From positions 1,575,927-1,639,926 of the forward strand of contig NC_014664.1 in assembly GCF_000166055.1 (NCBI RefSeq): a stretch of 64,000 nucleotides of DNA. The letters run 5' to 3'. Positions 1-64,000 of this stretch are shown in pieces. The notes under the pieces are model-generated. The model searched no databases and was not told the DNA's origin. It worked only from the letters and a program-made list of their open reading frames with translations. A program made the translations under genes and the position numbers. The first letter of the stretch is position 1. The number at the start of each line of letters is the position of its first letter. Source of the stretch: Rhodomicrobium vannielii ATCC 17100. GTDB lineage: Bacteria; Pseudomonadota; Alphaproteobacteria; Rhizobiales; Rhodomicrobiaceae.

Positions 1-2
1 CG

Positions 3-3000
3 AAACTGCGCAGTACCGATACTTGGAACGTCCAGGGCCTAAAATCCCTCCTCACGCATGGCAGCGAGCGTCTTCCCGCCGCGTCGCGGCTGAAAGATGA
101 TCCCAGCACCAAATATGTTCTGGTTACAAGCGCGGCTCTTTCCGGCAAGGCGCGGAAACTCGGGGTGCAAGTTTTCGGAGCTTGGCCCCCGCCTGCAGAT
201 TTGCCCTCATCTCTTAGATCAGCTGTCCCCGACGCTGCCGGTCGCCTAGCAGTTCTTGCTGGCGAGGACTTGGAGTTCAAGATTCCCAGGCGTTTGCGGG
301 AATTATTGGAAGACAGCTTCAAGGTGCCGCATTCGCGGTATGAGGATTGCGTCAGAGCCCTCCAACACGAAGCGCTAAGACGCATGCGCGGCGATTTCAA
401 TGGTATTTGGGCACGGACGGATCTTGAATTAACGATCAAAGCCCATGATGGTATGATCGCCAGCTCCGCCGAAGCGGAAAGCTTCGTAAAGCCAACCAAT
501 TGGGCACAGTTCAAACAGCAGCTTGAGGAGCGGCACGCCATCATTATTGTGGGGCATTCGGGCACCGGTAAGACTACAGCCGCCGAAGTCCTCATGAGCG
601 AACTGCGCGAAGCAATACCAGGCCTTTCGGTGATCAGGGTTACGCAAGGTCCCGCACAAGTCAGGAACGCGCCTAATGGCCCGGTAGTGTTCATGATTGA
701 GGATCCCTGGGGGCGCTATCGGTTCGAGCCCTCTTCCGAACCTTGGAATGACGAACTGCCCGAGTTTCTCAAGACTTCCAAGCCTAACCGGCTCTTTATC
801 ATCACTAGCCGTTCAGATGTTTTAGGCGAAGCCCACACACGCAAGCTCTTGAACAGGTGGTTCGCAGAGCTTGAGTCCGAACACTACGGCCTTCGGCAAC
901 GCCACCAGTTGTTTGATAACCGTGTACGAGCGCTGCCACCCCAACTCCAGAGGTTAGCTGTACAGAGCCGAGATCACGTTTTAGGGGAACTTGCTACTCC
1001 ACTTGAAATTCAGAAATTCTTCGATGGTCTGATCGATACACGAGAACCAGAAATAAACGATCCTGAGTTTATCCGGCAGTGCCTGGAGGCTGCTCACCGG
1101 GATTCGATTGAGGCGACCGTGGTCAGTCAGGTTAGAAACCGGGATGCCTGGGGTAGCGCGGCCGTCGTATGGGGGCTTCTTAAGGCCTGCTCGAAAGTGT
1201 CCCGTGCCTCAACTCTTCCCGCCATAGAAACTAGACTTGCGCAGCGAGACAGGGATTTTGAGGATGGATTAGAGCCCTTTATCAACTTTCTGGTAGCAGG
1301 CAGGAATCTCCGTCAGGTGGATTCCATCGTCAGCTATTATCACCCGCGGGTTGAGGCCGGGCTGGAAACCGCCATTGGTGAGAAAAAACAGCTTACCAGA
1401 CGTGTGCTTGGCTATTTGGTGGATGAACTACTAGCCCTGGATCACTCGACAGAGTGGGGTTACGAACCAGCCGCCCGGCTCATTCAGGCGGTAAGGCGGC
1501 AAAAGGCGTTTACAATCCAGGTAACACCTGCGTCTCAAATCGCCCTCGATACTTGGTTTCGCAAACGCCTTACAACCGAAAGCCCCCATTTTGAGGAGGA
1601 CCTACAACTTGCCGCAGATGTTGGTTCCGAAAGTTCAGCGACCGCCGAGTTTTCGCGTTGGCTGTTTGAGCGTGACCTTCAGCGCCACCTGTTTGATGAT
1701 GAGTGGGCCGCGCCCGTTCGAGATGAAGCCTGGTATCAACGAATGCAGAGTGACCCTGACATCGCTCGAATTGCAGGCATTTTCGTGCGCCAGGTTATGC
1801 CGATAGGTCCTCACGATTACTCATCAGATTGGCCGCCATTGTTAAGACGCCTAGCCCCAGATATCACAAAGGATTTTTTGGTGGCCGCTACGAGGCTTGC
1901 TCGTTCCGGCTTTCATGGCAGTGTCAATATGATTGCCAAGGAGGCTGCTGCTGATCTTGACGCGTTTGCTGCCGTTGCGAGTCAGGCAATACAAATACTG
2001 AACGAACCCCGCAGTACTTCCGAGTTGGCCACCGCAATCGCAGCCGCCGATGGCGAGTTCAATGGCGATTATGCGGACTACATGTTGAATGAGGACGAAG
2101 GTTACGCCGCTGGAGTTATGCTTGAAACTTACGTTCAGGAAATGCGGCGCGTGCGAGGATGGACTGCCCTGCGCGACCATCAACAGGTCACTGACTTATT
2201 GAACGATTGGATCCGCGTCGCGGGTCAAACTTCGGTCTCCGACGACGAGCTTGCTGCGCTATGTAGCCTAGCCTGGGGAAGCCCATACGAAGACAATTTC
2301 TGGCATGTGGCTGAACAGCGGTGGCGTCCGTTTCTTGAAGATCGTCTTCTCACGCGCGTTTTAGAGGGGCATCAAAGCCCGTTGATTCGCGCCTCGGCGG
2401 TTGGGTGTTTTGCACGGCATATGTCTCAGCGCGCATCCGGCCTAGCGGCCGATTTACTTTCGCGCGGGGATATCCGTCGGCTGCTTGAGTTGACCTTGGA
2501 TTGCAAATGGGGACAGTTCGATAACGACGAGGCGGCCAAGAGCTTGCTCTCGAACATCCTCAAAGTGTTCCCGAAGAGCGTGCACGCCGCTGTAAATTTC
2601 GTAAGTGCCTCGGATGAAGTGCTGGTGGACGAAGAAGCCATCGACCTTCTCAGCACCGTTGACCCTGGATCTAATGATCGATTGCGGTTGCGTATCGCGC
2701 AAGGACTTGCGGGAGCTAGAAAAGATGTTGCCTCCTACCTCGATGTGTTAAATCAATCCGACAGCCGCGATATTGCCAAGCAATCGGCTGATATTGCGGT
2801 TTCTCAAGGTTTATGGCAGCGCGTTCGGAATGCGCTACAGCACCGATATGCGGAAGTGCGCTGCGTGGCGCTTTCGGCGCTTGCCAAGCGGACCACAGGT
2901 CCGTTGCCGCCGGAGCTGCTGGCTCTGGGCAAAGACCCCAGCGGTTATGTTCGAAGGGACCTGGTGAATCTGCTGAACCAGAATCCCGAACCTTCATATC

Positions 3001-3722
3001 TGAAAACGCTGATTGATCTGGCGCATGACGACTGGGCAGAACATACGGCTTCTTACTTTGAATTTGCCGACTACCCGATTGCACGAATAGCCACCCAGAC
3101 ACTTTGTGACCTGTCGTCCCTTCCCGACGAATACACCGAAACCCTTTGGAACCTGCAAAGCAACACGCAGGATCCTAAGGTGCGGGAGAACATTCTCGCA
3201 ACGTTGGCTGAAAAAGGCTCTGAATCGGCCTTCCAGCGAGTTTTTAACCTGGCACTAGCTGATCGAGGCAAAATTTCCCGATGTGCGCAGGCAGCGTGGG
3301 CTGTTGTTGGGGCCGTAGACCGTCTCAAAGAACAGGATGCCGATCGCATTAACCCGCACTTTCTTAAGCTGGCGCATCCCTCAAGGGTGGTACCGATGGT
3401 GTTCGTCTTGGGTATGCGAGGAAGCAATGCCCATATTCTTGAATGTGCTGCAGCGCTGGCCTCGTACCCTGACAGGCGTGCCATTCTGCTCGCCGTATTA
3501 ATCGCAGCCCGTGAGCAGTCGACAGAGCTGGCACGCAGTGTTGGGAAATTCTTGCCAGTCGATATTTTCGAAGCGTTTCTCACGGCCTGTGAAGGAGGAT
3601 CGCCCCTGCCGCCCAGTTCCATCGAAAATCTTGGTAGTGTCGAAGTCGTTGATCAGGTTATTAAAGTCTTGAACCAGTCTGGCTCACTATTCTCCCAACC
3701 TGAACAAGCTCGGGCTGGCTGA
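3..3722 (+). CDS. STAND-family (nSTAND3-like) antiphage ATPase, 5' end outside window
   Basis: The frame is open from the window edge, so the start is missing; the GTG at 165 is internal. The first ~55 residues contain a strand-like run (KYVLVTSAALSG) typical of the Mrr/restriction-like N-terminal domain of large STAND proteins. A P-loop GHSGTGKT lies at codons from 549, a Walker B-like FMIEDP near 695 and a sensor-like LFIITSR near 800. The remaining ~800 residues are alpha-helical, HEAT/TPR-like, as expected of a ligand-sensing C-terminus. Family knowledge: such N-effector/STAND/repeat proteins (Avs and relatives) recognise phage proteins and then activate a nuclease. Defence is inferred from this architecture and the defence-rich surroundings. 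It could alternatively be an uncharacterised STAND regulator. Confidence 0.75.
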   Translation, partial: KLRSTDTWNVQGLKSLLTHGSERLPAASRLKDDPSTKYVLVTSAALSGKARKLGVQVFGAWPPPADLPSSLRSAVPDAAGRLAVLAGEDLEFKIPRRLRELLEDSFKVPHSRYEDCVRALQHEALRRMRGDFNGIWARTDLELTIKAHDGMIASSAEAESFVKPTNWAQFKQQLEERHAIIIVGHSGTGKTTAAEVLMSELREAIPGLSVIRVTQGPAQVRNAPNGPVVFMIEDPWGRYRFEPSSEPWNDELPEFLKTSKPNRLFIITSRSDVLGEAHTRKLLNRWFAELESEHYGLRQRHQLFDNRVRALPPQLQRLAVQSRDHVLGELATPLEIQKFFDGLIDTREPEINDPEFIRQCLEAAHRDSIEATVVSQVRNRDAWGSAAVVWGLLKACSKVSRASTLPAIETRLAQRDRDFEDGLEPFINFLVAGRNLRQVDSIVSYYHPRVEAGLETAIGEKKQLTRRVLGYLVDELLALDHSTEWGYEPAARLIQAVRRQKAFTIQVTPASQIALDTWFRKRLTTESPHFEEDLQLAADVGSESSATAEFSRWLFERDLQRHLFDDEWAAPVRDEAWYQRMQSDPDIARIAGIFVRQVMPIGPHDYSSDWPPLLRRLAPDITKDFLVAATRLARSGFHGSVNMIAKEAAADLDAFAAVASQAIQILNEPRSTSELATAIAAADGEFNGDYADYMLNEDEGYAAGVMLETYVQEMRRVRGWTALRDHQQVTDLLNDWIRVAGQTSVSDDELAALCSLAWGSPYEDNFWHVAEQRWRPFLEDRLLTRVLEGHQSPLIRASAVGCFARHMSQRASGLAADLLSRGDIRRLLELTLDCKWGQFDNDEAAKSLLSNILKVFPKSVHAAVNFVSASDEVLVDEEAIDLLSTVDPGSNDRLRLRIAQGLAGARKDVASYLDVLNQSDSRDIAKQSADIAVSQGLWQRVRNALQHRYAEVRCVALSALAKRTTGPLPPELLALGKDPSGYVRRDLVNLLNQNPEPSYLKTLIDLAHDDWAEHTASYFEFADYPIARIATQTLCDLSSLPDEYTETLWNLQSNTQDPKVRENILATLAEKGSESAFQRVFNLALADRGKISRCAQAAWAVVGAVDRLKEQDADRINPHFLKLAHPSRVVPMVFVLGMRGSNAHILECAAALASYPDRRAILLAVLIAAREQSTELARSVGKFLPVDIFEAFLTACEGGSPLPPSSIENLGSVEVVDQVIKVLNQSGSLFSQPEQARAG

Positions 3723-3752
3723 CCAGGATACGGCTATACTTCGCAGAAATAA

Positions 3753-4095
3753 TCAAGAAAGTCGAATGAGCTCCACATCATCCAGAGTCGCGCGGTCATT
3801 GCGCCGGTCATAGAGCTGGGTGGTGCGGGTAGACGAGTGGTTGGCCATCGCCCGCGCGCGCTCAAGGACGCCGCCGTTTTCGAGGTAGCTGGTGATGCCG
3901 GTGGCGCGGAAGGTGTGGTTCACCACGGCCGTTTTAAGCCCTGCGGCTTGGGCGCGGCGCCGTACCATCGCCCAGGCTTCCACCCGATGCAGCGGGCGAT
4001 TGGTGAGTTCACGGGAACGCGACAGGGAAGGAAACAGCGGCCGTGCCGACTGACCGTCCAGCCCGGTTTTTTCAAGGTAGTCGCGGAGGTATTCC
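3753..4095 (-). pseudogene. Tyrosine recombinase, C-terminal fragment (split by IS66)
   Basis: This piece carries the catalytic C-terminal half of a XerC/D-like recombinase: the HTFRATG box (H-x-x-R), a second His in MANHSS, and the nucleophile Tyr in TTQLYDRR. It is separated from its N-terminal half (6654-7264) by the IS66 element. Removing the IS and one copy of the GGTATTCC duplication restores a single 318-codon frame (343 + 611 nt), reading HHTLEEYLRDYLEKTG across the joint. The gene was therefore intact before the insertion and is now very probably inactive. Confidence 0.9.
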
Positions 4096-4108
4096 GTAAG
4101 CGGTGTTC

Positions 4109-5716
4109 TCAGACCACGGGAGCAGCCTTTTGGTGAACGGCAAAGGCCCAGGGCATGAGTTCATCGATTTTGCGCATCGGCCAGCCATTGACGAGGCGTG
4201 AGAGAATGCTGGCGAGCCAGGCCTGTGGATCGACGCCATTGAGTTTGGCCGTTTCAATGAGCGAAGCGACGATTCCCCAATGCTCTGCTCCGCGGTCGTG
4301 GCCGGCGAAGAGTGCGTTTTTCCTGTTCAGAGCCAAGGGCCTGATGGAACGCTCGACGGTGTTGGTGTCCATCTCGATGCGCCCGTCGTTCGCGAACAGG
4401 ATGAGGCCGTCCCAATGGTGGAGAGCATAGCGGATGGCCTTGGCCATTTTGGAGCCGCCGGGAACGAGGGAGAGGGTCTTTTCAAACCAGGACTTGAAAC
4501 GATCGAGTAGCGGCATGCTCTTGGCCTGTCGGACCTTGCGGCGCGCTTCGGCGCTCTGGCCACGGATGGTTTCCTCGATTTTGTAAAGCGCTGCGATCTG
4601 CGCGAGCGCGGCGTCGGCGAGCGGCGCGTTGCCGCCCACAGCGATTTCATAGAACCGCCTCCTCAGGTGCGTCCAGCAGAAGGACAGGATGAGCGGTGCC
4701 GACGCTGGCCGGTTGCTCGCGAGGTCCTTGTAGGCGCTATAGCCATCGACCTGCAGGATCCCGCTGAAGCCTGCGAGATGGCTTTTCACATGCTCCGATC
4801 CGCGGCCTGGCGCATAGCAGTAGACAACGGCGGGCGGATCGGAGCCGCCCCAGGGCCTGTCGTCGCGGGCGTAAGCCCAGAGCTGGCCGAGCTTCACGCG
4901 CTTTCGTCCCGGATCCAGGACGGGGCAGCGCGTCTCGTCGGCGAACAGTTTCGGCGAGGTTTTCAGGATCTCGAACAGGCGCGTCTGAAGCGGCGCCAGA
5001 AGCGCCGCCGCTTTGCCGACCCAGTCAGCGAGCGTGGAGCGATCGAGATCGACGCCCTGGCGGCGATAGATTTGCGCCTGCCGATACAGCGGACAGTGAT
5101 CGGCATATTTCGCGGTCAGAACGTGAGCGACCAGTGCCTCGGTCGGGATGCCGGCCTCGATCAGACGCGTTGGCGCCCGAGCCTGAACCACAGCGCCTTC
5201 GCAGGCCCGGCAGGCATATTTCGGCCGGCGCGTCACGATCACTTTGAACTGGGCCGGGATCACGTCCAGCCGCTCCGAGCGATCCTCGCCCATGACATGC
5301 ATGGCACCGCCACAACACGGACAAGCTGTGCTTTCCGGTTCGATGACGATCTCCTCCCGCGGCAGATGGGAGGGCAGCGCCCCGCGATTGACAGAGCGGG
5401 GTCCTTTGCGCGACGCTTTCAGCGTCGCGTTCGAGGTCTCATCCGTGGCACCCGTTTCGGCGATCGCCTGCTCGGTCTCCTCCATGGCGAGGCTCAACTG
5501 ATCGGGATCGAGCTTCTCCGATTTGCGGCCGAACTGCGCGCGACGCAGCTGGCGCAGCGTCTCCCACAATCTCGCATTGGCGCCCTGAACGCGGGCCAGT
5601 TCGGCGTCCTTTTCGGCGAGCGCTGCGTCTTTCGCCGACGCTTGTTCCGCCCAGTGCGCCACCAGAGCTTTCAGGACGCCGATATCGTCAGGGAGCTGAT
5701 CCGTAGCTGCAATCAT
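4109..5716 (-). CDS. tnpC: IS66 transposase TnpC
   Basis: The ~535-residue product is the DDE transposase of IS66 elements. It has an N-terminal leucine-rich coiled segment, a zinc-binding cluster (ACPCCGG and YACRAC), a catalytic core (FADETRCPV, QVDGYSAYKDL) and the terminal RSIRPLALNRKNALFAG region that is strongly conserved in the family. The start ATG at 5716 (MIAATDQLPDD) was chosen over the longer frame because upstream codons are atypical and the length then matches the family. The stop lies 13 bp from the IS end. Confidence 0.95.
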   Translation of the reverse strand: MIAATDQLPDDIGVLKALVAHWAEQASAKDAALAEKDAELARVQGANARLWETLRQLRRAQFGRKSEKLDPDQLSLAMEETEQAIAETGATDETSNATLKASRKGPRSVNRGALPSHLPREEIVIEPESTACPCCGGAMHVMGEDRSERLDVIPAQFKVIVTRRPKYACRACEGAVVQARAPTRLIEAGIPTEALVAHVLTAKYADHCPLYRQAQIYRRQGVDLDRSTLADWVGKAAALLAPLQTRLFEILKTSPKLFADETRCPVLDPGRKRVKLGQLWAYARDDRPWGGSDPPAVVYCYAPGRGSEHVKSHLAGFSGILQVDGYSAYKDLASNRPASAPLILSFCWTHLRRRFYEIAVGGNAPLADAALAQIAALYKIEETIRGQSAEARRKVRQAKSMPLLDRFKSWFEKTLSLVPGGSKMAKAIRYALHHWDGLILFANDGRIEMDTNTVERSIRPLALNRKNALFAGHDRGAEHWGIVASLIETAKLNGVDPQAWLASILSRLVNGWPMRKIDELMPWAFAVHQKAAPVV

Positions 5717-5775
5717 GACGCGAACAGCACCATGATTTGCAATCACAATCACGCAAAAACAGAGAGATATCAGGC

Positions 5776-6129
5776 TTATTGCACCGCCTGAGGACGCGCC
5801 CTTCGAACCGCACGGACCCGGGCCCAGTCCAAGCCCTCGAACAAGGCGGACGCTTGCGCAGGCGACAGACGCATGACCCCGTCCTCGATCCTTGGCCAGC
5901 GGAACTTCGCATCCTCGAGCCGCTTGTAGATCAGGATCAGCCCCGAGCCATCCCAGATCAAAATCTTGATCCGGTCCGCCCGCTTGGAGCGGAAGATGAA
6001 GGCAGCGCCGCAAAACGGATCGAGCTTCAAGACCTCCTGAACCGTGGCCGCAAGCCCATCCATGCCTTTCCTGAAATCGACAGGCCGCGTCGCGATGTAA
6101 ATCCGAGGTGGAATGGCGCCGAAAATCAC
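5776..6129 (-). CDS. tnpB: IS66 accessory protein TnpB
   Basis: A 117-residue protein with the family core: PVDFRKGMDGLAA near the N-terminus, then a FRSKRADRIKILIWDGSG segment. TnpB is required with TnpA for transposition of three-gene IS66 elements, though its biochemical role is not settled. It overlaps the tnpA stop by 4 bp (ATGA), so translation is probably coupled. Confidence 0.95.
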   Translation of the reverse strand: MIFGAIPPRIYIATRPVDFRKGMDGLAATVQEVLKLDPFCGAAFIFRSKRADRIKILIWDGSGLILIYKRLEDAKFRWPRIEDGVMRLSPAQASALFEGLDWARVRAVRRARPQAVQ

Positions 6130-6569
6130 CGCCGCCTCATCGAAAGCCCGTCGATAATTGCCAGGATAACCTCGCGGCCGGCCGTCACCGGGATCCGCGC
6201 CCGTCCCCCTGCGAGTTCGAGTTCGATCAGCCCGGATGGCGGTGCCTCTTCTTTATGCTCAGGCTGAGGCGCATCCTTTTTCTCGATCAGCAAAGGGGCA
6301 AACGTCACCGGCTCTGGTTTGGGCGGTCGCGATCTCAGCCCCGCTTCACGGCGCCATTTGAAAAGCTGGCTCGCAGCCACGCCGTGTCGGCGCGCAACCT
6401 CGGAAACGCCGACCCCGTCCTCAAGCGTTTCCTGCACGATCGCCGCCTTCACATCGGACGGCCACGACCGTCGCCGGGCAACGCCGGTGATCACCTCAAT
6501 GCGCTGGAACGTGTCGGCCCGCGCGCACGACGCAAGCTCCGTGATAGGACTACGACCAGGATTAGACAT
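6126..6569 (-). CDS. tnpA: IS66 accessory protein TnpA (HTH)
   Basis: A 147-residue helix-turn-helix protein of the IS66 OrfA type. The HTH reads GVGVSEVARRHGVAASQLFKWRRE, spanning roughly residues 50-72 (given in two parts here: GVGVSEVARRHG and VAASQLFKWRRE). The ATG at 6569 (MSNPGRSP) is preferred to the earlier frame start at 6584 because a GAGGG lies about 10 nt upstream. It is the first gene of the IS operon, close to the right terminal repeat. Confidence 0.9.
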   Translation of the reverse strand: MSNPGRSPITELASCARADTFQRIEVITGVARRRSWPSDVKAAIVQETLEDGVGVSEVARRHGVAASQLFKWRREAGLRSRPPKPEPVTFAPLLIEKKDAPQPEHKEEAPPSGLIELELAGGRARIPVTAGREVILAIIDGLSMRRR

Positions 6570-6653
6570 AAGACGATCCCTCAATGAACCGTCACACTCG
6601 CAGCCGTTCGTGCAAAATGGAAGGTGAGGTCAGAACGCCGCTTACGGTATTCC

Positions 6654-7264
6654 TCAAGGGTGTGATGGCAGGGCATTTCATGCCGCTTGCCGCCCTTTTC
6701 GTGCAGGCGAACCCAGAGGCGGTTCCGCTCATGGAAAAGATCGCCCACCGTCATGTGGGTGACCGCACCGATGCGGGCGAAGGTGTAGGTCATGAGCGCA
6801 ATGAGCGCCCGGTCGCGGAGCCCGGCCGTGGTGGTGACATCGATGGCGTTCAGGAGCTGCGCGGCCTGGGAGCCGGTGAGAACCGGCGTCTTGCCGCGTG
6901 TGGCGCTGTATTTGGGGCCACGGACGCTGATGGCCGGGTTGGTGGGGATGACGCCGCCGGTGGCGAGGTAGTCGAGAAAGCCCTTCACAGCGGCGAGCCG
7001 CTGCTTGATGGTAGCGGTTTCCAGATCGGAGGCCTTCATCTCCTGCACCCATTGAGAGACGACCACTGGCGTCACCTGTGAAAAGTGCTCCAAGCCCCGT
7101 TTGCGGATCCACAGGAAGAAGACCTTGACGGCCCGCTGGTAAGCGGCGCGTGTGTTCGGGTTCTCGATGTGGGCGAAGAAGAATTCTTCGGCACGGGCGA
7201 GGGCGGGACCGCCCTCATGTTCCAAAACGGGAAAAGCGCCGGGAGGGGTAATCTCGTAGCTCAT
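6654..7264 (-). pseudogene. Tyrosine recombinase, N-terminal fragment (split by IS66)
   Basis: This holds the SAM-like core-binding domain (NTRAAYQRAVKVFFLWIRKR, VTPVVVSQWVQEMK) and the start of the catalytic domain. The first catalytic Arg region is degenerate (TFARIGAVTHM rather than ARxSE). Translation now runs into the IS and stops after a few codons. The start ATG overlaps the stop of the upstream toxin gene by 4 bp (7261-7264), so antitoxin, toxin and recombinase formed one leftward operon. Confidence 0.9.
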
Positions 7265-7707
7265 CCCTTCCTGTCAGCCTTGATCCGTGACTTGGAGCGC
7301 GCCATGACCTCGTCATGGGGCACAAATGGCCCGCCAGCATCAGCCTTGGCAATAGCCCTGTTTGCCTCGCGGTTGAACCAAGCCTCATAAGACTCTCGTT
7401 CTTCCAACCTGTCCAGGACGTTCCGATCCAGATAACTGACCCCAACGACAGTCACCATGTCACTGGAAACGACGAAAAAAACGGACACGGTTCTGAGGCC
7501 GGGAACCCCGCTGCTACGAAAGCCGGGTCGAAATTCTTCGTGACGGGTACCGATCTCTGCAAGTTCGTTCAGGCTGACGATGAATCCAAGGATGCGGTTT
7601 TTGAGCGCGTCGGCCCTTTCTTTTCCATCACGCCTGCGAACAAGACGCCACGCCTCCCGAATATCCTGTTGCGCCTCGGGGGTAAGCTGGAAACGACGGG
7701 ATTTCAC
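7261..7707 (-). CDS. RelE/ParE-type toxin with extended C-terminus
   Basis: Residues 1-100 fit the RelE/ParE fold: FQLTPEAQQDIREAWRLVRR, then IGTRHEEFRPG, LRTVSVFFVVSSD and VVGVSYLDRN. ParE proteins target gyrase and RelE proteins cleave mRNA; the target here cannot be read from the sequence. The protein is 148 residues, about 45 longer than usual. The extra tail ends ADAGGPFVPHDEVMARSKS, which looks like the C-terminal motif of many small antitoxins (an inference). Its ATG overlaps the antitoxin stop by 4 bp. Confidence 0.8.
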   Translation of the reverse strand: MKSRRFQLTPEAQQDIREAWRLVRRRDGKERADALKNRILGFIVSLNELAEIGTRHEEFRPGFRSSGVPGLRTVSVFFVVSSDMVTVVGVSYLDRNVLDRLEERESYEAWFNREANRAIAKADAGGPFVPHDEVMARSKSRIKADRKG

Positions 7708-7985
7708 GCTGGCATACCAGCTTCATCCTGTTCAATCTGTTCCTCCAGCCCCCGGACGAACTCCTCAAGACTGAGTAGCCGTTCCGGGTGAGCCTCAGCT
7801 TCGTCGCAACGCCGGGCGATTTCCTCCCACCAGGCTTTGCGCTGGCGCTCCAACTCAAGCAGATGGTCCACGGCGGAATCGAATGCAGAGCTCAGGGACG
7901 GATAAACACCACTTTCGACCAAAGCCCTCAAGGCGGCGCCCTTGTCGTTATTCAGGCTGACGCTGAAGCGTGTCGTATTGGACAT
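7704..7985 (-). CDS. ParD-like antitoxin
   Basis: A 93-residue protein beginning with a ribbon-helix-helix-like segment (TTRFSVSLNNDKGAALRALV), then SGVYPSLSSAFDSAVDHLL, and an acidic C-terminal tail (LEEFVRGLEEQIEQDE) suited to binding a basic toxin. Position directly before the toxin, with a 4-bp overlap, is the classical type II arrangement. It probably represses its own promoter through the palindromes at 8041-8116. Confidence 0.8.
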   Translation of the reverse strand: MSNTTRFSVSLNNDKGAALRALVESGVYPSLSSAFDSAVDHLLELERQRKAWWEEIARRCDEAEAHPERLLSLEEFVRGLEEQIEQDEAGMPA

Positions 7986-8469
7986 TGAAGGTGCTTTCCT
8001 TGTGCGCCAACATTAAGACGTAATCCGCGCTTATGCAATCGTAATAACGTTTATTACTACAACCAAAGACCAGCTCTCCTACTTTCTGCGTCTATATTAC
8101 ATAACGTCCTTTATGTTATAATTGAAAATAAGGCAGATCAAACGCCATCGTCCTATCACTCGCACAGCGTGAGTGACGGCACCCTCATGAGAATACCGTC
8201 AGATAATTCCAATACAATCTATTATGACGCGATACGTGCTCTATGCCTTACATCAGGTTCGGGCATACTTTAATTTGACAACAAAAAAGCCAACCAGTAC
8301 ACACGAGATATTTCTGCTCTGCAGAAGGTACATACTGTCGCCATCGGCACATTTTTGTTCAAATTTTTCCCGTGTTGTCCCTCCTCGATTCGTTTTTTCC
8401 GCTAAGGTTGAGCTGATTCGGGCTTCATCGCGAGCGGCGAAGCCGAAGTCAACAAAGGCGCTTCCGATC
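7986..8469. promoter_or_regulatory. Divergent intergenic region with two AT-rich palindromes
   Basis: The space between the antitoxin (leftward) and the DUF3644 gene (rightward) is AT-rich. It holds a 17-bp palindrome GTAATAACGTTTATTAC at 8041-8057 and a second inverted repeat ACATAA-n6-TTATGT at 8099-8116. Palindromes of this kind upstream of ParD-type genes are usual autoregulatory operators, so that role is inferred. The longer frame running through 8224-8469 was not accepted as coding because its composition and residues are unlike the gene that follows. Confidence 0.5.
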
Positions 8470-9516
8470 ATGAAGCTCGTACGAGATGCCCGCTCATTGA
8501 AAGCGAAGGCGCTTGGCTCGCTAAGACGAGGCCTCTCCGCATTCAACTCCTACGAGGAAGATGGGCGGACAACCACGGTTCTTCTTCACCTTCAACATGC
8601 TTGTGAGATGTTACTCAAGGCGGCGTTGGTGCAAAAACAGGTCAAAATCTTCGACAAACAAACGTCTACATCGTTTGGATTCGCAAAATGCCTCAACCTT
8701 GCACAGGCGAATTGCGGGGTTGCCGATGAGCAAGCCGGAGCTATGAGGGCCATCGATGCTCTTCGAGATGCAGAGCAGCACTGGCTTCTCGTCGTCAGCG
8801 AGCAACTTCTCTATATGCACTGCCGAGCCTTAGTCACAGTTGTCGACGAAATACTCAAGGGCTCCTTTGATGATGCCTTGGCCTATCATTTGCCTTTGAG
8901 GGTTTTGCCGGTCTCTACGACACCACCGGCAAATATTGACGTGCTTTTGGACCGGGAATTCACCCAAATCAACGAACTTCTCACCCCAAGGCGCAGAGCA
9001 CGTGACGAGGCACGAGGCAGGATACGCGCCCTGCTTGCGATGGAAGCACACGTCGTGGAGGAGGTGGCCGTTTCCGAGAAGGACATTGATAGAATTGAAA
9101 ATGCAATTCGCGTAGGGAACGCATTCGGAGCCGTATTTCCAAGGCTTACCTCTTTAGGAACTAGCATCGAAGGTGAAGGAATCGAGGTAAAAGTCCATTT
9201 CACGAAGCGACAGGGTGCGCCCGTTAGATTCGTAGCAGCAGACAACCCCGAAGAGGCAGCAGCTGTACGGGAGCTAGACCTAAGAAAGAAATATCACCTA
9301 AGTCGAAGAGATCTAGCTAAATCGTTGGGCCTAAGCGAGCCCAAAGCTGCAGCACTCAGACGACATCTGCGGCTCGACCAGAATACCGACTATTGTCATG
9401 TTTTTGAATTTGGGAAGACCAAGTTCCCCTATTTTTCTGACAATGCACTAGGGGTAATGCGACAAGCTCTCCCGCAGATGGACGAAATTTGGAGGATTAC
9501 TCGGGAAAAGGGATGA
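8470..9516 (+). CDS. DUF3644-like (HEPN-type) protein
   Basis: 348 residues from the ATG at 8470 (MKLVRDARSLKAKALGSL). The N-terminal 150 residues resemble DUF3644: an all-helical region with HLQHACEMLLKAALVQK and a later DALRDAEQHWLLVVSEQLLY. The C-terminal part (KKYHLSRRDLAKSLGLSEPK) looks like a helix-turn-helix segment. DUF3644 proteins are frequent in defence islands and are thought to be HEPN-related; their activity is not established. The start was set downstream of the first in-frame ATG (8224) because AAAGG lies ~10 nt before it and family similarity begins here. Next to a SIR2 gene in the same orientation. Confidence 0.6.
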   Translation: MKLVRDARSLKAKALGSLRRGLSAFNSYEEDGRTTTVLLHLQHACEMLLKAALVQKQVKIFDKQTSTSFGFAKCLNLAQANCGVADEQAGAMRAIDALRDAEQHWLLVVSEQLLYMHCRALVTVVDEILKGSFDDALAYHLPLRVLPVSTTPPANIDVLLDREFTQINELLTPRRRARDEARGRIRALLAMEAHVVEEVAVSEKDIDRIENAIRVGNAFGAVFPRLTSLGTSIEGEGIEVKVHFTKRQGAPVRFVAADNPEEAAAVRELDLRKKYHLSRRDLAKSLGLSEPKAAALRRHLRLDQNTDYCHVFEFGKTKFPYFSDNALGVMRQALPQMDEIWRITREKG

Positions 9517-9741
9517 GCCTGCGCGGTCTGGGGAGCGCAAGGCTGCAAAAGCCGCGCCTCTTCGTTGCATATAGCCACGATAAAGTTTACACCCGCAATA
9601 CGAAAGCAGATATTTTGATTTGAACGCATGGAAGCGACGAGATTTCGACCCAGTTATGAAGGATGTCAAGTCCCGTGAATTGGTTTCCTCCCACCTCGTG
9701 CGGGATGTCGATTCACGCCTTAGAAACGGGGACCACATTCC
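9513..9741 (+). other. Gap with a possible frameshifted small gene
   Basis: An ATG at 9513 overlaps the DUF3644 stop and opens a 36-codon frame to 9623 containing RLFVAYSHD, reminiscent of the first strand of TIR-like folds. A second frame (ending at 9744) continues with coding-like composition (FDLNAWKRRDFDPVMKDV). One frameshift would join them. This could be the decayed remains of a small gene between DUF3644 and SIR2. No homologue is recognised. Confidence 0.25.
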
Positions 9742-11526
9742 TTGACGCTGTTGGCCAATGACACCCTCACCCAACTCGCGTTCTCAATTTACGAGAACAA
9801 AGGAGTGTTCGCGCTTTTGGTTGGCTCTGGTCTTTCGCGAGCGGCCGAGATTCCAACTGGCTGGGAGATTACCTTAGACCTCGTCCGGCGCATAGGGCTG
9901 GCTCGCGGCGAACAGGATCAAAACGATTGGGCCACCTGGTACAGAGATACGACAGGAAAAGAGCCGAATTACTCGCACCTCCTTGATCAGATAGCCTCCA
10001 CTCCCCACGAGCGCCGTTCGATCTTACATAGTTATATCGAGCCCACCGAAGAGGAGAGACGAGAGGGAAAGAAGACCCCAACGGCCGGACATTACGCAAT
10101 CGCTGATCTGGTTAAGGACGGGTATGTCCGCGTGCTCGTGAATACAAATTTCGACCGTCTGCTGGAAAACGCTCTGCGCGAACGCGGCGTTGAGCCGACG
10201 ATAGTCGCCTCTCCGGATGCTCTCGCGGGCGCAGAGCCTGTCACTCATACGCAGTGCTACATTCTCAAGCTTCACGGCGATTACAAAGACGCTCGCATAC
10301 GAAACACGGATAAGGAACTTGGTAAGTACCCCGCCAAATACGACGCCTTACTGGATCGCATCCTTGACGAGTATGGAATACTCATCTGTGGCTGGTCAGG
10401 CCAGTGGGATGATGCGTTGCGAGCGGCTTTTCTACGGGCACCTAATCGGCGCTACCCCACATTTTGGGCGGCGCGGGGTGAAGTAGAGAGCGGAGCCGAA
10501 GAACTCATTAATCATCGCCGAGGCAAGGTCATCACCATCGAAAGCGCCGATACGTTCTTCACCAGTCTTAGAGACCGGGTTCAGACTATCGAGCAAACTC
10601 ATCGCAAAAACCCGCGCGGCGTTGAGCTACTCGTAGCCAGCACGAAACGCTTTTTGGCTAAACCCGAATATCGCGTCCAGCTTGATGAAGCTTTCTCTCA
10701 AGAATTAGACATTGTTCTAAAGGAACTTGAAGCGCCCGAATTCAACCCGCACGGGCAGTGGAGCCAGGCGGAATTTCGCTCGCGTGTAAGCAGATACCAA
10801 GCAGCTTTCGAGGCGCTGGCGGCGATGGCTGGCGTTCTCGGTCGGTGGGGAGACGACAAGGAATTCCCCCTCCTCCTCGACATTATTCAAACTCTTTACG
10901 ATCAGGCGGAAAAAATCGGCGGTGGGATAACGAGCTACCTCAATCTTCGCTCTTATCCTGCTGTTCTGGTCTTCACCGCTTATGGGCTTGGTCTCACCCG
11001 AGCCCGCCGCTGGAGAATCCTCTATCGCCTGTTTAATGCCGTAATAGGTCGTCGGGACAGAGACCCACAAAGAACGGTTGAGACCCTGTTCCTCCATACT
11101 TGGAAAGGCACCGCACACGATGCCTGGAAGCAAATTGAAGGGCTTGAGAAACGTAAAACCCCTTTGAGCGATCACCTGCTTGAACTATTTTCTGACTGGT
11201 CGAAGCGGTTCGTAGGCGTAACTCCCGATTTCGAGATTGTGTTTGAACAATTTGAGCTACTTGCTTCCCTTGCTCATCTCGAACGAAATGAAAAGTCCGT
11301 CGTGCAGCAAGAACTTGCAAATGGACGCCAAGATTCGTTCCTTTGGATGCCAGTCGGGCGTTTAGGCTGGCATGAACGTAGTATGGACAAGATACTTTCC
11401 GAGGTAGAGCAAGAGCCACTTAAAACCGAGTTGTCAAAAGCCGGATTTGGCAAGGGAGACCCTGAATTTATCGATGTTTTCTCGGCTAATTTCAAGCGCA
11501 TCGCCGCTAGGATGACTTGGATGTGA
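9742..11526 (+). CDS. SIR2-domain (NADase-type) defence protein
   Basis: 594 residues. The SIR2 core is clear: nucleotide-binding GSGLSRAAEIPTGW (residues ~28-41), VLVNTNFDRLLENAL, the KLHGDY motif with the catalytic-type His, and ILICGWSGQWDDAL. The C-terminal ~330 residues are helical and unassigned. Stand-alone bacterial SIR2 proteins of this layout deplete NAD+ during phage infection (abortive infection), so the same role is inferred. The start is TTG, with GGGG about ten bases upstream; an alternative TTG lies three codons on. No HerA partner is present, which argues against the SIR2-HerA type. Confidence 0.85.
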   Translation: MTLLANDTLTQLAFSIYENKGVFALLVGSGLSRAAEIPTGWEITLDLVRRIGLARGEQDQNDWATWYRDTTGKEPNYSHLLDQIASTPHERRSILHSYIEPTEEERREGKKTPTAGHYAIADLVKDGYVRVLVNTNFDRLLENALRERGVEPTIVASPDALAGAEPVTHTQCYILKLHGDYKDARIRNTDKELGKYPAKYDALLDRILDEYGILICGWSGQWDDALRAAFLRAPNRRYPTFWAARGEVESGAEELINHRRGKVITIESADTFFTSLRDRVQTIEQTHRKNPRGVELLVASTKRFLAKPEYRVQLDEAFSQELDIVLKELEAPEFNPHGQWSQAEFRSRVSRYQAAFEALAAMAGVLGRWGDDKEFPLLLDIIQTLYDQAEKIGGGITSYLNLRSYPAVLVFTAYGLGLTRARRWRILYRLFNAVIGRRDRDPQRTVETLFLHTWKGTAHDAWKQIEGLEKRKTPLSDHLLELFSDWSKRFVGVTPDFEIVFEQFELLASLAHLERNEKSVVQQELANGRQDSFLWMPVGRLGWHERSMDKILSEVEQEPLKTELSKAGFGKGDPEFIDVFSANFKRIAARMTWM

Positions 11527-11668
11527 TCCCAAATTTAAATGCGTCTTCATGTCGAGCGCCCTGTTTTATAGAGGTCAGCGGCGGCAAACCAAGCGTGGAG
11601 GCCGTGTCCCGCAGCTCTGCTGACCTGGACATTAGCAGTTATCAAGGAATACTTGACAACTGAATCCT

Positions 11669-11815
11669 TCACCACTCACCCTCTGCGAATATGGCTTTCA
11701 GGTGAAGGCTGACGTTTTGCTTGCTCGTTTCAAAAAGTGCAGCGATCTCAGACTGCGTAAGCCATACCGAGCCATCGACAAGCCGCAGCTGGAATCCTCC
11801 CGACCTTCGAGCTGA
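11669..11815 (-). pseudogene. rhuM-family gene remnant
   Basis: The leftward reading gives LRLVDGSVWLTQSEIAALFE followed by TSKQNVSLHLKAIFAEGEW and a stop at 11669-11671. This matches the conserved N-terminal DNA-binding-like region of RhuM (virulence RhuM) family proteins, normally over 300 residues. There is no upstream start in this frame (a TAG lies just above), and the rest of the gene is absent. The stretch from 11527 to 11668 holds nothing else recognisable. The remnant abuts an IS66 insertion. Confidence 0.7.
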
Positions 11816-11995
11816 ATGCTACGGGGTCTCTCGGTTGTCTCCAACCATGAGCGTCCTCTTCGGCGCGCAAAGGTGCTTATTTCCTGGGCATTGGCTTGCC
11901 TCTCTGTGCGTTTGCCGGTAAGCCTCCGCTGAGGGCCGCCTTGCGGGGCGTGTAAGAGACAGGTCTTGTCTGTGACGCTTGTCGCGACAGGAGCT

Positions 11996-12415
11996 ATGCC
12001 CGTGCCTATGTCTGGAGATACTTTTGCCCGCCGGTATTCCGTAGTTGCTGATACCCGGCGCCGCTGGAGCGAGGACGAGAAGCAGGCGATCATCGCCGAG
12101 GCTTTGCAGCCCGGCGTGAATGTGTCAGCGGTCGCCCGCAGGCATGGGATCAAGCCAAGCCTTCTGTTTCGTTGGCGGAAGCTGGCCAAGAACGACGAGA
12201 AGCCAGAGCCCGCACCGGCATTCCTGCCGGTCTCTCTGACGGCGCCAGGGAAGAGCCGCGACACGATCTACGATCACAGCGCCAGTGACGCGCCCGCCGC
12301 CGATAATCGCATCGAGATCGAGCTTTTGAACGGGCGGCGCGTGCGGGTTGGCCCCGGCGCCGACATGGGCGCGTTGAAGCGCATTCTCGATATTGCCGAC
12401 GGGAGGAGACCATGA
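11996..12415 (+). CDS. tnpA: IS66 accessory protein TnpA (HTH)
   Basis: About 140 residues with a helix-turn-helix (VSAVARRHGIKPSLLFRWRK) in the first third and the conserved RIEIELLNGRRVRV segment near the end. AGGAG at ~11989-11993 supports initiation at the ATG 11996, GTG 12002 or ATG 12008; an upstream TTG at 11966 is less likely. It overlaps tnpB by 4 bp. Confidence 0.9.
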   Translation: MPVPMSGDTFARRYSVVADTRRRWSEDEKQAIIAEALQPGVNVSAVARRHGIKPSLLFRWRKLAKNDEKPEPAPAFLPVSLTAPGKSRDTIYDHSASDAPAADNRIEIELLNGRRVRVGPGADMGALKRILDIADGRRP

Positions 12416-12759
12416 TCCCGGTTCCGACCGGCGTGCGGGTGTGGCTGGCGACGGGTCACACCGATATGCGCAGGGGCTTCCCGTCGCTGTCCTTGCAGGT
12501 CCAGGAGGTTTTGCAGCGCGATCCTTTGAGCGGCCATCTGTTTTGCTTTCGCGGCCGCCGGGGCGATCTTCTGAAGGTGATCTGGCATGACGGCCAGGGC
12601 GCCTGCCTTTTTACGAAGCGTCTGGAGAAAGGCCGGTTCTTGTGGCCGAGCCCGGCTGACGGCGCGATCTCGATTTCGCCCGCGCAGCTTGGCTATCTGC
12701 TCTCCGGGATCGATTGGCGCAATCCGCAAAAAACCTGGAGACCGACTTCGGTTGGCTGA
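12412..12759 (+). CDS. tnpB: IS66 accessory protein TnpB
   Basis: A 115-residue IS66 OrfB protein: GVRVWLATGHTDMRRGFPSL near the start, then CFRGRRGDLLKVIWHDGQG and a C-terminal LSGIDWRNPQKTW. ATGA overlap with tnpA indicates coupled translation. Confidence 0.95.
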   Translation: MIPVPTGVRVWLATGHTDMRRGFPSLSLQVQEVLQRDPLSGHLFCFRGRRGDLLKVIWHDGQGACLFTKRLEKGRFLWPSPADGAISISPAQLGYLLSGIDWRNPQKTWRPTSVG

Positions 12760-12804
12760 CGGTTTGCCTTTGAAAACGTTGGCGAACCATGATTCTCTTG
12801 TCGG

Positions 12805-14439
12805 GTGACCACGCCGCTTGACGCTCTTCCTTCCGACCTTGCCGCCGCGCATGCGATGATCCTCGCCGAGCGCGCCGCCCGCCTTTCCGCCGAGGCCGTT
12901 GCGGCTCGCGCTCGCGCGGCGACATCCAGCACGGACGCGCTGATCGCTCATCTGAGGCTCGAGATCGAGAAGCTGCGGCGGGTGCTTTACGGTAGCCGCT
13001 CGGAGCACAAGGCGCGGCTCCTGGAGCAGATGGAGCTTCAGCTCGAAGAGCTGGAGACAGCCGCGGCCGAGGACGAGCTTCTCGCCGAGACAGCCACAGC
13101 CCGGACGCAAGGCACGCCATCCTCTACGCGCAAGCATCCATCGCGCAAGCCTTTCCCGGCGCATCTGCCGCGCGAGCGCGTGGTGCTCCCGGCGCCGACA
13201 TGTTGTCCGTCTTGCGGCTCGACGAAGCTGTCGAAGCTCGGCGAGGACGTCACCGAGACGCTCGAGGTTGTTCCGCGCCGCTGGAAAGTCATCCAAACGG
13301 TGCGCGAGAAGTTCTCCTGCCGGTGCTGCGAGGCGATCGCGCAACCGCCGGCGCCCTTTCATGCAACGCCGCGCGGTTTTGCCGGGCCGGGCCTTTTGGC
13401 CATGATCTTGTTCGAGAAGTTCGGCCAGCACCAGCCTCTCAACCGGCAAAGCGAGCGGTATGCGCGCGAAGGCGTCGAACTTTCCGTCTCGACGCTGGCC
13501 GATCAGGTTGGGTCCTGCATGGCGGCGCTGCAACCGCTCCAGGCGCTGATCGAGGCCCATGTTCTTTCGGCCGAACGGTTGTTTGGCGACGACACGACGG
13601 TGCCGATCCTGGCGAAAGGCAAGACAGTCACCGGCCGCATCTGGACCTATGTCAGAGACGATCGCCCTTTTGGCGGGACCGCGCCGCCGGCCGCGCTTTA
13701 CTACGCTTCGCGAGACCGAAGGCAGGAGCATCCCGAGAGCCATCTTCGAGACTTCGCCGGCATTTTGCAGGCCGACGCCTATAGCGGCTATAACGGGCTT
13801 TACGATCCGGCGCGCGAAAAAGGCGCCATCGTCTCGGCGCTGTGCTGGGCGCACGCCAGGCGCCAGTTCTTCGAACTGGCTGACATCGCCGCCAACGCGA
13901 AGCGCGGCAAACAGGCGCCGGCCATCTCCCCGATTGCGCTGGAAGCGGTCAAGCGCATCGACGCGCTGTTCGACATCGAGCGCTCCATCAACGGCCTTCC
14001 CGCCAGCGAGCGCCTGCGCGTGCGCCAGAAGCAAAGCGCGCCGCTTCTGGCCGATCTGAAAACCTCGCTTGGCGAGGAGCGCTCGCGATTGTCGCGCTCG
14101 GCTTCCGTCGCCAGGCCCATCGATTATCTGCTCAAGCGCTGGGATCGGTTCGCCGCTTTCCTTGGCGACAGCCGCATCTGCCTGAGCAACAACTCGGCCG
14201 AACGAGCGCTGAGAGGTTTTGCGCTCGGAAGAAAGTCGTGGCTCTTCGCCGGTTCAGATCGCGGCGCCGACCGGGCCGCCTTTATGATGACGATGATCAT
14301 GACGGCCAAACTCAACGGCATCGATCCGATGGCTTGGCTGGCCGATGTGCTCGCCCGCATCGCAGGCCAGCCGCAAAGCCGACTCCATGAGCTGCTGCCC
14401 TGGGAATGGAAGCAGCCCGGCTTGCAACTGGCGGCGTAG
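12805..14439 (+). CDS. tnpC: IS66 transposase TnpC
   Basis: The 544-residue IS66 DDE transposase. It has an N-terminal coiled coil (residues ~25-75), a Cys-rich zinc motif (CCPSCGS and FSCRCCEA), a catalytic core (LFGDDTTVPIL, ILQADAYSGYNGL) and the conserved terminal block (SNNSAERALRGFALGRKSW). It starts at GTG 12805. The Ser codon at 14169-14171 is Gly in the copy at 41-43 kb. The stop is 46 bp from the right IS end. Confidence 0.95.
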   Translation: MTTPLDALPSDLAAAHAMILAERAARLSAEAVAARARAATSSTDALIAHLRLEIEKLRRVLYGSRSEHKARLLEQMELQLEELETAAAEDELLAETATARTQGTPSSTRKHPSRKPFPAHLPRERVVLPAPTCCPSCGSTKLSKLGEDVTETLEVVPRRWKVIQTVREKFSCRCCEAIAQPPAPFHATPRGFAGPGLLAMILFEKFGQHQPLNRQSERYAREGVELSVSTLADQVGSCMAALQPLQALIEAHVLSAERLFGDDTTVPILAKGKTVTGRIWTYVRDDRPFGGTAPPAALYYASRDRRQEHPESHLRDFAGILQADAYSGYNGLYDPAREKGAIVSALCWAHARRQFFELADIAANAKRGKQAPAISPIALEAVKRIDALFDIERSINGLPASERLRVRQKQSAPLLADLKTSLGEERSRLSRSASVARPIDYLLKRWDRFAAFLGDSRICLSNNSAERALRGFALGRKSWLFAGSDRGADRAAFMMTMIMTAKLNGIDPMAWLADVLARIAGQPQSRLHELLPWEWKQPGLQLAA

Positions 14440-14485
14440 TCATCAACCGCAAGCGCTCACGCTGCGGCCCTCACCGGATGCTTAC

Positions 14486-14751
14486 GTTTGCCGGAAGCCA
14501 GCGAGGGTCTCCCAGCCGAACAACCGACCGAGAACGGGCCGACCTGTGCTCCGAGGCCGCGCGCGGATCATCTGTGCCCCTTTCCCGCCGGGCCTGCCCG
14601 GCTTTCCCCAGCGCCTAAGCCCTTCGGCGGCGCCCCGCAAGGGGCAGGCCCTCCGCTGACGCGGCCCTGACGGGTGCGGGTCTTCGCGCGCGCGGGCTTT
14701 CCGGGGCGCGGAGCCGGGCAATCAGGCCCGGCGAAGGAAAGGACACCTTCC
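14486..14751 (+). promoter_or_regulatory. GC-rich leader upstream of ardC
   Basis: No gene is visible. The stretch is very GC-rich with several short hairpins, for example GGGCCTGCCCGGC near 14590 and GGCGCCCCGCAAGGGGC near 14630. Long structured leaders before antirestriction genes are common on plasmids. The ribosome site GGAAAGGACACC precedes the ardC ATG. Confidence 0.4.
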
Positions 14752-15636
14752 ATGACCCGCGCCGCACCTTCCCTCGACGTCTATCAGGCCGTCACCGACC
14801 GCATCGTCGCCGCCCTTGAATCCGCCGGGGAAGCCTCCCTGCCGTGGCATCGCCCGGGCCTCGACAGTCTCCTGCCGAAGAATGCTTCCACCGGCAACGG
14901 CTACCGGGGCATTAACGTCGTCTCCCTGTGGGCCGAGGCCCAGCTTGCCGGATACACCCGCAACCTTTGGGCCAGCTACCGGCAGTGGCAGGAACTCGGA
15001 GCCCAGGTGAAGAAGGGCGCCAAAAGCTCCATCGTCATCTTCTACAAGGAGTTCGAGGTCGAGCCCGAAACCGCCAACCCCGACGACGACGGCAAGCGCC
15101 GGGTCGCAAAGGCGAGCCGCGTGTTCAACGCGAGCCAGGTCGAGGGGTTCGAGCTGCCGCCCATGCCGGAAAACCTCGGGCCGATCGCCCGCAATGCCCG
15201 CGCGGACGAGGTGGTTGCCGCCACCGGCGCCGACATCCGCCACGGCGGGGAAGCGGCCTATTACCGTCCGTCCGCCGATTACATCCAGATGCCCGAGGAA
15301 GGGCTGTTCATGGATAATGCCCATCGATGCCGGTCGGAGGCTTACTATTCCGTGCTGTTCCATGAGCTCGGGCACTGGAGCGGTGCCGAACGCCGCCTCA
15401 ACCGCAAGCTCGGCAACAAGTTCGGGTCGCCCGACTACGCCCTGGAGGAGCTGATTGCGGAGCTGACCAGCGCATTCCTCTGCGCCGAGCTCCGGTTCTC
15501 CCCGCAGCCGCGTCCCGACCACGCGCAGTATATCGCGAACTGGCTCAAAGCCCTGAAATCCGACAAGCGCGCCGTGTTTACCGCGTCCGCGCGGGCCGCC
15601 GAAGCTGCCGATTTCCTCGTGAAGCCCTCCTCGTGA
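14752..15636 (+). CDS. ardC: ArdC-like antirestriction protein (zincin metallopeptidase)
   Basis: 294 residues. The N-terminal domain (VYQAVTDRIVAALESAG, then LPWHRP, GYRGINVVSLW, WASYRQWQELGAQVKKGAKS) is the ssDNA-binding ArdC domain. The C-terminal domain has the zinc-peptidase motif HELGHWSG, with EELIAELTSAFLCAE downstream. ArdC proteins coat or process incoming plasmid DNA and protect it from restriction during conjugation. The ATG at 14752 has a good ribosome site. The stop codon lies in the loop of a terminator. Confidence 0.92.
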   Translation: MTRAAPSLDVYQAVTDRIVAALESAGEASLPWHRPGLDSLLPKNASTGNGYRGINVVSLWAEAQLAGYTRNLWASYRQWQELGAQVKKGAKSSIVIFYKEFEVEPETANPDDDGKRRVAKASRVFNASQVEGFELPPMPENLGPIARNARADEVVAATGADIRHGGEAAYYRPSADYIQMPEEGLFMDNAHRCRSEAYYSVLFHELGHWSGAERRLNRKLGNKFGSPDYALEELIAELTSAFLCAELRFSPQPRPDHAQYIANWLKALKSDKRAVFTASARAAEAADFLVKPSS

Positions 15637-15644
15637 GGGCTTTT
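15623..15644 (+). terminator. Rho-independent terminator after ardC
   Basis: AGCCCTC-CTCGT-GAGGGCTTTT: a 6-7 bp GC-rich stem with a T-run (TTTTCATTTT). The ardC stop codon TGA is inside the hairpin. Confidence 0.8.
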
Positions 15645-15761
15645 CATTTTGCGGACGCTTGGAAGGGGCATGGCACCTGCGCTGATGCCTCATCGCCAGG
15701 GATTGCAAGTCACCGAGCGCACCCGTAAGAAGGTACTTGTTCGTAGTTACACCGGCTTCCC

Positions 15762-16727
15762 ATGCGCTTTTGGTGGGTTAATCAGAACCAGACCTATCGC
15801 CACGAGATCCGAGGCGGATACCTCTGGTCGCCCAAGCGCAATGCCAACGGTAATCGCAACGCTTTCTACGAATCCATGCGAGAGGTGGCGCCGGGAGACA
15901 TCGTATTCTCCTTCAAAGACACCCTTATCTGTGCCATCGGCGTGGCGCAGTCCTACTGCTGGGAAAGCCCCAAGCCAGACGAGTTCGGTAACGCCGGGGC
16001 CTATTGGGAAGATATCGGCTGGAAAGTCACCGTGCTGTTCACGGAACTGACGCACAGGATCCGGCCTAAAGACCACATGGACCTGCTGAAGGCTCTTCTA
16101 CCCCGAAAATACAGTCCGCTCCAGGATAGCGGCAACGGCAATCAGGCCGTCTACCTCACTGAGGTGCCCGAGGGCATGGCTGATGCCCTCGTGGGACTTA
16201 TCGGTTATGAGGCCCAAGTTGTCCTGCATGCAGCCGGGGAGGTGCTGCCCGTCCCGGCTGACGATCTTGAAGAGCAGGAACGGAAAATCGAACACAGGAT
16301 CGAGGCGGACAGTACGATCGTGGAGACCGACCGCCAGGCGTTGATTCGGGCGCGGCGCGGCCAAGGCCTGTTCAAGGACCGGGTTAGCCGGATTGAAGCT
16401 TGCTGCCGCGTAACTAAAGTCGACAACCCAACCCATCTGATTGCCAGCCATTGCAAGCCTTGGCGAGATTCAACGAACGAGGAACGGCTCGACGGGGAGA
16501 ACGGTCTTCTTCTCACGCCGAGTATCGATCACCTATTCGATCGGGGCTTCATCAGTTTCGAAGATACGGGGAGGCTCATCATCTCACCCGTGGCGCACAG
16601 GCCATCCCTTCGGAGGATGGGGGTCGAGACCGACAATCCCGTGAACGTCGGCGTCTTCACGAGCGGCCAGAAGAAGTTTTTGGATCTCCATCGAAACGGT
16701 GTGCTTCTTCAAGCCATGCGCGGGTAG
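15762..16727 (+). CDS. EVE/PUA-like domain fused to HNH endonuclease
   Basis: 321 residues. Residues 1-140 resemble an EVE/PUA-like modified-base reader: FWWVNQNQTYRHEIRGGYLW, then the REVAPGDIVFSFKD turn typical of these folds. Residues ~200-300 form an HNH_2-type nuclease: CCRVTKVDNPTHLIASHCKP, ENGLLLTPSIDHLFDRGFIS. Fusion of a modified-base reader with HNH is the layout of modification-dependent (type IV) restriction enzymes, so cleavage of modified phage DNA is the likely role. It sits alone between the ardC terminator and the S1/P1 nuclease gene. Confidence 0.8.
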   Translation: MRFWWVNQNQTYRHEIRGGYLWSPKRNANGNRNAFYESMREVAPGDIVFSFKDTLICAIGVAQSYCWESPKPDEFGNAGAYWEDIGWKVTVLFTELTHRIRPKDHMDLLKALLPRKYSPLQDSGNGNQAVYLTEVPEGMADALVGLIGYEAQVVLHAAGEVLPVPADDLEEQERKIEHRIEADSTIVETDRQALIRARRGQGLFKDRVSRIEACCRVTKVDNPTHLIASHCKPWRDSTNEERLDGENGLLLTPSIDHLFDRGFISFEDTGRLIISPVAHRPSLRRMGVETDNPVNVGVFTSGQKKFLDLHRNGVLLQAMRG

Positions 16728-16740
16728 CGCACTTCAATAA

Positions 16741-17670
16741 TTGATACGGACGACGATTTTGAGAAAACACATACCAGCCGCCATCCTTACAGTTTGTTCT
16801 GCCGTATTCCATGCCGGTCCTGCCTTCGGATGGGGTGACACCGGCCACAGGATCATCTGCCGCATAGCTTACGACGAGCTGCGCCCGGAGGTCCGTGGCA
16901 GGGTTGATGCGCTGGAAGCGATTGATCCCCGCTACAGGACGTTTACTGACCTTTGCACAGCCGCCGACAAGTCTCCCCGTATGCGGCCTGCGGAGCATTT
17001 CGTGAACCTGCCCCGTTCGGCCCGGTCCATTGATCCAGCGACACCATGCCCAGTATCGGATCGATGTGTGGTGTCCGCCGTCCTTGATGATATGCGCGAC
17101 CTCGCTTTTGCCCAGGACGTTACCGAGCAACTCCGTCTTTTGAAGACCCTGACGCATTTCATGGGGGATATACACCAGCCCATGCATGTGAGCTTTGAGG
17201 ATGACAAAGGCGGCAACCTCATTAGCGCGTCGGGCCTGTGCGGACGAAGCCTTCATGCCGCGTGGGATAGCTGCCTTATTGAAAAGACGCTGGGATTCGA
17301 TTCGGACACTATCGCTACGTCATTGGAGGCCGAGATAACCAGCGGCGACCGTTCCCGTTGGCTCGCAGGCGACATTGGCCCCAAGGCCGTGGCCAGTTGG
17401 GCAAACGAAACCTTTACCATTACGACGCGGCCGGAGGTTGGCTATTGCGAACGGGCCTCGGACGGGTGCCGCTACAGCGCATACCAGCCCGAATATCACG
17501 GAGGCGCCCAGAAGGTGGTCGTTGTTGACGAGCACTATCTGTCCGTGAACGCTCCCTTCGTGCGGGACCGCATCAAGGCAGCAGGTGTCAGGCTCGGCGC
17601 GGTTTTGAACAGCGTTCTTATGCCAGACCAGTCACCGGTCGGTGAATACCCCGAGCGTACACGGCAATAA
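16741..17670 (+). CDS. Secreted S1/P1-family nuclease
   Basis: A signal peptide (KHIPAAILTVCSAVFHAGPA) is followed by the mature N-terminus WGDTGHR, whose Trp and His are zinc ligands in S1/P1 nucleases. Further ligand motifs are present: AEHFVNLP, LTHFMGDIHQPMHV, DKGGN and SLHAAWDS. Family members are zinc-dependent single-strand nucleases/3'-nucleotidases acting outside the cytoplasm. The TTG at 16741 was kept; a TTG at 16759 (MRKHIPAAIL) would give a more usual signal peptide length. Such a gene is unusual cargo between an HNH nuclease and a toxin-antitoxin pair. Confidence 0.88.
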   Translation: MIRTTILRKHIPAAILTVCSAVFHAGPAFGWGDTGHRIICRIAYDELRPEVRGRVDALEAIDPRYRTFTDLCTAADKSPRMRPAEHFVNLPRSARSIDPATPCPVSDRCVVSAVLDDMRDLAFAQDVTEQLRLLKTLTHFMGDIHQPMHVSFEDDKGGNLISASGLCGRSLHAAWDSCLIEKTLGFDSDTIATSLEAEITSGDRSRWLAGDIGPKAVASWANETFTITTRPEVGYCERASDGCRYSAYQPEYHGGAQKVVVVDEHYLSVNAPFVRDRIKAAGVRLGAVLNSVLMPDQSPVGEYPERTRQ

Positions 17671-17734
17671 GAGACGAGGTCGGCAGTGCCGTTTCTGGGG
17701 AGTAGTTCCTGTCTCCTTCGAAGCATTGCTGCGG

Positions 17735-18064
17735 CTAATGCTCGAAATCGAATACAATCGCGCTAACGTCCCTTGCGCCATGCAGAAAGCGAACGACGCG
17801 GGTTTCGCGGTCGGTAACGCGGAAATAGATGCAATAGTCGCCCAGAACATGCAGGCGAAGGCCGGGGCTTATCCACTCGCGGGATACGCCACTGTGACCA
17901 AGATCGGCGAGAGCAACCAGCTCGTCATCGATGCGCTGAAGGAAGCGCATGGCAACCTCGCCACCCGCCTTCTCCGTCAGATGTGTGATGGTTTCGCGGA
18001 TATCAGCGCGAGCGGCATCGGAAATGTCGAGCCGTTTGGGGGAAAGCGGAGGGTGAGTCGGCAT
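17735..18064 (-). CDS. ParE-type toxin
   Basis: About 109 residues from the ATG at 18064. The ParE/RelE fold is indicated by DISDAARADIRETITHLTEK, FLQRIDDELVALADLG, SPGLRLHVLGDYCIYFRV and a VVRFLHGARDV terminal strand. Typical members poison DNA gyrase. The next gene upstream, 42 nt away, is a ParD antitoxin. An alternative TTG start at 18088 would add eight residues; neither start has a convincing ribosome site. Confidence 0.85.
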   Translation of the reverse strand: MPTHPPLSPKRLDISDAARADIRETITHLTEKAGGEVAMRFLQRIDDELVALADLGHSGVSREWISPGLRLHVLGDYCIYFRVTDRETRVVRFLHGARDVSAIVFDFEH

Positions 18065-18106
18065 GCCGCACTGTAAGCGGCTTTTCAACCTTTGGCGAGA
18101 CGGGGC

Positions 18107-18367
18107 TCAGCGTTTGATGGCGTCCTGCATTTCCCGCACCAGGTCTCCCGCTTTGTAGCTCCGGAAGCGCCCGGCAGCCAAGTCGGCATCGCCCTCGGCG
18201 ATAGCCTGCCGCAGGGCCTTGAGCTTCAGCTTCTCTTGTTCCAGAAGGCGTAGTCCGGCACGCACCACTTCGCTGGCATTGCCGTATTCGCCACTCTCAA
18301 TCTGGGCGCTGATGAAGCGGTCATCCCGGTCCGTCAGGGAGACGGTTTTGCGGTATTGGGTGGACAT
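18107..18367 (-). CDS. ParD antitoxin
   Basis: 86 residues: an RHH N-terminus (RKTVSLTDRDDRFISAQIES) and the classic ParD sequence GEYGNASEVVRAGLRLLEQE, followed by LKALRQAIAEGDADLAAGRF. The start is the ATG at 18367 with GAGGGAGCAG upstream, rather than the longer frame. Precedes the toxin in the same orientation. Confidence 0.9.
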   Translation of the reverse strand: MSTQYRKTVSLTDRDDRFISAQIESGEYGNASEVVRAGLRLLEQEKLKLKALRQAIAEGDADLAAGRFRSYKAGDLVREMQDAIKR

Positions 18368-18938
18368 AGTCTGCTCCCTCTTCTCGACCACAGTATAGGT
18401 CATATCATACCTAATCACAATAGGTGTGATATGTAATTCGCACGCTCGGTCCCGGTGGTCCATGCCAGAGAGCTTCAGGGTTAGGTGCGGCAAGGCTCCA
18501 TCTCCAGCGTCCGATGCAGGTCACCAGAGTTTGCGTTCGGGCCGTTAGTCAGCGGGGTGCCTAGTGGCCCGCGTCGTGGGTTTCCTGAGCCTTGGCATGC
18601 CCGGCCCATCTGCCGATCCCTTCTCTATCCAAAACGCCGCCTGAAGGCCCAGACGAGGCGTTGCCTGCCCCGAGGAAGACCGGGGTGGACTCCGCTTGGA
18701 CGCCGATGCCCTGACGGGGCTCTCCTTTGGCAAGGAAATCCTCCCCAAGCGGCCTTGAAATGTCGGGTGGTCTGGACCCCGGCGCGTACCAGCCAAGGGG
18801 CTTCCCCAGCTTCCGCGCTTCGCTTGTGCAGCCGGGCGATGCCCCTCCCCGTTGGCAGGCCCGCTCATGGCCGGTGTCCCTCTCCTTACCCGACAGGCCG
18901 CAAAGGGTGCGGTCTCGAACCAAAAGGAGAAACCCATC
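18368..18938. promoter_or_regulatory. Intergenic leader, 571 bp
   Basis: The antitoxin-proximal part has an AT-rich near-palindrome (AGGTCATATCATACCTAATC, with AGGTGTGATATG nearby, 18397-18433), a plausible ParD operator. The remainder is GC-rich and gene-free, ending in the ribosome site AAAAGGAG before 18939. It is probably the long untranslated leader of the following five-gene operon. Confidence 0.4.
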
Positions 18939-19163
18939 ATGAGCAACAAGCAGCAACCCGGAAGAAAGCCCACCCACGGCGTCTTCCACATCCGGGGCGA
19001 AGGCAAGAACGCTTACTGGACGAAGATCGGCGCCGCCTGGATCCACGAGGACGGCGAGGGCCTGAACCTGAGCCTCGACTTCATCCCGACCGATGCCAGC
19101 GGACGCCTCGTCATCCGCGCCAACAAAGCCGACGCGCAAACCCAAGGGGAGGCCGCCCGATGA
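18939..19163 (+). CDS. Small plasmid protein, first of coupled operon
   Basis: 74 residues with the core GVFHIRGEGKNAYWTKIGAA, then WIHEDGEGLNLSLDFIP. Proteins of this kind recur in alphaproteobacterial plasmid leading regions beside ardC and methyltransferase genes; no function is known to me. It has a strong ribosome site (AAAAGGAGAAACCC) and ends in an ATGA overlap with the next gene. Confidence 0.7.
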   Translation: MSNKQQPGRKPTHGVFHIRGEGKNAYWTKIGAAWIHEDGEGLNLSLDFIPTDASGRLVIRANKADAQTQGEAAR

Positions 19164-19327
19164 GCCGCAGCGACTACGCCTTCCTCGCCGACCAATTCCC
19201 GGAGTTCAGGCTCCGGGCAAGGTCCGACCAGGAACTGGAGGACCTGCTCGATGCCTGGTTCGCCCACGACCACCTCGACGATAATCCCGTCTACAGCTGG
19301 AACGACGACGAAGAAGACGCCCAATGA
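19160..19327 (+). CDS. Small acidic hypothetical protein
   Basis: 55 residues, strongly acidic at the C-terminus (NPVYSWNDDEEDAQ), with SDQELEDLLDAWFAHDHLDD. Overlaps both neighbours by 4 bp. Acidic DNA-mimic behaviour, as in other antirestriction proteins, is possible but only a guess from composition. Confidence 0.6.
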   Translation: MSRSDYAFLADQFPEFRLRARSDQELEDLLDAWFAHDHLDDNPVYSWNDDEEDAQ

Positions 19328-19521
19328 GTCAGCTCAAGAGCTACACCGTCGCGATGATCATGTGGGAGACCTGGAACATCTGCGTCGATGCCGCCTCGGC
19401 GGATGAGGCCAAGGCACAAGCCCGGGCCTCTTACGAAAGGCACGGCCGTGGAGAATTCTCCCATCAGGCCAGCGGCGTCGACGGTTTCGAGATCATCGAC
19501 GAACAGGAGGCCGACGAATGA
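19324..19521 (+). CDS. Small hypothetical protein
   Basis: 65 residues: SYTVAMIMWETWNICVDAAS, then ADEAKAQARASYERHG. The pattern (beta strand pair, then helix, acidic tail) resembles that of the next gene product, so the two may be distant duplicates. Overlaps both neighbours by 4 bp. Confidence 0.6.
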   Translation: MSQLKSYTVAMIMWETWNICVDAASADEAKAQARASYERHGRGEFSHQASGVDGFEIIDEQEADE

Positions 19522-19727
19522 GCACCGTCAATCCCTCCTGCAAGGACTTCACTATCATCCTGTACGAACGGAACGTGTTTCAGTTCACGGTCAGGGCCGA
19601 AAACGAGGAAGCTGCCGAAGACGTTGCCCTGGAAACCTACTACGGCTGGTCGGAAGCCGACCGCGCCCGATACATCTCCGGCGAACAGGGCGGCGTTGAA
19701 CTGGACATCGAGGAGGCCGCCCAATGA
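19518..19727 (+). CDS. Small hypothetical protein
   Basis: 69 residues: FTIILYERNVFQFTVRAENE, EAAEDVALETYYGWSEADRA, ending acidic. It has the same strand-strand-helix pattern as the preceding protein. ATGA overlap with the methyltransferase gene downstream suggests the products are made in fixed proportion. Confidence 0.6.
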   Translation: MSTVNPSCKDFTIILYERNVFQFTVRAENEEAAEDVALETYYGWSEADRARYISGEQGGVELDIEEAAQ

Positions 19728-20377
19728 GCGCCCCTCGTCTCCTCCTGCCCCATGAGCTTCGCACCCGCCATCTCGTCACCGAGACTGCCCGGGCCTTCCG
19801 GTTCGGGCCACGGCTCCATCCCAATCGGGCTGCCTATGAGTTCTACCCGACGCCACCTGAGGCAACCCGCGCCCTCCTTTCGGCTGAGACGTTCGACGGT
19901 CCCATCTGGGAGCCCGCCTGCGGCACCGGTTGGATCTCGACGGAACTGATTGCTGCCGGGTACGACGTCGTGTCCACCGACCTGGTCGATTACGGTTACG
20001 GTGAACCGGGCCGGGATTTCCTTGCTGAGCGAAAGCCGCTGGCGAGGCACATCGTCACCAATCCACCCTACGGGCGCGGGCTCGCCGATATGTTCGTGAA
20101 GCACGCGCTGGAGCTGACCGCCGAGAGCGGCGGCACGGTCGCGATGCTGCTGAACCTGTCGAGCCTTTGTCATCCGCTGCGGCATGCGTTTTACGTGAGC
20201 CACCCACCCGCCGTCATCTATGCGCTCGACGAATGCATCTGCTGGCCGTATGGCGACCCCGCACGGGCGACCACCACCATCGCAAAGCAGCGGTATTGCT
20301 GGCTGGTGTGGAAACATGGGCATTCCGTGGCGACGGAGTTCCGGTGGCTGCGGGTGCAGGACTTCGGCAGGACATAA
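19724..20377 (+). CDS. Class I SAM-dependent DNA methyltransferase (N6-adenine type)
   Basis: 217 residues. The SAM-binding motif I reads WEPACGTGWISTELIAAGYD, motif II STDLVDYG, and the catalytic motif IV is NPPYGRG. There is no specificity domain and no restriction gene beside it. Solitary enzymes of this kind on plasmids are thought to shield the element from host restriction, which fits ardC nearby. Last gene of the 18.9-20.4 kb operon; a terminator follows 5 bp after the stop. Confidence 0.85.
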   Translation: MSAPRLLLPHELRTRHLVTETARAFRFGPRLHPNRAAYEFYPTPPEATRALLSAETFDGPIWEPACGTGWISTELIAAGYDVVSTDLVDYGYGEPGRDFLAERKPLARHIVTNPPYGRGLADMFVKHALELTAESGGTVAMLLNLSSLCHPLRHAFYVSHPPAVIYALDECICWPYGDPARATTTIAKQRYCWLVWKHGHSVATEFRWLRVQDFGRT

Positions 20378-20382
20378 ACGAA

Positions 20383-20404
20383 ACAGCCGGTTTTCACCGG
20401 CTGT
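20383..20404 (+). terminator. Terminator hairpin after methyltransferase operon
   Basis: ACAGCCGG-TTTTCA-CCGGCTGT: a perfect 8-bp stem. A similar hairpin follows the Fic gene (29096-29119). It may work in both directions, since a leftward small gene ends at 20417. Confidence 0.75.
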
Positions 20405-20416
20405 TCGAGGGACACG

Positions 20417-20599
20417 CTACACGTCTCTCTCTTCCTGTCTAATCCTCTGTAAAGTATCTGCAATAATAGACAGGAACGATAGAACTAGCCCAAGTATAGC
20501 GCCCCAGAGAGCCGCCAACAGGCGCCACTCTTCAGGCGCTAAGAGATAGGATTGTGCCGAAAGAATCGCGAAGTACGAGAATGTAAACCACTTTCTCAT
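20417..20599 (-). CDS. Small membrane protein A (60 aa) with shared leader
   Basis: 60 residues from the ATG at 20599. There are two hydrophobic stretches: FTFSYFAILSAQSYLL and LLAALWGAILGLVLSFLSII, followed by a charged tail (QRIRQEERDV). The ribosome site AGGGAGGTGCAG directly precedes the ATG. The 80 nt upstream are shared with the other small membrane protein gene at 29162-29326, although the proteins themselves are not clearly alike. Function unknown; a type I toxin-like or stress peptide is one possibility. Confidence 0.6.
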   Translation of the reverse strand: MRKWFTFSYFAILSAQSYLLAPEEWRLLAALWGAILGLVLSFLSIIADTLQRIRQEERDV

Positions 20600-20680
20600 C
20601 TGCACCTCCCTAAGGCCGCACCCCTTTGACCGGGGTGGTCAAAAGTACAAGTGCGCCGAGTGCAGAGGCTTATGGGAGGC
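20600..20680 (-). repeat. Conserved leader, copy 1
   Basis: Read leftward, this begins GCCTCCCATAAGCCT, then GCACTCGGCGCACTT, a variable spacer with the inverted repeat TTTGACC-ACCCC-GGTCAAA, then GGGGTGCGGCC and TAGGGAGGTGCAG before the ATG. The same blocks in the same order and spacing occur at 29327-29406. It lies between a ribbon-helix-helix gene and small membrane protein A. Confidence 0.7.
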
Positions 20681-20737
20681 GGGAGAATTGCGACTGACGG
20701 GGCTTCCGCAAAGCAGGGCGCTGGAACCGTAAGGCGC

Positions 20738-21190
20738 CTAATCCCTCAGGATATCGATCCGCGCAGCAGAGTCGGACTTCCTGCCGTCGCAAAGGAGATC
20801 TTCCTTCCGCACCGGGATCTTTGCCAGCGCCAGCGCATGAAGGATATAAGCCGTCACCGTCATGTCCTTCTCGAACGCGCGTTTCCTGAGGGCCTTTGAG
20901 ACATACTCGGGCGCATAGATCGTGATGGAGGTCCGTTTTCCAGATGCGGCATCGGGCTCGCTCTGCTCGGCTTTCGGCCTGACGGGCTTCGGCCGGAGTC
21001 GCACGGGCTCGGGCTGCGGCGCGATTGAATGCACCACGGCTTGGCGGGGCGCGCTGTCGGCGACGTCCTGAGGGACAGCCTCGGGCACCACCAGCGCCGG
21101 GATCTGCTTCTCGTCCATGAACTCTTCCATCGCAGGGCCAAGGCCGAGGTTGAACGTATCCCGGCGTTTCAGTTTAAGCGGCGAGTTCAT
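20738..21190 (-). CDS. Ribbon-helix-helix partner of ParA (VirC2/ParB-like role)
   Basis: 150 residues. The N-terminal half is Pro/Ala-rich linker; the C-terminal half carries an RHH-like DNA-binding segment (RTSITIYAPEYVSKALRKRA, FEKDMTVTAYILHALALAKI). It overlaps the parA-like gene by 17 bp on the same strand. The arrangement matches plasmid partition pairs and the VirC1/VirC2 pair of Agrobacterium; centromere binding is inferred. Confidence 0.65.
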   Translation of the reverse strand: MNSPLKLKRRDTFNLGLGPAMEEFMDEKQIPALVVPEAVPQDVADSAPRQAVVHSIAPQPEPVRLRPKPVRPKAEQSEPDAASGKRTSITIYAPEYVSKALRKRAFEKDMTVTAYILHALALAKIPVRKEDLLCDGRKSDSAARIDILRD

Positions 21191-21881
21191 GGACGGCCTC
21201 CTCCGGATTGATGATGTCGAGGACTTCACCCAGGAGGGCATCGATCTCCTCAATGGTCTTTTTGACAGGAGCCCGTGTGTCGTCGGCAAAATGCGGGGGC
21301 TTCCCGGTGAGGAAGGCTTCCCGGTAGGCCGCGCGGTTATAAAGGAGCGTCCGGAATCTTGGCAAACCGGCCGCATCGATCTGCTCGACGGCGGCTGTCT
21401 GATAGGCCGGATGAAGCGGGTGAACATCGTTCAGGAGAATGAGGTGCGGGATCTTCTTGATCTGGCCGCGCGTGACAGCGCGAATGTCACGCAGAAGCCG
21501 CGTCGCCTGCACGAGGTCGGGGCCGCTGATGCGGGCGGGTGTGATGATCAGATCCGCAGCCGTGGCGGCGATGTACAGAGCCCTCTCCGCCGAACCGGCG
21601 ACATCGATGAGGATGGAATCATACCCGGCGTCAACCTGGGATTCGAGCGTGTCGGTTAGCTGGTCGCTGGCCAGCGCCTTGACGGTGAGGCCCGCAACAG
21701 CGTCGGGATACTTTTCGTACCAGTCGGCGAGGGTTTTGTTGTTGTCGAGGTCAAGGATCAGAACCTTGCCCCCACCCCTGACGATCGCCCCTGCCAAGGA
21801 AAGGCAAAGGGTCGATTTGCCGACGCCGCCCTTGGGAGACCCAAAGACGATGACGCTGGCGCGTTCTTGCAGTTGTTCCAT
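21174..21881 (-). CDS. parA: ParA-family partition ATPase
   Basis: 235 residues with the deviant Walker A motif SPKGGVGKSTLCLSLA near the N-terminus, the VLILDLDNNKTLADWY switch region and ILIDVAGSAERAL (Walker B). It is short and lacks an N-terminal HTH, so it resembles ParA type Ib and VirC1. The likely role is positioning plasmid copies with the downstream RHH protein. The ATG at 21881 is followed upstream by direct repeats. Confidence 0.85.
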   Translation of the reverse strand: MEQLQERASVIVFGSPKGGVGKSTLCLSLAGAIVRGGGKVLILDLDNNKTLADWYEKYPDAVAGLTVKALASDQLTDTLESQVDAGYDSILIDVAGSAERALYIAATAADLIITPARISGPDLVQATRLLRDIRAVTRGQIKKIPHLILLNDVHPLHPAYQTAAVEQIDAAGLPRFRTLLYNRAAYREAFLTGKPPHFADDTRAPVKKTIEEIDALLGEVLDIINPEEAVHELAA

Positions 21882-22224
21882 GCAGGCAATATCCGGACAT
21901 CAGGAGATATGGTCAACAGGACAACCGGAGATATGGAGAACTGAACTGCCTGTCTTTAGTAAATCACGAACTCCGGTGTGACTGAAATGCAGCAATATTG
22001 AGATGCATATTTGGTGAGATACGTTAATCCATAACTCTTGATTTCCATAAATAAGGCATTCAGGTTTAGCTGACTTCCATACATCAAGAGAAAAAGAAGT
22101 CAGTAGAACATGACAAACATAACTCTGGAGAACCACATTCATGCTTATCAGGAGTTCCATAAATCTTGTCATTCAACAGTCGAAGCCGATTCCCTGAAAC
22201 GCAAATCCGCGCTAATGTCTTCTC
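21882..22224. promoter_or_regulatory. parA-repA intergenic region with direct repeats
   Basis: CAGGAGATATGG (21901-21912) and CCGGAGATATGG (21925-21936) are direct repeats 24 bp apart just upstream of parA, and an ATATCCGGACAT lies beside them. They are candidate partition sites or parA operators. The rest is AT-rich with no clear gene; a short frame from 22110 runs into repA out of frame and may be a leader for coupled repA translation. Confidence 0.5.
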
Positions 22225-23280
22225 GTGAAATTGACCGACGCCCCAAACATCCGCGACCAGGACCTTCTGGCCGAGCTGGAGCGTCAGCGCACGAGCCCCG
22301 TTCTGGAAGTCATTATCCGCCAGCTGGAGCAGAAGCAGGCGAGACGCGATGAACTGGCGGCGCTTCCGCGCGACCAGCGGCGGCGCGTGGTGACGGCGGG
22401 CGCGCTTGAGCTCTCGGAGCCGTCGAAGCAGGACCTTCGCCATATCCACAGCGTGCTTGCCATCTGCGGCCTGCCTTACGACCGGCTGCCCATCGAGCAG
22501 CGGGAGTTCGAGCGCAAGCAGGGCAACATGGCGCTGGATGTGACAGCCGGTTTCCTGCGCGACCCCAATGGCGAAAAAATCCACCAGCCGGTGCCCTTCG
22601 GGCCGAAGGCGAGGCTGATCCTGATGCACCTTTGCTCGGAAGCCATCCGTCAGAAATCCCCGACCATCGAAATCGCCGACACGCTGACCGGCTTCGTCCG
22701 CGACATGGGCTTCCCGAAAAGCGGCGGCAAGAAAGGCCCGCTGACCGCGTTCAAGGAACAGCTCAACGCGCTTGCCGCCTGTACGATGAAGCTCACCGTC
22801 TGGAACGGGGAGCGCGTACGGACACGCTCCATCACGCCCATCGACGAGATGGACCTGTGGCTTCCGACCCATCCGGACCAGCGCAGCCTCTGGCCTTCGA
22901 CCGTCACGTTCAGCCCGGCCATGTATGAGAGCTTGCAGAAGCACGCCCTTCCCATCAACACCCATGTCGTCAGGGCTTTTGCCGGGTCCGCGCGGAAGCT
23001 TGACCTGTATTTCTGGCTCGGCTACCGCATCCACAACATCGAAGAGCCGGTCACCATCAGCTGGGAGGCGCTTAAGGACCAGTTCGGGTCCGGCTTCAAG
23101 CGGGACAGGGACTTCCGGGCAAACCTTGCCCGCGAGCTCAACGAAATCAAGGAAACGCTAAGAAAGCTGCCGGTGAGCGTCACCGAGAACGGCCTGAAGC
23201 TCACGCCCGCCGAACCGAGCGCGCTCGCGCTGCCCGTGGCGAAGCCGGTCAAGCCGACCCTCATCCCGAAGGCATCCTGA
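22225..23280 (+). CDS. repA: Plasmid replication initiator RepA
   Basis: 351 residues of the plasmid RepA_C family. Conserved blocks include FGPKARLILMHLCSEAIRQK, LTGFVRDMGFPKSGGKKG, LTAFKEQLNALAACTMKL and the C-terminal DLYFWLGYRIHNI, which resembles a winged helix. Such proteins bind iterons and open the origin. Start is GTG 22225 without an obvious ribosome site. The iterons lie immediately downstream, as in related replicons. Confidence 0.88.
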   Translation: MKLTDAPNIRDQDLLAELERQRTSPVLEVIIRQLEQKQARRDELAALPRDQRRRVVTAGALELSEPSKQDLRHIHSVLAICGLPYDRLPIEQREFERKQGNMALDVTAGFLRDPNGEKIHQPVPFGPKARLILMHLCSEAIRQKSPTIEIADTLTGFVRDMGFPKSGGKKGPLTAFKEQLNALAACTMKLTVWNGERVRTRSITPIDEMDLWLPTHPDQRSLWPSTVTFSPAMYESLQKHALPINTHVVRAFAGSARKLDLYFWLGYRIHNIEEPVTISWEALKDQFGSGFKRDRDFRANLARELNEIKETLRKLPVSVTENGLKLTPAEPSALALPVAKPVKPTLIPKAS

Positions 23281-23290
23281 GCCCCCTTTC

Positions 23291-23570
23291 TGGCGCAGAC
23301 TTACTCGCGCCCAGCCGCTAATTATTCCGCAGATTTTCAGGGCATTTTGGCGCCATAGCGCAGACTTGCTCGCACCTTGGCGCAGACTTACTCGCGGGGA
23401 GGCCCCATTTGGCGCAGACTTACTCGCGCCCTGACGCAGACTTGGTCGCGCTTTGGCGCAGACTTGCTCGCGCTTAATATAGAACAGAACATTCCAGAAC
23501 ACGCCCAGAACATCTCTTTTACAGAAAAGAATCAGAATTTCAGAAAAGGAACTCAAAATTTCGGTACGAT
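23291..23570 (+). other. Replication origin: six iterons and AT-rich tract
   Basis: Six direct repeats of consensus GCGCAGACTTACTCGCG start at 23293, 23358, 23380, 23412, 23434 and 23456. The A after CTT is G in copies 2, 5 and 6, and copy 5 begins ACGC. Three successive starts are 22 bp apart (two helical turns). An AT-rich stretch with repeated AGAACA/CAGAA words follows (23475-23570) and may be the unwinding element. Its place just after repA supports the call. Confidence 0.88.
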
Positions 23571-23710
23571 GAAATTCCTTTCGCACGGGGCAACCAGACC
23601 ATTCCACCTGAGCCTCACGCAACGTCGGGCAATCAGGGGGCATGGAAGGCGGCCAGAGGCGGTTTTTTACACCCTGATAGAACCACCTTCGTTCGGGACG
23701 TCAAAAACCC

Positions 23711-24862
23711 CTATAAAGCCCGTTCAGGAAGTGCTGGCACGGGGGTAAACGAGACGTTTCGCCATGCCGCATCGGTTCCGACCGAGCCGCGTTCGATCCC
23801 GAGCTCATCGGCGATCGCCTGAAAGGCCATGATGAAGGCGGGCAAGGTGAAGGGGGCCAGCACGCCTTCCCGGCACCAGCCGAGATAGGCCTGATACAGC
23901 ATCGGCGCGGTCAGCACGCCATCGGTCGCCGGATGGAGGCGCGCCAGCATGAAGGCGTCGACCTCGCCCAGCCGCTTGACGGGCACGACCGGAAGGTTTG
24001 ACGGCATGGCGGGTTCCTTCGGAGCGGGGAGGGCGGCGTCGCGCCAGGGTGTGGTGACGAGATAGAGACCGAGCCCGCTTCCCGCTTCGACAAGCAGCGC
24101 AAGCAGCAGCGCGAGGCCGAGTTGCACGTCGTCGCTCCGGAAGGTCCTGTCGAACCAGCCGCCGAGCTTCGAGATGGCGGCGGCCTGCGGGTCCTCGGTG
24201 GTTGACGCGGCGGGGACCGTGTCGAGCTTTTGACGCACGTCCGTCAGTTCACCGTCGAGGCGGCCCGCTTCCTTCGCGGTGGCGAATTCGACGCCGAGGC
24301 GGCGCCAGCGCTCGCAGGGCTCGCGCGCTTCGAGCCGGTTGAGCGTGCATTCGCCCGAGAGGTCGCCGATTGTTCTTCGGCCGTAAACCGGTGTTGCGAG
24401 GATATCCGCCCGTTCCTGTTCGATGACGGATGGAGCGCGGGGGGTGCCGAGCGCGTCGCGGGCCGACTTGGCGCGGGTATAGCGGTCCTTGAGATCCTGG
24501 TACTTTTCGGCGCCGCCCTGCCGTTCGGCAGCCTTGGCGATGCGATGCTGGGCCGCGAAGCCGACCGCGCTTGAGAACGAATAGAGCGTGAATATGCCGA
24601 ACACTGCTACCGCGCCGATGACCGCCAGCCGGTCACGCTTGCGGATGCCCCAGGCGATGGCAAACGGCATCATGGCCTTGATGCAATCTGCGGCGCCCGC
24701 GACGACGCCGTAGAGCCAGGCGTCGAACTCGGTGTCGGCGCTCCGGTAAGCCATGCGGAAGTTGAGGAGAACGGAGCCGAGGATCAGCACAAGACTGGCC
24801 GCGATCCCGAGGATCACCAGCACGTCGACGAAGTGGTCAGAATCCCTTTCCTTCACGGACAC
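23711..24862 (-). CDS. Four-TM plasmid membrane protein
   Basis: About 383 residues. Hydrophobic spans: FVDVLVILGIAASLVLILGS, LYGVVAGAADCIKAMMPFAI, AVIGAVAVFGIFTLYSFSSA, then a charged helical loop of ~120 residues, and a fourth span LGLALLLALLVEAGSGLGLY. The cytoplasmic tail (MLYQAYLGWCREGVLAPFTL) resembles a winged-helix segment. The function is not recognised; similar proteins occur on rhizobial plasmids. Start is probably GTG 24862 (or 24856), overlapping the upstream gene's end. Confidence 0.65.
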   Translation of the reverse strand: MSVKERDSDHFVDVLVILGIAASLVLILGSVLLNFRMAYRSADTEFDAWLYGVVAGAADCIKAMMPFAIAWGIRKRDRLAVIGAVAVFGIFTLYSFSSAVGFAAQHRIAKAAERQGGAEKYQDLKDRYTRAKSARDALGTPRAPSVIEQERADILATPVYGRRTIGDLSGECTLNRLEAREPCERWRRLGVEFATAKEAGRLDGELTDVRQKLDTVPAASTTEDPQAAAISKLGGWFDRTFRSDDVQLGLALLLALLVEAGSGLGLYLVTTPWRDAALPAPKEPAMPSNLPVVPVKRLGEVDAFMLARLHPATDGVLTAPMLYQAYLGWCREGVLAPFTLPAFIMAFQAIADELGIERGSVGTDAAWRNVSFTPVPALPERAL

Positions 24863-25247
24863 AGCGTAAGATGCCTTCCCATTCCTCGGGCTTGTAGCGC
24901 TGGCGGACCTGTTCGAGCTGATTTTCAATCGCCGAGCTCAGGACTTGTTCGCAGAAGGCATTCTTGTCAACTCCCGATGCAAGGCAAAGCACAGCCAAAT
25001 CATGGGTGAGGGGTTCCGGAAGGCGAAGATTGAGGCGGCGGCGCTCGCCCTTGTAGTCACAGCGGCGCACCAAAGCTTTGGGAGCGGGTTTTAGCGCAAC
25101 CGGCGTAGGGATTTCGATTGCGGGAGCGGTTTTCTCGACAGGCGCATGGGTTTGGGGAACCGGGGGAGCGGCTGGGACTTGGGGTGCCAACGGCTTAACC
25201 GGCGCGAACCGCCGCTTGAGTTCTTCCTGCCGCGCTGCCTTGTCCAT
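24837..25247 (-). CDS. Plasmid RHH-like DNA-binding protein
   Basis: 136 residues: a Pro-rich N-terminal arm, then RLNLRLPEPLTHDLAVLCLA and VDKNAFCEQVLSSAIENQLE, which read as a ribbon-helix-helix. Overlaps the membrane-protein gene downstream, so the two are co-expressed. Probable plasmid regulator; target unknown. Confidence 0.6.
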   Translation of the reverse strand: MDKAARQEELKRRFAPVKPLAPQVPAAPPVPQTHAPVEKTAPAIEIPTPVALKPAPKALVRRCDYKGERRRLNLRLPEPLTHDLAVLCLASGVDKNAFCEQVLSSAIENQLEQVRQRYKPEEWEGILRCVREGKGF

Positions 25248-25478
25248 ATGTCGCTCTTTCCTGTGGTTGCAGCCTACTCAAATTCGCAACCGGGGACAAT
25301 CGGATGTCTGGTCTTTTGCACTCCCGCGTTTGAAGACTTGCGCAGATGAAAAGCGTTGGAGATACGTAAGTCCTCACATGAGAATGGCCGCATATGCTTG
25401 ATATCGCAGATGCTCACCTGTTCAGCACCGGCGTTGCGGGTTCTTGACGTATACAGGTCTTGGCCCGACCCTTTGGGC

Positions 25479-25697
25479 ATGAGCTCCGCACCACCCACCA
25501 GCGTCAGGCCCGCCGCAAAGCTTGTAAAGCTCAGCGTGGAAGTGCCCGACTACGTGATGAAGAAGCTGAAGCAGCGCGCGCTCGATGAGGAGCGCTCCCT
25601 CCGCGCCGTGGTGCTGCGGGCCTTGCATCAGCACGGCATCGAGGTCGCCGAGAATGACTTCATTGACGACGGACGCCGGAAGGAACGGATTGCCTGA
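25479..25697 (+). CDS. Small RHH protein
   Basis: 72 residues from the ATG at 25479. The RHH is clear: KLVKLSVEVPDYVMKKLKQR, ALDEERSLRAVVLRALHQHG. It resembles the C-terminal half of the RHH partner of ParA at 20.7 kb (both have a conserved core and end in a DGRK/DGRR segment), so it may be a paralogue. It is convergent with the RloB-like gene. Confidence 0.6.
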   Translation: MSSAPPTSVRPAAKLVKLSVEVPDYVMKKLKQRALDEERSLRAVVLRALHQHGIEVAENDFIDDGRRKERIA

Positions 25698-25706
25698 CCG
25701 AAGCGA

Positions 25707-26360
25707 TTACCGTGCCGCTCTGATGCTGCGAAGCAGCGAAACGACCTCATCCACCGAGGTGTAGGGATCCCTGCCGTTCTCGGGACTGAAACGGGCCTTA
25801 AGGCGCTGGGCTCTTGCAACAGCTTGCGCCAATGACGGTTCGGTGCGCTCGTAAACTCCTTCCATGCCCTTCTCATAGCCCGGGAGATCGCTCCGCAACT
25901 CCCGGATGAGTGCATGGCGGTGCCAGAAATCATGCACGTCGCGGAAATGGAGAAGGAGCCACAGCTCGAAACATGGAACTGAGGGTATCGCTATGAACCG
26001 GATGCTTTTTCCCTCGTCGTTTTTCCTGGACTGATCGAGGGCAGCTGCGCGGCGCAGGGCCTCATGATACGTGCGATGCTCATCGCGGTCGAAAACGGCG
26101 AATACCCACTCAAAGGCCTTTTCTTTCAGGAATAAGTCCCAAGCAGTATCAACGATCTGGATTGGCGCCGTACCTTCTCCCGGAACGATCCTGATATGGG
26201 CCGACGGCACCCTGTTCTGCTGGCGGATATCCTCGAAATAAATGGGCTCGGTCTTGCTGCCCTCGGTGACGATGAGGATGCGATCGTATGGAGGACGCGT
26301 CCCTTTCTTCCGGGCCAGGGCTCGGGCCTGCCGCTCGCGGGGATGATTATCGCGAGCCAC
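25707..26360 (-). CDS. rloB: RloB-domain protein (second gene of RloAB/AbiL-like pair)
   Basis: 217 residues. It shows the RloB fold (TOPRIM-related): RILIVTEGSKTEPIYFEDIR with the catalytic-type Glu, then VFAVFDRDEH (D-x-D) and FIAIPSVPCFELWLLLHF. The GTG start overlaps the stop of the ATPase gene by 14 bp. RloA/RloB pairs occur in type I restriction loci and in the AbiL type of abortive infection. RloB probably acts as a nuclease controlled by the ATPase; this is inferred. Confidence 0.85.
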   Translation of the reverse strand: MARDNHPRERQARALARKKGTRPPYDRILIVTEGSKTEPIYFEDIRQQNRVPSAHIRIVPGEGTAPIQIVDTAWDLFLKEKAFEWVFAVFDRDEHRTYHEALRRAAALDQSRKNDEGKSIRFIAIPSVPCFELWLLLHFRDVHDFWHRHALIRELRSDLPGYEKGMEGVYERTEPSLAQAVARAQRLKARFSPENGRDPYTSVDEVVSLLRSIRAAR

Positions 26361-27618
26361 TTTGCCTCCGCGAAATCAGCTTGTCGCGAAGGATGGGAAC
26401 TCCCCCATACCGTCCACTGAGATAGCCCCGTTCGAGCGCTTCGCCTTTCCGGGGAGAAAACTCCGTAAGGGGCACCAGCGCCGAGGATTGATCCTGCTGT
26501 TTCTCCACCAGCCAGATCTGGTCCCGGCGGAGCAGGTGCCCCTCCAGCAAGGACGTATCATGGGTGGTAAAGACGATCTGCGCGCCCTTCCGGTTAAGCT
26601 CGGGATCCTGAAAGGCCTTTATGATCTGCCGGACGAGAAGGGGGTGAAGGCTGGCATCCAGCTCATCGATCACGAGAATCCTGCCCTTCTCAAGGATGTC
26701 GAGAAGGGGGCCAGCCAGCGAGAAAAGCTTCTGGGTGCCGAGCGACTCGTCAGCCAGATCGAACTCCGCTGCGATATTGCCCTTGTGAGTGAATCGCGGG
26801 ACGAGGAAATCCCTTTCCACCCGATGCACATTGGAGGCTCCCGTGGTCAGGTCCATCTGCACCGTTTGCTCGAATCCCTTCTTCTTTTCCGTGGAAATGG
26901 AGGTGATGCCGATGTCGGCAGCGCGGAGCATGGAAACGATCGAATCCCGGCGTGGGGCTTCCTCCAGTGAAGACGCCGAGTAGTCGAATGGGACCTGCCG
27001 TCCGTCCGGGATGACAACGAGCGATTCCGCGAACCATGCGAACAGGGGCTGTAACTGTGCACTGTTAAGCTGGACCGCAGTCGACAAAAAAAGCGCGTTT
27101 GGCCGGGTTGCCTCCTGCCATGTGCGCTTCGGGCCGGTCAGATAGGAACCCGGCTCTATCTTGTCCTCGGTCCCTTCGACTTTCCTTTCAAACCACTTCT
27201 GGGGCTTGTTCCGGACATAGACCAGCAGCCACTCGGAGACGATCCTCTCGGGTGTAAGCTCAAAGCCGTATTGGTAGCGGACGCCGTCAATCAGTACCGT
27301 GATCTCGAAAAGCGTTGGCTCTTCGGCCGTCTGTCCGTCCAGTCGGAACGGCTGTACGTTGAACAGTTGTCCCGCCTGAATGAGTGTCGCCGATTCCAGC
27401 ACAATGCCGCGCATGAGGGTGATTGCGCGGATTGCATTTGATTTTCCGCCCGCGTTTGCGCCGTAGAGAGCCGCCGCGCGGAGAACCGAGGGCACCGCTG
27501 GGACGCTGGTGTCGAATGTATTGGTGTCCCGCAGGTCGGTGTCGGTGGATGCGACCAGGGACAACGCGCTCTCGTCCTTGAAGGAGCGGAAGTTACGCAC
27601 ACGGAAGTCGATTAACAT
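26347..27618 (-). CDS. rloA: RloA/AbiLi-like AAA-15 ATPase
   Basis: 423 residues of the ABC/OLD-like ATPase group: N-terminal FRVRNFRSFKDESALSLVAS, Walker A YGANAGGKSNAIRA, signature region DESLGTQKLFSLAGPL, Walker B ILVIDELDASLHP and switch FTTHDTSLL. It is first in a two-gene operon with rloB. Sensing of phage activity followed by RloB activation is the likely scheme. The ATG at 27618 was chosen because the family sequence starts there. Confidence 0.88.
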   Translation of the reverse strand: MLIDFRVRNFRSFKDESALSLVASTDTDLRDTNTFDTSVPAVPSVLRAAALYGANAGGKSNAIRAITLMRGIVLESATLIQAGQLFNVQPFRLDGQTAEEPTLFEITVLIDGVRYQYGFELTPERIVSEWLLVYVRNKPQKWFERKVEGTEDKIEPGSYLTGPKRTWQEATRPNALFLSTAVQLNSAQLQPLFAWFAESLVVIPDGRQVPFDYSASSLEEAPRRDSIVSMLRAADIGITSISTEKKKGFEQTVQMDLTTGASNVHRVERDFLVPRFTHKGNIAAEFDLADESLGTQKLFSLAGPLLDILEKGRILVIDELDASLHPLLVRQIIKAFQDPELNRKGAQIVFTTHDTSLLEGHLLRRDQIWLVEKQQDQSSALVPLTEFSPRKGEALERGYLSGRYGGVPILRDKLISRRQSGSR

Positions 27619-27969
27619 GGTGTTATCCCAATAATTTCGGCGATTATTGCGTATAATATGCAAAAATGCAAGTTATTTTGTATTTTTGGCTCAGAATGGC
27701 CTTATTTGGTGGTGCGCCCTCCGGAAATTCAAAAGGGAGCCGAAGCTCCCTCGTGAAGACTTTCGTCATCACCGGCCCGGCCCTGGCGTCCCCGCTGTAC
27801 CTTGGTGCCAATCTTGTGACAAAAGCCGGGGGGGGCAACGGCTTGGCCAACCTGATTGCCAGCGGCGTCAGCACCGATGGAGAGCCCCCCCGAGGTTGAG
27901 GTAAAAAGGCTGGATTTCTACCTCAAGGTGAGCGCATATTGTGAGGCATAAAAGGGAAGTTTTTGCCTC
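27619..27969. promoter_or_regulatory. Divergent intergenic region with UUCG hairpin
   Basis: Gap between rloA (leftward) and the Fic gene (rightward). The rloA-proximal part is AT-rich and likely carries its promoter. A perfect hairpin GGGAGC-CGAA-GCTCCC lies at 27735-27750; read leftward its loop is TTCG and it is followed by TTTTG, like a terminator. A 77-codon frame at 27666 is not convincing as a gene. Confidence 0.4.
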
Positions 27970-29091
27970 ATGGTGTGGAATTGGCAGCAAGATCAATGGC
28001 CTCAATTCAGCTGGAGGCCTGATGAGCTTGAGGGCCTGGAGAAGGCTTTCCTCAAGCAATCCGGCGTCCTGATCGGGGCGTATTTTCACGTCGACCCTGC
28101 CGACAAGGACCAGCTTGCCATCGACCTCATGAGCAACGAGGCCCTCAAAACCTCCCAGATCGAAGGGGAAATCCTTGATCGGGAGAGCCTTCAGCAATCC
28201 ATCCGGCGTGATCTTGGCCTTGCCACCCTGCCGTTCAAGGCGCCCCCCGCCGAGCAGGGCATTTCACGGATGATGGTGACGCTCTATCGGACGTTTGGCG
28301 AACCGTTGTCCGCCGTCGCGTTGCGACAGTGGCACGCGATGCTGATGAACGGCCGCGTGGATATCCAGTGCATTGGCCGATACCGGACCGATCCCCAGCC
28401 GATGCAGGTGGTATCCGGGCGGCTTGACCGTCCCGAGGTTCACTTCGAGGCCCCTCCCGCCGGGCAAGTCTCTCGGGAAATGGCGCGATTCATCCGGTGG
28501 TTCAACGAAACCGCCCCCGATGGGAAGAAGCCGCTCCCGCCCGTCACGCGGGCAGGGCTGGCCCACCTGCACTTTGTTTCCGTCCACCCCTTCGAGGACG
28601 GTAATGGCCGGATTGCCCGTGCGCTAGCCGACAAAGCGCTGGCGCAGGGACTGGAGCAGCCGAGCCTGTCGAGCCTTTCGCAGGTCATCCAAAAGCGGAA
28701 GAAGGATTATTACGACGCGCTGGCGCGTAACAACCGGGAGCTTGATATCACGGACTGGCTGGTCACGTTCGGGGGCATGATCGTGGATGCCCAAGCCTAT
28801 ACCGAAACCATGATCCGCTTCCTGATTGAAAAGACACGCCTCTATGACCGCATCCGGGGGCAGCTCAATCCGCGTCAGGAGAAGGCTCTCGCGCGGATGT
28901 TCCGGGAGGGGCCGGACGGGTTCAGGGGCGGGCTCAGCGTCGGCAACTACATCTCCATCACCGGCACCTCGCGGGCGACCGCCACCCGCGATCTTCAGGA
29001 ACTGGTGGCGCTTGGGACGCTCATCCGGACGGGCGAGATGAAGTCCACGCGGTATCACCTGCCCGCTCAAGTGAAAGCAACGGGGACGTAA
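27970..29091 (+). CDS. Fic-family protein (class II, AMPylator-type)
   Basis: 373 residues. The active-site motif is HPFEDGNGRIAR. The N-terminal inhibitory helix motif (T-x-x-x-E-G) is present as TSQIEGE, placing the antitoxin-like segment in the same chain. An N-terminal DUF4172-type domain (WNWQQDQWPQFSWRPDEL) and a C-terminal winged helix (YISITGTSRATATRDLQELV) complete the protein. Fic proteins transfer AMP to target proteins. Regulation by self-inhibition is expected; the target is not known. Confidence 0.9.
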   Translation: MVWNWQQDQWPQFSWRPDELEGLEKAFLKQSGVLIGAYFHVDPADKDQLAIDLMSNEALKTSQIEGEILDRESLQQSIRRDLGLATLPFKAPPAEQGISRMMVTLYRTFGEPLSAVALRQWHAMLMNGRVDIQCIGRYRTDPQPMQVVSGRLDRPEVHFEAPPAGQVSREMARFIRWFNETAPDGKKPLPPVTRAGLAHLHFVSVHPFEDGNGRIARALADKALAQGLEQPSLSSLSQVIQKRKKDYYDALARNNRELDITDWLVTFGGMIVDAQAYTETMIRFLIEKTRLYDRIRGQLNPRQEKALARMFREGPDGFRGGLSVGNYISITGTSRATATRDLQELVALGTLIRTGEMKSTRYHLPAQVKATGT

Positions 29092-29095
29092 ACAA

Positions 29096-29119
29096 AAAGC
29101 CGGTTCGAGACCGGCTTTG
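29096..29119 (+). terminator. Terminator after fic
   Basis: AAAGCCGGT-TCGAG-ACCGGCTTT: a nine-base stem ending in a short T-run. It is located 5 bp after the fic stop. Confidence 0.8.
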
Positions 29120-29161
29120 TCGTAGGGGAGGCAGCGCACTTTCGCGCGCTGCCTCTGGGGA

Positions 29162-29326
29162 TCATTTGAGAATGATCCCCAAGTTTAGTAGGATGTAGAA
29201 CAACCAGAAGATTGGGCTTTTAGTGTATCCCACACTCCAAGCCCACCCTAACAGCACCCAGCTCAGTATTATGAACTGGAGCACTGTTAGAATCTGGTTT
29301 CCAACTGAAACAGAAGATGTCTCCAT
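29162..29326 (-). CDS. Small membrane protein B (54 aa) with shared leader
   Basis: 54 residues from the ATG at 29326: a polar start (METSSVSVGN), then two hydrophobic spans (ILTVLQFIILSWVLLGWAW and PIFWLFYILLNLGIIL). The ribosome site AGGGAGGTGCAG is identical to that of small membrane protein A, and the 80-nt leader is conserved. It sits between fic and the integrase. Function unknown. Confidence 0.6.
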   Translation of the reverse strand: METSSVSVGNQILTVLQFIILSWVLLGWAWSVGYTKSPIFWLFYILLNLGIILK

Positions 29327-29406
29327 CTGCACCTCCCTACGGCGCACCCCGCCGAGTGGCAGGATAACGGGTTAAGTGCGCCAGTGTGCGAAGGCTTATG
29401 GGAGGC
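29327..29406 (-). repeat. Conserved leader, copy 2
   Basis: Same blocks and order as 20600-20680: GCCTCCCATAAGCCT, then GCACACTGGCGCACTT, a variable middle, GGGGTGCGCC and TAGGGAGGTGCAG. A terminator-like AGCCCTGTCAGGGGCT follows the integrase stop just upstream (~29419-29435), so this leader probably has its own promoter. Confidence 0.7.
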
Positions 29407-29462
29407 TGAGCGAAAGCCCCTGACAGGGCTCTCTCCTGACAGTCGCGCTTCGCAGAAAAGCC

Positions 29463-30644
29463 TTATTGCGGCGTGGAGGGTTTGCCCCCGGATTGAAGCG
29501 CAGTCCCGATAAGCGCGCCCGCCGCTTCCACCAGTTCGGCCGCCACCTTGTCGGCCACATGGGCATAGCGCGCCGTGGTCGCTGGCTGGGAATGACCCAG
29601 AACCCGCCCGATGACGGGCAGGGAGCCGCCGAGGCCCACGCTGACGCTCGCGAAGGAATGGCGGAGATCGTGAATGCGAACATCGTCGAGGCCCGCTTCC
29701 TTGCGGATCCTCCGCCACGGCTTTTGCAGGTTGACGAGATGCTGGCCTTCGACGCGGCCCACCAGGACGAAAGGGTTGCTGTTGAGGCGCGGCAGGGTGC
29801 CGAGCAGGTCGAGGGCGGCCTGGTTCAATGGGATGACCTTGGCGCCGGTCTTGCTGTCCGGCAGGTTCAGGATGCGGCGGTAGGTGTCCACGTAGGTCCA
29901 GCGCAGGGTAAGGATTTCCGAGAGGCGGGCGCCCGTCAACAGCAACAGACGAATGGCTGCGATGATGTAGGGATCGACCGTCTTGTCGTCTTCTGCCGCT
30001 GCGAGCGCCGCGCCGAGCCGCGCCAGCTCATCGGGGCTCAAATAGCGCTCTCGTTTGGTTTCCCGGTATTTCCGGATGTTGCGGCATGGATTGCTCTCCG
30101 CTGGCCTCAATCCCTGTTCTTCCGCCCAGTTCATGATCTTGGAGAGGACCGACAGGGCATGATTGGCGTTGCGCGGTGTTTCCGCATGCCGGGCGTGGAA
30201 GGTTGCCACCGAGGTCTTGCGGATGTCGGCGATCGGGGTTGCGCCGAACGCGGGCTTCAGGTGCAGGCGGATGATGGTGCCGTAGGATTCACGGGTCCGT
30301 GGCTTGAGCTTCGGGAAGTGGATGGCGATGAACTGGTCCGCAACGTGCCCGAACAGCAAGCCCTTGGCGCGCTTGGCCTGTTTCTCCGCGCCGATATCGT
30401 TTCCCGACGCGGCTTCGCCGAGAAGGCGCAGGGCTTCCCTGCGGGCAGTCTCGACCGTCCAAGGGCTTCCGAATTTGCCGATGGTGACCCAGCGTTGGCG
30501 GCCGTTCACCCTTGTCTTGAGCACGAAACTGACGCTGCCGTTCGCGTTCGCCTTGGCGGCGAACCCCTTCACCTGCCCGTCCCACAGCGTGCTACCGGGG
30601 GACAGTGCCTGAACGCCTGTGAGCGTGATCTTGATGCCCGCCAT
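29463..30644 (-). CDS. int: Tyrosine integrase (P4/tRNA-type)
   Basis: 393 residues from the ATG at 30644 (MAGIKITLTGVQAL). N-terminal DUF4102-like arm-binding region (WDGQVKGFAAKANANGSVSF, VTIGKFGSPWTVETAR), a core-binding SAM-like domain (KLKPRTRESYGTIIRLHL), and catalytic motifs: LLLTGARLSEILTL (Arg), HDLRHSFAS (H-x-x-R), GHSQPATTARYAH (His and Tyr). The gene's 5' end lies ~145 bp from a tRNA-Arg 3' sequence, the usual place for an integrase at its att site. It is intact, unlike the recombinase at 3.7-7.3 kb. Confidence 0.93.
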   Translation of the reverse strand: MAGIKITLTGVQALSPGSTLWDGQVKGFAAKANANGSVSFVLKTRVNGRQRWVTIGKFGSPWTVETARREALRLLGEAASGNDIGAEKQAKRAKGLLFGHVADQFIAIHFPKLKPRTRESYGTIIRLHLKPAFGATPIADIRKTSVATFHARHAETPRNANHALSVLSKIMNWAEEQGLRPAESNPCRNIRKYRETKRERYLSPDELARLGAALAAAEDDKTVDPYIIAAIRLLLLTGARLSEILTLRWTYVDTYRRILNLPDSKTGAKVIPLNQAALDLLGTLPRLNSNPFVLVGRVEGQHLVNLQKPWRRIRKEAGLDDVRIHDLRHSFASVSVGLGGSLPVIGRVLGHSQPATTARYAHVADKVAAELVEAAGALIGTALQSGGKPSTPQ

Positions 30645-30787
30645 CCGATGATCCGTAAGCTGACGACCTACCACCGACCTACCAAATTCCTCCGCTCCGG
30701 GGGAGATGCCGACGCATTGCTCCGTAAGATTATCCAATAAAAACAGGCTTTTTCGTGGATGGCGGGACGGCGCCGTAAGCGCCGCGT

Positions 30788-30885
30788 CAGATTCCTAATC
30801 TGGGGGTCACAGGTTCGAATCCTGTCGGGGACGCCATAAAATCAATAACTTACAGCCTTAAAAACCTCCTCAAAAATCTGCATTT
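30788..30885 (+). repeat. attachment-site repeat: tRNA-Arg(CCU) 3' half plus flank
   Basis: 30788-30836 matches the anticodon arm (CAGATTCCTAATCTG, anticodon CCT), T arm (ACAGGTTCGAATCCTGT) and acceptor strand ending GACGCCA. The 5' half of the tRNA is absent: the bases before it do not offer GTCCCCG. About 45 bp after the CCA is also repeated at 63805-63846. This is the signature of a tRNA-targeting integration boundary. The remainder up to 31036 has no recognisable gene. Confidence 0.8.
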
Positions 30886-31036
30886 TGCTCCGGTGTACAC
30901 TCCCGCATACACACATCAGCGGGGAGAGAGTGACAGGTTTTGCACGGTTTCGCATCGTGCCGGCCAGCTGGGCGGGGCCTTCTCGCGATTAGCTTGACGG
31001 CGGATTGTCCGCACGCTCGCGCGTGCGGAAGCGTGT

Positions 31037-31441
31037 TCATTGGGCGGCCTCGACCTGGGGCGAGGTCACTTCCATGACGTGCGTCGCACGGCCATGTCTC
31101 CACTCGCCGCCATCCGGACGGCGTCCGGAATAGACTGCGTACTCACACACCCATCGGGGCAACGGCCGCTCTTCGAACCATGCCAGCAAATAAGGCGTGG
31201 CAGGCTGCGCCTCGCTCACTGGCTTCCATGTCGGCCGGGCGAGCACCGACCGAAGCTTTTCGTCGTTCGCGGCGATAAGCGCCGAAAGCTCCGCCGTGAA
31301 AGCATCCAGGAAGGCGGTTCCGCTCTCGGCCGCGAACGCGGCGCGTCCTATCATCGTAAGCGCGATGTCGCGCGGCGTGACGCTCTCAGCAATTTTCGAA
31401 ACGAGTCCCTCATAACCGGGGATATCAAGCGCACTTTCCAT
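31037..31441 (-). CDS. Hypothetical phage-type protein
   Basis: 134 residues: an N-terminal helical region (ALTMIGRAAFAAESGTAFLD) and a C-terminal part (TWKPVSEAQPATPYLLAWFE, WVCEYAVYSGRRPDGGEWRH) resembling short DUF551-like modules that appear at phage gene ends. Last gene of the leftward early operon; overlaps the gene before it by 17 bp. No firm function. Confidence 0.6.
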   Translation of the reverse strand: MESALDIPGYEGLVSKIAESVTPRDIALTMIGRAAFAAESGTAFLDAFTAELSALIAANDEKLRSVLARPTWKPVSEAQPATPYLLAWFEERPLPRWVCEYAVYSGRRPDGGEWRHGRATHVMEVTSPQVEAAQ

Positions 31442-31709
31442 TTGCGGCCCTCTCTTGTGCTGCCAGGGTGTCTTCGATGTCCCGCGCTATGGCTGCCTTC
31501 GACGCGAGCCACATTGCGATCTCGATCTCGAAATCGGTCGCGATAGAAGCTCCGTCGCGTTGTCGCTTCGCGCTGATGATTTCGGTGCAGGTCCAGCGTT
31601 CGCCCCGGTAGTCGGGGCCTGTGCGCTGGAGCCGGGCGATTCCGTCGAAGAGGCCGTTGCGACCGTCTTCACCCTTCGCGGGAAATCCCCTGAAGGCATA
31701 GCGGATCAT
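31425..31709 (-). CDS. Hypothetical phage protein
   Basis: 94 residues from ATG 31709: RYAFRGFPAKGEDGRNGLFD, RWTCTEIISAKRQRDGASIA, then a helix. The start overlaps the upstream stop by 4 bp, which decides it over the longer frame. Role unknown. Confidence 0.6.
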   Translation of the reverse strand: MIRYAFRGFPAKGEDGRNGLFDGIARLQRTGPDYRGERWTCTEIISAKRQRDGASIATDFEIEIAMWLASKAAIARDIEDTLAAQERAANGKCA

Positions 31710-32176
31710 GGGGCCGCCTCCGAAATCGGACGAAGCACGACCTCGAAGCCGAGCGCGCCGGCGAAGGCGACCAGGTTGGCAAGCTGAGGGCTCGCACCCG
31801 CCCGCCACGCGAACATGGCGTTGACGCTGATCCCGCTGCGCGCCTCGAGGTCCAGGAAGCTCATGCCGAGGCGCTTCCGTTCAGCGAGAAGCATCGCCAT
31901 TACGTCCGACTGCTCGTTGAAGGCCATCTCGCAAGCGGGCGCGCACTCGCGGTGAAGAACCACCTCGAAGCCTAACGCGCGGGCGAAGGCGACGAGATTT
32001 CCCATGGTGGGGGCTGACCTGCCCGCCAGCCAATATTGAGCGGAGTTGATTGCAACGCCCGACCGCGCCCGAAGCTCGTCGTTTCGGATGCCGATACGGC
32101 GACGCGCCTCAAACAAGGCCGCGATGGCTGGGCGCTGGTTGGTAAGACTGATTTCGGTGGTTGCGGGGGCCGTCAT
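31706..32176 (-). CDS. Tandem HTH (XRE-like) protein
   Basis: 156 residues made of two XRE-like helix-turn-helix units: IAALFEARRRIGIRNDELRA with SGVAINSAQYWLAG, and MAMLLAERKRLGMSFLDLEA with SGISVNAMFAWRAG. Each is followed by an almost identical LVAFA(R/G)ALGFEVVL segment, so the gene arose by internal duplication. Probably binds tandem DNA sites. Overlaps both neighbours by 4 bp. Confidence 0.75.
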   Translation of the reverse strand: MTAPATTEISLTNQRPAIAALFEARRRIGIRNDELRARSGVAINSAQYWLAGRSAPTMGNLVAFARALGFEVVLHRECAPACEMAFNEQSDVMAMLLAERKRLGMSFLDLEARSGISVNAMFAWRAGASPQLANLVAFAGALGFEVVLRPISEAAP

Positions 32177-32682
32177 GCGCTGACCCTCCGCTCTTTCCGC
32201 ATCGCATCGCGCAGCCGAACTTTCTCGGCCGCTGACAAAGTGCCGGCTGCGGCGTTGCAGCGTCGATGGGCGAGGAAGCAGTTCGAGAGATGGTTCGGGC
32301 CGCCGTGAGCGACCGGCACGAGATGTTCGATGGTGGGCGCCATGTCAGGATCGCAAGTCACGCCAGGCGCAGGCACGGCGTGGCCGCAGAAGAAACAGCC
32401 CGCGCCATCGCGTGCAGCAAGCGCGGCGAACCGCTGCCGAAGCCGCGATGGCGTGCGCCCGCGCCTTGTTGCTGCGAGGGCGGGGATCTCCCCACGCTCG
32501 AATTGTTGCGCGAGGGCTAGAAGCGCCGCCGGCCAGATCTGCCGGCCGCGCCTCGTTCGATGCGCGACGAGGATGCCGACGCTCGTCCGCACGCGAATGA
32601 CTTCCCATTCGTTCACGGGCCCGAGCACCTCGCCGCCGCAGCCGGACAGCCATATTTTGAACGCGTCGAGGTCCGGGGGCAT
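32173..32682 (-). CDS. HNH endonuclease
   Basis: 169 residues. The HNH core includes a zinc Cys pair (CFFCGHAV), TIEHLVPVAHGGPNHLSNCF and LAHRRCNAAAG. The N-terminal ~80 residues (VNEWEVIRVRTSVGILVAHR) form a separate small domain. In phage early operons such enzymes assist recombination or DNA processing; here it lies with RecT and YqaJ. Confidence 0.85.
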   Translation of the reverse strand: MPPDLDAFKIWLSGCGGEVLGPVNEWEVIRVRTSVGILVAHRTRRGRQIWPAALLALAQQFERGEIPALAATRRGRTPSRLRQRFAALAARDGAGCFFCGHAVPAPGVTCDPDMAPTIEHLVPVAHGGPNHLSNCFLAHRRCNAAAGTLSAAEKVRLRDAMRKERRVSA

Positions 32683-32685
32683 GGC

Positions 32686-32889
32686 TCAGTTCGCCTCCCG
32701 CGTGCTCGTGCGGATCCGATCGCGCTGGGTCTCGAATTCGTTCACGTCTTCGGCGCGATAGAAGATGATGCCCGAGCGCTTGAGGAAACGGGGGCCCGTT
32801 CCGAGCCGCCGCCATCGGGCAAGGGTGACCTGCGACACGCCAAGGCGCGTCGCAAGCTCTGGCGTTCGCAGAAGCTCTGCGTCTGACAT
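32686..32889 (-). CDS. Small HTH (MerR/AlpA-like) protein
   Basis: 67 residues with a helix-turn-helix LRTPELATRLGVSQVTLARW and the wing GTGPRFLKRSGIIFYRAEDV. This HTH_17/excisionase type usually acts as an excisionase or regulator. It lies between recT and the HNH gene, so an excisionase role is possible though no partner integrase is in this segment. Confidence 0.8.
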   Translation of the reverse strand: MSDAELLRTPELATRLGVSQVTLARWRRLGTGPRFLKRSGIIFYRAEDVNEFETQRDRIRTSTREAN

Positions 32890-32901
32890 CGTTCAGTCCT
32901 C

Positions 32902-33825
32902 TCAGTCTGGGGAGTAGCCGCCGTCTTCACCGGGCGCGTCGAAGACGTCGCCCGCGTCGGTGTAGTCGGCATCGATGATTTCAGCCTTCGCCGGAGCGGC
33001 GGCTTTCGGCTCTTCACGCTTTGGAGCGGGTTTCTTTTCCGGCGCGGCCTTCTCTTCGTCAGCCTGCTTTGCGTCTTCGGCTTTCTTCAGCGCGGCGTGC
33101 ACGCCCTTCGGGCGGCCGACCGGCTTTTCATCGGCCTTCGCGACGGGCTCGGCCTCGATGACCCCGCCCTTGAGCGGCACAGTATCGAAAGCGGTGTCCT
33201 GTACCTCGTCCACGGCGGGCATTCCGTTCAGGACGTGCGGTGCGTAAAGACGCCCGAAGAACGCGGCGGCGCGATAGCGGCCCATGAGATCCGGCATGGA
33301 CTGCCACTTCGAGCCGCTGCGGAAATACCAGCCTTCAGAAACGGCCATAGAGAGCGTGACGGGCGGACCTTCGAGCACCTCGCCGGTGCCCTTTTCGACC
33401 GCGTAGGCGATGAATTCCTTGTCCTTGATCTTGACGCTCTTGGCGACCCGCTCTCTCGCACCTTTCGGCCCGGTCCATTCGTAGGTCGTCGCGTCGCGCT
33501 CGCCGAGGTCCGTCACGCGAAAGCGGATAGGCGAGAACAGGCCGCAGGCGTTCAGGGCCGCGATGATGAAGTTTGACGCCCAGGACGGACGCCCTTCGAT
33601 GACATGCAGGTTCTGCATCACCATCAAGGGCGGGATCCGCATGCGGTTCGCGATGTCGAGCGCGATAAGCGCGTTGCCCATGTTCTCGCCGCGGTAACTT
33701 TCGGGAACGAGGTTCGATGAACAGAGCGCCCGGCAGATCCGTTGCGCGGTCGAGAATGCTTCGTCGCCGGAGAAGACGCTGAGCGGCTCCTGCCGTTGCA
33801 CGGTTAAGGCCGTGGTTTCGGTCAT
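32902..33825 (-). CDS. recT: RecT-family single-strand annealing protein
   Basis: 307 residues. The RecT-type core is seen in FSTAQRICRALCSSNLVPES, NMGNALIALDIANRMRIPPL, VMQNLHVIEGRPSWASNFII and SMPDLMGRYRAAAFFGRLYA. The last ~90 residues are a Lys/Glu/Ala/Pro-rich tail. It anneals DNA during phage recombination with the exonuclease encoded just upstream (4-bp overlap). Confidence 0.88.
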   Translation of the reverse strand: MTETTALTVQRQEPLSVFSGDEAFSTAQRICRALCSSNLVPESYRGENMGNALIALDIANRMRIPPLMVMQNLHVIEGRPSWASNFIIAALNACGLFSPIRFRVTDLGERDATTYEWTGPKGARERVAKSVKIKDKEFIAYAVEKGTGEVLEGPPVTLSMAVSEGWYFRSGSKWQSMPDLMGRYRAAAFFGRLYAPHVLNGMPAVDEVQDTAFDTVPLKGGVIEAEPVAKADEKPVGRPKGVHAALKKAEDAKQADEEKAAPEKKPAPKREEPKAAAPAKAEIIDADYTDAGDVFDAPGEDGGYSPD

Positions 33826-34817
33826 GACTTGCCTTTCTTGGGCTTTGGCTGGGTGATGCGGAGGTTGCGGTAGGTCGTGGCGGGATAGTTCACGACCGAT
33901 GCTGCGCGATGCGTCGTGGTGGCGGAGACCTTCCAGCCCACTCCGAAGACCGTCTCGGTGTCCTTCAGGAAATCGAGAAGCTCGGCGCGGGTGGCCTTCT
34001 TCAGGTCGTCCGCCTTCTTCGCGGCCACCTCGGCCTCGTGCGCCGCCTCGATCAGCTTTGTGAGCGTGTCCCGGTCCACATCCGGCTCGGGTTGGTCGAG
34101 GTTGATGCTCTTGCCCGGCTCTGCGTTGCGGTAGAGTGCGCGCAGCGTCTCATAGTCCTTGAGGTAATCTGGGGCTGGCGGCTCGCCGCGCGCGACGCGC
34201 TCGCGCATTTCGCCGGCGGCTGTGAAGATCTTCTCGATGACCTCGGCGTCGGCCTGGCGTTCGAAGAGCTTCACGGTGTTGCCGCCGACGAGCCCGCCGA
34301 TCACACCCCACGAGAAGCCGCAAACGCCGATCTGGTGTTGGAGCTGGAATTCGATGTGGGGCGGGGCCTCATCCTCGGCCCAGTCGTCTTTGCCGACGAA
34401 GAAGTCGACGTTCTTGATTTCGAGACAGCCATAACCGAGTGCGGGGCGCGCAGGATCGAAGACGATGTAGTCGGGCGAGCAGCCGAGGCCGGAATGGTCC
34501 TTCGAGCGAGCGTAGAGGAAGCGGTGCCCGTCGATGATCTTCCAGCCGTTGTCCTTGCAGATGCCGCGCGCAATGGCGCTTTGCAGGCGCTTGCCCCAGC
34601 GCATGCGCTCGTTTTCCTCGAACTCGACACGCAGCGTTCCGGCCAGCTGATGATAGAGGTCGAAGGGCGTCTGGTAGGGCGAGACGCCAAAGAGCGCAGC
34701 GGCCTGAGTGGCTGTGATGTCGCTTTCGCGGAGCGCCAACCAGGCGCGCTCGGTGCTCGGCTTGAACCACTCAGCATCGCTTGAGTACGGTTTGCAGTTT
34801 GTCAACGCAGTAGACAT
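33822..34817 (-). CDS. YqaJ-family phage exonuclease
   Basis: 331 residues. YqaJ/lambda exonuclease motifs: RESDITATQAAALFGVSPYQ, MRWGKRLQSAIARGI, LGCSPDYIVFD (catalytic Asp), YGCLEIKNV (E-x-K) and HIEFQLQHQIGV (Q-x-x-x-Q). It forms a 5'-3' exonuclease-annealase pair with recT. First full gene of the leftward operon, behind a 30-codon leader ORF. Confidence 0.9.
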   Translation of the reverse strand: MSTALTNCKPYSSDAEWFKPSTERAWLALRESDITATQAAALFGVSPYQTPFDLYHQLAGTLRVEFEENERMRWGKRLQSAIARGICKDNGWKIIDGHRFLYARSKDHSGLGCSPDYIVFDPARPALGYGCLEIKNVDFFVGKDDWAEDEAPPHIEFQLQHQIGVCGFSWGVIGGLVGGNTVKLFERQADAEVIEKIFTAAGEMRERVARGEPPAPDYLKDYETLRALYRNAEPGKSINLDQPEPDVDRDTLTKLIEAAHEAEVAAKKADDLKKATRAELLDFLKDTETVFGVGWKVSATTTHRAASVVNYPATTYRNLRITQPKPKKGKS

Positions 34818-34818
34818 G

Positions 34819-34911
34819 CTAAATTCCCTCCCCGTCGATCAAGGCGCGCAGCCCGAACTTTGAGAAGGCGAGAACCGGCGCGAACGCGCCGAACTGAATA
34901 GGGGGTGCCAT
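34819..34911 (-). CDS. 30-residue leader ORF before the exonuclease gene
   Basis: ATG at 34911 opens MAPPIQFGAFAPVLAFSKFG and stops at TAG 34819-34821, two bases before the exonuclease ATG. The end of this ORF contains the exonuclease ribosome site (GACGGGGAGGG). Spacing suggests coupled translation. The ORF could be a real small protein or a leader peptide. Confidence 0.45.
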   Translation of the reverse strand: MAPPIQFGAFAPVLAFSKFGLRALIDGEGI

Positions 34912-34939
34912 GTGGTGGAGTCGGTTTGCTGTTGCTGTA

Positions 34940-34956
34940 GTTTACAACATGCAAAC
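34940..34956. promoter_or_regulatory. Putative phage operator, site A
   Basis: GTTTACAACATGCAAAC, a 17-bp near-palindrome between the leftward early operon and the repressor gene. Members of the same motif lie at 35766, 35865, 50094 and 51732. Confidence 0.55.
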
Positions 34957-34994
34957 CGTCTCGCGAAATGTCAACAATAAATGATAGGTCTTAA

Positions 34995-35624
34995 CTATCC
35001 CGCCAGAATGGCGATCACCGGCGCGTAGGCGTCCAGCTTCGAGGTGATGTCTTCGCATCCAACTGCCGAGAGAAAATAGCCGTCTTTTTCCAGGCGGTCG
35101 ACAAAGCGCATGAGAATGCGGCCATCGGCGAGCCAAACCATGTTGTAGCGGCCGACCATCGCTTCGGGATCGACCGGCCTTTGCGAGCCGACGACACACA
35201 TGGAGCCATCGAACATGGCCGCCTGAGTGCCGGCTGTTCGATACTCAAGCGCCTGGGCACCTGCTGGCGCATCGATCTCAAGCCGCACCATCGTGCGCCG
35301 CCTGCTTGGCGGATAAAGATCCACCGCGAAATCGCCGCCGATGGTCCCCGCCACTTCGAGCGTGACGCCGCGCTCCAATTTTGCCACCGCCTCTATGGCA
35401 TCCATCATGTCTCCGGAAGTGCGGCGAGCGATCTCAAGAAGCGGCATCCGCAATTCTCGGGAAAGCCCCTGTGCCAGTTCGAGATTTGCGGATCGTTTCC
35501 CGTCGAGCACGAGGGAAAGCAGGCTTTTTGATATACCGAGACGCCTTGCAAGCTCCGCCTGCGAGGGGATCCGCAGCTCGGCGATGCGGCGTTCAAACCA
35601 TTTGCGATCTATGTTTTTTGCCAT
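34995..35624 (-). CDS. Phage repressor (XRE-type, cI-like)
   Basis: 209 residues. N-terminal HTH: WFERRIAELRIPSQAELARR, LGISKSLLSLVLDGKRSANL, then the linker MPLLEIARRTSG. The C-terminal ~110 residues are beta-rich and could be a LexA/S24-like or dimerisation domain, but I do not see a clear Ser-Lys pair. It is transcribed toward the leftward operon and lies between the divergent early regions. Its HTH is closely related to that at the C-terminus of the BRO protein at 58.4 kb. Confidence 0.82.
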   Translation of the reverse strand: MAKNIDRKWFERRIAELRIPSQAELARRLGISKSLLSLVLDGKRSANLELAQGLSRELRMPLLEIARRTSGDMMDAIEAVAKLERGVTLEVAGTIGGDFAVDLYPPSRRRTMVRLEIDAPAGAQALEYRTAGTQAAMFDGSMCVVGSQRPVDPEAMVGRYNMVWLADGRILMRFVDRLEKDGYFLSAVGCEDITSKLDAYAPVIAILAG

Positions 35625-35765
35625 CGTAGGACAAACGACCTCCAGGCCTACAGTTTAATGCGCCGGATTATCGGAAATGTTCTCGGATTGTCAACGATTA
35701 TCATTAACCGATTGTGATTGCTCAGCGTCCCCGCATTTCCGCAATAACAAACCTCTTGCATGGTC

Positions 35766-35782
35766 GTTTACCATATGTCACC
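35766..35782. promoter_or_regulatory. Putative phage operator, site B
   Basis: GTTTACCATATGTCACC, the most divergent copy of the 17-bp motif. Located in the control region upstream of the rightward operon. Confidence 0.4.
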
Positions 35783-35864
35783 ACTTGTCTCGCGTGCTTC
35801 GGGTGAGGAGTTGCGAAGGGAAAGCGCCAGATTGCCGGCTCGGGTAATTCTGCGCGCCTATATG

Positions 35865-35881
35865 GTTGACAACATGAAAAC
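35865..35881. promoter_or_regulatory. Putative phage operator, site C
   Basis: GTTGACAACATGAAAAC. The TTGACA inside it could itself be a -35 element, so repressor binding here would block the rightward promoter. Confidence 0.5.
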
Positions 35882-36154
35882 GAAAGAGGTTGTGCGGATG
35901 CAGCCGAATTCCATGACGACGGTCCGATGGCAGAGGGATGGTTTATGCCAGCTCACGTTGACCAAACCGGAAACAGATTATCAACAGATATGCAACTAGT
36001 TCTCGCCAACCGGGGGAGAGAAAGCGCGCGAGAACTGTCGCAGCGCATCACGGCGGCTCGTCGCTATTCCCCGATGTTCGAGAGCAGAAGGAGTGAGGAC
36101 CGCAAAGTAAAAAATCGGCACCAAACGTAAAAAAGTTCCATCAAGGTCATAGAA

Positions 36155-36526
36155 ATGCACCATCTCATCTTAGGGAAAGCGAGCTATCTTTGGGCACTTG
36201 GCGCCTCCCTAATCGTGATCGCTCGCTACACGAGCGTTAGTGTCGCTGATCTGAGAGATCTGATCAGCCGCAACCCCCAGGACTTTGCCGTACCCGCATT
36301 GGATTTTCCACCGACGGATGCAAATCTGGCCGCACCCGGAACGTGCGGGGTTCCCGCCTATTTCATGAGGCCCGGGCTTTGCGAGTATTCAATCGAGAGA
36401 AACGGCGATCTGTCTTCCCCGCGAGCTCTGTGCTGCGGGGAGCCCACTGCTGACGGCCTGAGCTATTGCCCTTATCACGCCAGGCTGATGGCTGAGCGAC
36501 TGCAGGAAGCTGGGGCGGCAGTCTGA
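36155..36526 (+). CDS. GcrA-like zinc-finger protein
   Basis: 123 residues. The C-terminal segment (ALCCGEPTADGLSYCPYHAR) reproduces the Cys/His cluster that ends GcrA-family regulators of alphaproteobacteria. The N-terminal ~40 residues do not show a convincing GcrA HTH. First gene of the rightward early operon; its stop overlaps the helicase ATG by 1 bp. Likely a transcription cofactor, by similarity only to the tail. Confidence 0.5.
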   Translation: MHHLILGKASYLWALGASLIVIARYTSVSVADLRDLISRNPQDFAVPALDFPPTDANLAAPGTCGVPAYFMRPGLCEYSIERNGDLSSPRALCCGEPTADGLSYCPYHARLMAERLQEAGAAV

Positions 36527-37947
36527 TGGCATTTGCGCTTCGCCCCTACCAAGCCAAGCTGATCACGGACACTCGCGACGCCCTCCGCGAAGCGAAATCC
36601 GTGCTCGTGCAGCTGCCAACCGGCGGCGGCAAGACGGCAATTGCCGCCTACATGGCGGGTAGCGCGGCGAAGCGCAAAAAACGCGTTGTTTTCGGGTGCC
36701 ATCGCCGCGAGCTCATCAAGCAGACGATGAAGACCTTTCAGAAGGTCGGCATCCCCTTCGGCGTCATCGCTGCCGATTTCACGCCGGATCCTCGTCAACC
36801 CATTCAGATCGCCAGCATCCCGACGCTCGCCAAGCGGCTCGACCGCTACCCGGCGCCTGACCTCTACGTGCCGGACGAAGCGCACCATGCCGGTGCTGCG
36901 ACATGGGCTGAGGTCATCGACAGCTTCGCGCGCCGGGGAACGAAAACCGTCGGTCTGTCGGCGACACCCGAACGCCTCGATGGCACCGGACTTGGCCGCT
37001 GGTTCGATACGATGGTCTACGGCCCGAGCACGGCGTGGCTCATCGAGAATGGCTTCCTGTCCCCATATCGGCTCTTCGCTCCAGGCACCATCGATGTCAC
37101 CGGCATCAAACGCACGGCAGGCGACTTCAACAAGGCTGCGCTTGAGGAGCGGGCTTCGACCTCGGCTATCACCGGGAATGCGGTCGAGCATTACGCGCGG
37201 TTTGCGCGCGGTCGCCGCGCGATGGTGTTCTGCGTGTCCATCAAACATTCGATGAGCGTGGTGGAGCGCTTCCAGGCTGCAGGCTTTCGCGCGGCGCATA
37301 TCGATGGCAAGTCCGAGAACCGCGACGAGTTGATCGCCGCTTTCGAGACCGGTCAAATTCAAATCTTGTGCTCGGTGGATCTGGTCTCGGAGGGCTTCGA
37401 CCTGCCCGCGCTTGAATGCGCGATCCTCCTTCGCCCGACGCAGTCCTTGGCGCTCTACCTTCAACAGGTCGGCCGGGCGCTGCGCACGCACCCCGGAAAA
37501 ACCGAGGCCATCATCCTCGATCACGCGGGCAACAGCCTGCCTCGCGAACAAGGCGGGCGCGGGCACGGTCTGCCGGACGATGACAGGATTTGGTCCTTGG
37601 ACGGGCGCGCTACCAAGAAGCGGGCGAGCGAGGACGACGACGAAGAGAGCGTGCCGACGCGGCAATGCCCGATTTGCTTTCGCGTTCATGCGCCCGCGCC
37701 CGTCTGCCCGAACTGCGGGCATTCCTACCCAACGGCGGGGCGCACCATCGAAGAGCTCGCGGGCGAATTGCAAGAGATAGACCGCGCCGCAGCGCGGGTT
37801 GAGCGCGTTCGCGAGCAAGCGAGGGCGAAGAACCTTGATGACCTGATCGCTCTCGGCAAGGCGAGAGGCATGAAGAACCCCTACGGCTGGGCCAATCATG
37901 TCTTCAGAGCGCGGCAGCAAAAGACAGAAACTCGATACGTTCGCTAA
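36526..37947 (+). CDS. DEAD/DEAH-box (SF2) helicase
   Basis: 473 residues. Motif I QLPTGGGKTAIAAYMA, Ia GCHRRELIKQT, motif II PDEAHHAGA (a variant of DEAH with a preceding Pro), III GLSATPERLDG, IV-V ILCSVDLVSEGFDLPA and VI QQVGRALRTHPGK. A zinc cluster CPICFRVHAPAPVCPNCGHS lies near residue 380. RadD/type III-like helicases of this form occur in phage replication modules. Confidence 0.92.
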   Translation: MAFALRPYQAKLITDTRDALREAKSVLVQLPTGGGKTAIAAYMAGSAAKRKKRVVFGCHRRELIKQTMKTFQKVGIPFGVIAADFTPDPRQPIQIASIPTLAKRLDRYPAPDLYVPDEAHHAGAATWAEVIDSFARRGTKTVGLSATPERLDGTGLGRWFDTMVYGPSTAWLIENGFLSPYRLFAPGTIDVTGIKRTAGDFNKAALEERASTSAITGNAVEHYARFARGRRAMVFCVSIKHSMSVVERFQAAGFRAAHIDGKSENRDELIAAFETGQIQILCSVDLVSEGFDLPALECAILLRPTQSLALYLQQVGRALRTHPGKTEAIILDHAGNSLPREQGGRGHGLPDDDRIWSLDGRATKKRASEDDDEESVPTRQCPICFRVHAPAPVCPNCGHSYPTAGRTIEELAGELQEIDRAAARVERVREQARAKNLDDLIALGKARGMKNPYGWANHVFRARQQKTETRYVR

Positions 37948-37956
37948 GGGGGACTT

Positions 37957-38226
37957 GTGGCGAAGACTTACTTTGATCTGGTCAAAACCGGACGAATGGA
38001 TATCGCCGAAGCGGCCAGCGCGCAGCGCATGCGCGAGTCCGGCCGCCATACGATGGATTCGATGCTGCCGCCATCGCCGAAGGCGAGACATGAAGGCTAC
38101 GCCTTTGGCATCCTCGACGGCCTTGCGGTTCGCTTCGTCCAATGGTTCGGCCCGAGCGGCGCCGGCGAGGTCTTTCGCCACTATGCAGCCGTGTGCGAGC
38201 GCCAGACGACCGCAGCGAGGCGGTGA
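37957..38226 (+). CDS. Hypothetical phage protein
   Basis: 89 residues from GTG 37957 with ribosome site AAGGGGGAC. It contains LVKTGRMDIAEAASAQRMRE and YAFGILDGLAVRFVQWFGPS. It lies in the replication operon between the helicase and VRR-NUC genes, overlapping the latter by 1 bp. No family recognised. Confidence 0.65.
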   Translation: MAKTYFDLVKTGRMDIAEAASAQRMRESGRHTMDSMLPPSPKARHEGYAFGILDGLAVRFVQWFGPSGAGEVFRHYAAVCERQTTAARR

Positions 38227-38645
38227 TGAGCTCCACCGGCACCGCGCTCATGAACCGCGTGCTGATCGCGTTATCGGCTGCGGGCCTCACCGTCTGGCGG
38301 AACAACACCGCTGTCGGGTGGGCGGGCAAATCCCTTTCGCTTCGCCCGGGCGAGATCTATCGCGCGCGGGGCGGCGAGCGCGTCGTGCTCAACGCGCGGC
38401 CGGTCAGGGCAGGGCTGTGCGAAGGCTCATCCGACATCGTCGGGATCGAGGCCGTCACGATCACGCCCGACATGGTTGGGCGGACGGTCGCGATCTTTCA
38501 CGCCTGGGAAGTCAAGGACGGCTCCGGTCGTCTCTCCACGTCGCAGCGGCGTTTCCTCGAACACGTTGAGGATTGCGGCGGCGTGGCCGCAGTCGTGCGT
38601 TCGGTCGATGAGGCATTGCAAGCGGTCTTCACGAGGCGACGGTGA
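38226..38645 (+). CDS. VRR-NUC nuclease
   Basis: 139 residues from ATG 38226. The small VRR-NUC (PD-(D/E)xK) fold is visible: LSAAGLTVWRNNTAVGW, GSSDIVGIEAVTIT (catalytic Asp), AIFHAWEVKDGSGRLS (E-x-K) and SQRRFLEHVEDCGGVAAVVR. Such stand-alone phage nucleases cut branched DNA. The start overlaps the previous stop. Confidence 0.88.
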   Translation: MSSTGTALMNRVLIALSAAGLTVWRNNTAVGWAGKSLSLRPGEIYRARGGERVVLNARPVRAGLCEGSSDIVGIEAVTITPDMVGRTVAIFHAWEVKDGSGRLSTSQRRFLEHVEDCGGVAAVVRSVDEALQAVFTRRR

Positions 38646-41162
38646 ACGAAGCGGACATCAAGGAAGCCTTCCTCGCCGCGATGCGTGCGAGCGGCGTGCA
38701 CATGGACTGCGCCTCCAACCGCGGCGGCCATCCGATCGCAGACGGAAAGATACAGCGGGCCGATTCGACCGGCAAAGGACGGCGCAGGAAATATGACATC
38801 TGGTATATCCTGCATGCAGACGAGCGCCCGGTTGGAGAATTCGGCGACTACAAACACGATATCCGCGACACGTGGATCGCGGGGAAAGACCTCAAACAGC
38901 TTTCTGATGCCGAGAAGGCCGCGTATCAGCAGCGATTTGCCGAGATAAGGCGCGAGCGCGAAACCTATCAGGCCATGCTGAGCGCGAATGCGGCCAAGGC
39001 GGCTGCCCTTCTCCTGTCAGGGGATTGCAGCACCAGCGTCAAACCCAAAGGGCACCCCTATCTCGCGAAGAAGGGCTTGCCCGCGTTTCCAGGCGCGCGC
39101 GTCTTGACGAAGGATGTGCGCTACGTGATCGACCCTGAGATTGGCGAGCAGACGGTGAGCGCGGGCACGCTGATCGTGCCGATGTTCCACACGAGCGAGG
39201 GCAACGCGAGGCTCGTCAGCGTCCAAAGGATCTTCGCAAACGGCGACAAGCGATTCCTGAAAGGCACCCCCAAAAAAAAGGCTTTCCATCCGGTCGGGCT
39301 TCACACCGCGCCAGACGCTCCGATCTACATCGCCGAAGGCTACGCGACCGCCGCGCGCATCCATGAAGCAACAGGTGAGCGTGCTGTGGCGGCGTTCGAC
39401 GCGGGCAATATGACGCCGGTCGCCATCGCCTTGAAGGCCAAGTACCCCACGGCCCGCTTTATCGTCATGGCGGACAACGACAGGTTCACGAAAGGCAACC
39501 CAGGCGTTCGCCACGCACGCGAGGCGGCCGAGGCTATCGTCGCACCACTTGTCATTCCTCGCTTCTCGCGCGAGGAGCGCGCGGCCACAGACTTCGATGA
39601 TCTGGCCCAATTGCGCGGGCTGGCGGCGGTACGCGACGCGATCGAGGCCGAGCTGAACCCGAAGCCGCGGTCTACACCGCTCCTTCCCCCACCTTCCGAA
39701 AAGCCGCTCGAATTTCCCGTCGCTGAAGCCGTGTCGTTCGATTTCGGGGGCGTGGCGGGCGGACCCGTCGCTCTCGGTTACGACGGCGAGGTCTATTATT
39801 ATCTCACGGACGCGGGGCAGGTGATCGGCCTCACGGCAAACGGTCACTCCAAACTCGCCTTGGTGGGGCTCGCCCCGCTGAGCTGGTGGGAGGCAAATTT
39901 CTCGGGAAGACAAGGCTGCAACTGGCTCGCCGCCGCGAGCGCCATGGTGGCCGATTGCAAGCGCCGCGGTGTGTTCCGTCCCGATACCGTCGTTGGCCGG
40001 GGCGTCATTCTCGACAACGAGCGCGTTGTCGCTCATGTCGGCGACAAGCTGCTGATCGACGGCGAGCCCGCTCCGCTTGAGCAGCCCGACGCTCCCTGGG
40101 TGTATGTCAGGCGCGCGCCCCTCAAGCTGGACGGCCTTCTTCCGCTTTCGAACGACGAGGGTGTGCGCTTCGAGAAAATGATGCAGCGCTTCTCGTGGTA
40201 CGAGCCAGACATGGGGCGCTTACTCGCAGGGTGGCTCGTCATCGCCCCGATCTGCGGTGCTCTCCCTTGGCGTCCACACATCTGGCTCACCGGCGAGCGA
40301 GGCTCAGGCAAATCCTATGTGATGGAGCAGATCGCGATGCGGGTGCTTGGCGGGTTATCCGTTCAAGCACAGGGCGGCTCTACCGAGCCTGGCATTCGGC
40401 GCCTTCTTCAGTGCGATCTCCTGCCCGTCTTGTTCGACGAGTGCGAGGCGAAGACCGAGTCCGACAAGCGCCGCATAGAGCAGTTGCTGGGGCTCTCTCG
40501 TCAGGCTTCTTCGGCTGAGGGCGCGCCCATCGTCAAAGCTGCGTCCTCCGGCGCTGCATCCTACCGCATCCGTTCGCCCTTCCTATTTGCCTCGATCGAC
40601 AAGAACGGAACTCAACCGGCCGATGAGAGCCGCACCATCACGATCGCTCTGCGCGGCGTCGCGCCGTCAGCAAGCGACAGCGAGAAGATTGCTCATGCAG
40701 AAGCGTTCGCGGCCCTTGATCGCGAGGTGCAGGCTCTCGTGACGACCGATTTCGGGCGACGGCTTTTCTTGCGAACGGTGAGGCTGGCAAAGACCATACG
40801 CCAGAACGCCGTTGCTTTCGCGACGGCGATCGCAAAGCGAACCGGATCGCGGAGGCTTGGCGACACACTCGGTGGCCCGCTCGCGGGCTGGCTGTCTCTG
40901 AGTAGCGACATGGTTGTCACGCCCGAACTTGCTGCGAAGTGCCTCGAGAAATGGACGTGGCTTGGGGAAGCGATTGAGCGCGGGCAGACCGAGGCGGATC
41001 ATGACGCCGCGCTCTCGCATCTGTTGCAGGCCCATCTTGGGCTCGACGGCGCCCGGAAACGTACTGTCAGCGAAATGGTTGCTGCGATTATCGAGCGCCA
41101 GGAAGTGGCCGAGGTCGAAAGGTACGCAGCCCATCTGGAGCGCTATGGAATGCGTGTTGATC
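38642..41162 (+). pseudogene. Phage TOPRIM primase-helicase, 5' part (broken by IS66)
   Basis: Starts at GTG 38642, overlapping the VRR-NUC stop. Residues ~1-110 form an N-terminal domain, then a zinc-less primase region. A TOPRIM motif follows (IYIAEGYATAARI, FIVMADNDRF). The helicase domain, DUF927-like, has Walker A WLTGERGSGKSYVMEQIA and Walker B LPVLFDECEAK. The 2568-bp IS66 sits after residue ~840. Joining 41162 to 43739 restores a 909-codon frame, so the gene was intact until recently. Confidence 0.85.
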
Positions 41163-41208
41163 GTAAGCATCCGGTGAGGGCCGCAGCGTGAGCGCTTGCG
41201 GTTGATGA

Positions 41209-42843
41209 CTACGCCGCCAGTTGCAAGCCGGGCTGCTTCCATTCCCAGGGCAGCAGCTCATGGAGTCGGCTTTGCGGCTGGCCTGCGATGCGGGCGAGCA
41301 CATCGGCCAGCCAAGCCATCGGATCGATGCCGTTGAGTTTGGCCGTCATGATCATCGTCATCATAAAGGCGGCCCGGTCGGCGCCGCGATCTGAACCGGC
41401 GAAGAGCCACGACTTTCTTCCGAGCGCAAAACCTCTCAGCGCTCGTTCGGCCGAGTTGTTGCTCAGGCAGATGCGGCCGTCGCCAAGGAAAGCGGCGAAC
41501 CGATCCCAGCGCTTGAGCAGATAATCGATGGGCCTGGCGACGGAAGCCGAGCGCGACAATCGCGAGCGCTCCTCGCCAAGCGAGGTTTTCAGATCGGCCA
41601 GAAGCGGCGCGCTTTGCTTCTGGCGCACGCGCAGGCGCTCGCTGGCGGGAAGGCCGTTGATGGAGCGCTCGATGTCGAACAGCGCGTCGATGCGCTTGAC
41701 CGCTTCCAGCGCAATCGGGGAGATGGCCGGCGCCTGTTTGCCGCGCTTCGCGTTGGCGGCGATGTCAGCCAGTTCGAAGAACTGGCGCCTGGCGTGCGCC
41801 CAGCACAGCGCCGAGACGATGGCGCCTTTTTCGCGCGCCGGATCGTAAAGCCCGTTATAGCCGCTATAGGCGTCGGCCTGCAAAATGCCGGCGAAGTCTC
41901 GAAGATGGCTCTCGGGATGCTCCTGCCTTCGGTCTCGCGAAGCGTAGTAAAGCGCGGCCGGCGGCGCGGTCCCGCCAAAAGGGCGATCGTCTCTGACATA
42001 GGTCCAGATGCGGCCGGTGACTGTCTTGCCTTTCGCCAGGATCGGCACCGTCGTGTCGTCGCCAAACAACCGTTCGGCCGAAAGAACATGGGCCTCGATC
42101 AGCGCCTGGAGCGGTTGCAGCGCCGCCATGCAGGACCCAACCTGATCGGCCAGCGTCGAGACGGAAAGTTCGACGCCTTCGCGCGCATACCGCTCGCTTT
42201 GCCGGTTGAGAGGCTGGTGCTGGCCGAACTTCTCGAACAAGATCATGGCCAAAAGGCCCGGCCCGGCAAAACCGCGCGGCGTTGCATGAAAGGGCGCCGG
42301 CGGTTGCGCGATCGCCTCGCAGCACCGGCAGGAGAACTTCTCGCGCACCGTTTGGATGACTTTCCAGCGGCGCGGAACAACCTCGAGCGTCTCGGTGACG
42401 TCCTCGCCGAGCTTCGACAGCTTCGTCGAGCCGCAAGACGGACAACATGTCGGCGCCGGGAGCACCACGCGCTCGCGCGGCAGATGCGCCGGGAAAGGCT
42501 TGCGCGATGGATGCTTGCGCGTAGAGGATGGCGTGCCTTGCGTCCGGGCTGTGGCTGTCTCGGCGAGAAGCTCGTCCTCGGCCGCGGCTGTCTCCAGCTC
42601 TTCGAGCTGAAGCTCCATCTGCTCCAGGAGCCGCGCCTTGTGCTCCGAGCGGCTACCGTAAAGCACCCGCCGCAGCTTCTCGATCTCGAGCCTCAGATGA
42701 GCGATCAGCGCGTCCGTGCTGGATGTCGCCGCGCGAGCGCGAGCCGCAACGGCCTCGGCGGAAAGGCGGGCGGCGCGCTCGGCGAGGATCATCGCATGCG
42801 CGGCGGCAAGGTCGGAAGGAAGAGCGTCAAGCGGCGTGGTCAC
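41209..42843 (-). CDS. tnpC: IS66 transposase TnpC (copy 2)
   Basis: The same 544-residue DDE transposase as at 12805-14439, with the single change Ser to Gly in the LGDGRICLSNN segment near the C-terminus. Catalytic blocks LFGDDTTVPIL and ILQADAYSGYNGL are intact, so it should be active. Confidence 0.95.
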   Translation of the reverse strand: MTTPLDALPSDLAAAHAMILAERAARLSAEAVAARARAATSSTDALIAHLRLEIEKLRRVLYGSRSEHKARLLEQMELQLEELETAAAEDELLAETATARTQGTPSSTRKHPSRKPFPAHLPRERVVLPAPTCCPSCGSTKLSKLGEDVTETLEVVPRRWKVIQTVREKFSCRCCEAIAQPPAPFHATPRGFAGPGLLAMILFEKFGQHQPLNRQSERYAREGVELSVSTLADQVGSCMAALQPLQALIEAHVLSAERLFGDDTTVPILAKGKTVTGRIWTYVRDDRPFGGTAPPAALYYASRDRRQEHPESHLRDFAGILQADAYSGYNGLYDPAREKGAIVSALCWAHARRQFFELADIAANAKRGKQAPAISPIALEAVKRIDALFDIERSINGLPASERLRVRQKQSAPLLADLKTSLGEERSRLSRSASVARPIDYLLKRWDRFAAFLGDGRICLSNNSAERALRGFALGRKSWLFAGSDRGADRAAFMMTMIMTAKLNGIDPMAWLADVLARIAGQPQSRLHELLPWEWKQPGLQLAA

Positions 42844-42888
42844 CCGACAAGAGAATCATGGTTCGCCAACGTTTTCAAAGGCAAACCG

Positions 42889-43236
42889 TCAGCCAACCGA
42901 AGTCGGTCTCCAGGTTTTTTGCGGATTGCGCCAATCGATCCCGGAGAGCAGATAGCCAAGCTGCGCGGGCGAAATCGAGATCGCGCCGTCAGCCGGGCTC
43001 GGCCACAAGAACCGGCCTTTCTCCAGACGCTTCGTAAAAAGGCAGGCGCCCTGGCCGTCATGCCAGATCACCTTCAGAAGATCGCCCCGGCGGCCGCGAA
43101 AGCAAAACAGATGGCCGCTCAAAGGATCGCGCTGCAAAACCTCCTGGACCTGCAAGGACAGCGACGGGAAGCCCCTGCGCATATCGGTGTGACCCGTCGC
43201 CAGCCACACCCGCACGCCGGTCGGAACCGGGATCAT
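42889..43236 (-). CDS. tnpB: IS66 accessory protein TnpB (copy 2)
   Basis: Identical in protein sequence to the copy at 12412-12759; overlaps tnpA by 4 bp. Confidence 0.95.
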   Translation of the reverse strand: MIPVPTGVRVWLATGHTDMRRGFPSLSLQVQEVLQRDPLSGHLFCFRGRRGDLLKVIWHDGQGACLFTKRLEKGRFLWPSPADGAISISPAQLGYLLSGIDWRNPQKTWRPTSVG

Positions 43237-43652
43237 GGTCTCCTCCCGTCGGCAATATCGAGAATGCGCTTCAACGCGCCCATGTCGGCGCCGGGGCCAA
43301 CCCGCACGCGCCGCCCGTTCAAAAGCTCGATCTCGATGCGATTATCGGCGGCGGGCGCGTCACTGGCGCTGTGATCGTAGATCGTGTCGCGGCTCTTCCC
43401 TGGCGCCGTCAGAGAGACCGGCAGGAATGCCGGTGCGGGCTCTGGCTTCTCGTCGTTCTTGGCCAGCTTCCGCCAACGAAACAGAAGGCTTGGCTTGATC
43501 CCATGCCTGCGGGCGACCGCTGACACATTCACGCCGGGCTGCAAAGCCTCGGCGATGATCGCCTGCTTCTCGTCCTCGCTCCAGCGGCGCCGGGTATCAG
43601 CAACTACGGAATACCGGCGGGCAAAAGTATCTCCAGACATAGGCACGGGCAT
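43233..43652 (-). CDS. tnpA: IS66 accessory protein TnpA (copy 2)
   Basis: Identical in protein sequence to the copy at 11996-12415, with the same HTH and the same uncertainty among three nearby starts. Confidence 0.9.
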   Translation of the reverse strand: MPVPMSGDTFARRYSVVADTRRRWSEDEKQAIIAEALQPGVNVSAVARRHGIKPSLLFRWRKLAKNDEKPEPAPAFLPVSLTAPGKSRDTIYDHSASDAPAADNRIEIELLNGRRVRVGPGADMGALKRILDIADGRRP

Positions 43653-43738
43653 AGCTCCTGTCGCGACAAGCGTCACAGACAAGACCTGTCTCTTACACGC
43701 CCCGCAAGGCGGCCCTCAGCGGAGGCTTACTGTTGATC

Positions 43739-43944
43739 CGCCGCAGGAGCCTGGGGATGGCGCGTTTCTTGTCGTGGCTAACCGTTGCAACCCGCTTGAG
43801 AGCCTATTCGGGGGGCAGCCGTTCAACCTCAACTCGCTGCGTCAGCACCCCTTCGCGGAGGCCCAAAAGCAACCCGTTCGGTTGGCCGGAAGGCTCACGC
43901 GCGTGCGGCGCATCGACCTTGTCGCCGCCGGCGTTGTTGGATGA
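43739..43944 (+). pseudogene. Phage primase-helicase, 3' part
   Basis: Continues the frame of the gene broken at 41162: after the duplicated TGTTGATC, the reading is DPPQEPGDGAFLVVANRCNP, then a C-terminal SLRQHPFAEAQKQPVRLAG and a stop at 43942-43944. The stretch from 43945 to 44197 has no recognisable gene. Confidence 0.8.
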
Positions 43945-44197
43945 CGCTGCGCTTAGCCGCCACGGGCTGCGGGTGATGACGCACGAAGAGAGGGACGGCG
44001 CTGCTCTTCGCGAACAGCCACGCTGCGGCGCCACCCGGTTGCGCGCCGTTGGAGGCCCCGGTTCGCTTAGCAGGTCACGGTAAGGTTCGGGCGCGGCGCT
44101 GGCTATCAATCTGGTGGCAGCCGGGCAGTAGATCTAACGGGCCAGTCCTTTCTCGCCTAATATTTGCACGTTCGTTTATTTTGACGACAGGTGGACG

Positions 44198-45028
44198 GTG
44201 TTGAGACATCTTGCGAATGCAAATATTACATCGCCGAAATTAGGCAACCGTTCTGATAACCTTTTTAGTAAAGGTAGCCGTGGCAGATACATATGTTCGC
44301 ATGGTGGTCGAATGTTAGCATCGGATAGGGCCGTTCCCAAGTCCACAAACGTCGAAGCGATTTCTTTCCGACTGACTAAACTCCGTGAAGCCGTGGTTGC
44401 CGGTCGGTCGCGCCTCAGCTGTCTTCGACGCTGGAGTGAATTCATCCGTGAACGCGACGGATATCGCTGCGTCGATTGCCATTCGCAGGAGGATCTTTCA
44501 GCCCATCATATCTGCCGCAAATCCTTCTTCAGCGCAGCTCAGTTCGATACCGGGAACGGCATCACGCTCTGTCGCCAATGCCACAAAGAACTACATGCAG
44601 GCTTCAATGGACGCCCCAATATGCTTTTGCCGGTGGACGCAGAAGGTGGAGAAAAACTAGGCCTCATGGAACGCCTGTACAGCATCCTATTGGATGATGC
44701 TGTCGAGCGAGGATTGATGCGCGAGGACTTCTATTTTCTTAGCGATGAAATCTTGGGCTTTCTCAGGAAAATGCAAGGTTATGAGGTAGATACCTATTTT
44801 CCGGGATCACGTCTTGAACAAGCATATTTAATCCTAGCTGTGTCTGAGCGGCAAGTGCTTCGCGCCATCGCAGAGGCAAACGGCTTCGTGTTGGACGAGC
44901 GCCCGTTATTACCCGGCGGCGCAATGGAAGTCTTGAACGACGAGGGTGGTCTGGGATCCGGATGTATCGTGTGTCAAAAATACTCCCCTCGCTTCCCAGC
45001 CCCAGACAAGTCCGAGTCCGATGGATAA
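44198..45028 (+). CDS. HNH endonuclease, convergent with the MutL-type R-M genes
   Basis: 276 residues from TTG 44198 (AGGTGG just upstream), or 238 from ATG 44312. The HNH core is RDGYRCVDCHSQEDLSAHHI, GNGITLCRQCHKELHAG. The C-terminal half (FLSDEILGFLRKMQGYEVDT) is not assigned. It converges with, and overlaps at the 3' end, the vsr gene. It probably supplies an extra nuclease to the R-M cluster, though opposite orientation leaves this open. Confidence 0.78.
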   Translation: MLRHLANANITSPKLGNRSDNLFSKGSRGRYICSHGGRMLASDRAVPKSTNVEAISFRLTKLREAVVAGRSRLSCLRRWSEFIRERDGYRCVDCHSQEDLSAHHICRKSFFSAAQFDTGNGITLCRQCHKELHAGFNGRPNMLLPVDAEGGEKLGLMERLYSILLDDAVERGLMREDFYFLSDEILGFLRKMQGYEVDTYFPGSRLEQAYLILAVSERQVLRAIAEANGFVLDERPLLPGGAMEVLNDEGGLGSGCIVCQKYSPRFPAPDKSESDG

Positions 45029-45474
45029 GCCTCGGCCGTAAATGCTGAAGCTAACTTCGCGGCAAGAATTTCGACCGACTTCGTTTCGCATTCCCAAACG
45101 ATTAACACCTGCCACCCCATTTTGCGCAGTGCAATTTCGGTCAGTTGGTCCCGTGCGACATTCCGATCAAATTTCTCTGTCCAGAATTCTAGACGGGTCT
45201 TCGGCATAGTCGCCTTTTTGCAGAGAGGATGACGGTGCCAGAAGCAGCCATGAACGAATATTACGGTCTTGTGTTTCCGCAGCACGATATCAGGGGAACC
45301 TGGCAAGTCGCGACGCTGAACGCGAAAACGATAACCCAGCGCGTATAACGTGCGCCGAACCGTCATCTCCGGCGCCGTATGTTTCTGTCCGACCGCTTGC
45401 ATAATGCGGCTCCGGACAGGGTCTACAGACAAATGGCTACTCAACGGATGGAGTAAAGCTTTCGATAGCATCAA
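44974..45474 (-). CDS. vsr: Vsr-type (very short patch repair) endonuclease
   Basis: 166 residues. The Vsr fold and active site are clear: TAPEMTVRRTLYALGYRFRV, DLPGSPDIVLRKHKTVIFVH, GCFWHRHP. Vsr enzymes nick T:G mismatches that arise at C5-methylated sites. With GHKL ATPases, Vsr-like proteins act as the restriction nuclease. The start may be as late as TTG 45432; the longer version overlaps the ATPase gene by 38 bp. Confidence 0.92.
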   Translation of the reverse strand: MMLSKALLHPLSSHLSVDPVRSRIMQAVGQKHTAPEMTVRRTLYALGYRFRVQRRDLPGSPDIVLRKHKTVIFVHGCFWHRHPLCKKATMPKTRLEFWTEKFDRNVARDQLTEIALRKMGWQVLIVWECETKSVEILAAKLASAFTAEAYPSDSDLSGAGKRGEYF

Positions 45475-47431
45475 ATATTTTCCAAAGTTTGTCTACCTTC
45501 TTATGTTCCTCAATATAATCTTGATAGGCGGCTTGAGCGTTGTTGAGCAATTCGTCGTAGAGAACAATCCGAGCGTCGACAGTCTTGAGCTGATCAATAA
45601 CACCCTGCTTACCGGTGCCAACTGCATCATACCATTCGGGCGGATATTTTCCAAGCAGGCAAACGATCTCAATCGGCCAGCCCTTATCTTTCGTGCCGTC
45701 GATGATTTTTTTTACTCCATCACGATAGGAGCGGATTTGCTTAGTGAGGTCATCAAGATGCACAGAAACAGTTGCGCGTTTCAATTCAATAATGACGTGC
45801 TTACCCACTGCTGTTCGGTAGGCGAGATCGACGCGGGCGTTCTTCTCCTTTTTGTTCAGCTTGTCAGTGTTATCTTGAAGAAATTTATTCACTTTCGTTT
45901 CTGAATGCTCAGAACCTTTTGCCCGTTCCCATGATGGGTCAAGAAGCCATAGATGCTCCTTGATGAAGTCTCGAATGACGAGTTCCTTGTCGTTCTCTGA
46001 AATTTTGCTTTGAAGAGTCTTGATCACTCCAAGGCGGAGCTTTACTATTTGGCCATAAAAACTTAACTCCAGGTCGTCGATCTCTCCGAATATCTCAAGG
46101 ATATACGATACCCCTTCATCTTTAAGTTCATCAAGTTTATCCAACTGCTCTTTGCGACGATAACTTTCAAAAGCCAGGATTGATGCCTTCAATAAGTCTT
46201 TTTTGTACTTGTCGTCCGGCGAACGGATTGTATTGAGTCGGCCTATCCAACGTTCAGCCTTCCTCTTTGTGTCGCCCTGGAGACGATCGAGCCAATCTGA
46301 AACCGCAGGCACGGAGGCTGCAAGCTTTGCACCATCGGTCCGCCGCCACTCGCTCCAGCGGCCAGCTATGTGGCGGAGTTCGGACAGAACGATGTCTCGC
46401 AACGCTTCGAAACGCGGGTCGTCTTCTTTGAGCGACTGGCGACTGCTTGTTGCGATATCACCTTTATCATCAACGTCCAAATCTTCACAATGAAGCTCAC
46501 CGATGATGTAGTCCGCGTAAATCTCCTTCTGGCCAAAGATGTCAAGAATATCCTCTTGAGCCATCTTGCCGCGCATAAATATCGCAACTCTGTTTAGGTT
46601 GTCGCCTTCTTCGTCCTTTAGCTGGCTCGGGCTGGACACGGTACCTATCCATCCGGTGAGGCTTATACCTGCCTTCCTCAACTCGTCACTAATAGCCGGG
46701 AGCCTTGGCTCCGCTTGACGTTCAAGTTTGCAAGTACTAGCGAAGGCCGTCTGGTCATCATAGGTCCAGAGATACTGAAGCGCCTTATGATAGCCGCGAT
46801 CTTCCGGCCCCACCTCGTTTCCATTGATTTGTACGGTGAAATCGTTCTTCGGCCCAATCACCGAAAACCGACGGGCGACACGTCGCTTCAGACCTTCGAC
46901 GGTCATGCCGGACAATGACCTAGAGATCTTCGAAAGAACGATCCGCGTGCCCGCCACCAAATCGGGTGGCCAGTTGGTCAATTCTTCCGGTCTATAGATG
47001 TTCTCGCTTTTGCCTGCAATCGCCTTCCGTATAATGTCCCGGTCCATTCGGAATGCGGTGCGCTCACCGTTCAACGTGGTGAAGACTTCTGCCACCTGGG
47101 CGATCGAAAAGATGGATAGCTTTCCGATGCCCTTGCGGCCCATCGGCTTTCGCCCAAGCGCAGTTACGTCTCCCAATTCGTCCCGCCGCTTGAAGCCGAC
47201 AGTTAGGAAGCGGTCGATTACGCCATCGCGATCCATTCCTGTGCCGTCATCTTCAATGGTGATAGTTTCGGCTACCCTGTTGATCGTGACTTGCACATTC
47301 CTTGCGTCGGCATCCCATGCGTTAGCGACTACTTCCGACAGGACGGCCGGAACGTTGCTGTATAGATTGATCCCCAGGTGCTCCAGCGCATTGAGACTTA
47401 TCGTCATGATCAGTTCTCGCTGTGCTGTCAT
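45437..47431 (-). CDS. MutL-like GHKL ATPase fused to PD-(D/E)xK nuclease
   Basis: 664 residues. Bergerat ATPase motifs: N box VLSEVVANAWDADA, G1 IEDDGTGMD, G2 MGRKGIGKLSIFS, and GTRIVLSK. The middle is alpha-helical. The C-terminal ~150 residues read as a PD-(D/E)xK nuclease: ARVDLAYRTAVGKHVIIELK with the D...E-x-K pattern, and IVCLLGKYPPEWYD. Proteins of this class belong to restriction systems described with MutL homologues, in which the ATPase controls Vsr-type and other nucleases beside a C5 methyltransferase. The 4-bp overlap with the methyltransferase shows one operon. Confidence 0.85.
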   Translation of the reverse strand: MTAQRELIMTISLNALEHLGINLYSNVPAVLSEVVANAWDADARNVQVTINRVAETITIEDDGTGMDRDGVIDRFLTVGFKRRDELGDVTALGRKPMGRKGIGKLSIFSIAQVAEVFTTLNGERTAFRMDRDIIRKAIAGKSENIYRPEELTNWPPDLVAGTRIVLSKISRSLSGMTVEGLKRRVARRFSVIGPKNDFTVQINGNEVGPEDRGYHKALQYLWTYDDQTAFASTCKLERQAEPRLPAISDELRKAGISLTGWIGTVSSPSQLKDEEGDNLNRVAIFMRGKMAQEDILDIFGQKEIYADYIIGELHCEDLDVDDKGDIATSSRQSLKEDDPRFEALRDIVLSELRHIAGRWSEWRRTDGAKLAASVPAVSDWLDRLQGDTKRKAERWIGRLNTIRSPDDKYKKDLLKASILAFESYRRKEQLDKLDELKDEGVSYILEIFGEIDDLELSFYGQIVKLRLGVIKTLQSKISENDKELVIRDFIKEHLWLLDPSWERAKGSEHSETKVNKFLQDNTDKLNKKEKNARVDLAYRTAVGKHVIIELKRATVSVHLDDLTKQIRSYRDGVKKIIDGTKDKGWPIEIVCLLGKYPPEWYDAVGTGKQGVIDQLKTVDARIVLYDELLNNAQAAYQDYIEEHKKVDKLWKIFDAIESFTPSVE

Positions 47432-48558
47432 TCTACTTCCTCCAGGTGTTTCTTCACCGCTCGAGCAATCGCCGCTGCCAGTTTGACCGGAACAGCGTTG
47501 CCGATCAGCCGCCCGATGGCCTTGAACTGAATTCGCTCTCCAGGCCGCACGAACTCATAATCGCGAGGAAAGCCTTGCAACATCGCACCCTCACGGAGTG
47601 ACAGTGCTCTAGCCTGCTCGGGATGGCCAAAGCGACCATTGCCGAACCCGAAGAACTGCGTGGTGATGGTCGGCGATGGCTCTTCCCATTTCATTCGACC
47701 GTAGACCGAGGAGTACCCCCGACCGGTCTCAGCCTTGTGGCAGGCTGCGACCAGATCGTCGCCCCACTCTCTCCAAGTGCCTCCAGGTTTTGACGCGGCG
47801 ATCCTACGAACATTGATGTCCGACAAACGACTTGCGCAATGAAGGGGATCGGCATCGTCAGACTCACCATGGCCGAGTGGCGGTAGCTCGCCGATTTCGT
47901 CCATCACCGTTCGGTAGTTATCCTTATGAGTCGGCGTCGGTAGCAGGATCGGCCCCCGCCGAGACGCCAACAAAACCAGCCTGCTACGAGTTTGCGCAAG
48001 GCCAAAATCGGGACCGTAAAGAACCTTCCAGATAACGTGGTAATCGGCGTTTTCGAGCACATCCACGAATTCACGGAAGACCGCCCCCTCCTTGAAAGTT
48101 AGAAGACGCGGAACGTTCTCCATTGAGACGACGTCGGGCCGAACTTCATCAATCAACCCAGCAAAGTAGGAAAGAAGCTTCCATTTGGGATCATCGTTCT
48201 TCTGGTTGTATGTCGAGAATGGCTGACAAGGTGCGCAACCTACCAGCACGCGATGCCGACCGGGAACAAACAAGTCCTCAATCTCCCGCCCTTTGAGCTG
48301 CGCTACGTCCCGCCTGATGAAAGGCGCGTCATTATTATGCTCGAAAGCGTACCGACACGTCTCATCCGTGTCGATACCAGCGACTATGTCGAATCCTTCT
48401 GAATGGAAGCCGTGAGACAGACCACCCGCACCACAGAACAGGTCGACGACTGTAGCATCTGGTCTCGTCACCGTTTGATGGTCAACTTGGATTTCAGGGG
48501 CCACGCTCGCTGTCTTCACTTCATTCCTCCGATCCTTCAACTCCTTTCTGAACATCAA
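47428..48558 (-). CDS. DNA C5-cytosine methyltransferase
   Basis: 376 residues with the ordered m5C motifs: I VVDLFCGAGGLSHGFHS, IV VLVGCAPCQPFSTYN (catalytic Cys), VI VSMENVPRL, VIII AQTRSRLVLLAS and X AIGRLIGNAVPVKLAAAI. The target-recognition region between VIII and IX is short (~85 residues). First gene of the operon with the ATPase and vsr; it protects host sites and defines the system's specificity. An inverted repeat upstream may control it. Confidence 0.95.
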   Translation of the reverse strand: MMFRKELKDRRNEVKTASVAPEIQVDHQTVTRPDATVVDLFCGAGGLSHGFHSEGFDIVAGIDTDETCRYAFEHNNDAPFIRRDVAQLKGREIEDLFVPGRHRVLVGCAPCQPFSTYNQKNDDPKWKLLSYFAGLIDEVRPDVVSMENVPRLLTFKEGAVFREFVDVLENADYHVIWKVLYGPDFGLAQTRSRLVLLASRRGPILLPTPTHKDNYRTVMDEIGELPPLGHGESDDADPLHCASRLSDINVRRIAASKPGGTWREWGDDLVAACHKAETGRGYSSVYGRMKWEEPSPTITTQFFGFGNGRFGHPEQARALSLREGAMLQGFPRDYEFVRPGERIQFKAIGRLIGNAVPVKLAAAIARAVKKHLEEVE

Positions 48559-49002
48559 ACTTGCGGCTGGCGCCTTAGACCGCGCGAGGCCGTGTGTCGG
48601 TACTAGCCACTGGCGTTAGATGCCGATATTGCTTACGTCAAGGGTGTGAGCCCTTACGGGCCACATATAGGGTGGATACCCCCAAATCCCCTCGCTAGGA
48701 GGGTATCGTACAAAATTGAGGATACCTTCTGGGCGTTTGTGAAGGGGCGCGTCAGTGTCGTTTCCAAGTTATAATTACTCAAGCTTTCCAACAAGTCATT
48801 ATAATTTATTAAGAATTGCCGAATGCGAGAGAATTCCTGGGGAGTCCAACCGCTTACATGACCCGTTGGCTCGATTGGAATGTGGGCGCCTCATGGCTCT
48901 GGCAGCGAATCGGCTCGCCCCGTTTTCTTGTTGCCCGGCCGAATGTCGCCCGAGGGCGGGGCGACCGCCTTGAATTCGAGAACAAATGCGGAACATCCTC
49001 GC
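48559..49002. promoter_or_regulatory. R-M promoter region with GGATACC repeats
   Basis: GATACCC (48675-48681) and its inverse GGGTATC (48701-48707) form an inverted repeat, with a third GGATACC at 48720-48726. Repeated arms of this kind close to an R-M operon suggest an autoregulatory operator. The remaining sequence is AT-rich to ~48850; a short frame at 48858-49013 is not accepted as a gene. Confidence 0.45.
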
Positions 49003-49203
49003 ATGTCGTTTGAGTCCGAAGAAGCCGCCATCCGCTTCACAATTGAGATGGCCCTCCTATCCGTGAAGTTCGCCCCAAAGCCAGAGCGCAACGAGCATGT
49101 GCGCATCGCGCAGACCGATGCCATCCTCGTCGCCTTGCGCCGCTCCGGATACGACGTCGTCAAGGTGCGCGAGGAACCCCATCAAGGAGAAATGAGGCGG
49201 TAG
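49003..49203 (+). CDS. Small hypothetical protein
   Basis: 66 residues from ATG 49003: SFESEEAAIRFTIEMALLSV, HVRIAQTDAILVALRRSGYD. It reads as a compact helical protein. It is convergent with the adenine methyltransferase gene (12 bp between stops). No family recognised. Confidence 0.5.
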   Translation: MSFESEEAAIRFTIEMALLSVKFAPKPERNEHVRIAQTDAILVALRRSGYDVVKVREEPHQGEMRR

Positions 49204-49214
49204 CTTTGCGACGT

Positions 49215-50030
49215 CTACTGCTCATACATCGCATCTTCGATGCGGCGGCACGCGATGTCGAAATATCGCGGCTCGAACTCTATACCGGTGAACACGCGCC
49301 CCATCTTGACGCACGCCACGCCAGTGGTGCCCGAGCCCATGAACGGATCGAGGACGTTTTGCCAGTCGTCTCGCGTGCGTAGGAGCTCCTGCATCAAGGT
49401 CACCGGCTTGCCGGTTATGTGGTGCTTGTCTTTCGCGATTACCGGGGTGCGGATATAGCCCGTCTGGTAGATGCCTGGCGCGCTGGCGTCCCGCGTGATC
49501 GGCCCCGCAGTTGCGGTCACGATGTATTCGACCTGCGTGCGGAACCACCCCTTGTTCGGCCTCGCCGCCTCCGTCTTATCCCAAGGCACGATGCCCCGAT
49601 AAACCCACCCTCCGACTTGGCAGGCGTCGATGATCGCCGGCAGGTTTCGCCAATCGATAAAACACATGAGCGCGCCGCCCTGGCGGGTCGCCCGCAAGCA
49701 CTCGGCCATCCAATCGGAGCACCAAAGCGTGAGCGAGCGCTGATCGCGGTTGTCGCCACCGAAGTCGGGATCTGTCTTCTTCGTCCCCGTAAAGCGATAC
49801 TTTTTGCTCGGCGCCTGGTTCCGTGCGGCCTGGGTGGAGCCTCCGCTCGAGTAGGGCGGATCCGTTATGACCGCGTCAAACCCGTTCAACTCCGGCAGCG
49901 CGAGCCGGCAGTCCGCATTGTAGAGAGTGTGTGGGCCGATCTGGACGCGCGAACGCGCGAGCCGCTCGCGCAGCGCTTCGATGATGTCTCGGTGATCTTC
50001 TTCATTCGCCGCGCCAGTCATGACGTTCAT
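49215..50030 (-). CDS. Solitary DNA methyltransferase (N4-cytosine/N6-adenine, beta class)
   Basis: 271 residues. DPPYSSGG (motif IV) comes before LDPFMGSGTTGVACVKMGR (motif I), the order of beta-class enzymes. YNADCRLALPEL and VFTGIEFEPRYFDIACRRIE complete the SAM fold. No restriction partner is beside it. Phage-borne enzymes of this type protect the phage genome. Operator-like site D lies 64 bp upstream, so it may be under repressor control. Confidence 0.88.
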   Translation of the reverse strand: MNVMTGAANEEDHRDIIEALRERLARSRVQIGPHTLYNADCRLALPELNGFDAVITDPPYSSGGSTQAARNQAPSKKYRFTGTKKTDPDFGGDNRDQRSLTLWCSDWMAECLRATRQGGALMCFIDWRNLPAIIDACQVGGWVYRGIVPWDKTEAARPNKGWFRTQVEYIVTATAGPITRDASAPGIYQTGYIRTPVIAKDKHHITGKPVTLMQELLRTRDDWQNVLDPFMGSGTTGVACVKMGRVFTGIEFEPRYFDIACRRIEDAMYEQ

Positions 50031-50368
50031 GGTGCCCCCTGCAAGTGCCTTTGCTCACGCGGAAGCTCCGCGCGCGTGTAGGCTTGCCCCGCTGTTCACA
50101 ATATGTAAACACCGTTTTCTTGACAGGCCAACAGCTTACCGGTGGATTTGTCCCATAGGCGTTGCACCGGTCTGTTGGATCCAGACGCATAACAAAGGCG
50201 AGCGCGCTACAACCGAAGCGCCGATTTCATTGAAATTATTGACAAAAAAGGCACACGCGCGCCTCGCGGGCCTCTCCTTATCGGAGTTAACTATAGATTC
50301 CATATCGACAAATCTATTTTTCCATATTTAATCAAATGAACCTGTACCGAGTTTGTGAGGATGAGTTC
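50031..50368. promoter_or_regulatory. Divergent promoter region with operator D
   Basis: Contains operator-like site D at 50094-50110, then GC-balanced sequence with a TTGACA at ~50239 and an AT-rich end before the small gene at 50369. No additional gene is seen. Confidence 0.4.
50094..50110. promoter_or_regulatory. Putative phage operator, site D
   Basis: GTTCACAATATGTAAAC, a strong match to the 17-bp motif, upstream of the methyltransferase gene at 49215-50030. Confidence 0.55.
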
Positions 50369-50563
50369 ATGACCGCTGTTCTTTCCGAGACTGCCTTCCG
50401 TGCGGATCCCGCCACGCAAGGAACGCCAACCGATCTTGACCGGTTCGAGTTTCTTCTCTCCATGATGGTAGAGCTTAAAGCCCTCACACAACAAGCCAAC
50501 CTGACACCCGAAACCGTACTTCTGGGAGCGGCAATCAAGGAAATGCGCGAGCGGCTTTCGTGA
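50369..50563 (+). CDS. Small hypothetical protein
   Basis: 64 residues from ATG 50369 with GAGG eight bases upstream. It contains TPTDLDRFEFLLSMMVELKA and NLTPETVLLGAAIKEMRERL, predicted helical. It is convergent with higA; unrecognised. Confidence 0.5.
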   Translation: MTAVLSETAFRADPATQGTPTDLDRFEFLLSMMVELKALTQQANLTPETVLLGAAIKEMRERLS

Positions 50564-50645
50564 AGCAATGGGCGCGGGTGAAGCGTGCACTTCGCCTGTG
50601 TTGGCCTCAGGTTTGAATATGTAAGGGGCCGGAGAACCCGCCCGA

Positions 50646-51023
50646 TTATGCCGCGTTCAGATGGTAGGGCCGTACGAGGCAGTCTGCCGGGATGCCCCAA
50701 CCGGTGCTGATCTTGTGGATCATGTCCACGGTCAGCGCCCGACGGCGGTTCAGCACCTCCGATGCACGTGGCCGAGACCCCAGAAGCGCGGCCAGATAGG
50801 CCTGCGTTTTTCCGGTCACCTCCATGTGTGTCCGCAACAGGTCAATCGGCTCGACCGCCTCTATCGGAAAGTGCCGGGCCTCGTACGCATCGATCAGATC
50901 GGCCAGCACATCGAAGCGATCCGCCTCCGGTGTTCCGGGAGCGGGCTGATTGTCGAAGTAACGGGCGATCTCGGCGAGCGCCCATTCGTGGTCTTCAGCA
51001 GTGCGGATCGGTCGAATATCCAT
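50646..51023 (-). CDS. higA: HigA-family antitoxin (orphaned)
   Basis: 125 residues: N-terminal DHEWALAEIARYFDNQPAPG, central ADLIDAYEARHFPIEAVEPI, and the XRE-type HTH TGKTQAYLAALLGSRPRASE, VLNRRRALTVDMIHKIS. HigA represses its operon and neutralises HigB. The toxin gene directly before it is 5'-truncated, so the antitoxin now lacks a functional partner. Its start overlaps the higB stop by one base. Confidence 0.9.
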   Translation of the reverse strand: MDIRPIRTAEDHEWALAEIARYFDNQPAPGTPEADRFDVLADLIDAYEARHFPIEAVEPIDLLRTHMEVTGKTQAYLAALLGSRPRASEVLNRRRALTVDMIHKISTGWGIPADCLVRPYHLNAA

Positions 51024-51135
51024 CAGATCGCCTCCGGGTTGATCTTGTCATACTCCTTGTGGGTGCCGACGAACTTGATCAGTCCGCGGCGGTAGGGATA
51101 TGCGAAATGCACGATCAGGCGGAACTTGCTTGTGC
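51023..51135 (-). pseudogene. higB: HigB toxin remnant
   Basis: The last ~37 codons of a HigB toxin: SKFRLIVHFAYPYRRGLIKF, VGTHKEYDKINPEAI and stop. Upstream the sequence changes to an unrelated gene in another frame (51115-51687), so the toxin's N-terminal two thirds are lost through a deletion or insertion junction near 51120-51140. Confidence 0.8.
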
Positions 51136-51687
51136 AACGGTCTGCAAAACCATTCGAGCGACAGCGACAGGACAATCGATAGGAACCCAAGCTTTGGACC
51201 GCGCGTCATATTTCTCGAACCGCGCATGGCGAGTCAAAACCTCCCGCAATGAAGTTTCATCCAATTCAACCAATGCAGTTTGCACTTCGGGAGTTTGCAT
51301 TCGAGTGGTGAGGAATCGAGGCGCCAAACGCGTCACTGCGCGCACAAGTCTCCCAGCGTTCAAGGTCACACCGGTAGCTGGGTCAGCCAAGATCCGCCTA
51401 GCGGCCTCGACTGCCGCGTGAATTTCTCCCCCGCGTATACGGATAATAGGGCGCTCGCCCGGGATCCCGGTCTGTCGGTCTAACGTAACGTCACGGCTCT
51501 TTGTTTCGGGCAGACCGTCATCTTTGCACGTCCCGATGCGATCTCTTGCGGCGAATTCGGTTCTCAGACGCCCGAGTTCTTCATCCCATGCTGCCTGCAG
51601 CCCAGCGACGAGCGATTCCAAGTCCTGGCGATGCTGCTGGCGCATCTCGCGGAGCTCCTCCCGCAGCTTCTCTATCTCGTCTTCCAT
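51115..51687 (-). CDS. Fragment related to phage primase/helicase N-terminal region
   Basis: 190 residues: an N-terminal coiled coil (MEDEIEKLREELREMRQQHR), then PIIRIRGGEIHAAVEAARRI and LVELDETSLREVLTRHARFE, KYDARSKAWVPIDCP. The second part resembles the segment preceding the ATPase in phage primase-helicases. The ATPase itself is missing: translation ends in the higB junction. Probably a truncated gene. Operator-like site E is 45 bp upstream. Confidence 0.5.
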   Translation of the reverse strand: MEDEIEKLREELREMRQQHRQDLESLVAGLQAAWDEELGRLRTEFAARDRIGTCKDDGLPETKSRDVTLDRQTGIPGERPIIRIRGGEIHAAVEAARRILADPATGVTLNAGRLVRAVTRLAPRFLTTRMQTPEVQTALVELDETSLREVLTRHARFEKYDARSKAWVPIDCPVAVARMVLQTVAQASSA

Positions 51688-51731
51688 CGGCTCGCGGTCT
51701 TGCTCTTAATCTGGCGGATAAAGAGCACGAT

Positions 51732-51748
51732 GATTACAATATGTCAAC
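51732..51748. promoter_or_regulatory. Putative phage operator, site E
   Basis: GATTACAATATGTCAAC, a match to the 17-bp motif just upstream of the leftward gene at 51115-51687. Confidence 0.5.
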
Positions 51749-52121
51749 GCTAACCAAGCCGGCGTGAGGTCTTGCGCCTTTCTCGGCCGAAGAAGTCCAG
51801 TGGTCACCCTTCCTGCCTAGCGCGATATGAAAAACTTGCATCCGTGAAGTGCCCTGGATCGTGGTTCTCAACTTGCGCGACCATAGCGGTGGGGCGATAA
51901 CTGAAGTCAGGTATTGACAATTCTATGCAAATATGATCTGTAGACTATACCGCGACGCAGAGAAAGCGGGCATTCACCTTCTTCTATGTGAAGAAGGGCG
52001 GTTACGCTTAGGGAAGATCGGTGAGCCCGACCACCCTGCACGCCTTGGGACTGTCCTTATTTATCTGCTGCCGCCTTCGCGACGCTGGACAATATAGCCA
52101 GTAAGCAGAAGGAGGATGCGC
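51749..52121 (+). promoter_or_regulatory. Leader of the HicA/ParB-like module with a strong hairpin
   Basis: A TTGACA at 51915-51920 is a plausible -35 element. Downstream is a perfect hairpin CCTTCTTC-TATGT-GAAGAAGG (51977-51997) and a further ~120 nt without a gene before the ribosome site AAGGAGG at 52109-52115. No T-run follows the hairpin, so it is not an ordinary terminator. It may be an RNA regulatory element. Confidence 0.4.
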
Positions 52122-52244
52122 ATGGAGCGTTTCCCTCTCTCCTTGGCACCTCGGATCCCTCAACCAGTTGTTGCGGTCGATCTAGGCTGTGCCGTCGGCC
52201 GCCTGCCAAGGAGTATTAGAAATTGTCTGCAAGCAGCCAGATGA
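52122..52244 (+). CDS. 40-residue ORF coupled to hicA
   Basis: ATG 52122 (or 52116) has a strong ribosome site, AAGGAGG. It encodes MERFPLSLAPRIPQPVVAVD, LGCAVGRLPRSIRNCLQAAR. Its stop TGA overlaps the hicA ATG at 52241-52244 (ATGA). Spacing argues for real translation; the peptide matches no family I know. Confidence 0.45.
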   Translation: MERFPLSLAPRIPQPVVAVDLGCAVGRLPRSIRNCLQAAR

Positions 52245-52432
52245 AGGAAGTTCGACGTAATCTGGAACGTCTGGGCTTCGTCGCCACGAAGACACGCGGA
52301 GGTCACTGGCGTTTCCATCACCCTGCGATGGACGGCCCGGTGTTCGCGCCCGATACGCCTTCTGACCATCGGGGATTGAAGAACCTTCGCGCACTGCTTC
52401 GTCGCAAGTTGTGTGCGGCTCCGGTCCGCTGA
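52241..52432 (+). CDS. hicA: HicA-family mRNA interferase
   Basis: 63 residues: MKEVRRNLERLGFVATKTRG, GHWRFHHPAMDGPVFAPDTP, GLKNLRALLRRKL. The G-G-H segment with the catalytic-type His, on the dsRBD-like fold, fits HicA toxins. A TTG at 52223 with AAGGAG upstream is an alternative start. No HicB antitoxin follows; instead the next gene, 80 bp away, is the ParB/Srx-like protein. Confidence 0.75.
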   Translation: MKEVRRNLERLGFVATKTRGGHWRFHHPAMDGPVFAPDTPSDHRGLKNLRALLRRKLCAAPVR

Positions 52433-52512
52433 CGATCCCACGGGAGCCGTTTCCAAGCGGCTCTCGCTACCCGTTTTTACGCCAATTCCGACGTCAAACG
52501 TAGGAGAATCCT

Positions 52513-54534
52513 ATGACGAATACTGATGAAAATCTCCATATCCTGCCTCGCCCAGTCGAGCGCCTCCCTGATTACGCCCACGCCAAAGCTAGGCAAACGC
52601 TTGCTGAGCGATTGACCAACGCCTTCGACTTATCGGGTGCCTCTGCGATTGCCATTTCGAACTCGGTTGTCGATCCGTCCGAAGTACGCGCATCAATCGG
52701 GGGCGCCGAGCAACCAGACGTCGAGCGTATTCCTGTGCCTGGCGGCACGTTGCTCGGCATCAGAACGAGCGTGTGGGCGAGGCGGGTGATGCCCGACCCG
52801 CGAAATCCGCGTACCTTTCCCGCTCGGCGGCATCCGTTCGCTATTGAACCAGGTACCGGGGGCGAAGACTCCAAATTCCGACCCATCCCGGAACCGCGCC
52901 CACTTGATGCTGCACGCCCGCAGGTCGCCGAGCTCGCCGTGATGATCGAAAATAGGCATCACCTGATTTGGGCGTCACAGCACGCTGAGCGCTTCGTGCT
53001 GGAAGAAAACAACTGGAAGCCTTCGATCGAGTCACAGGGTGTTATGGAGGCTGTCTGGCTTGTCGCAACGACTTATGAGCATGCGGATGGCTCAGCGCCT
53101 GCAACCGTGCTTACGACGGTTGAGGGGTCTTCACGCACAACGGCCGTCCATAGTTTGCTCGAAGTCCACTCACACGAAGTACCGTATGATGACCAGGACG
53201 CCAAGTTGAGAGCCTACATTCGCCGTCTCAACGAGTTATTCGATAAGGGCGAACGTGACAGAGCTACCACGGTCGCGCTCCGTTGCGAGCGTATTCCGGC
53301 GCTGATTCTCGTAGGCTTCCGCCCCTACCCCGGCGGTTCAACAACCTTTCCGACAGCGGTGAGGTCGTTTGTTGCGCTTCGCCATGTTGATCCTCCTAAG
53401 CCTTGGGGGCCCGGTCCTGAAAACGAATCCCTCGCCGACGAAGTTTTGGACGAATTCTGCCGCCGAAATCTTATTTCCGAGACCGAGCGTGATTACTATG
53501 CTGGATCCTGCACGAAGGCAGAAGCGAAAGCGGCGCACCTTCCGGTTGATCCAGTGCTGCGCGCGGCACATATCGTGCGTCTGTTTACCAGCGACGACTC
53601 CGCCATCAAACATGCGATGCGCGTAGCCGTCACGAGCCAATCAAGTCGCAAGAACATCGGCTCGAAGCTCAAGAATGAGTTGGCGACCGGTCTCATCCTG
53701 CGCGCAGTTGCCGATGAGCCGGCAAAAGTCGACCAAATCCGTCGCTACCTTCGTCACGCATTCGGCCAAGCCGTGCATAAGGTTGCCTGGACGTCCACCG
53801 GCCGTACTACCGAGCAAATCGTTAAGGAATCCCTGGCCGAGGTTCGCGCTGTAATCGGAGATGGTTCCACCGAAGAACCCGGGCCCGCTTCAATGGAGCT
53901 TGCTGTTCGTGCAGCCTACCCTCTTGTCGTCGATGGACGACTGAATGCAGATCGCGGCACCTCAAACAACGAACAGCCAGATCGGCGTACGCCGGGCGAG
54001 ATTCTTGATACGATGCGTCGATCCATCCAAGGCGTTCACCAGCTTGGACGGGCCCTGCGCGATTACGAAGAGGGCGTCCCACTACGCGCGGTTGACGAGG
54101 AAGGGGAGATTAAGCGTACAGCCGATGACTCCGCGGACCAGATTGTTAGCGACATCTACCTGCGGAACGAGTTTCCGCCAGCGGGGAAGATGAAGGCCAG
54201 ACGCCCCGGCGACACACCGACCGATCGCTACTACAATTCGCTAAGTGCACTCGGCTCAGCGATGATGGATGTCAAGCGGACGTTCGATGATCTGAAAGAA
54301 GTGAGGGGGGATGACAACCAGCCCATCGTCGAAGTACAGGGCGTTGAACTTCGTCACATTACTAGCTGGAGAGATCTTTTGAGCATTTGGGATGAAGAGA
54401 TGGTTGTCTGGGGCCGAACGTTCCGCAAGAAGTACGGGACAAAGGACCACGGTGGGGCAATACCGAGAGAGGACGACGAGCCAACTGAGGTAGATCCTTA
54501 TGCCGAAGCAGAGTATGAAACTGCCGACAATTGA
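52513..54534 (+). CDS. Large ParB/Srx-like protein, function unknown
   Basis: 673 residues from ATG 52513 (GTAGGAG upstream). The N-terminal third resembles a ParB/sulfiredoxin-like fold: VWARRVMPDPRNPRTFPARR (box I-like), SIESQGVMEAVWLVATTYEH, and VLTTVEGSSRTTAVHSLLEV in place of the ParB GERR box. The remainder (residues ~260-673) is helical and unassigned, ending very acidic (REDDEPTEVDPYAEAEYETA). ParB/Srx domains bind or hydrolyse nucleotides and some are nucleases. Co-orientation with hicA suggests one module. Confidence 0.5.
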   Translation: MTNTDENLHILPRPVERLPDYAHAKARQTLAERLTNAFDLSGASAIAISNSVVDPSEVRASIGGAEQPDVERIPVPGGTLLGIRTSVWARRVMPDPRNPRTFPARRHPFAIEPGTGGEDSKFRPIPEPRPLDAARPQVAELAVMIENRHHLIWASQHAERFVLEENNWKPSIESQGVMEAVWLVATTYEHADGSAPATVLTTVEGSSRTTAVHSLLEVHSHEVPYDDQDAKLRAYIRRLNELFDKGERDRATTVALRCERIPALILVGFRPYPGGSTTFPTAVRSFVALRHVDPPKPWGPGPENESLADEVLDEFCRRNLISETERDYYAGSCTKAEAKAAHLPVDPVLRAAHIVRLFTSDDSAIKHAMRVAVTSQSSRKNIGSKLKNELATGLILRAVADEPAKVDQIRRYLRHAFGQAVHKVAWTSTGRTTEQIVKESLAEVRAVIGDGSTEEPGPASMELAVRAAYPLVVDGRLNADRGTSNNEQPDRRTPGEILDTMRRSIQGVHQLGRALRDYEEGVPLRAVDEEGEIKRTADDSADQIVSDIYLRNEFPPAGKMKARRPGDTPTDRYYNSLSALGSAMMDVKRTFDDLKEVRGDDNQPIVEVQGVELRHITSWRDLLSIWDEEMVVWGRTFRKKYGTKDHGGAIPREDDEPTEVDPYAEAEYETADN

Positions 54535-55043
54535 CGGTCGAATAGGTTCGGTGCTTTGGTAAAGCCGCAGCGCCGACCAGCTCAATCTGACGACCGCTTA
54601 CGCCGCCGCGAGCCGCTTCAATTTGGTGTCGCACTGTAAGCGCAGTTGCGCATCCTCCGGCAGCCAGAGCGACAGGTGCGGAAACATCAGGCGATGAAGC
54701 GCGCTGCGTTTCGAGGGGTGGCTGGCACCGGGGAGGAATGGCGGATCAACCTGGAGTAGCGGGCGTTCTCCGAAGTCAGGCTATGCCCGCAGTTGGCCCT
54801 TCTGCTGCCTTGTCTTAAAGGGGATTCCAACCCGGCGGAGCGGAAACACCGTGAAAGATCTCGTAAAAACTGTCGCCTCGACGCGAAGCGCGTCAGCGGC
54901 AAGGAAAAGCAGGCCGATTTCCCGGCCCGCCTGGTTCTCAAGCGTGGCGGCCGGTCGCTATCAATGCACAATAATCGCTCACTTTGGCTCGCCGATTTTT
55001 TCGGAACAAGCTATGATTGCCTCGCGAGGAAGTGGGGTGCGCG
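54535..55043 (-). pseudogene. Debris: two gene fragments before Gabija
   Basis: 54598-54790 (leftward) reads RPLLQVDPPFLPGASHPSKR, SALHRLMFPHLSLWLPEDAQ, LRLQCDTKLKRLAAA and stop: a coherent C-terminal fragment without a start. 54797-54960 is about 70% identical to 58087-58240 and corresponds to part of the HTH/Pro-rich gene at 57912. From 54961 to 55043 there is AT-richer sequence likely to contain the gajA promoter. Confidence 0.5.
54797..54960. repeat. Direct repeat left of Gabija (copy 1)
   Basis: Shares with 58087-58240, in the same orientation, CTTCTGC-GCCTTGT, GGGATTC, CGCGAAGCG, CAGCG, AAGCAGGCCG and TTTCCCGGCC in order. I estimate ~70% identity by eye. The two copies bracket the Gabija genes. 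Confidence 0.65.
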
Positions 55044-56675
55044 ATGTATATCGAGAAGGTCAAAATCAAGAATTTCAAATGCTTTGAAGGTTGGTTCGAG
55101 GTTGATTTCGATCAGGGTGTCAACATCATCGTTGGCAATAATGAGGCCGGAAAATCCACGCTACTCGAAGCGATCCATCTGTGCCTGACGGGCATGCTGA
55201 ATGGGAAATATCTTCGCAACGAACTATCTCCCTATCTCTTTAACAGGAATATCGAGCGGGCGTATCTGGACAGTCTCGCCACGAAAGCCCCACTACAACC
55301 GCCGGAGATACAGATCGAACTGTTTCTTGACGGTGAAGACGATGCGCTGGAAGAACTTCGCGGAAACGGCAACTCCGAGAAGAACGACAAGGCGCGTGGC
55401 CTCCTCTTCTCAATCGAGTTCGATAAGAAATACGACGGTGCCTACACTGAGTTGCTGAAGGGCAAAGAGATCAACTCGATACCCTTGGAATTCTATCAGG
55501 TACAATGGTCGGAATTCTCCCGCCAGCCGGCGATGGCCCGCACCATTCCTATCAAGTCGGCCCTCATAGATTCAACGAGCACGCGTGTGCAGAGCGGTTC
55601 GGATATGTACATCTCCCGCATCGTCCGAGAGTTTTTGGACGACAAGGAGCGTGTTGCGATATCCCAAGCCCACCGCAAGCTGAAAGACGCCTTCAAGGCC
55701 GACGGCAATGTCGGCGCCATTAATGAAAGATTGGCGGAAGCGGCGAAGATCAGCCGAAAAAAGGTCAGCATCTCGGTCGATATGTCGTCTCACAATGCCT
55801 GGGAAAGCAGCCTCATGACTTATATTGAGGATGTGCCCTTCCACTATATCGGCAAGGGCGAGCAGTGCATCGTCAAAACGCGCCTCGCGCTGAGCAGCAA
55901 AAAGAACAGCGAAGCGACCGTATTGCTGATCGAGGAACCGGAAAACCACCTCTCGCACTCGAAGCTCAACCAGCTCATCAGCGATATCAGCACCGACAAT
56001 AGCGGCAAGCAGGTCATCATCACCACGCATAGCAGCTTCGTCGCGAACAAACTTGGACTGGACCACCTGATCCTGTTACGGGAAGCTAAGGTCACACGGA
56101 TCAAGGATCTGGACGCGAGCGACTTCTTCCATAAGCTGCCTGGCTACGACACGCTGCGTCTTGTGTTGTCGCAGAAGTCGATCCTTGTAGAGGGCGATGC
56201 GGACGAGCTGGTCGTCCAACGGGCCTATATGGATGCCAACGGGGGAAAATTGCCTATCGACGACGAGATCGATGTCATCTCGGTCGGGCTTTCGTTCCTG
56301 CGTTTTCTCGAACTGGCGACGGCGCTGAAAATCCCTGTCGTGGTCGCAACCGACAACGACGGGGATACTGCTGCGCTTGAAAAGAAGTACGCCAAATACA
56401 AGGACGTCAATCATATCACAATATGCTATGATCCTGTGGTGGATAAGGGGGACTTGGTCCTCGGCGGCAAACCTTTCAACTATAACACCCTTGAGCCGAA
56501 GCTGGTCAAATCCAATAGCGTCGAGACCTTCAACACGCTGTTCAGTACCAAGCATGATCTCGATAACCTTCATCGTTATATGAAAAACAACAAGACCGAG
56601 TGCGCGTTGGCGATTTTCTCGGCGAAGATAAAAATCACTTATCCGAAATATATCCTGGATGCGATCGCCAAATGA
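55044..56675 (+). CDS. gajA: Gabija protein GajA (OLD-family ATPase-TOPRIM nuclease)
   Basis: 543 residues from ATG 55044. ABC-type ATPase: MYIEKVKIKNFKCFEGWFEV, Walker A GNNEAGKSTLLEAI, signature region YIGKGEQCIVKTRLAL, Walker B VLLIEEPENHLSH and switch ITTHSSFVANKLG. TOPRIM nuclease: ILVEGDADELVVQRAYMDAN (Glu) and VVATDNDGDTAALE (D-x-D). GajA is the site-specific nicking nuclease of Gabija, held off by nucleotides in healthy cells. An earlier TTG start at 55017 is less likely. Overlaps gajB by 4 bp. Confidence 0.95.
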   Translation: MYIEKVKIKNFKCFEGWFEVDFDQGVNIIVGNNEAGKSTLLEAIHLCLTGMLNGKYLRNELSPYLFNRNIERAYLDSLATKAPLQPPEIQIELFLDGEDDALEELRGNGNSEKNDKARGLLFSIEFDKKYDGAYTELLKGKEINSIPLEFYQVQWSEFSRQPAMARTIPIKSALIDSTSTRVQSGSDMYISRIVREFLDDKERVAISQAHRKLKDAFKADGNVGAINERLAEAAKISRKKVSISVDMSSHNAWESSLMTYIEDVPFHYIGKGEQCIVKTRLALSSKKNSEATVLLIEEPENHLSHSKLNQLISDISTDNSGKQVIITTHSSFVANKLGLDHLILLREAKVTRIKDLDASDFFHKLPGYDTLRLVLSQKSILVEGDADELVVQRAYMDANGGKLPIDDEIDVISVGLSFLRFLELATALKIPVVVATDNDGDTAALEKKYAKYKDVNHITICYDPVVDKGDLVLGGKPFNYNTLEPKLVKSNSVETFNTLFSTKHDLDNLHRYMKNNKTECALAIFSAKIKITYPKYILDAIAK

Positions 56676-57811
56676 TGGGGCCGAATAAGCTCGTCATTGC
56701 TGCGGCAGGCTCGGGGAAGACCACCTACCTCGTCAGGCAGGCGCTTGCGGTTGAACAGAAACGGGTCCTCATCACCACCTACACGGAATCGAACGAAGAA
56801 GAGATCCGGCGCAAATTTTTCGAAATCAATGGCTCGGTTCCGGGCAACGTGCATATCCAGACCTGGTTCAGTCTGCTGATCGAGCATGGCATCAAGCCCT
56901 TTCAAGGCAAGCTGTTCGATTGGGATGTCGCTGGTATGCTTCTGGTTTCGCAGAGATCCGGTTTTCGCGGGCGTGACCTGCAAGGTCGTCCCATGTATTG
57001 GGGTGAGGAAGATTTCAGACGTTGCTACTTCGATCGTCGGAATCGCGTCTATTCAGACAAATTGTCGAGGTTGACGATACGGTGCAATGAGGCATCGGAC
57101 GGCGCTGTCATCGAGCGGCTTTCCCGTATTTATCCATTTATTTTCGTAGATGAGGTGCAAGATCTGGCAGGCCACGACCTCGACGTTTTGGCGGCGCTCT
57201 TCCAAAGCCCCGCCAACGTCGTCATGGTGGGTGATCCCCGTCAGGTCACCTATGTGACCCATCTGGAGGCTCGCCTTAAGAAGTACAGGGATGGAGGTAT
57301 TGCCGACTTTATTCGGGCGGAACTTCCCCGAAAGGTTACCTGCGATATTGATGTGACCAGCCTCATGACATCGCACCGAAATAGCACCGCTATCTGCGAA
57401 TTGTCGTCGAAGCTCTATCCAAAAATGGCTGCTGCGACCGCTTGCAAATGTCCCGACTGCAGGCAACCGGCCCCTATTGATGCGGGTCTCTTCATCGTCC
57501 GGCGAAAGGATCTGCCCCGGTATCTCGAGACGAGGCGACCGGTGCAGCTCCGATGGAGCTCGACCGTCAAGATCGGATCTCCCGATCTACCGGCGCTAAC
57601 GTTTGGACGGTCAAAAGGCCTCGGCTTCGACCGCGTCATTATTTATCCCACCAAAGAAATGGTGGACTGGCTGAAGAATGTCCAATCGCAGCTGAAGGCC
57701 GAAACCCGCGCAAAACTCTATGTCGGTCTCACCCGCGCGAGGCATGCGGTGGCAGTGGTCTACGACCCCGCCGATGGTGAGATCGTCGCAGGATTTACCG
57801 TTTTCGAGTAG
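56672..57811 (+). CDS. gajB: Gabija protein GajB (UvrD-like helicase)
   Basis: 379 residues from ATG 56672. Motif I LVIAAAGSGKTTYLVRQ, II PFIFVDEVQDLAGHDLD, III VVMVGDPRQVTYVTH, IV-like VTSLMTSHRNSTAICELS, V FGRSKGLGFDRVIIYPT and VI YVGLTRARHAVAVV. A Cys cluster (ACKCPDCRQPAP) is present in the middle. GajB senses DNA ends from phage and activates GajA. The short length is normal for GajB. Confidence 0.95.
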   Translation: MMGPNKLVIAAAGSGKTTYLVRQALAVEQKRVLITTYTESNEEEIRRKFFEINGSVPGNVHIQTWFSLLIEHGIKPFQGKLFDWDVAGMLLVSQRSGFRGRDLQGRPMYWGEEDFRRCYFDRRNRVYSDKLSRLTIRCNEASDGAVIERLSRIYPFIFVDEVQDLAGHDLDVLAALFQSPANVVMVGDPRQVTYVTHLEARLKKYRDGGIADFIRAELPRKVTCDIDVTSLMTSHRNSTAICELSSKLYPKMAAATACKCPDCRQPAPIDAGLFIVRRKDLPRYLETRRPVQLRWSSTVKIGSPDLPALTFGRSKGLGFDRVIIYPTKEMVDWLKNVQSQLKAETRAKLYVGLTRARHAVAVVYDPADGEIVAGFTVFE

Positions 57812-57911
57812 GGAAGTCGCCGAAACATGTTTTTGGAGCCACCTCTATGCTAAAGGCATCAACCGCGAACCGCCCTAGTCCTGAGTAATATCCGCTTTCA
57901 GGCGATTGAAG

Positions 57912-58400
57912 CTAAGGGCTCAACGGCCGCAATGGGGGCGCGAAGCGGCCGTTCACAGCGGCGTGCCGGGACGATCGCTTTGGGGTCAATTTCGCCGTAG
58001 AGAACGGGCGAGGAAGGGGATCCGCGACGACCGCTCTTGATGGTGTTGCGGCTTTTAGTTCAGGATTTTCGAATTTCGGCAAACGGCCTTCTGCGGCCTT
58101 GTTTTGAACGGGATTCAAGCCGGGAGGGGGATCACCTTCGGAAGCCGGGGGGAAACTTTCGGCGCGAAGCGAGACAGCGTCAAAGGGAAGAGCAGGCCGG
58201 TTTCCCGGCCTGCCTGATCGTCGCGCCCGGCGGTTGAGCCTGTGCCGCACGAAGCATCGATGCAGCGTCATGTGCGAGGTGGAGATCGCGCCGACCTGCT
58301 TCAGCACCTTGTGGCACTCACGGATGGACAGCCCTTGTCTACGCAGAGCCCACCGCAAGTTCCTCTTGCTCGGGCGTCAGACTGCGCTGCCGGCGCGGTG
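57912..58400 (-). pseudogene. HTH/Pro-rich plasmid protein, frameshifted remnant
   Basis: The frame from TTG 58358 reads LRRQGLSIRECHKVLKQVGA, ISTSHMTLHRCFVRHRLN, then a long low-complexity tail. The natural N-terminus (SLTPEQEELAV) is found just upstream in a different frame, inside the end of the BRO gene. A frameshift or fusion has therefore broken the gene. Proteins with this HTH and a Pro-rich tail occur in plasmid transfer regions. A diverged copy of its tail lies at 54797-54960. Confidence 0.5.
58087..58240. repeat. Direct repeat right of Gabija (copy 2)
   Basis: Partner of 54797-54960. It falls within the HTH/Pro-rich remnant, so the repeat reflects two relics of one gene family rather than an IS end. 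Confidence 0.6.
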
Positions 58401-59147
58401 CCCTTTCTCTGCGCAAAGCGCTCCGGCCTCAAGCAGCGCCTCCATGGCCGGCCCCGTGGTGCGGCGTGCGATCTCGATGAGCGGCACTCCTAGCTCGCGG
58501 GCAAGGCCCCGCGCAACCGGCAGAGCCGTCGACCGCTTGCCATCCAGCATGAAGGACAGCATGCTCTTCGACACGCACACCCGCTCGGCGAGTTCGGTGT
58601 AGCTCTTGATCCCGGCAGCAGCCATCCTTGCCTCGAACCAATCGCGGGTCCAGCCGTCTACCGGCATCTGCCAGGCCTTGCGCTCCAAATCCATGATCCG
58701 GTTCTCAAGCCCAACAGCATAGTCGGTGGTTGAAAGCATCAAGCGCTTCAAGGCGAGCACTTCGTCCGCGAGGACCAGTTCACGTCGGCGCGGCTCCTCG
58801 GCCTGGCGGGCGCTGTACGAGCCCGTCTTACGAATCGATGGCAGGACTTCGGTCACAACCCAGTCCTGAAAGCGTTCGGCGGCTGGCTTGTCGCTACGCA
58901 GAACAAGGCGATAGAAGCCGGGCTCGTTGATGATGGTGACGTTCGGGTTGCCCCGACGAATTACATCCGTCAAGCGGATGGAATTCTGTTCATGCTCCTT
59001 CAAACGAGCGCTGGCGTTCCCGACATTGGCAATTTCCAGCACGCGGCACACGTCGGCCAGCACAAACCATGCCTCGCCGTCGCGGTTGACGATGCGGACA
59101 TTGTTGCCCTCGAAATCGAACGGCACGATTGCAGCGCCGCTCTTCAT
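58377..59147 (-). CDS. BRO-N antirepressor-type protein with repressor-like HTH
   Basis: 256 residues from ATG 59147 (ribosome site GGGAGGGAGG). The BRO-N domain (residues ~5-115) shows VPFDFEGNNVRIVNRDGEAW, FVLADVCRVLEIANVGNASA, INEPGFYRLVLRSDKPAAER and WVVTEVLPSIRKTGSY. The C-terminal ~85 residues carry an HTH (YTELAERVCVSKSMLSFMLD) closely matching the repressor at 34995-35624, including GKRS, ELGVPLIEIARRTTG. BRO proteins are phage antirepressors/DNA-binding proteins; sharing the HTH suggests the same operators. Confidence 0.85.
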   Translation of the reverse strand: MKSGAAIVPFDFEGNNVRIVNRDGEAWFVLADVCRVLEIANVGNASARLKEHEQNSIRLTDVIRRGNPNVTIINEPGFYRLVLRSDKPAAERFQDWVVTEVLPSIRKTGSYSARQAEEPRRRELVLADEVLALKRLMLSTTDYAVGLENRIMDLERKAWQMPVDGWTRDWFEARMAAAGIKSYTELAERVCVSKSMLSFMLDGKRSTALPVARGLARELGVPLIEIARRTTGPAMEALLEAGALCAEKGHRAGSAV

Positions 59148-59428
59148 GCCTCCCTCCCGATGCGGGTGTTTTCCAATTTCGCGACGGCGCCGAAGAGGAT
59201 CTCCGTGGCGAGGTCGATGCATGCCCAGCGGTCCTCATCGGATGCGCGGCTTTCGAGGGTGGTCAGCAGCAAATTCGCGACGCGGTGGAGCGATTCAAGG
59301 GGGTCGCCAAGCAGAGGCGCCGCTTCATGCTGTTCGGAGGGGATTGCGAGTGAAATTGCCATTGGAGGCTCCCGATAGTTGTTCAACCTCTCGTCCTGTT
59401 CAAGGGACGAGACCGGGTGCTTGAACAC
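59144..59428 (-). CDS. Hypothetical phage protein
   Basis: 94 residues from GTG 59428, or 72 from ATG 59362 (MAISLAIPSEQHEAAPLLGD). It contains LESLHRVANLLLTTLESRAS and ACIDLATEILFGAVAKLENT, helical. Ends with a 4-bp overlap with the BRO gene. Small helical proteins upstream of BRO genes are common; function unknown. Confidence 0.6.
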   Translation of the reverse strand: MFKHPVSSLEQDERLNNYREPPMAISLAIPSEQHEAAPLLGDPLESLHRVANLLLTTLESRASDEDRWACIDLATEILFGAVAKLENTRIGREA

Positions 59429-59430
59429 CG

Positions 59431-59631
59431 CTATCGGACGGCCTGCGGCTTTCCCCCGAAGGGTATTTTATGGTCGCAGACACCCGGCCATAGGCGAACG
59501 CTCTCCGAGGCGGAGACGTTGCTATTCCCGTGGACATAAAAAATCCGCGATGACTTTACGGAGCGCGGATCCCGCCGATAGTAGAAGGTGTGTTCAGCAC
59601 CTACCCAAAACATAGGCTCCGATCCGCGCAC
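59431..59631 (-). CDS. Small hypothetical protein
   Basis: 66 residues from GTG 59631, or 60 from an internal ATG: MFWVGAEHTFYYRRDPRSVK, SSRIFYVHGNSNVSASESVR. It fills the space between its neighbours with gaps of only 2-3 bp, which is the main support. The sequence can also be drawn as a cloverleaf, but that was rejected. Confidence 0.45.
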   Translation of the reverse strand: MRGSEPMFWVGAEHTFYYRRDPRSVKSSRIFYVHGNSNVSASESVRLWPGVCDHKIPFGGKPQAVR

Positions 59632-59634
59632 TCG

Positions 59635-59706
59635 TCAAGCGGGCAGAAGCTGCTTTTCTTCGGCTTCATCTTCTTCGTCGCTGGTGGCTTTGATCGGCTT
59701 TTCCAT
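59635..59706 (-). CDS. 23-residue acidic ORF
   Basis: MEKPIKATSDEEDEAEEKQL, LPA. The ATG overlaps the previous stop by one base (TGATG), indicating coupled translation. Too short for family assignment. Confidence 0.4.
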   Translation of the reverse strand: MEKPIKATSDEEDEAEEKQLLPA

Positions 59707-60092
59707 CAGTCACGAACCTCAAGTTCGCCCCGCTCCCGGATGGTCGCCATCACGGACGACTGGGTTGCCGCGTCGATGCCGCGCGCTTCCATGGCGTTCC
59801 TCAGAAGCGGCGCGTCGCAGCCATGATCGCGCATCCAGTGGGCGATGATCTCGGCCCGGTCCTTGCGGTCGCGGCAGAGCTCGGTTGCCAGCCGCAGTTC
59901 GGGCGCCACCACCGCGACACGCTTGTCGCCAACGGCGATTTCGGAAAAATGCGTCCAGGGGCCGCTGCCGAAGGCCTCAATGAAGGTGGACTGCGACGGA
60001 GTCTCGACGGTGCTGGCATCGACCTGGACGCCGTCCACCTCGAACGCCGCGTAATATTGCACGCAACAGGGCATCCACGTCGGCGGGGTCAC
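59706..60092 (-). pseudogene. Nucleotidyltransferase-like C-terminal part, cut by CRISPR array
   Basis: About 123-128 codons. The reading FGSGPWTHFSEIAVGDKRVA, VVAPELRLATELCRDRKDRA resembles the C-terminal region of small nucleotidyltransferases (MNT/AbiEii-like), but the catalytic GSxxxG-DxD part is absent. The frame opens at a GTG inside the first CRISPR repeat; an ATG at 60077 could serve. Loss of the N-terminus at the array edge is inferred. Confidence 0.45.
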
Positions 60093-60759
60093 TCCCCGTG
60101 CGGGAGCGTGGATCGAAACCCTCTCTCATATACTTGATAGCCAGTTGAACGCGGGTCGCTCCCCGTGCGGGAGCGTGGATCGAAACGTGTACACCCTCGC
60201 CATCTTCGGATCATCCCAGCCGTCGCTCCCCGTGCGGGAGCGTGGATCGAAACACTAGACCAGAATAAAAGAAAGCCTCTGTTGCAATGTCGCTCCCCGT
60301 GCGGGAGCGTGGATCGAAACATCTATACGTCGACGGACGGGGGCGCGACGTGGGGTCGCTCCCCGTGCGGGAGCGTGGATCGAAACCTCGGCAAGCTCAT
60401 CTCGGCCGATACGGTCGAGGTCGCTCCCCGTGCGGGAGCGTGGATCGAAACCCCTTAATAGATCGGATGCAGCAACTTTTTTTAGTCGCTCCCCGTGGGG
60501 GAGCGTGGATCGAAACCCTTTCGTTGCACCCATTATCTCTAATAATTCGGCGTCGCTCCCCGTGCGGGAGCGTGGATCGAAACTGGTAGGATGGAGCCTC
60601 CGGCCAGAGGCGCAGCGCGTCGCTCCCCGTGCGGGAGCGTGGATCGAAACGAGAAAGAGATTTGGCGCTTCATGTGACTTGCTCCCCGTCGCTCCCCGTG
60701 CGGGAGCGTGGATCGAAACGCCGCACTCACGCTTGGCGGGTTGCCTATCGGGCAGTCGC
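60088..60759 (+). CRISPR. Type I-C-like CRISPR fragment: 10 repeats, 10 spacers
   Basis: Ten 32-nt repeats begin at 60088, 60155, 60222, 60289, 60355, 60420, 60485, 60552, 60619 and 60688. They start GTCGCTCCCC and end GTGGATCGAAAC. Repeat 1 has A at position 4 and repeat 7 has one C-to-G change. Spacers are 33-37 nt. A tenth spacer of 35 nt (60720-60754) is followed by GTCGC (60755-60759), the first bases of an eleventh repeat, where the sequence changes to a transposase. The GTGGATYGAAAC end is typical of type I-C. No leader and no cas genes are present. Confidence 0.95.
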
Positions 60760-61351
60760 CCGCCGCTTCTGTCTTGGCAACGGTCGTGATCGTGCGGCCT
60801 TGACGCTCGCGAGCAACAACCACGACTTGGCGCTTGCCGGTCTGGTTCTCAGCAAGGCGACGGTCCTTCCGATCTTCCTTGCGGTTCTCTGGGCGAACGT
60901 GACCGCCAAAATAGGCTCCATCAAGCTCAACATCGCCCTGCAAAGCGCCTTCATCGCGAGCCGCCTTTATTGATTCACGCAGCTTGTGGAGGAGAACGAA
61001 GCAGGTCTTGTAGTCGCAACCAAGATCGCGGGAAAGCTGAAGCGCGGAATAGCCCTTCGCGCCATTGGTGAAAATCGCGATGGCTCCGAGAATGTCACGA
61101 ATGCGAAGCTTGCGGCTGTGGAAGATCGTACCGGAGGTGAGGCTGAATTGCTTGGAGCACGCCTTGCACTTCCAAACCGGACGGCTCTTGAGGTCGTAAT
61201 GGTTTGTTCCGCCGCACTCCGGGCAAACAGGGTTGCCATCCCCCCAGCGGATCGCGCGGAAGGCTTCTTCTGCTTGCGCGTCCGACATGCGAAGAACCTT
61301 CGCAAGTGAGAGTGTGCGAGCCGCCGGGGAGAGAAGGAAGTGTTGAGCCAT
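60760..61351 (-). pseudogene. IS1595-family transposase, C-terminus lost
   Basis: From ATG 61351 (MAQHFLLSPAARTLSLAKVL), residues 1-~195 show the IS1595 zinc ribbon (NPVCPECGGTNHYDL, WKCKACSKQF), LTSGTIFHSRKL and the first catalytic block GDVELDGAYFGGH. It breaks off after VARERQGRTITTVAKTEA at the CRISPR array and continues only as read-through of repeats. A palindrome AATCACCA-TATT-TGGTGATT (61355-61374) lies just upstream. Confidence 0.85.
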
Positions 61352-61385
61352 ATTAATCACCATATTTGGTGATTTGAATATGCAC

Positions 61386-62276
61386 CTAGATGTTCAGTCC
61401 CGGCATTTGATGGATTGGATCGATCTTGAATCTTTCCGGCTCATTCGTCCAGCATTTACAGATGAACTCATAAGGCGTGAGGCCTTTGAGGGTCTTTAGT
61501 CGGCGAGCAAAGTTATAGGCGTTGATGAAGTCCGATAGGTGGGTTTCGAGCTGCTCGTGACGGTCGTAGTGATAGCGTTTGACCGTCGCCTCCTTGATCG
61601 TCCGGTTCATTCGCTCGACCTGGCCGTTTGTCCAGGGATGCTTGACCTTGGTGAGGCGGTGCTCAATGCCGTTCTCGCTGCATCGCATGTCGAACATGTG
61701 CGTCATGTATCTGGCCGTTGGTCCATCGGCATAACGCGGCGGAAACGTGAACTGGATGCCGTTGTCGGTGAGCACCGTGTGAATCTTGTAGGGAACTGCC
61801 TCTATCAGGGCGACGAGGAAGGCTGAAGCGGACGTCCTGCCGGTCTTTTTGACGAGTTGCACGAAGGCGAATTTGCTCGTGCGGTCAATGGCGACGTAGA
61901 GATAGAGCTTGCCTTCGGCCGTCTGCACTTCGGCTATGTCGACATGAAAATAGCCGATCGGATAGGACTTGAACTTCTTCCTGGCGGGCTTGTCGCCTTC
62001 GACGTCCGGCAGCCGAGAAATACCGTGGCGTTGAAGACAGCGATGCAGCGACGAGCGAGTCAGATGCGGTATCGTCGCCTGTAGCGCATAGAGGCAATCG
62101 TCGAGCGGCAAGAGCGTATGCTTGCGGAAGGCGACGATTATCGCCTCTTCCTCGACCGACAGAACCGTGGATTTCGGCTCTTTCGGTCCAGTCGGCACAT
62201 CGGCGACGGATGAGCGCTTCTTCCATTTCGAGACCGTCTTCGGGTTGATGCCGTAGCGCTTGGCCAGGGCCCTCAA
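61386..62276 (-). CDS. IS481-family transposase
   Basis: 296 residues from the TTG at 62276. HTH: MRALAKRYGINPKTVSKWKK. The rve core is complete: YFHVDIAEVQTAEGKLYLYV, VLTDNGIQFTF, HPWTNGQVERMNRTIKEATV. The family's usual N-terminus (GQILHGSATTTEAVRRAIQH) is encoded upstream to ~62354 but begins with ATA, so the original start codon appears mutated. I could not place the terminal repeats. Confidence 0.85.
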   Translation of the reverse strand: MRALAKRYGINPKTVSKWKKRSSVADVPTGPKEPKSTVLSVEEEAIIVAFRKHTLLPLDDCLYALQATIPHLTRSSLHRCLQRHGISRLPDVEGDKPARKKFKSYPIGYFHVDIAEVQTAEGKLYLYVAIDRTSKFAFVQLVKKTGRTSASAFLVALIEAVPYKIHTVLTDNGIQFTFPPRYADGPTARYMTHMFDMRCSENGIEHRLTKVKHPWTNGQVERMNRTIKEATVKRYHYDRHEQLETHLSDFINAYNFARRLKTLKGLTPYEFICKCWTNEPERFKIDPIHQMPGLNI

Positions 62277-62425
62277 GCTCTCTTGACTATGCTGTATCGC
62301 TCGACGGACCGCCTCAGTCGTTGTGGCGCTCCCATGAAGAATTTGTCCTATAGCGCATCCTTCCAGCCGAGGGAGAATAATGCACCATCAAAATCTGGGA
62401 TTAAACATCTTAGGCGGAGCAGGTC

Positions 62426-63067
62426 ATGGCAAATTTGCGATGCACAGCAAGGTGCGCCCTAGGTCACTGCAGCGCCATTATGCTGATTGTTGGAGCCTTG
62501 GTCTGCTTCAGGGTGGCGACAGCCTTCGCTCAATATCCCGAAACAATAGATGCCGAGACTATTGTGAAGGCTCTGCAGCCCAAGAACGCTCCCCCCACCA
62601 GACCGCTCGTGCGCAGCTATACCCCGCTCAACCGTGGCATTGCGATCGAAGGACCTGAAATCGGAGAAGAGCAGGCGCCCAACATCGATCTCGTCGTGAA
62701 TTTCGAATACGATCAGTCCGCGCTTACTATGAGCGACGCGCAGATCACCGTTGATACCTTGGGCCGCGCCTTGAACGATCCGCGCTTGGCCAGGAGCCGC
62801 TTTATGATTATCGGCCACACGGATGCGCGGGGCGGCGACGGATACAATCTGGGGCTCTCACAACGTCGCGCGAACGCAGTAGCAGCTAGGCTGAGGGATT
62901 TCCACGCCGTCGCCGCCAACAGGCTTGTCGCGGAAGGTCGCGGTATGCGTGAGCTTAAGGACCCCGTGAGGCCGCTGGGCGGCATCAACCGTCGCGTCCA
63001 GATTAAAACGATCACTTGGGATTCGAGCGCATCGGCGGATAGGCTGAGACCGCTGCCTAAACCCTAG
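62426..63067 (+). CDS. OmpA-family (peptidoglycan-associated) protein
   Basis: 213 residues. Signal peptide (IMLIVGALVCFRVATAFAQ), a ~65-residue linker, then the OmpA C-terminal domain: VVNFEYDQSALTMSDAQITV, FMIIGHTDARGGDGYNLGLS, RRANAVAARLRDF and a terminal NRRVQI. It binds peptidoglycan in the periplasm. It is not obviously connected with the mobile genes and may be local chromosomal or cargo DNA. Confidence 0.88.
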   Translation: MANLRCTARCALGHCSAIMLIVGALVCFRVATAFAQYPETIDAETIVKALQPKNAPPTRPLVRSYTPLNRGIAIEGPEIGEEQAPNIDLVVNFEYDQSALTMSDAQITVDTLGRALNDPRLARSRFMIIGHTDARGGDGYNLGLSQRRANAVAARLRDFHAVAANRLVAEGRGMRELKDPVRPLGGINRRVQIKTITWDSSASADRLRPLPKP

Positions 63068-63174
63068 CCGCCGGACGTCGATCACCGAGCCGTGCAGCAT
63101 CAGCCGCCTTTGTCCCCACAGTTTGATCCTCCGACGCAACGCCGTACCCCGAGCTCAACCGCAAGAAGCTCTAT

Positions 63175-63690
63175 CTACAAGGAGGAGCGCCTGACCACGA
63201 GAAAGCGCGGAGGTCGCAAGCGGGCTCCGGGAACGCGGGCGCCGCTGGCGGTTCCGCAAGGGATCAACCAGCGCTGGTCACTGACTTCGTGTCGGACGCG
63301 CTGATCGACAGCCGGCGCTTTCGCATTCTGGCAGTGATCGATACCTTCAACCGGGATGCCTCGCGCTCGTCACCGATGTCTCGTTCTCCGGCGTCGGCGT
63401 CGCACGTGAACTCGACCGCATTGCGTAGCTTCGCAGCTATCCCTACCTCGTCGTCAGCGACAACGGCACAGAGCTGACCTCGAACGCGATCCTGAAATGG
63501 CAGGAGGCGCGCCGGGTCGACTGGCATTACATCGCGCCCGGCAAGCCGATGCAGAATGGGTTTGCAGAGAGCTTCATCGGGCGTCTTCGCGACGAATGCC
63601 TGAACGAACACCTGTTCGGAAGCCTGAAGCAGGCGCGCCGGATCATCGAAGCCTAGCGCCTCGACTACAACTCGAGACGCCCCCATACTA
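63175..63690 (+). pseudogene. IS3-family transposase OrfB remnant
   Basis: Recognisable pieces in shifting frames: RAPLAVPQGINQRWSL, then [60 protein letters not shown] and [20 protein letters not shown]. At least two frameshifts and a stop (GAAGCCTAG) break it. It is typical IS407/IS51-group rve debris. 63068-63174 has no gene. Confidence 0.85.
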
Positions 63691-63751
63691 TTTGATCTAT
63701 CATATTGTAGAGGCTTGACCTTCTGTCGAACCGCGCTCTAATGAGGCTACG

Positions 63752-63804
63752 GTCCTCGTAGCTTAGCAGGGTAGAGCACCAGATTAATCCTGTTGGGGAC
63801 GCCA
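63752..63804 (+). tRNA. tRNA-Arg(CCU) remnant with internal deletion
   Basis: The 5' half is present (GTCCTCGTAGCTTAGCAGGG, TAGAGCACCAGATT) and joins directly to the end (AATCCTGTTGGGGACGCCA). About 24 nt from the anticodon loop to the T loop are missing compared with the intact 3' half at 30788-30836. It cannot fold as a functional tRNA. The 42 bp after it (63805-63846) match the flank of the 30.8-kb copy, making this the second attachment-site relic. Confidence 0.8.
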
Positions 63805-63846
63805 TTAAAATCAACAATTTACAGCCTTAACAGCCTCCTCAAAATC

Positions 63847-64000
63847 GTAAGCCTCCGCTGAGGGCCGCCTTGCGGGGCGTGTAAGAGACAGGTCTTGTCT
63901 GTGACGCTTGTCGCGACAGGAGCTATGCCCGTGCCTATGTCTGGAGATACTTTTGCCCGCCGGTATTCCGTAGTTGCTGATACCCGGCGCCGCTGGAGCG
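63847..64000 (+). mobile_element. IS66-family insertion sequence, type B, copy 3 (left end only)
   Basis: Begins GTAAGCCTCCGCTGAGGGCC exactly as at 11918 and matches that copy to the window edge. The expected tnpA start is at 63925. The eight bases before it, TCAAAATC, should be duplicated beyond the window. Inserted in the attachment-site flank. Confidence 0.95.
63925..64000 (+). CDS. tnpA: IS66 TnpA, 5' end only
   Basis: First ~25 codons (MPVPMSGDTFARRYSVVADT) of the same TnpA as at 11996, truncated by the window edge. Confidence 0.9.
   Translation, partial: MPVPMSGDTFARRYSVVADTRRRWS

Follow-up and report, generated by a model that had tools for sequence, protein, structure and literature searches.

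A candidate RNA-led mobile module of Alphaproteobacteria, with a large protein of a new family and an optional hicA-like gene

Introduction

Several described systems place a phage-related or toxin gene under the influence of a structured RNA. In the account given in PMC2661086, a phage protein binds the translation initiation region of abiD1, resulting in translational activation of this abortive infection gene of Lactococcus lactis. AbiF is described as encoded by a phage-borne gene behind a structured RNA, RCd22, which binds the toxin in trans (PMC12373285), and in type III toxin-antitoxin systems such as ToxIN an RNA lies upstream of the toxin gene (PMC12373285). For the type II system HicAB, the HicA fold is reported to be of the double-stranded-RNA-binding type (PMC11594946).

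Here we describe a unit in a stretch of 64,000 nucleotides (the window) from Rhodomicrobium vannielii ATCC 17100 (NC_014664.1, positions 1,575,927 to 1,639,926); all features given below are on the + strand. A first-pass annotation had read it as a HicA-type toxin gene, a 40-residue ORF and a ParB/Srx-like protein of 673 residues forming a possible toxin or defence module. Both the hicA-like ORF and the 673-aa ORF (52513-54534) are present, and we compared them and their leader with related loci.

Results

We give about an even chance to the reading that the unit is a mobile, probably defence-type, RNA-led module, in which its own promoter precedes a leader RNA of ~290 nt, an optional hicA and the gene for a large protein of no known family, and in which the leader restrains translation in cis until a signal frees it. 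The carriers are alphaproteobacterial chromosomes, one plasmid and phage contigs. The RNA precedes all four full-length large genes that have upstream sequence, namely those of the window, Brevundimonas (L005), a Mesorhizobium plasmid (L003) and a same-order genome (L002). It also precedes hicA on the phage contig L010, which ends there, and L026, from the same metagenome, opens with the large gene; from this common metagenome and the complementary contents of two contigs with no demonstrated overlap, we infer that they are one phage locus. The hicA-like gene was found in three of the five RNA-bearing loci (window, L005 and L010); in the window and in L005 the large gene follows it, as it presumably does in L010 with L026. 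Since the hidden Shine-Dalgarno described below belongs to hicA in three of the five loci and to the large gene in two, sequence comparison indicates that the core of the module is the leader RNA with the large protein, and that the hicA-like gene is optional. The proposed pairing of HicA with the large protein thus stands as adjacency in some loci, but an obligate toxin-antitoxin pair is weakened because in two of the five, L003 and L002, the large gene accompanies the RNA and hicA is absent. Rarity of hicA beside homologues of the large protein had been named beforehand as grounds for abandoning the pairing, and the outcome lies in between (3/5, counting the locus pieced together from two contigs).

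The module was rare and patchy in its distribution in the genome, plasmid and viral-contig scans. Scans with the RNA model gave one strong match each in B. lenta, G087, the plasmid and the genome from which the window comes; every strong RNA match of the genome scans was accompanied by the large gene. Further loci carry decayed pieces of this gene, and a search with the RNA model R1 found no RNA near two of them (L004 and L006). The genome-contig scan, with patterns taken from one sequence, gave 42 stretches including 2 relatives and is not an exhaustive count; the genome scans share some genomes, and over 40 genomes the RNA filters were stricter. A single-protein scan of viral contigs gave four stretches with no relative among them, and the other viral-contig scans, in one of which 80 loci were examined of 99 matching stretches, added only L010 and L026 (L132 being the contig of L010). 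On 83 loci from two of these viral-contig scans, L010 excluded, R1 reached at best 15.5 bits (E 0.3), which was taken as chance. For the 18 loci of one viral-contig scan, the RNA was found only in L010 in the 60 bases flanking the pattern on each side, the R1 run among these 18 being on L010 alone.

The perfect 8-bp hairpin noticed in the leader by the first-pass annotation (CCTTCTTC/GAAGAAGG, 51977-51984 with 51990-51997) exists, but it is just one helix of a conserved structured RNA of ~290 nt that had been overlooked and that forms the leader (about 51946-52222). The RNA domain modelled as R1 (51946-52121) has an invariant CGC/GCG closing helix and two arms. Built from four loci, R1 retrieves the fifth, L010, with 117 bits (E 6e-26), and L003 is recovered at E 8e-9 when the leader is compared with 72,556 plasmids by plain blastn. 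The leaders are 58-67% identical in pairwise comparison, whereas agreement at fourfold sites in the large gene is 22-33%. Force-aligned sequence from upstream of the promoter agrees at 37-47%, and invariant columns number 99 of 352 in the leader against 5 of 389 upstream. Two-sided changes were counted in 15 of 51 base pairs among the five sequences (shuffles 7.8±1.9, none of 500 reaching this value; slid alignment 5-10), and 92.2% of the 255 cells (51 pairs, five sequences) were paired. These counts lean towards structure because R1 was built from four of the five sequences and the alignment was fitted to it, and the shuffle and slide controls leave relatedness in. The 8-bp hairpin, which is helix 3, has two-sided changes in four of seven pairs with 88.6% of its cells paired, and whole single leaders have only a slight folding advantage over shuffled sequences (z -1.5 and -1.9).

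The leader also holds long invariant stretches (CCGCGACGCAG, GCCGCCTTC, GAAGGAGGATGCGC and CACCTCGG), and there are no tandem repeats in 51880-52300. A known Rfam riboswitch was ruled out as its identity because no Rfam 15 covariance model matched at E<=5 in 51700-52600. A possible resemblance of TTGGCACCTCG to part of the 23S rRNA raised the idea of mimicry, which was set aside.

Promoter-like boxes lie just before the RNA (51914-51942; TTGACA, 17 nt and a weak second hexamer, TCTGTA). In all five loci, TTG[AC] is found upstream of CCGCGACGC, by 36, 37, 36, 36 and 36 nt; a generic sigma-70 scan did not list the TTGACA/TCTGTA boxes. At the other end of the RNA, the last hairpin (52139-52213) covers the Shine-Dalgarno of hicA, AAGGAG. 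Its outer stem P6 pairs CTCCTTGGCA (52139-52148) with TGCCAAGGAG (52204-52213), and its inner stem P7 pairs 52173-52180 with 52195-52202. The outer stem is present in the minimum-energy fold of all five sequences; in hand-aligned strings, from which the Shine-Dalgarno counts were also taken, P6 has 36 of 40 cells paired in four loci and P7 has 38 of 40 with three two-sided changes. In L002, the hiding stem is built on shifted bases, and the inner part is paired otherwise in the minimum-energy fold. The Shine-Dalgarno of the next gene lies inside the last hairpin in all five loci (spacers 9, 7, 5, 7 and 7 nt), whether that gene is hicA or the large gene, and the RNA therefore appears, from its predicted folding, to hide the start signal of the gene that follows. 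In the window, no terminator-like site was found from the RNA to hicA. The gap that separates hicA from the large gene holds a stable hairpin (52441-52466, z -2.67) with TTTTT a few bases later, which is attenuator- or terminator-like; L005 has two other, stronger hairpins (z -4.43).

The hicA-like gene (52223-52432, 69 aa) was first placed at the ATG of an ATGA overlap, 52241-52244. The ATGA is present and the ORF is HicA-like, but its start is most likely TTG 52223 and not ATG 52241, because the N-terminus MSAxSxMK is common to all three proteins and a Shine-Dalgarno lies 5-9 nt upstream; the start codon is at the same place as ATG in L005 and as TTG in L010. In HicA, the conserved histidine of G-[SG]-H is catalytic, and GGHWRF, which holds this histidine, is invariant in the three hicA-like proteins. 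The product matched Pfam PF07927 at E 6.5e-6 with 26.6 bits, against a curated cut-off of 27, and the PADLOC HicA-like match was at 2.5e-7. A profile search of the PDB gave 1whz as best match (E 0.0046). The predicted model (pLDDT 74) has the alpha-beta-beta-beta-alpha fold expected of HicA. In a Foldseek search with it, chains of HicA or HicA-like proteins take ranks 1-5 and 7 (6g26 twice, 1whz, 5yrz, 4p78 and 4c26), with probabilities of 0.51-0.99 and E of 0.03-0.76, none of them at E<=0.001. A tblastn of the protein against plasmids and phages gave nothing at E<=0.01. As had been stated, HicB was not seen: there was no Pfam match to it in 17 other ORFs scanned of the window, which were the 40-residue ORF, the large protein and five neighbours (E up to 1), and 10 small ORFs of both strands (E up to 0.1), these being a subset of the small ORFs.

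The 40-residue ORF (52122-52244) was judged to be part of the RNA and not a gene. Its ATG is ACG in L010, its counterparts have 23 (L005), 20 (L003) and 19 (L002) codons with differing ends, and no family matched it in Pfam, NCBIfam, PADLOC or PHROG. As start, length and end are not conserved, the claim that it is a gene for a neutralising peptide is unsupported, and the peptide was ruled out as an antitoxin. A leader peptide was ruled out too, as lengths and ends vary and L002 is without the SLAPR that is found in four loci, where the DNA is conserved.

The large protein has full-length relatives at four other loci, 58-67% identical, and no match of significance in Pfam, NCBIfam, PADLOC or PHROG. 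Two N-terminal pieces matched DUF6214 weakly (E 0.01 and 0.05), three further families each matched a single member weakly (E 0.07-0.17), and a PDB profile search returned nothing at E<=10. No catalytic domain, recognised HTH or other Pfam domain was established. AlphaFold2, with three sequences only, gave a pLDDT of 34. The proposed ParB/Srx likeness held at the level of motifs, with conserved stretches resembling Box I and Box II, but neither Pfam nor profile-profile comparison gave a significant match. The Box I-like C motif SIESQGVMEAV (53023-53055; SIxSQGVME is invariant in homologues) has a role that we assign from PMC12704722, and the Box II-like GxxR motif is GSSRTTA (53125-53145; GSSRxTAxH invariant). 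They occur in this order in a loose pattern shared by four of five homologues, 21 of 29 ParB proteins and 12 of 20000 shuffles; among 627 open frames of at least 300 aa, it was found in 11 (seven own copies or pieces, three ParB-type-looking and one other). The test is weak because the pattern was written after seeing the large protein. The ParB_N profile gave no Pfam ParB match in the protein. Comparison of the five homologues with 29 ParB proteins by hhalign (29 of 30 loci, L161, an 88-aa frame, being omitted) gave probabilities of 0.4-1.7% and E of 0.03-0.17; other segments of the protein reached probabilities of 0.1-0.6%, and 10 shuffles at most 1.4%. The query was shallow (Neff 1.7), and the short alignments sit on the NPR box and Box I, which are about 70 residues apart. 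The large protein may carry a ParB-type nucleotide-binding domain. Its acidic C-terminus, also remarked on earlier, is present but is among its least conserved parts.

In the window, a type II R-M set lies upstream of the unit, and Gabija gajA and gajB (55017-57811; PADLOC GajA 1e-228, GajB 8.6e-141) begin about 480 bases downstream; AbiL-like and SIR2-type genes are also present. The unit was ruled out as a Gabija component, as gajA and gajB are distinct genes, each strongly matched in its own right, and no Gabija was found at other copies, in the incomplete gene table of L003, 10 ORFs of L005 (Pfam) or G087 (by eye). The phage contigs carry tail genes, and the plasmid copy adjoins VapC and GNAT-type genes. 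The few kb viewed around the B. lenta and G087 loci showed no obvious defence island, so the defence reading depends on the copies in the window, in the phage contigs and on the plasmid; from this setting, the module is probably of defence type. The idea of a module larger than HicA in a defence-type setting is thereby kept, but without its 40-residue member. The same surroundings bear on another explanation, which we regard as unlikely: these would be ordinary accessory genes of mobile elements with no defence role, encoding for instance a ParB-like protein for regulation or maintenance that binds its own leader in a feedback loop. Orphan ParB-like proteins are described as frequently tied to mobile elements (PMC12704722), which would fit the Box I- and Box II-like motifs, the copies in phage contigs and the relaxase, ParA-family and type IV secretion genes of the plasmid, where the unit has a ParA family gene at a distance of about 5.5 kb, as would likewise be in keeping with maintenance. 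However, this explanation would account less readily for the position of the window copy between R-M genes and Gabija and for a HicA-type toxin gene in three of the five loci.

Discussion

From the anatomy of the leader, we infer that the RNA may hold translation of the module low in cis. The structured leader would restrain translation because its last hairpin covers the Shine-Dalgarno of the first gene. A signal could alter the upstream RNA domain and thereby free the Shine-Dalgarno; candidates are a product of the phage, the nucleotide state, translational stalling and the module's own protein leaving the leader. The large protein could then act against an invading element or arrest the cell, with HicA, where present, as an added ribonuclease effector beside it. 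In its fullest form, the proposal is of an RNA-protein mobile defence module in which the ~290 nt RNA is strictly paired with the large protein and serves as translational lock and bound sensor, HicA is an exchangeable ribonuclease effector replacing the HicB-controlled arrangement, and the large protein is perhaps nucleotide-switched via a ParB-type domain. We offer this whole combination as speculative, and unlikely to hold in every part.

A different role for the RNA, which we consider equally doubtful, is action in trans. The RNA would be released from the transcript by processing and bind the large protein or HicA, either to serve as an RNA antitoxin or to provide sensing or guidance within an RNA-protein defence complex. 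The absence of strong RNA matches without the large gene in the genome scans would agree with this, as would CCGCGACGCAG-CACCTCGG, which exceed the needs of a simple hiding hairpin, the double-stranded-RNA-binding type of the HicA fold (as given in PMC11594946) and the precedent of AbiF with the ncRNA RCd22 (as given in PMC12373285). The hairpin over the Shine-Dalgarno right before each start codon fits cis-control, and the lack of tandem repeats and of a terminator-like site before hicA in the window is unlike the RNAs of type III toxin-antitoxin systems. It is quite improbable that HicA acts as a toxin whose neutraliser is the large protein or the 40-residue peptide. HicA has its fold with the GGH histidine, no HicB was found among the 17 ORFs scanned, and hicA adjoins the large gene in the window, in L005 and presumably in L010 with L026, but two of the five RNA-bearing loci are without hicA and the peptide is not conserved.

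If the RNA-led module with cis-control is real, the mobile modules of Alphaproteobacteria would gain a new protein family and an RNA that Rfam 15 lacks, and a HicA toxin gene would be found under an RNA leader instead of beside HicB. It would be a riboregulated, probably defence-type unit found on chromosome, plasmid and phage.

Compared with known systems, the large protein resembles the ParB-CTPase-fold proteins, as presented in PMC12704722, in its Box I-like SIESQGVMEAV and Box II-like GSSR in the same order, but it differs in having no significant profile match, no usable fold and some 70 residues between the NPR box and Box I. As in the type III toxin-antitoxin systems (ToxIN, as covered in PMC12373285), an RNA lies upstream of a toxin-like gene, but without tandem repeats or a terminator between RNA and gene. 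With AbiF and RCd22 the module shares a phage-borne gene behind a structured RNA; however, RCd22 is described as having two short repeated abiF motifs and binding its toxin in trans (PMC12373285), the module RNA has neither tandem repeats nor a terminator, and family searches of the module gave no AbiF match. Its HicA is like that of type II HicAB (PF07927; PMC11594946, as far as described there) in fold, size and GGH histidine, but no HicB was found, and hicA is an optional gene under a structured RNA leader. AbiD1 of L. lactis is similar in having a structured translation initiation region, with inefficient translation until activated, as would be expected of the module, and in being the product of an abortive infection gene (as described in PMC2661086). 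The two proteins are unrelated by name, and the module differs in its ~290 nt conserved alphaproteobacterial leader and optional hicA.

Results

The gene for the 673-residue protein (52513-54534) is preceded in the window by a hicA-like gene (52223-52432) and by a leader RNA (about 51946-52222) that was found to be conserved at the DNA level when the upstream DNA was aligned, in a Mesorhizobium plasmid (L003) and Brevundimonas lenta (L005), then in G087 (L002), a genome of the same order. A plain blastn search of plasmids with the window leader recovered L003 (E 8e-9), the one other match being a 23-base chance hit, and Rfam gave no match to the leader at E<=5. R1, a covariance model of the conserved RNA domain (51946-52121) built on these four loci, detected a fifth copy in a phage contig, L010 (117 bits, E 6e-26).

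Across the five loci the leaders are pairwise 58-67% identical. Agreement at fourfold sites of the large gene is 22-33%, which is saturated (L026, a contig from the same metagenome as L010, was used for the phage), and the 235-250 bases upstream of the promoter agree at 37-47% under forced alignment. Invariant columns number 99 of 352 in the leader versus 5 of 389 upstream. The leader's longest invariant stretch is GAAGGAGGATGCGC.

Of 255 cells in the R1 alignment, 92.2% are paired, and two-sided changes occur in 15 of 51 pairs (shuffled 7.8±1.9, 0 of 500 as high). These counts favour the structure, since R1, to which the alignment was fitted, was made from four of the five sequences. Sliding the partners left 42-52% paired, with 5-10 pairs showing two-sided changes. 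Neither the closing helix nor the greater part of helix 6 varies at all, so both are uninformative on pairing. By eye, a GAC / YAA-type internal loop is seemingly repeated in both arms of the domain (GCGAC ... GGUAACGC and GGUGAC ... GGUAAGC), perhaps an old duplication.

In the five loci, a TTG[AC] box lies 36, 37, 36, 36 and 36 nt upstream of an invariant CCGCGACGC, therefore the RNA probably begins at CCGCGACGC; a generic promoter scan did not list the TTG[AC] site, and the second hexamers are weak. Downstream of the R1 domain is a last hairpin, in which the outer 3' strand is formed by the next gene's Shine-Dalgarno. This is the hicA Shine-Dalgarno in the window and L010 (both AAGGAG) and in L005 (AAGGAA), and that of the large gene in L003 (AAGGAC) and L002 (GAGGTG), with spacers of 9, 7, 5, 7 and 7 nt, respectively. 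All five minimum-energy folds contain the outer stem; in that of L002 the inner part pairs otherwise. In a hand alignment, 36 of 40 cells of the outer stem are paired in four loci, with L002 pairing via shifted bases, and 38 of 40 cells of the inner stem are paired, three pairs having two-sided changes. The gap between hicA and the large gene carries a stable hairpin followed by TTTTT in the window, and different, stronger hairpins in L005.

Strong RNA matches were found once each in the own genome, B. lenta, the Mesorhizobium plasmid, G087 and L010. Weak R1 matches lie elsewhere in B. lenta (21.7 bits, E 0.049), on a Shinella plasmid (20.7 bits, E 0.046) and in L026 (8.8 bits); the Sinorhizobium genome has none. 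R1 matched 2 of 397 order genomes, 1 of 385 class genomes and 1 of 5 genomes of the G087 family, and every positive genome in these scans also has the large gene. The large gene lies downstream of the RNA wherever the contig continues (window, L005, L003 and L002); L010 stops 13 bases past hicA and L026 starts with the large gene.

All the ORFs named in the first-pass annotation, which proposed HicA, a 40-residue ORF and the 673-residue protein as a possible toxin/defence module, were found in the window. The HicA-like ORF matched Pfam HicA_toxin at E 6.5e-6 with 26.6 bits, slightly below the cut-off of 27, and PADLOC HicA-like at 2.5e-7. Its protein model (3 sequences, pLDDT 74) has a helix, three strands and a helix in order, and ranks 1-5 and 7 against the PDB were HicA or HicA-like structures, none at E<=0.001. 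It is the best (25.4 bits, next 14.4) of four HicA matches at E<=1 in the own genome. The start was placed at 52223 because the N-terminus MSAxSxMK is common to the window, L010 and L005 copies, with TTG as start codon in the first two and ATG in L005. hicA was found in these three loci, next to the large gene in the window and L005; L003 and L002 have the RNA and large gene without hicA.

The 673-residue protein had no match at E<=1 in Pfam, NCBIfam, PADLOC or PHROGs. By tblastn of 72,556 plasmid records it was found in L003 (64%) and as a remnant (residues 558-644) in the Shinella plasmid piece L004, and 50,697 phage records gave zero matches. The genome scans, which share genomes so that their counts are not additive, found it in 2 of 297 same-order genomes (own and G087), in 1 of 385 across the class using its four-row profile A2 (own), and in 2 of 398 across the phylum (own and one whose match position is only a few bases off that in B. 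lenta, so most likely B. lenta itself). The species-genome collection contributed B. lenta (65%) and a Sinorhizobium piece, L006, spread over three frames, and IMG/VR contributed L026 (67%). The pieces in L006 (6001-6536) and L004 (8001-8261) are decayed, and the RNA is absent nearby.

The large protein contains SIESQGVMEAV and, 29 residues past its glycine, GSSR, with motif cores invariant among homologues, which we liken to Box I and Box II of the ParB-CTPase fold as described in PMC12704722. A loose pattern of both boxes, devised after the fact, was present in 4 of 5 homologues versus 12 of 20000 shuffles, and the short alignments from hhalign coincide with the NPR box and Box I. Of the earlier ParB/Srx-like reading, the conserved motifs stand, but profile methods, with a shallow query alignment, gave ParB membership no support and the fold model was useless, so the protein was not filed as ParB/Srx.

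The unit in the window is flanked on one side by Gabija and on the other by a type II R-M set comprising an MTase (47428-48558), a REase-like ATPase (45437-47431) and Vsr (44974-45474), alongside an N6 MTase (49215-50030). Immediately upstream of the RNA, in divergent orientation, is a 190-aa protein (51115-51687, minus strand), whose single PHROG match is phrog_29234 (1.8e-11, function class "unknown"). A minus-strand gene at 50646-51023 resembles the first 119 positions of PADLOC PD-Lambda-2_B (1.8e-34), with a weak HTH match; an ARAGORN tRNA-Gly call (50654-50740), absent from the Rfam matches, overlaps it on the opposite strand. Further off are an AbiL-like pair (25707-27663, minus strand; AbiLi 1.1e-100, AbiLii 8.4e-27), a strong match to the SIR2-type PADLOC candidate PDC-S65 (9742-11526, E 9.9e-221), and Rfam sRNA-Xcc1 (59403-59489, minus strand; 68.3 bits, cut-off 53) adjoining a phage anti-repressor-type gene (58377-59222). 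Near-identical inverted copies of a 544-aa transposase gene (12805-14439, plus; 41209-42843, minus), which we take to be IS66-type, bracket some 27 kb of island sequence.

Elsewhere, the RNA in L010 comes after genes for a tail sheath, a tape measure and a baseplate hub, and L026 has a second baseplate-hub gene downstream of the large gene; in Mu, such hub genes adjoin each other. The Mesorhizobium unit adjoins an integrase, VapC and a GNAT-type pair; genes for a relaxase, a ParA-family protein and type IV secretion lie <=9 kb away. The unit stands after uvrB in B. lenta and adjoins a ribonucleotide reductase gene (named by eye) in G087, and neither has the look of a defence island within a few kb around it.

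Discussion

As judged from the loci compared, the RNA and the large protein are the core of the unit and hicA is optional, because the large gene tracks the RNA while hicA is missing from L003 and L002. Since the Shine-Dalgarno is hidden ahead of whichever gene is first, the arrangement is best explained by cis-control, in which the leader RNA would control translation of that gene. Among the matches listed from the open-licence PMC literature, no title or abstract start described this RNA, the large protein or their combination. A precedent for such cis-control is AbiD1, whose translation is switched on when a phage protein binds to a structured motif of its initiation region (PMC2661086; PMC12373285). 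For a trans-acting RNA, a precedent is AbiF with RCd22 (PMC12373285).
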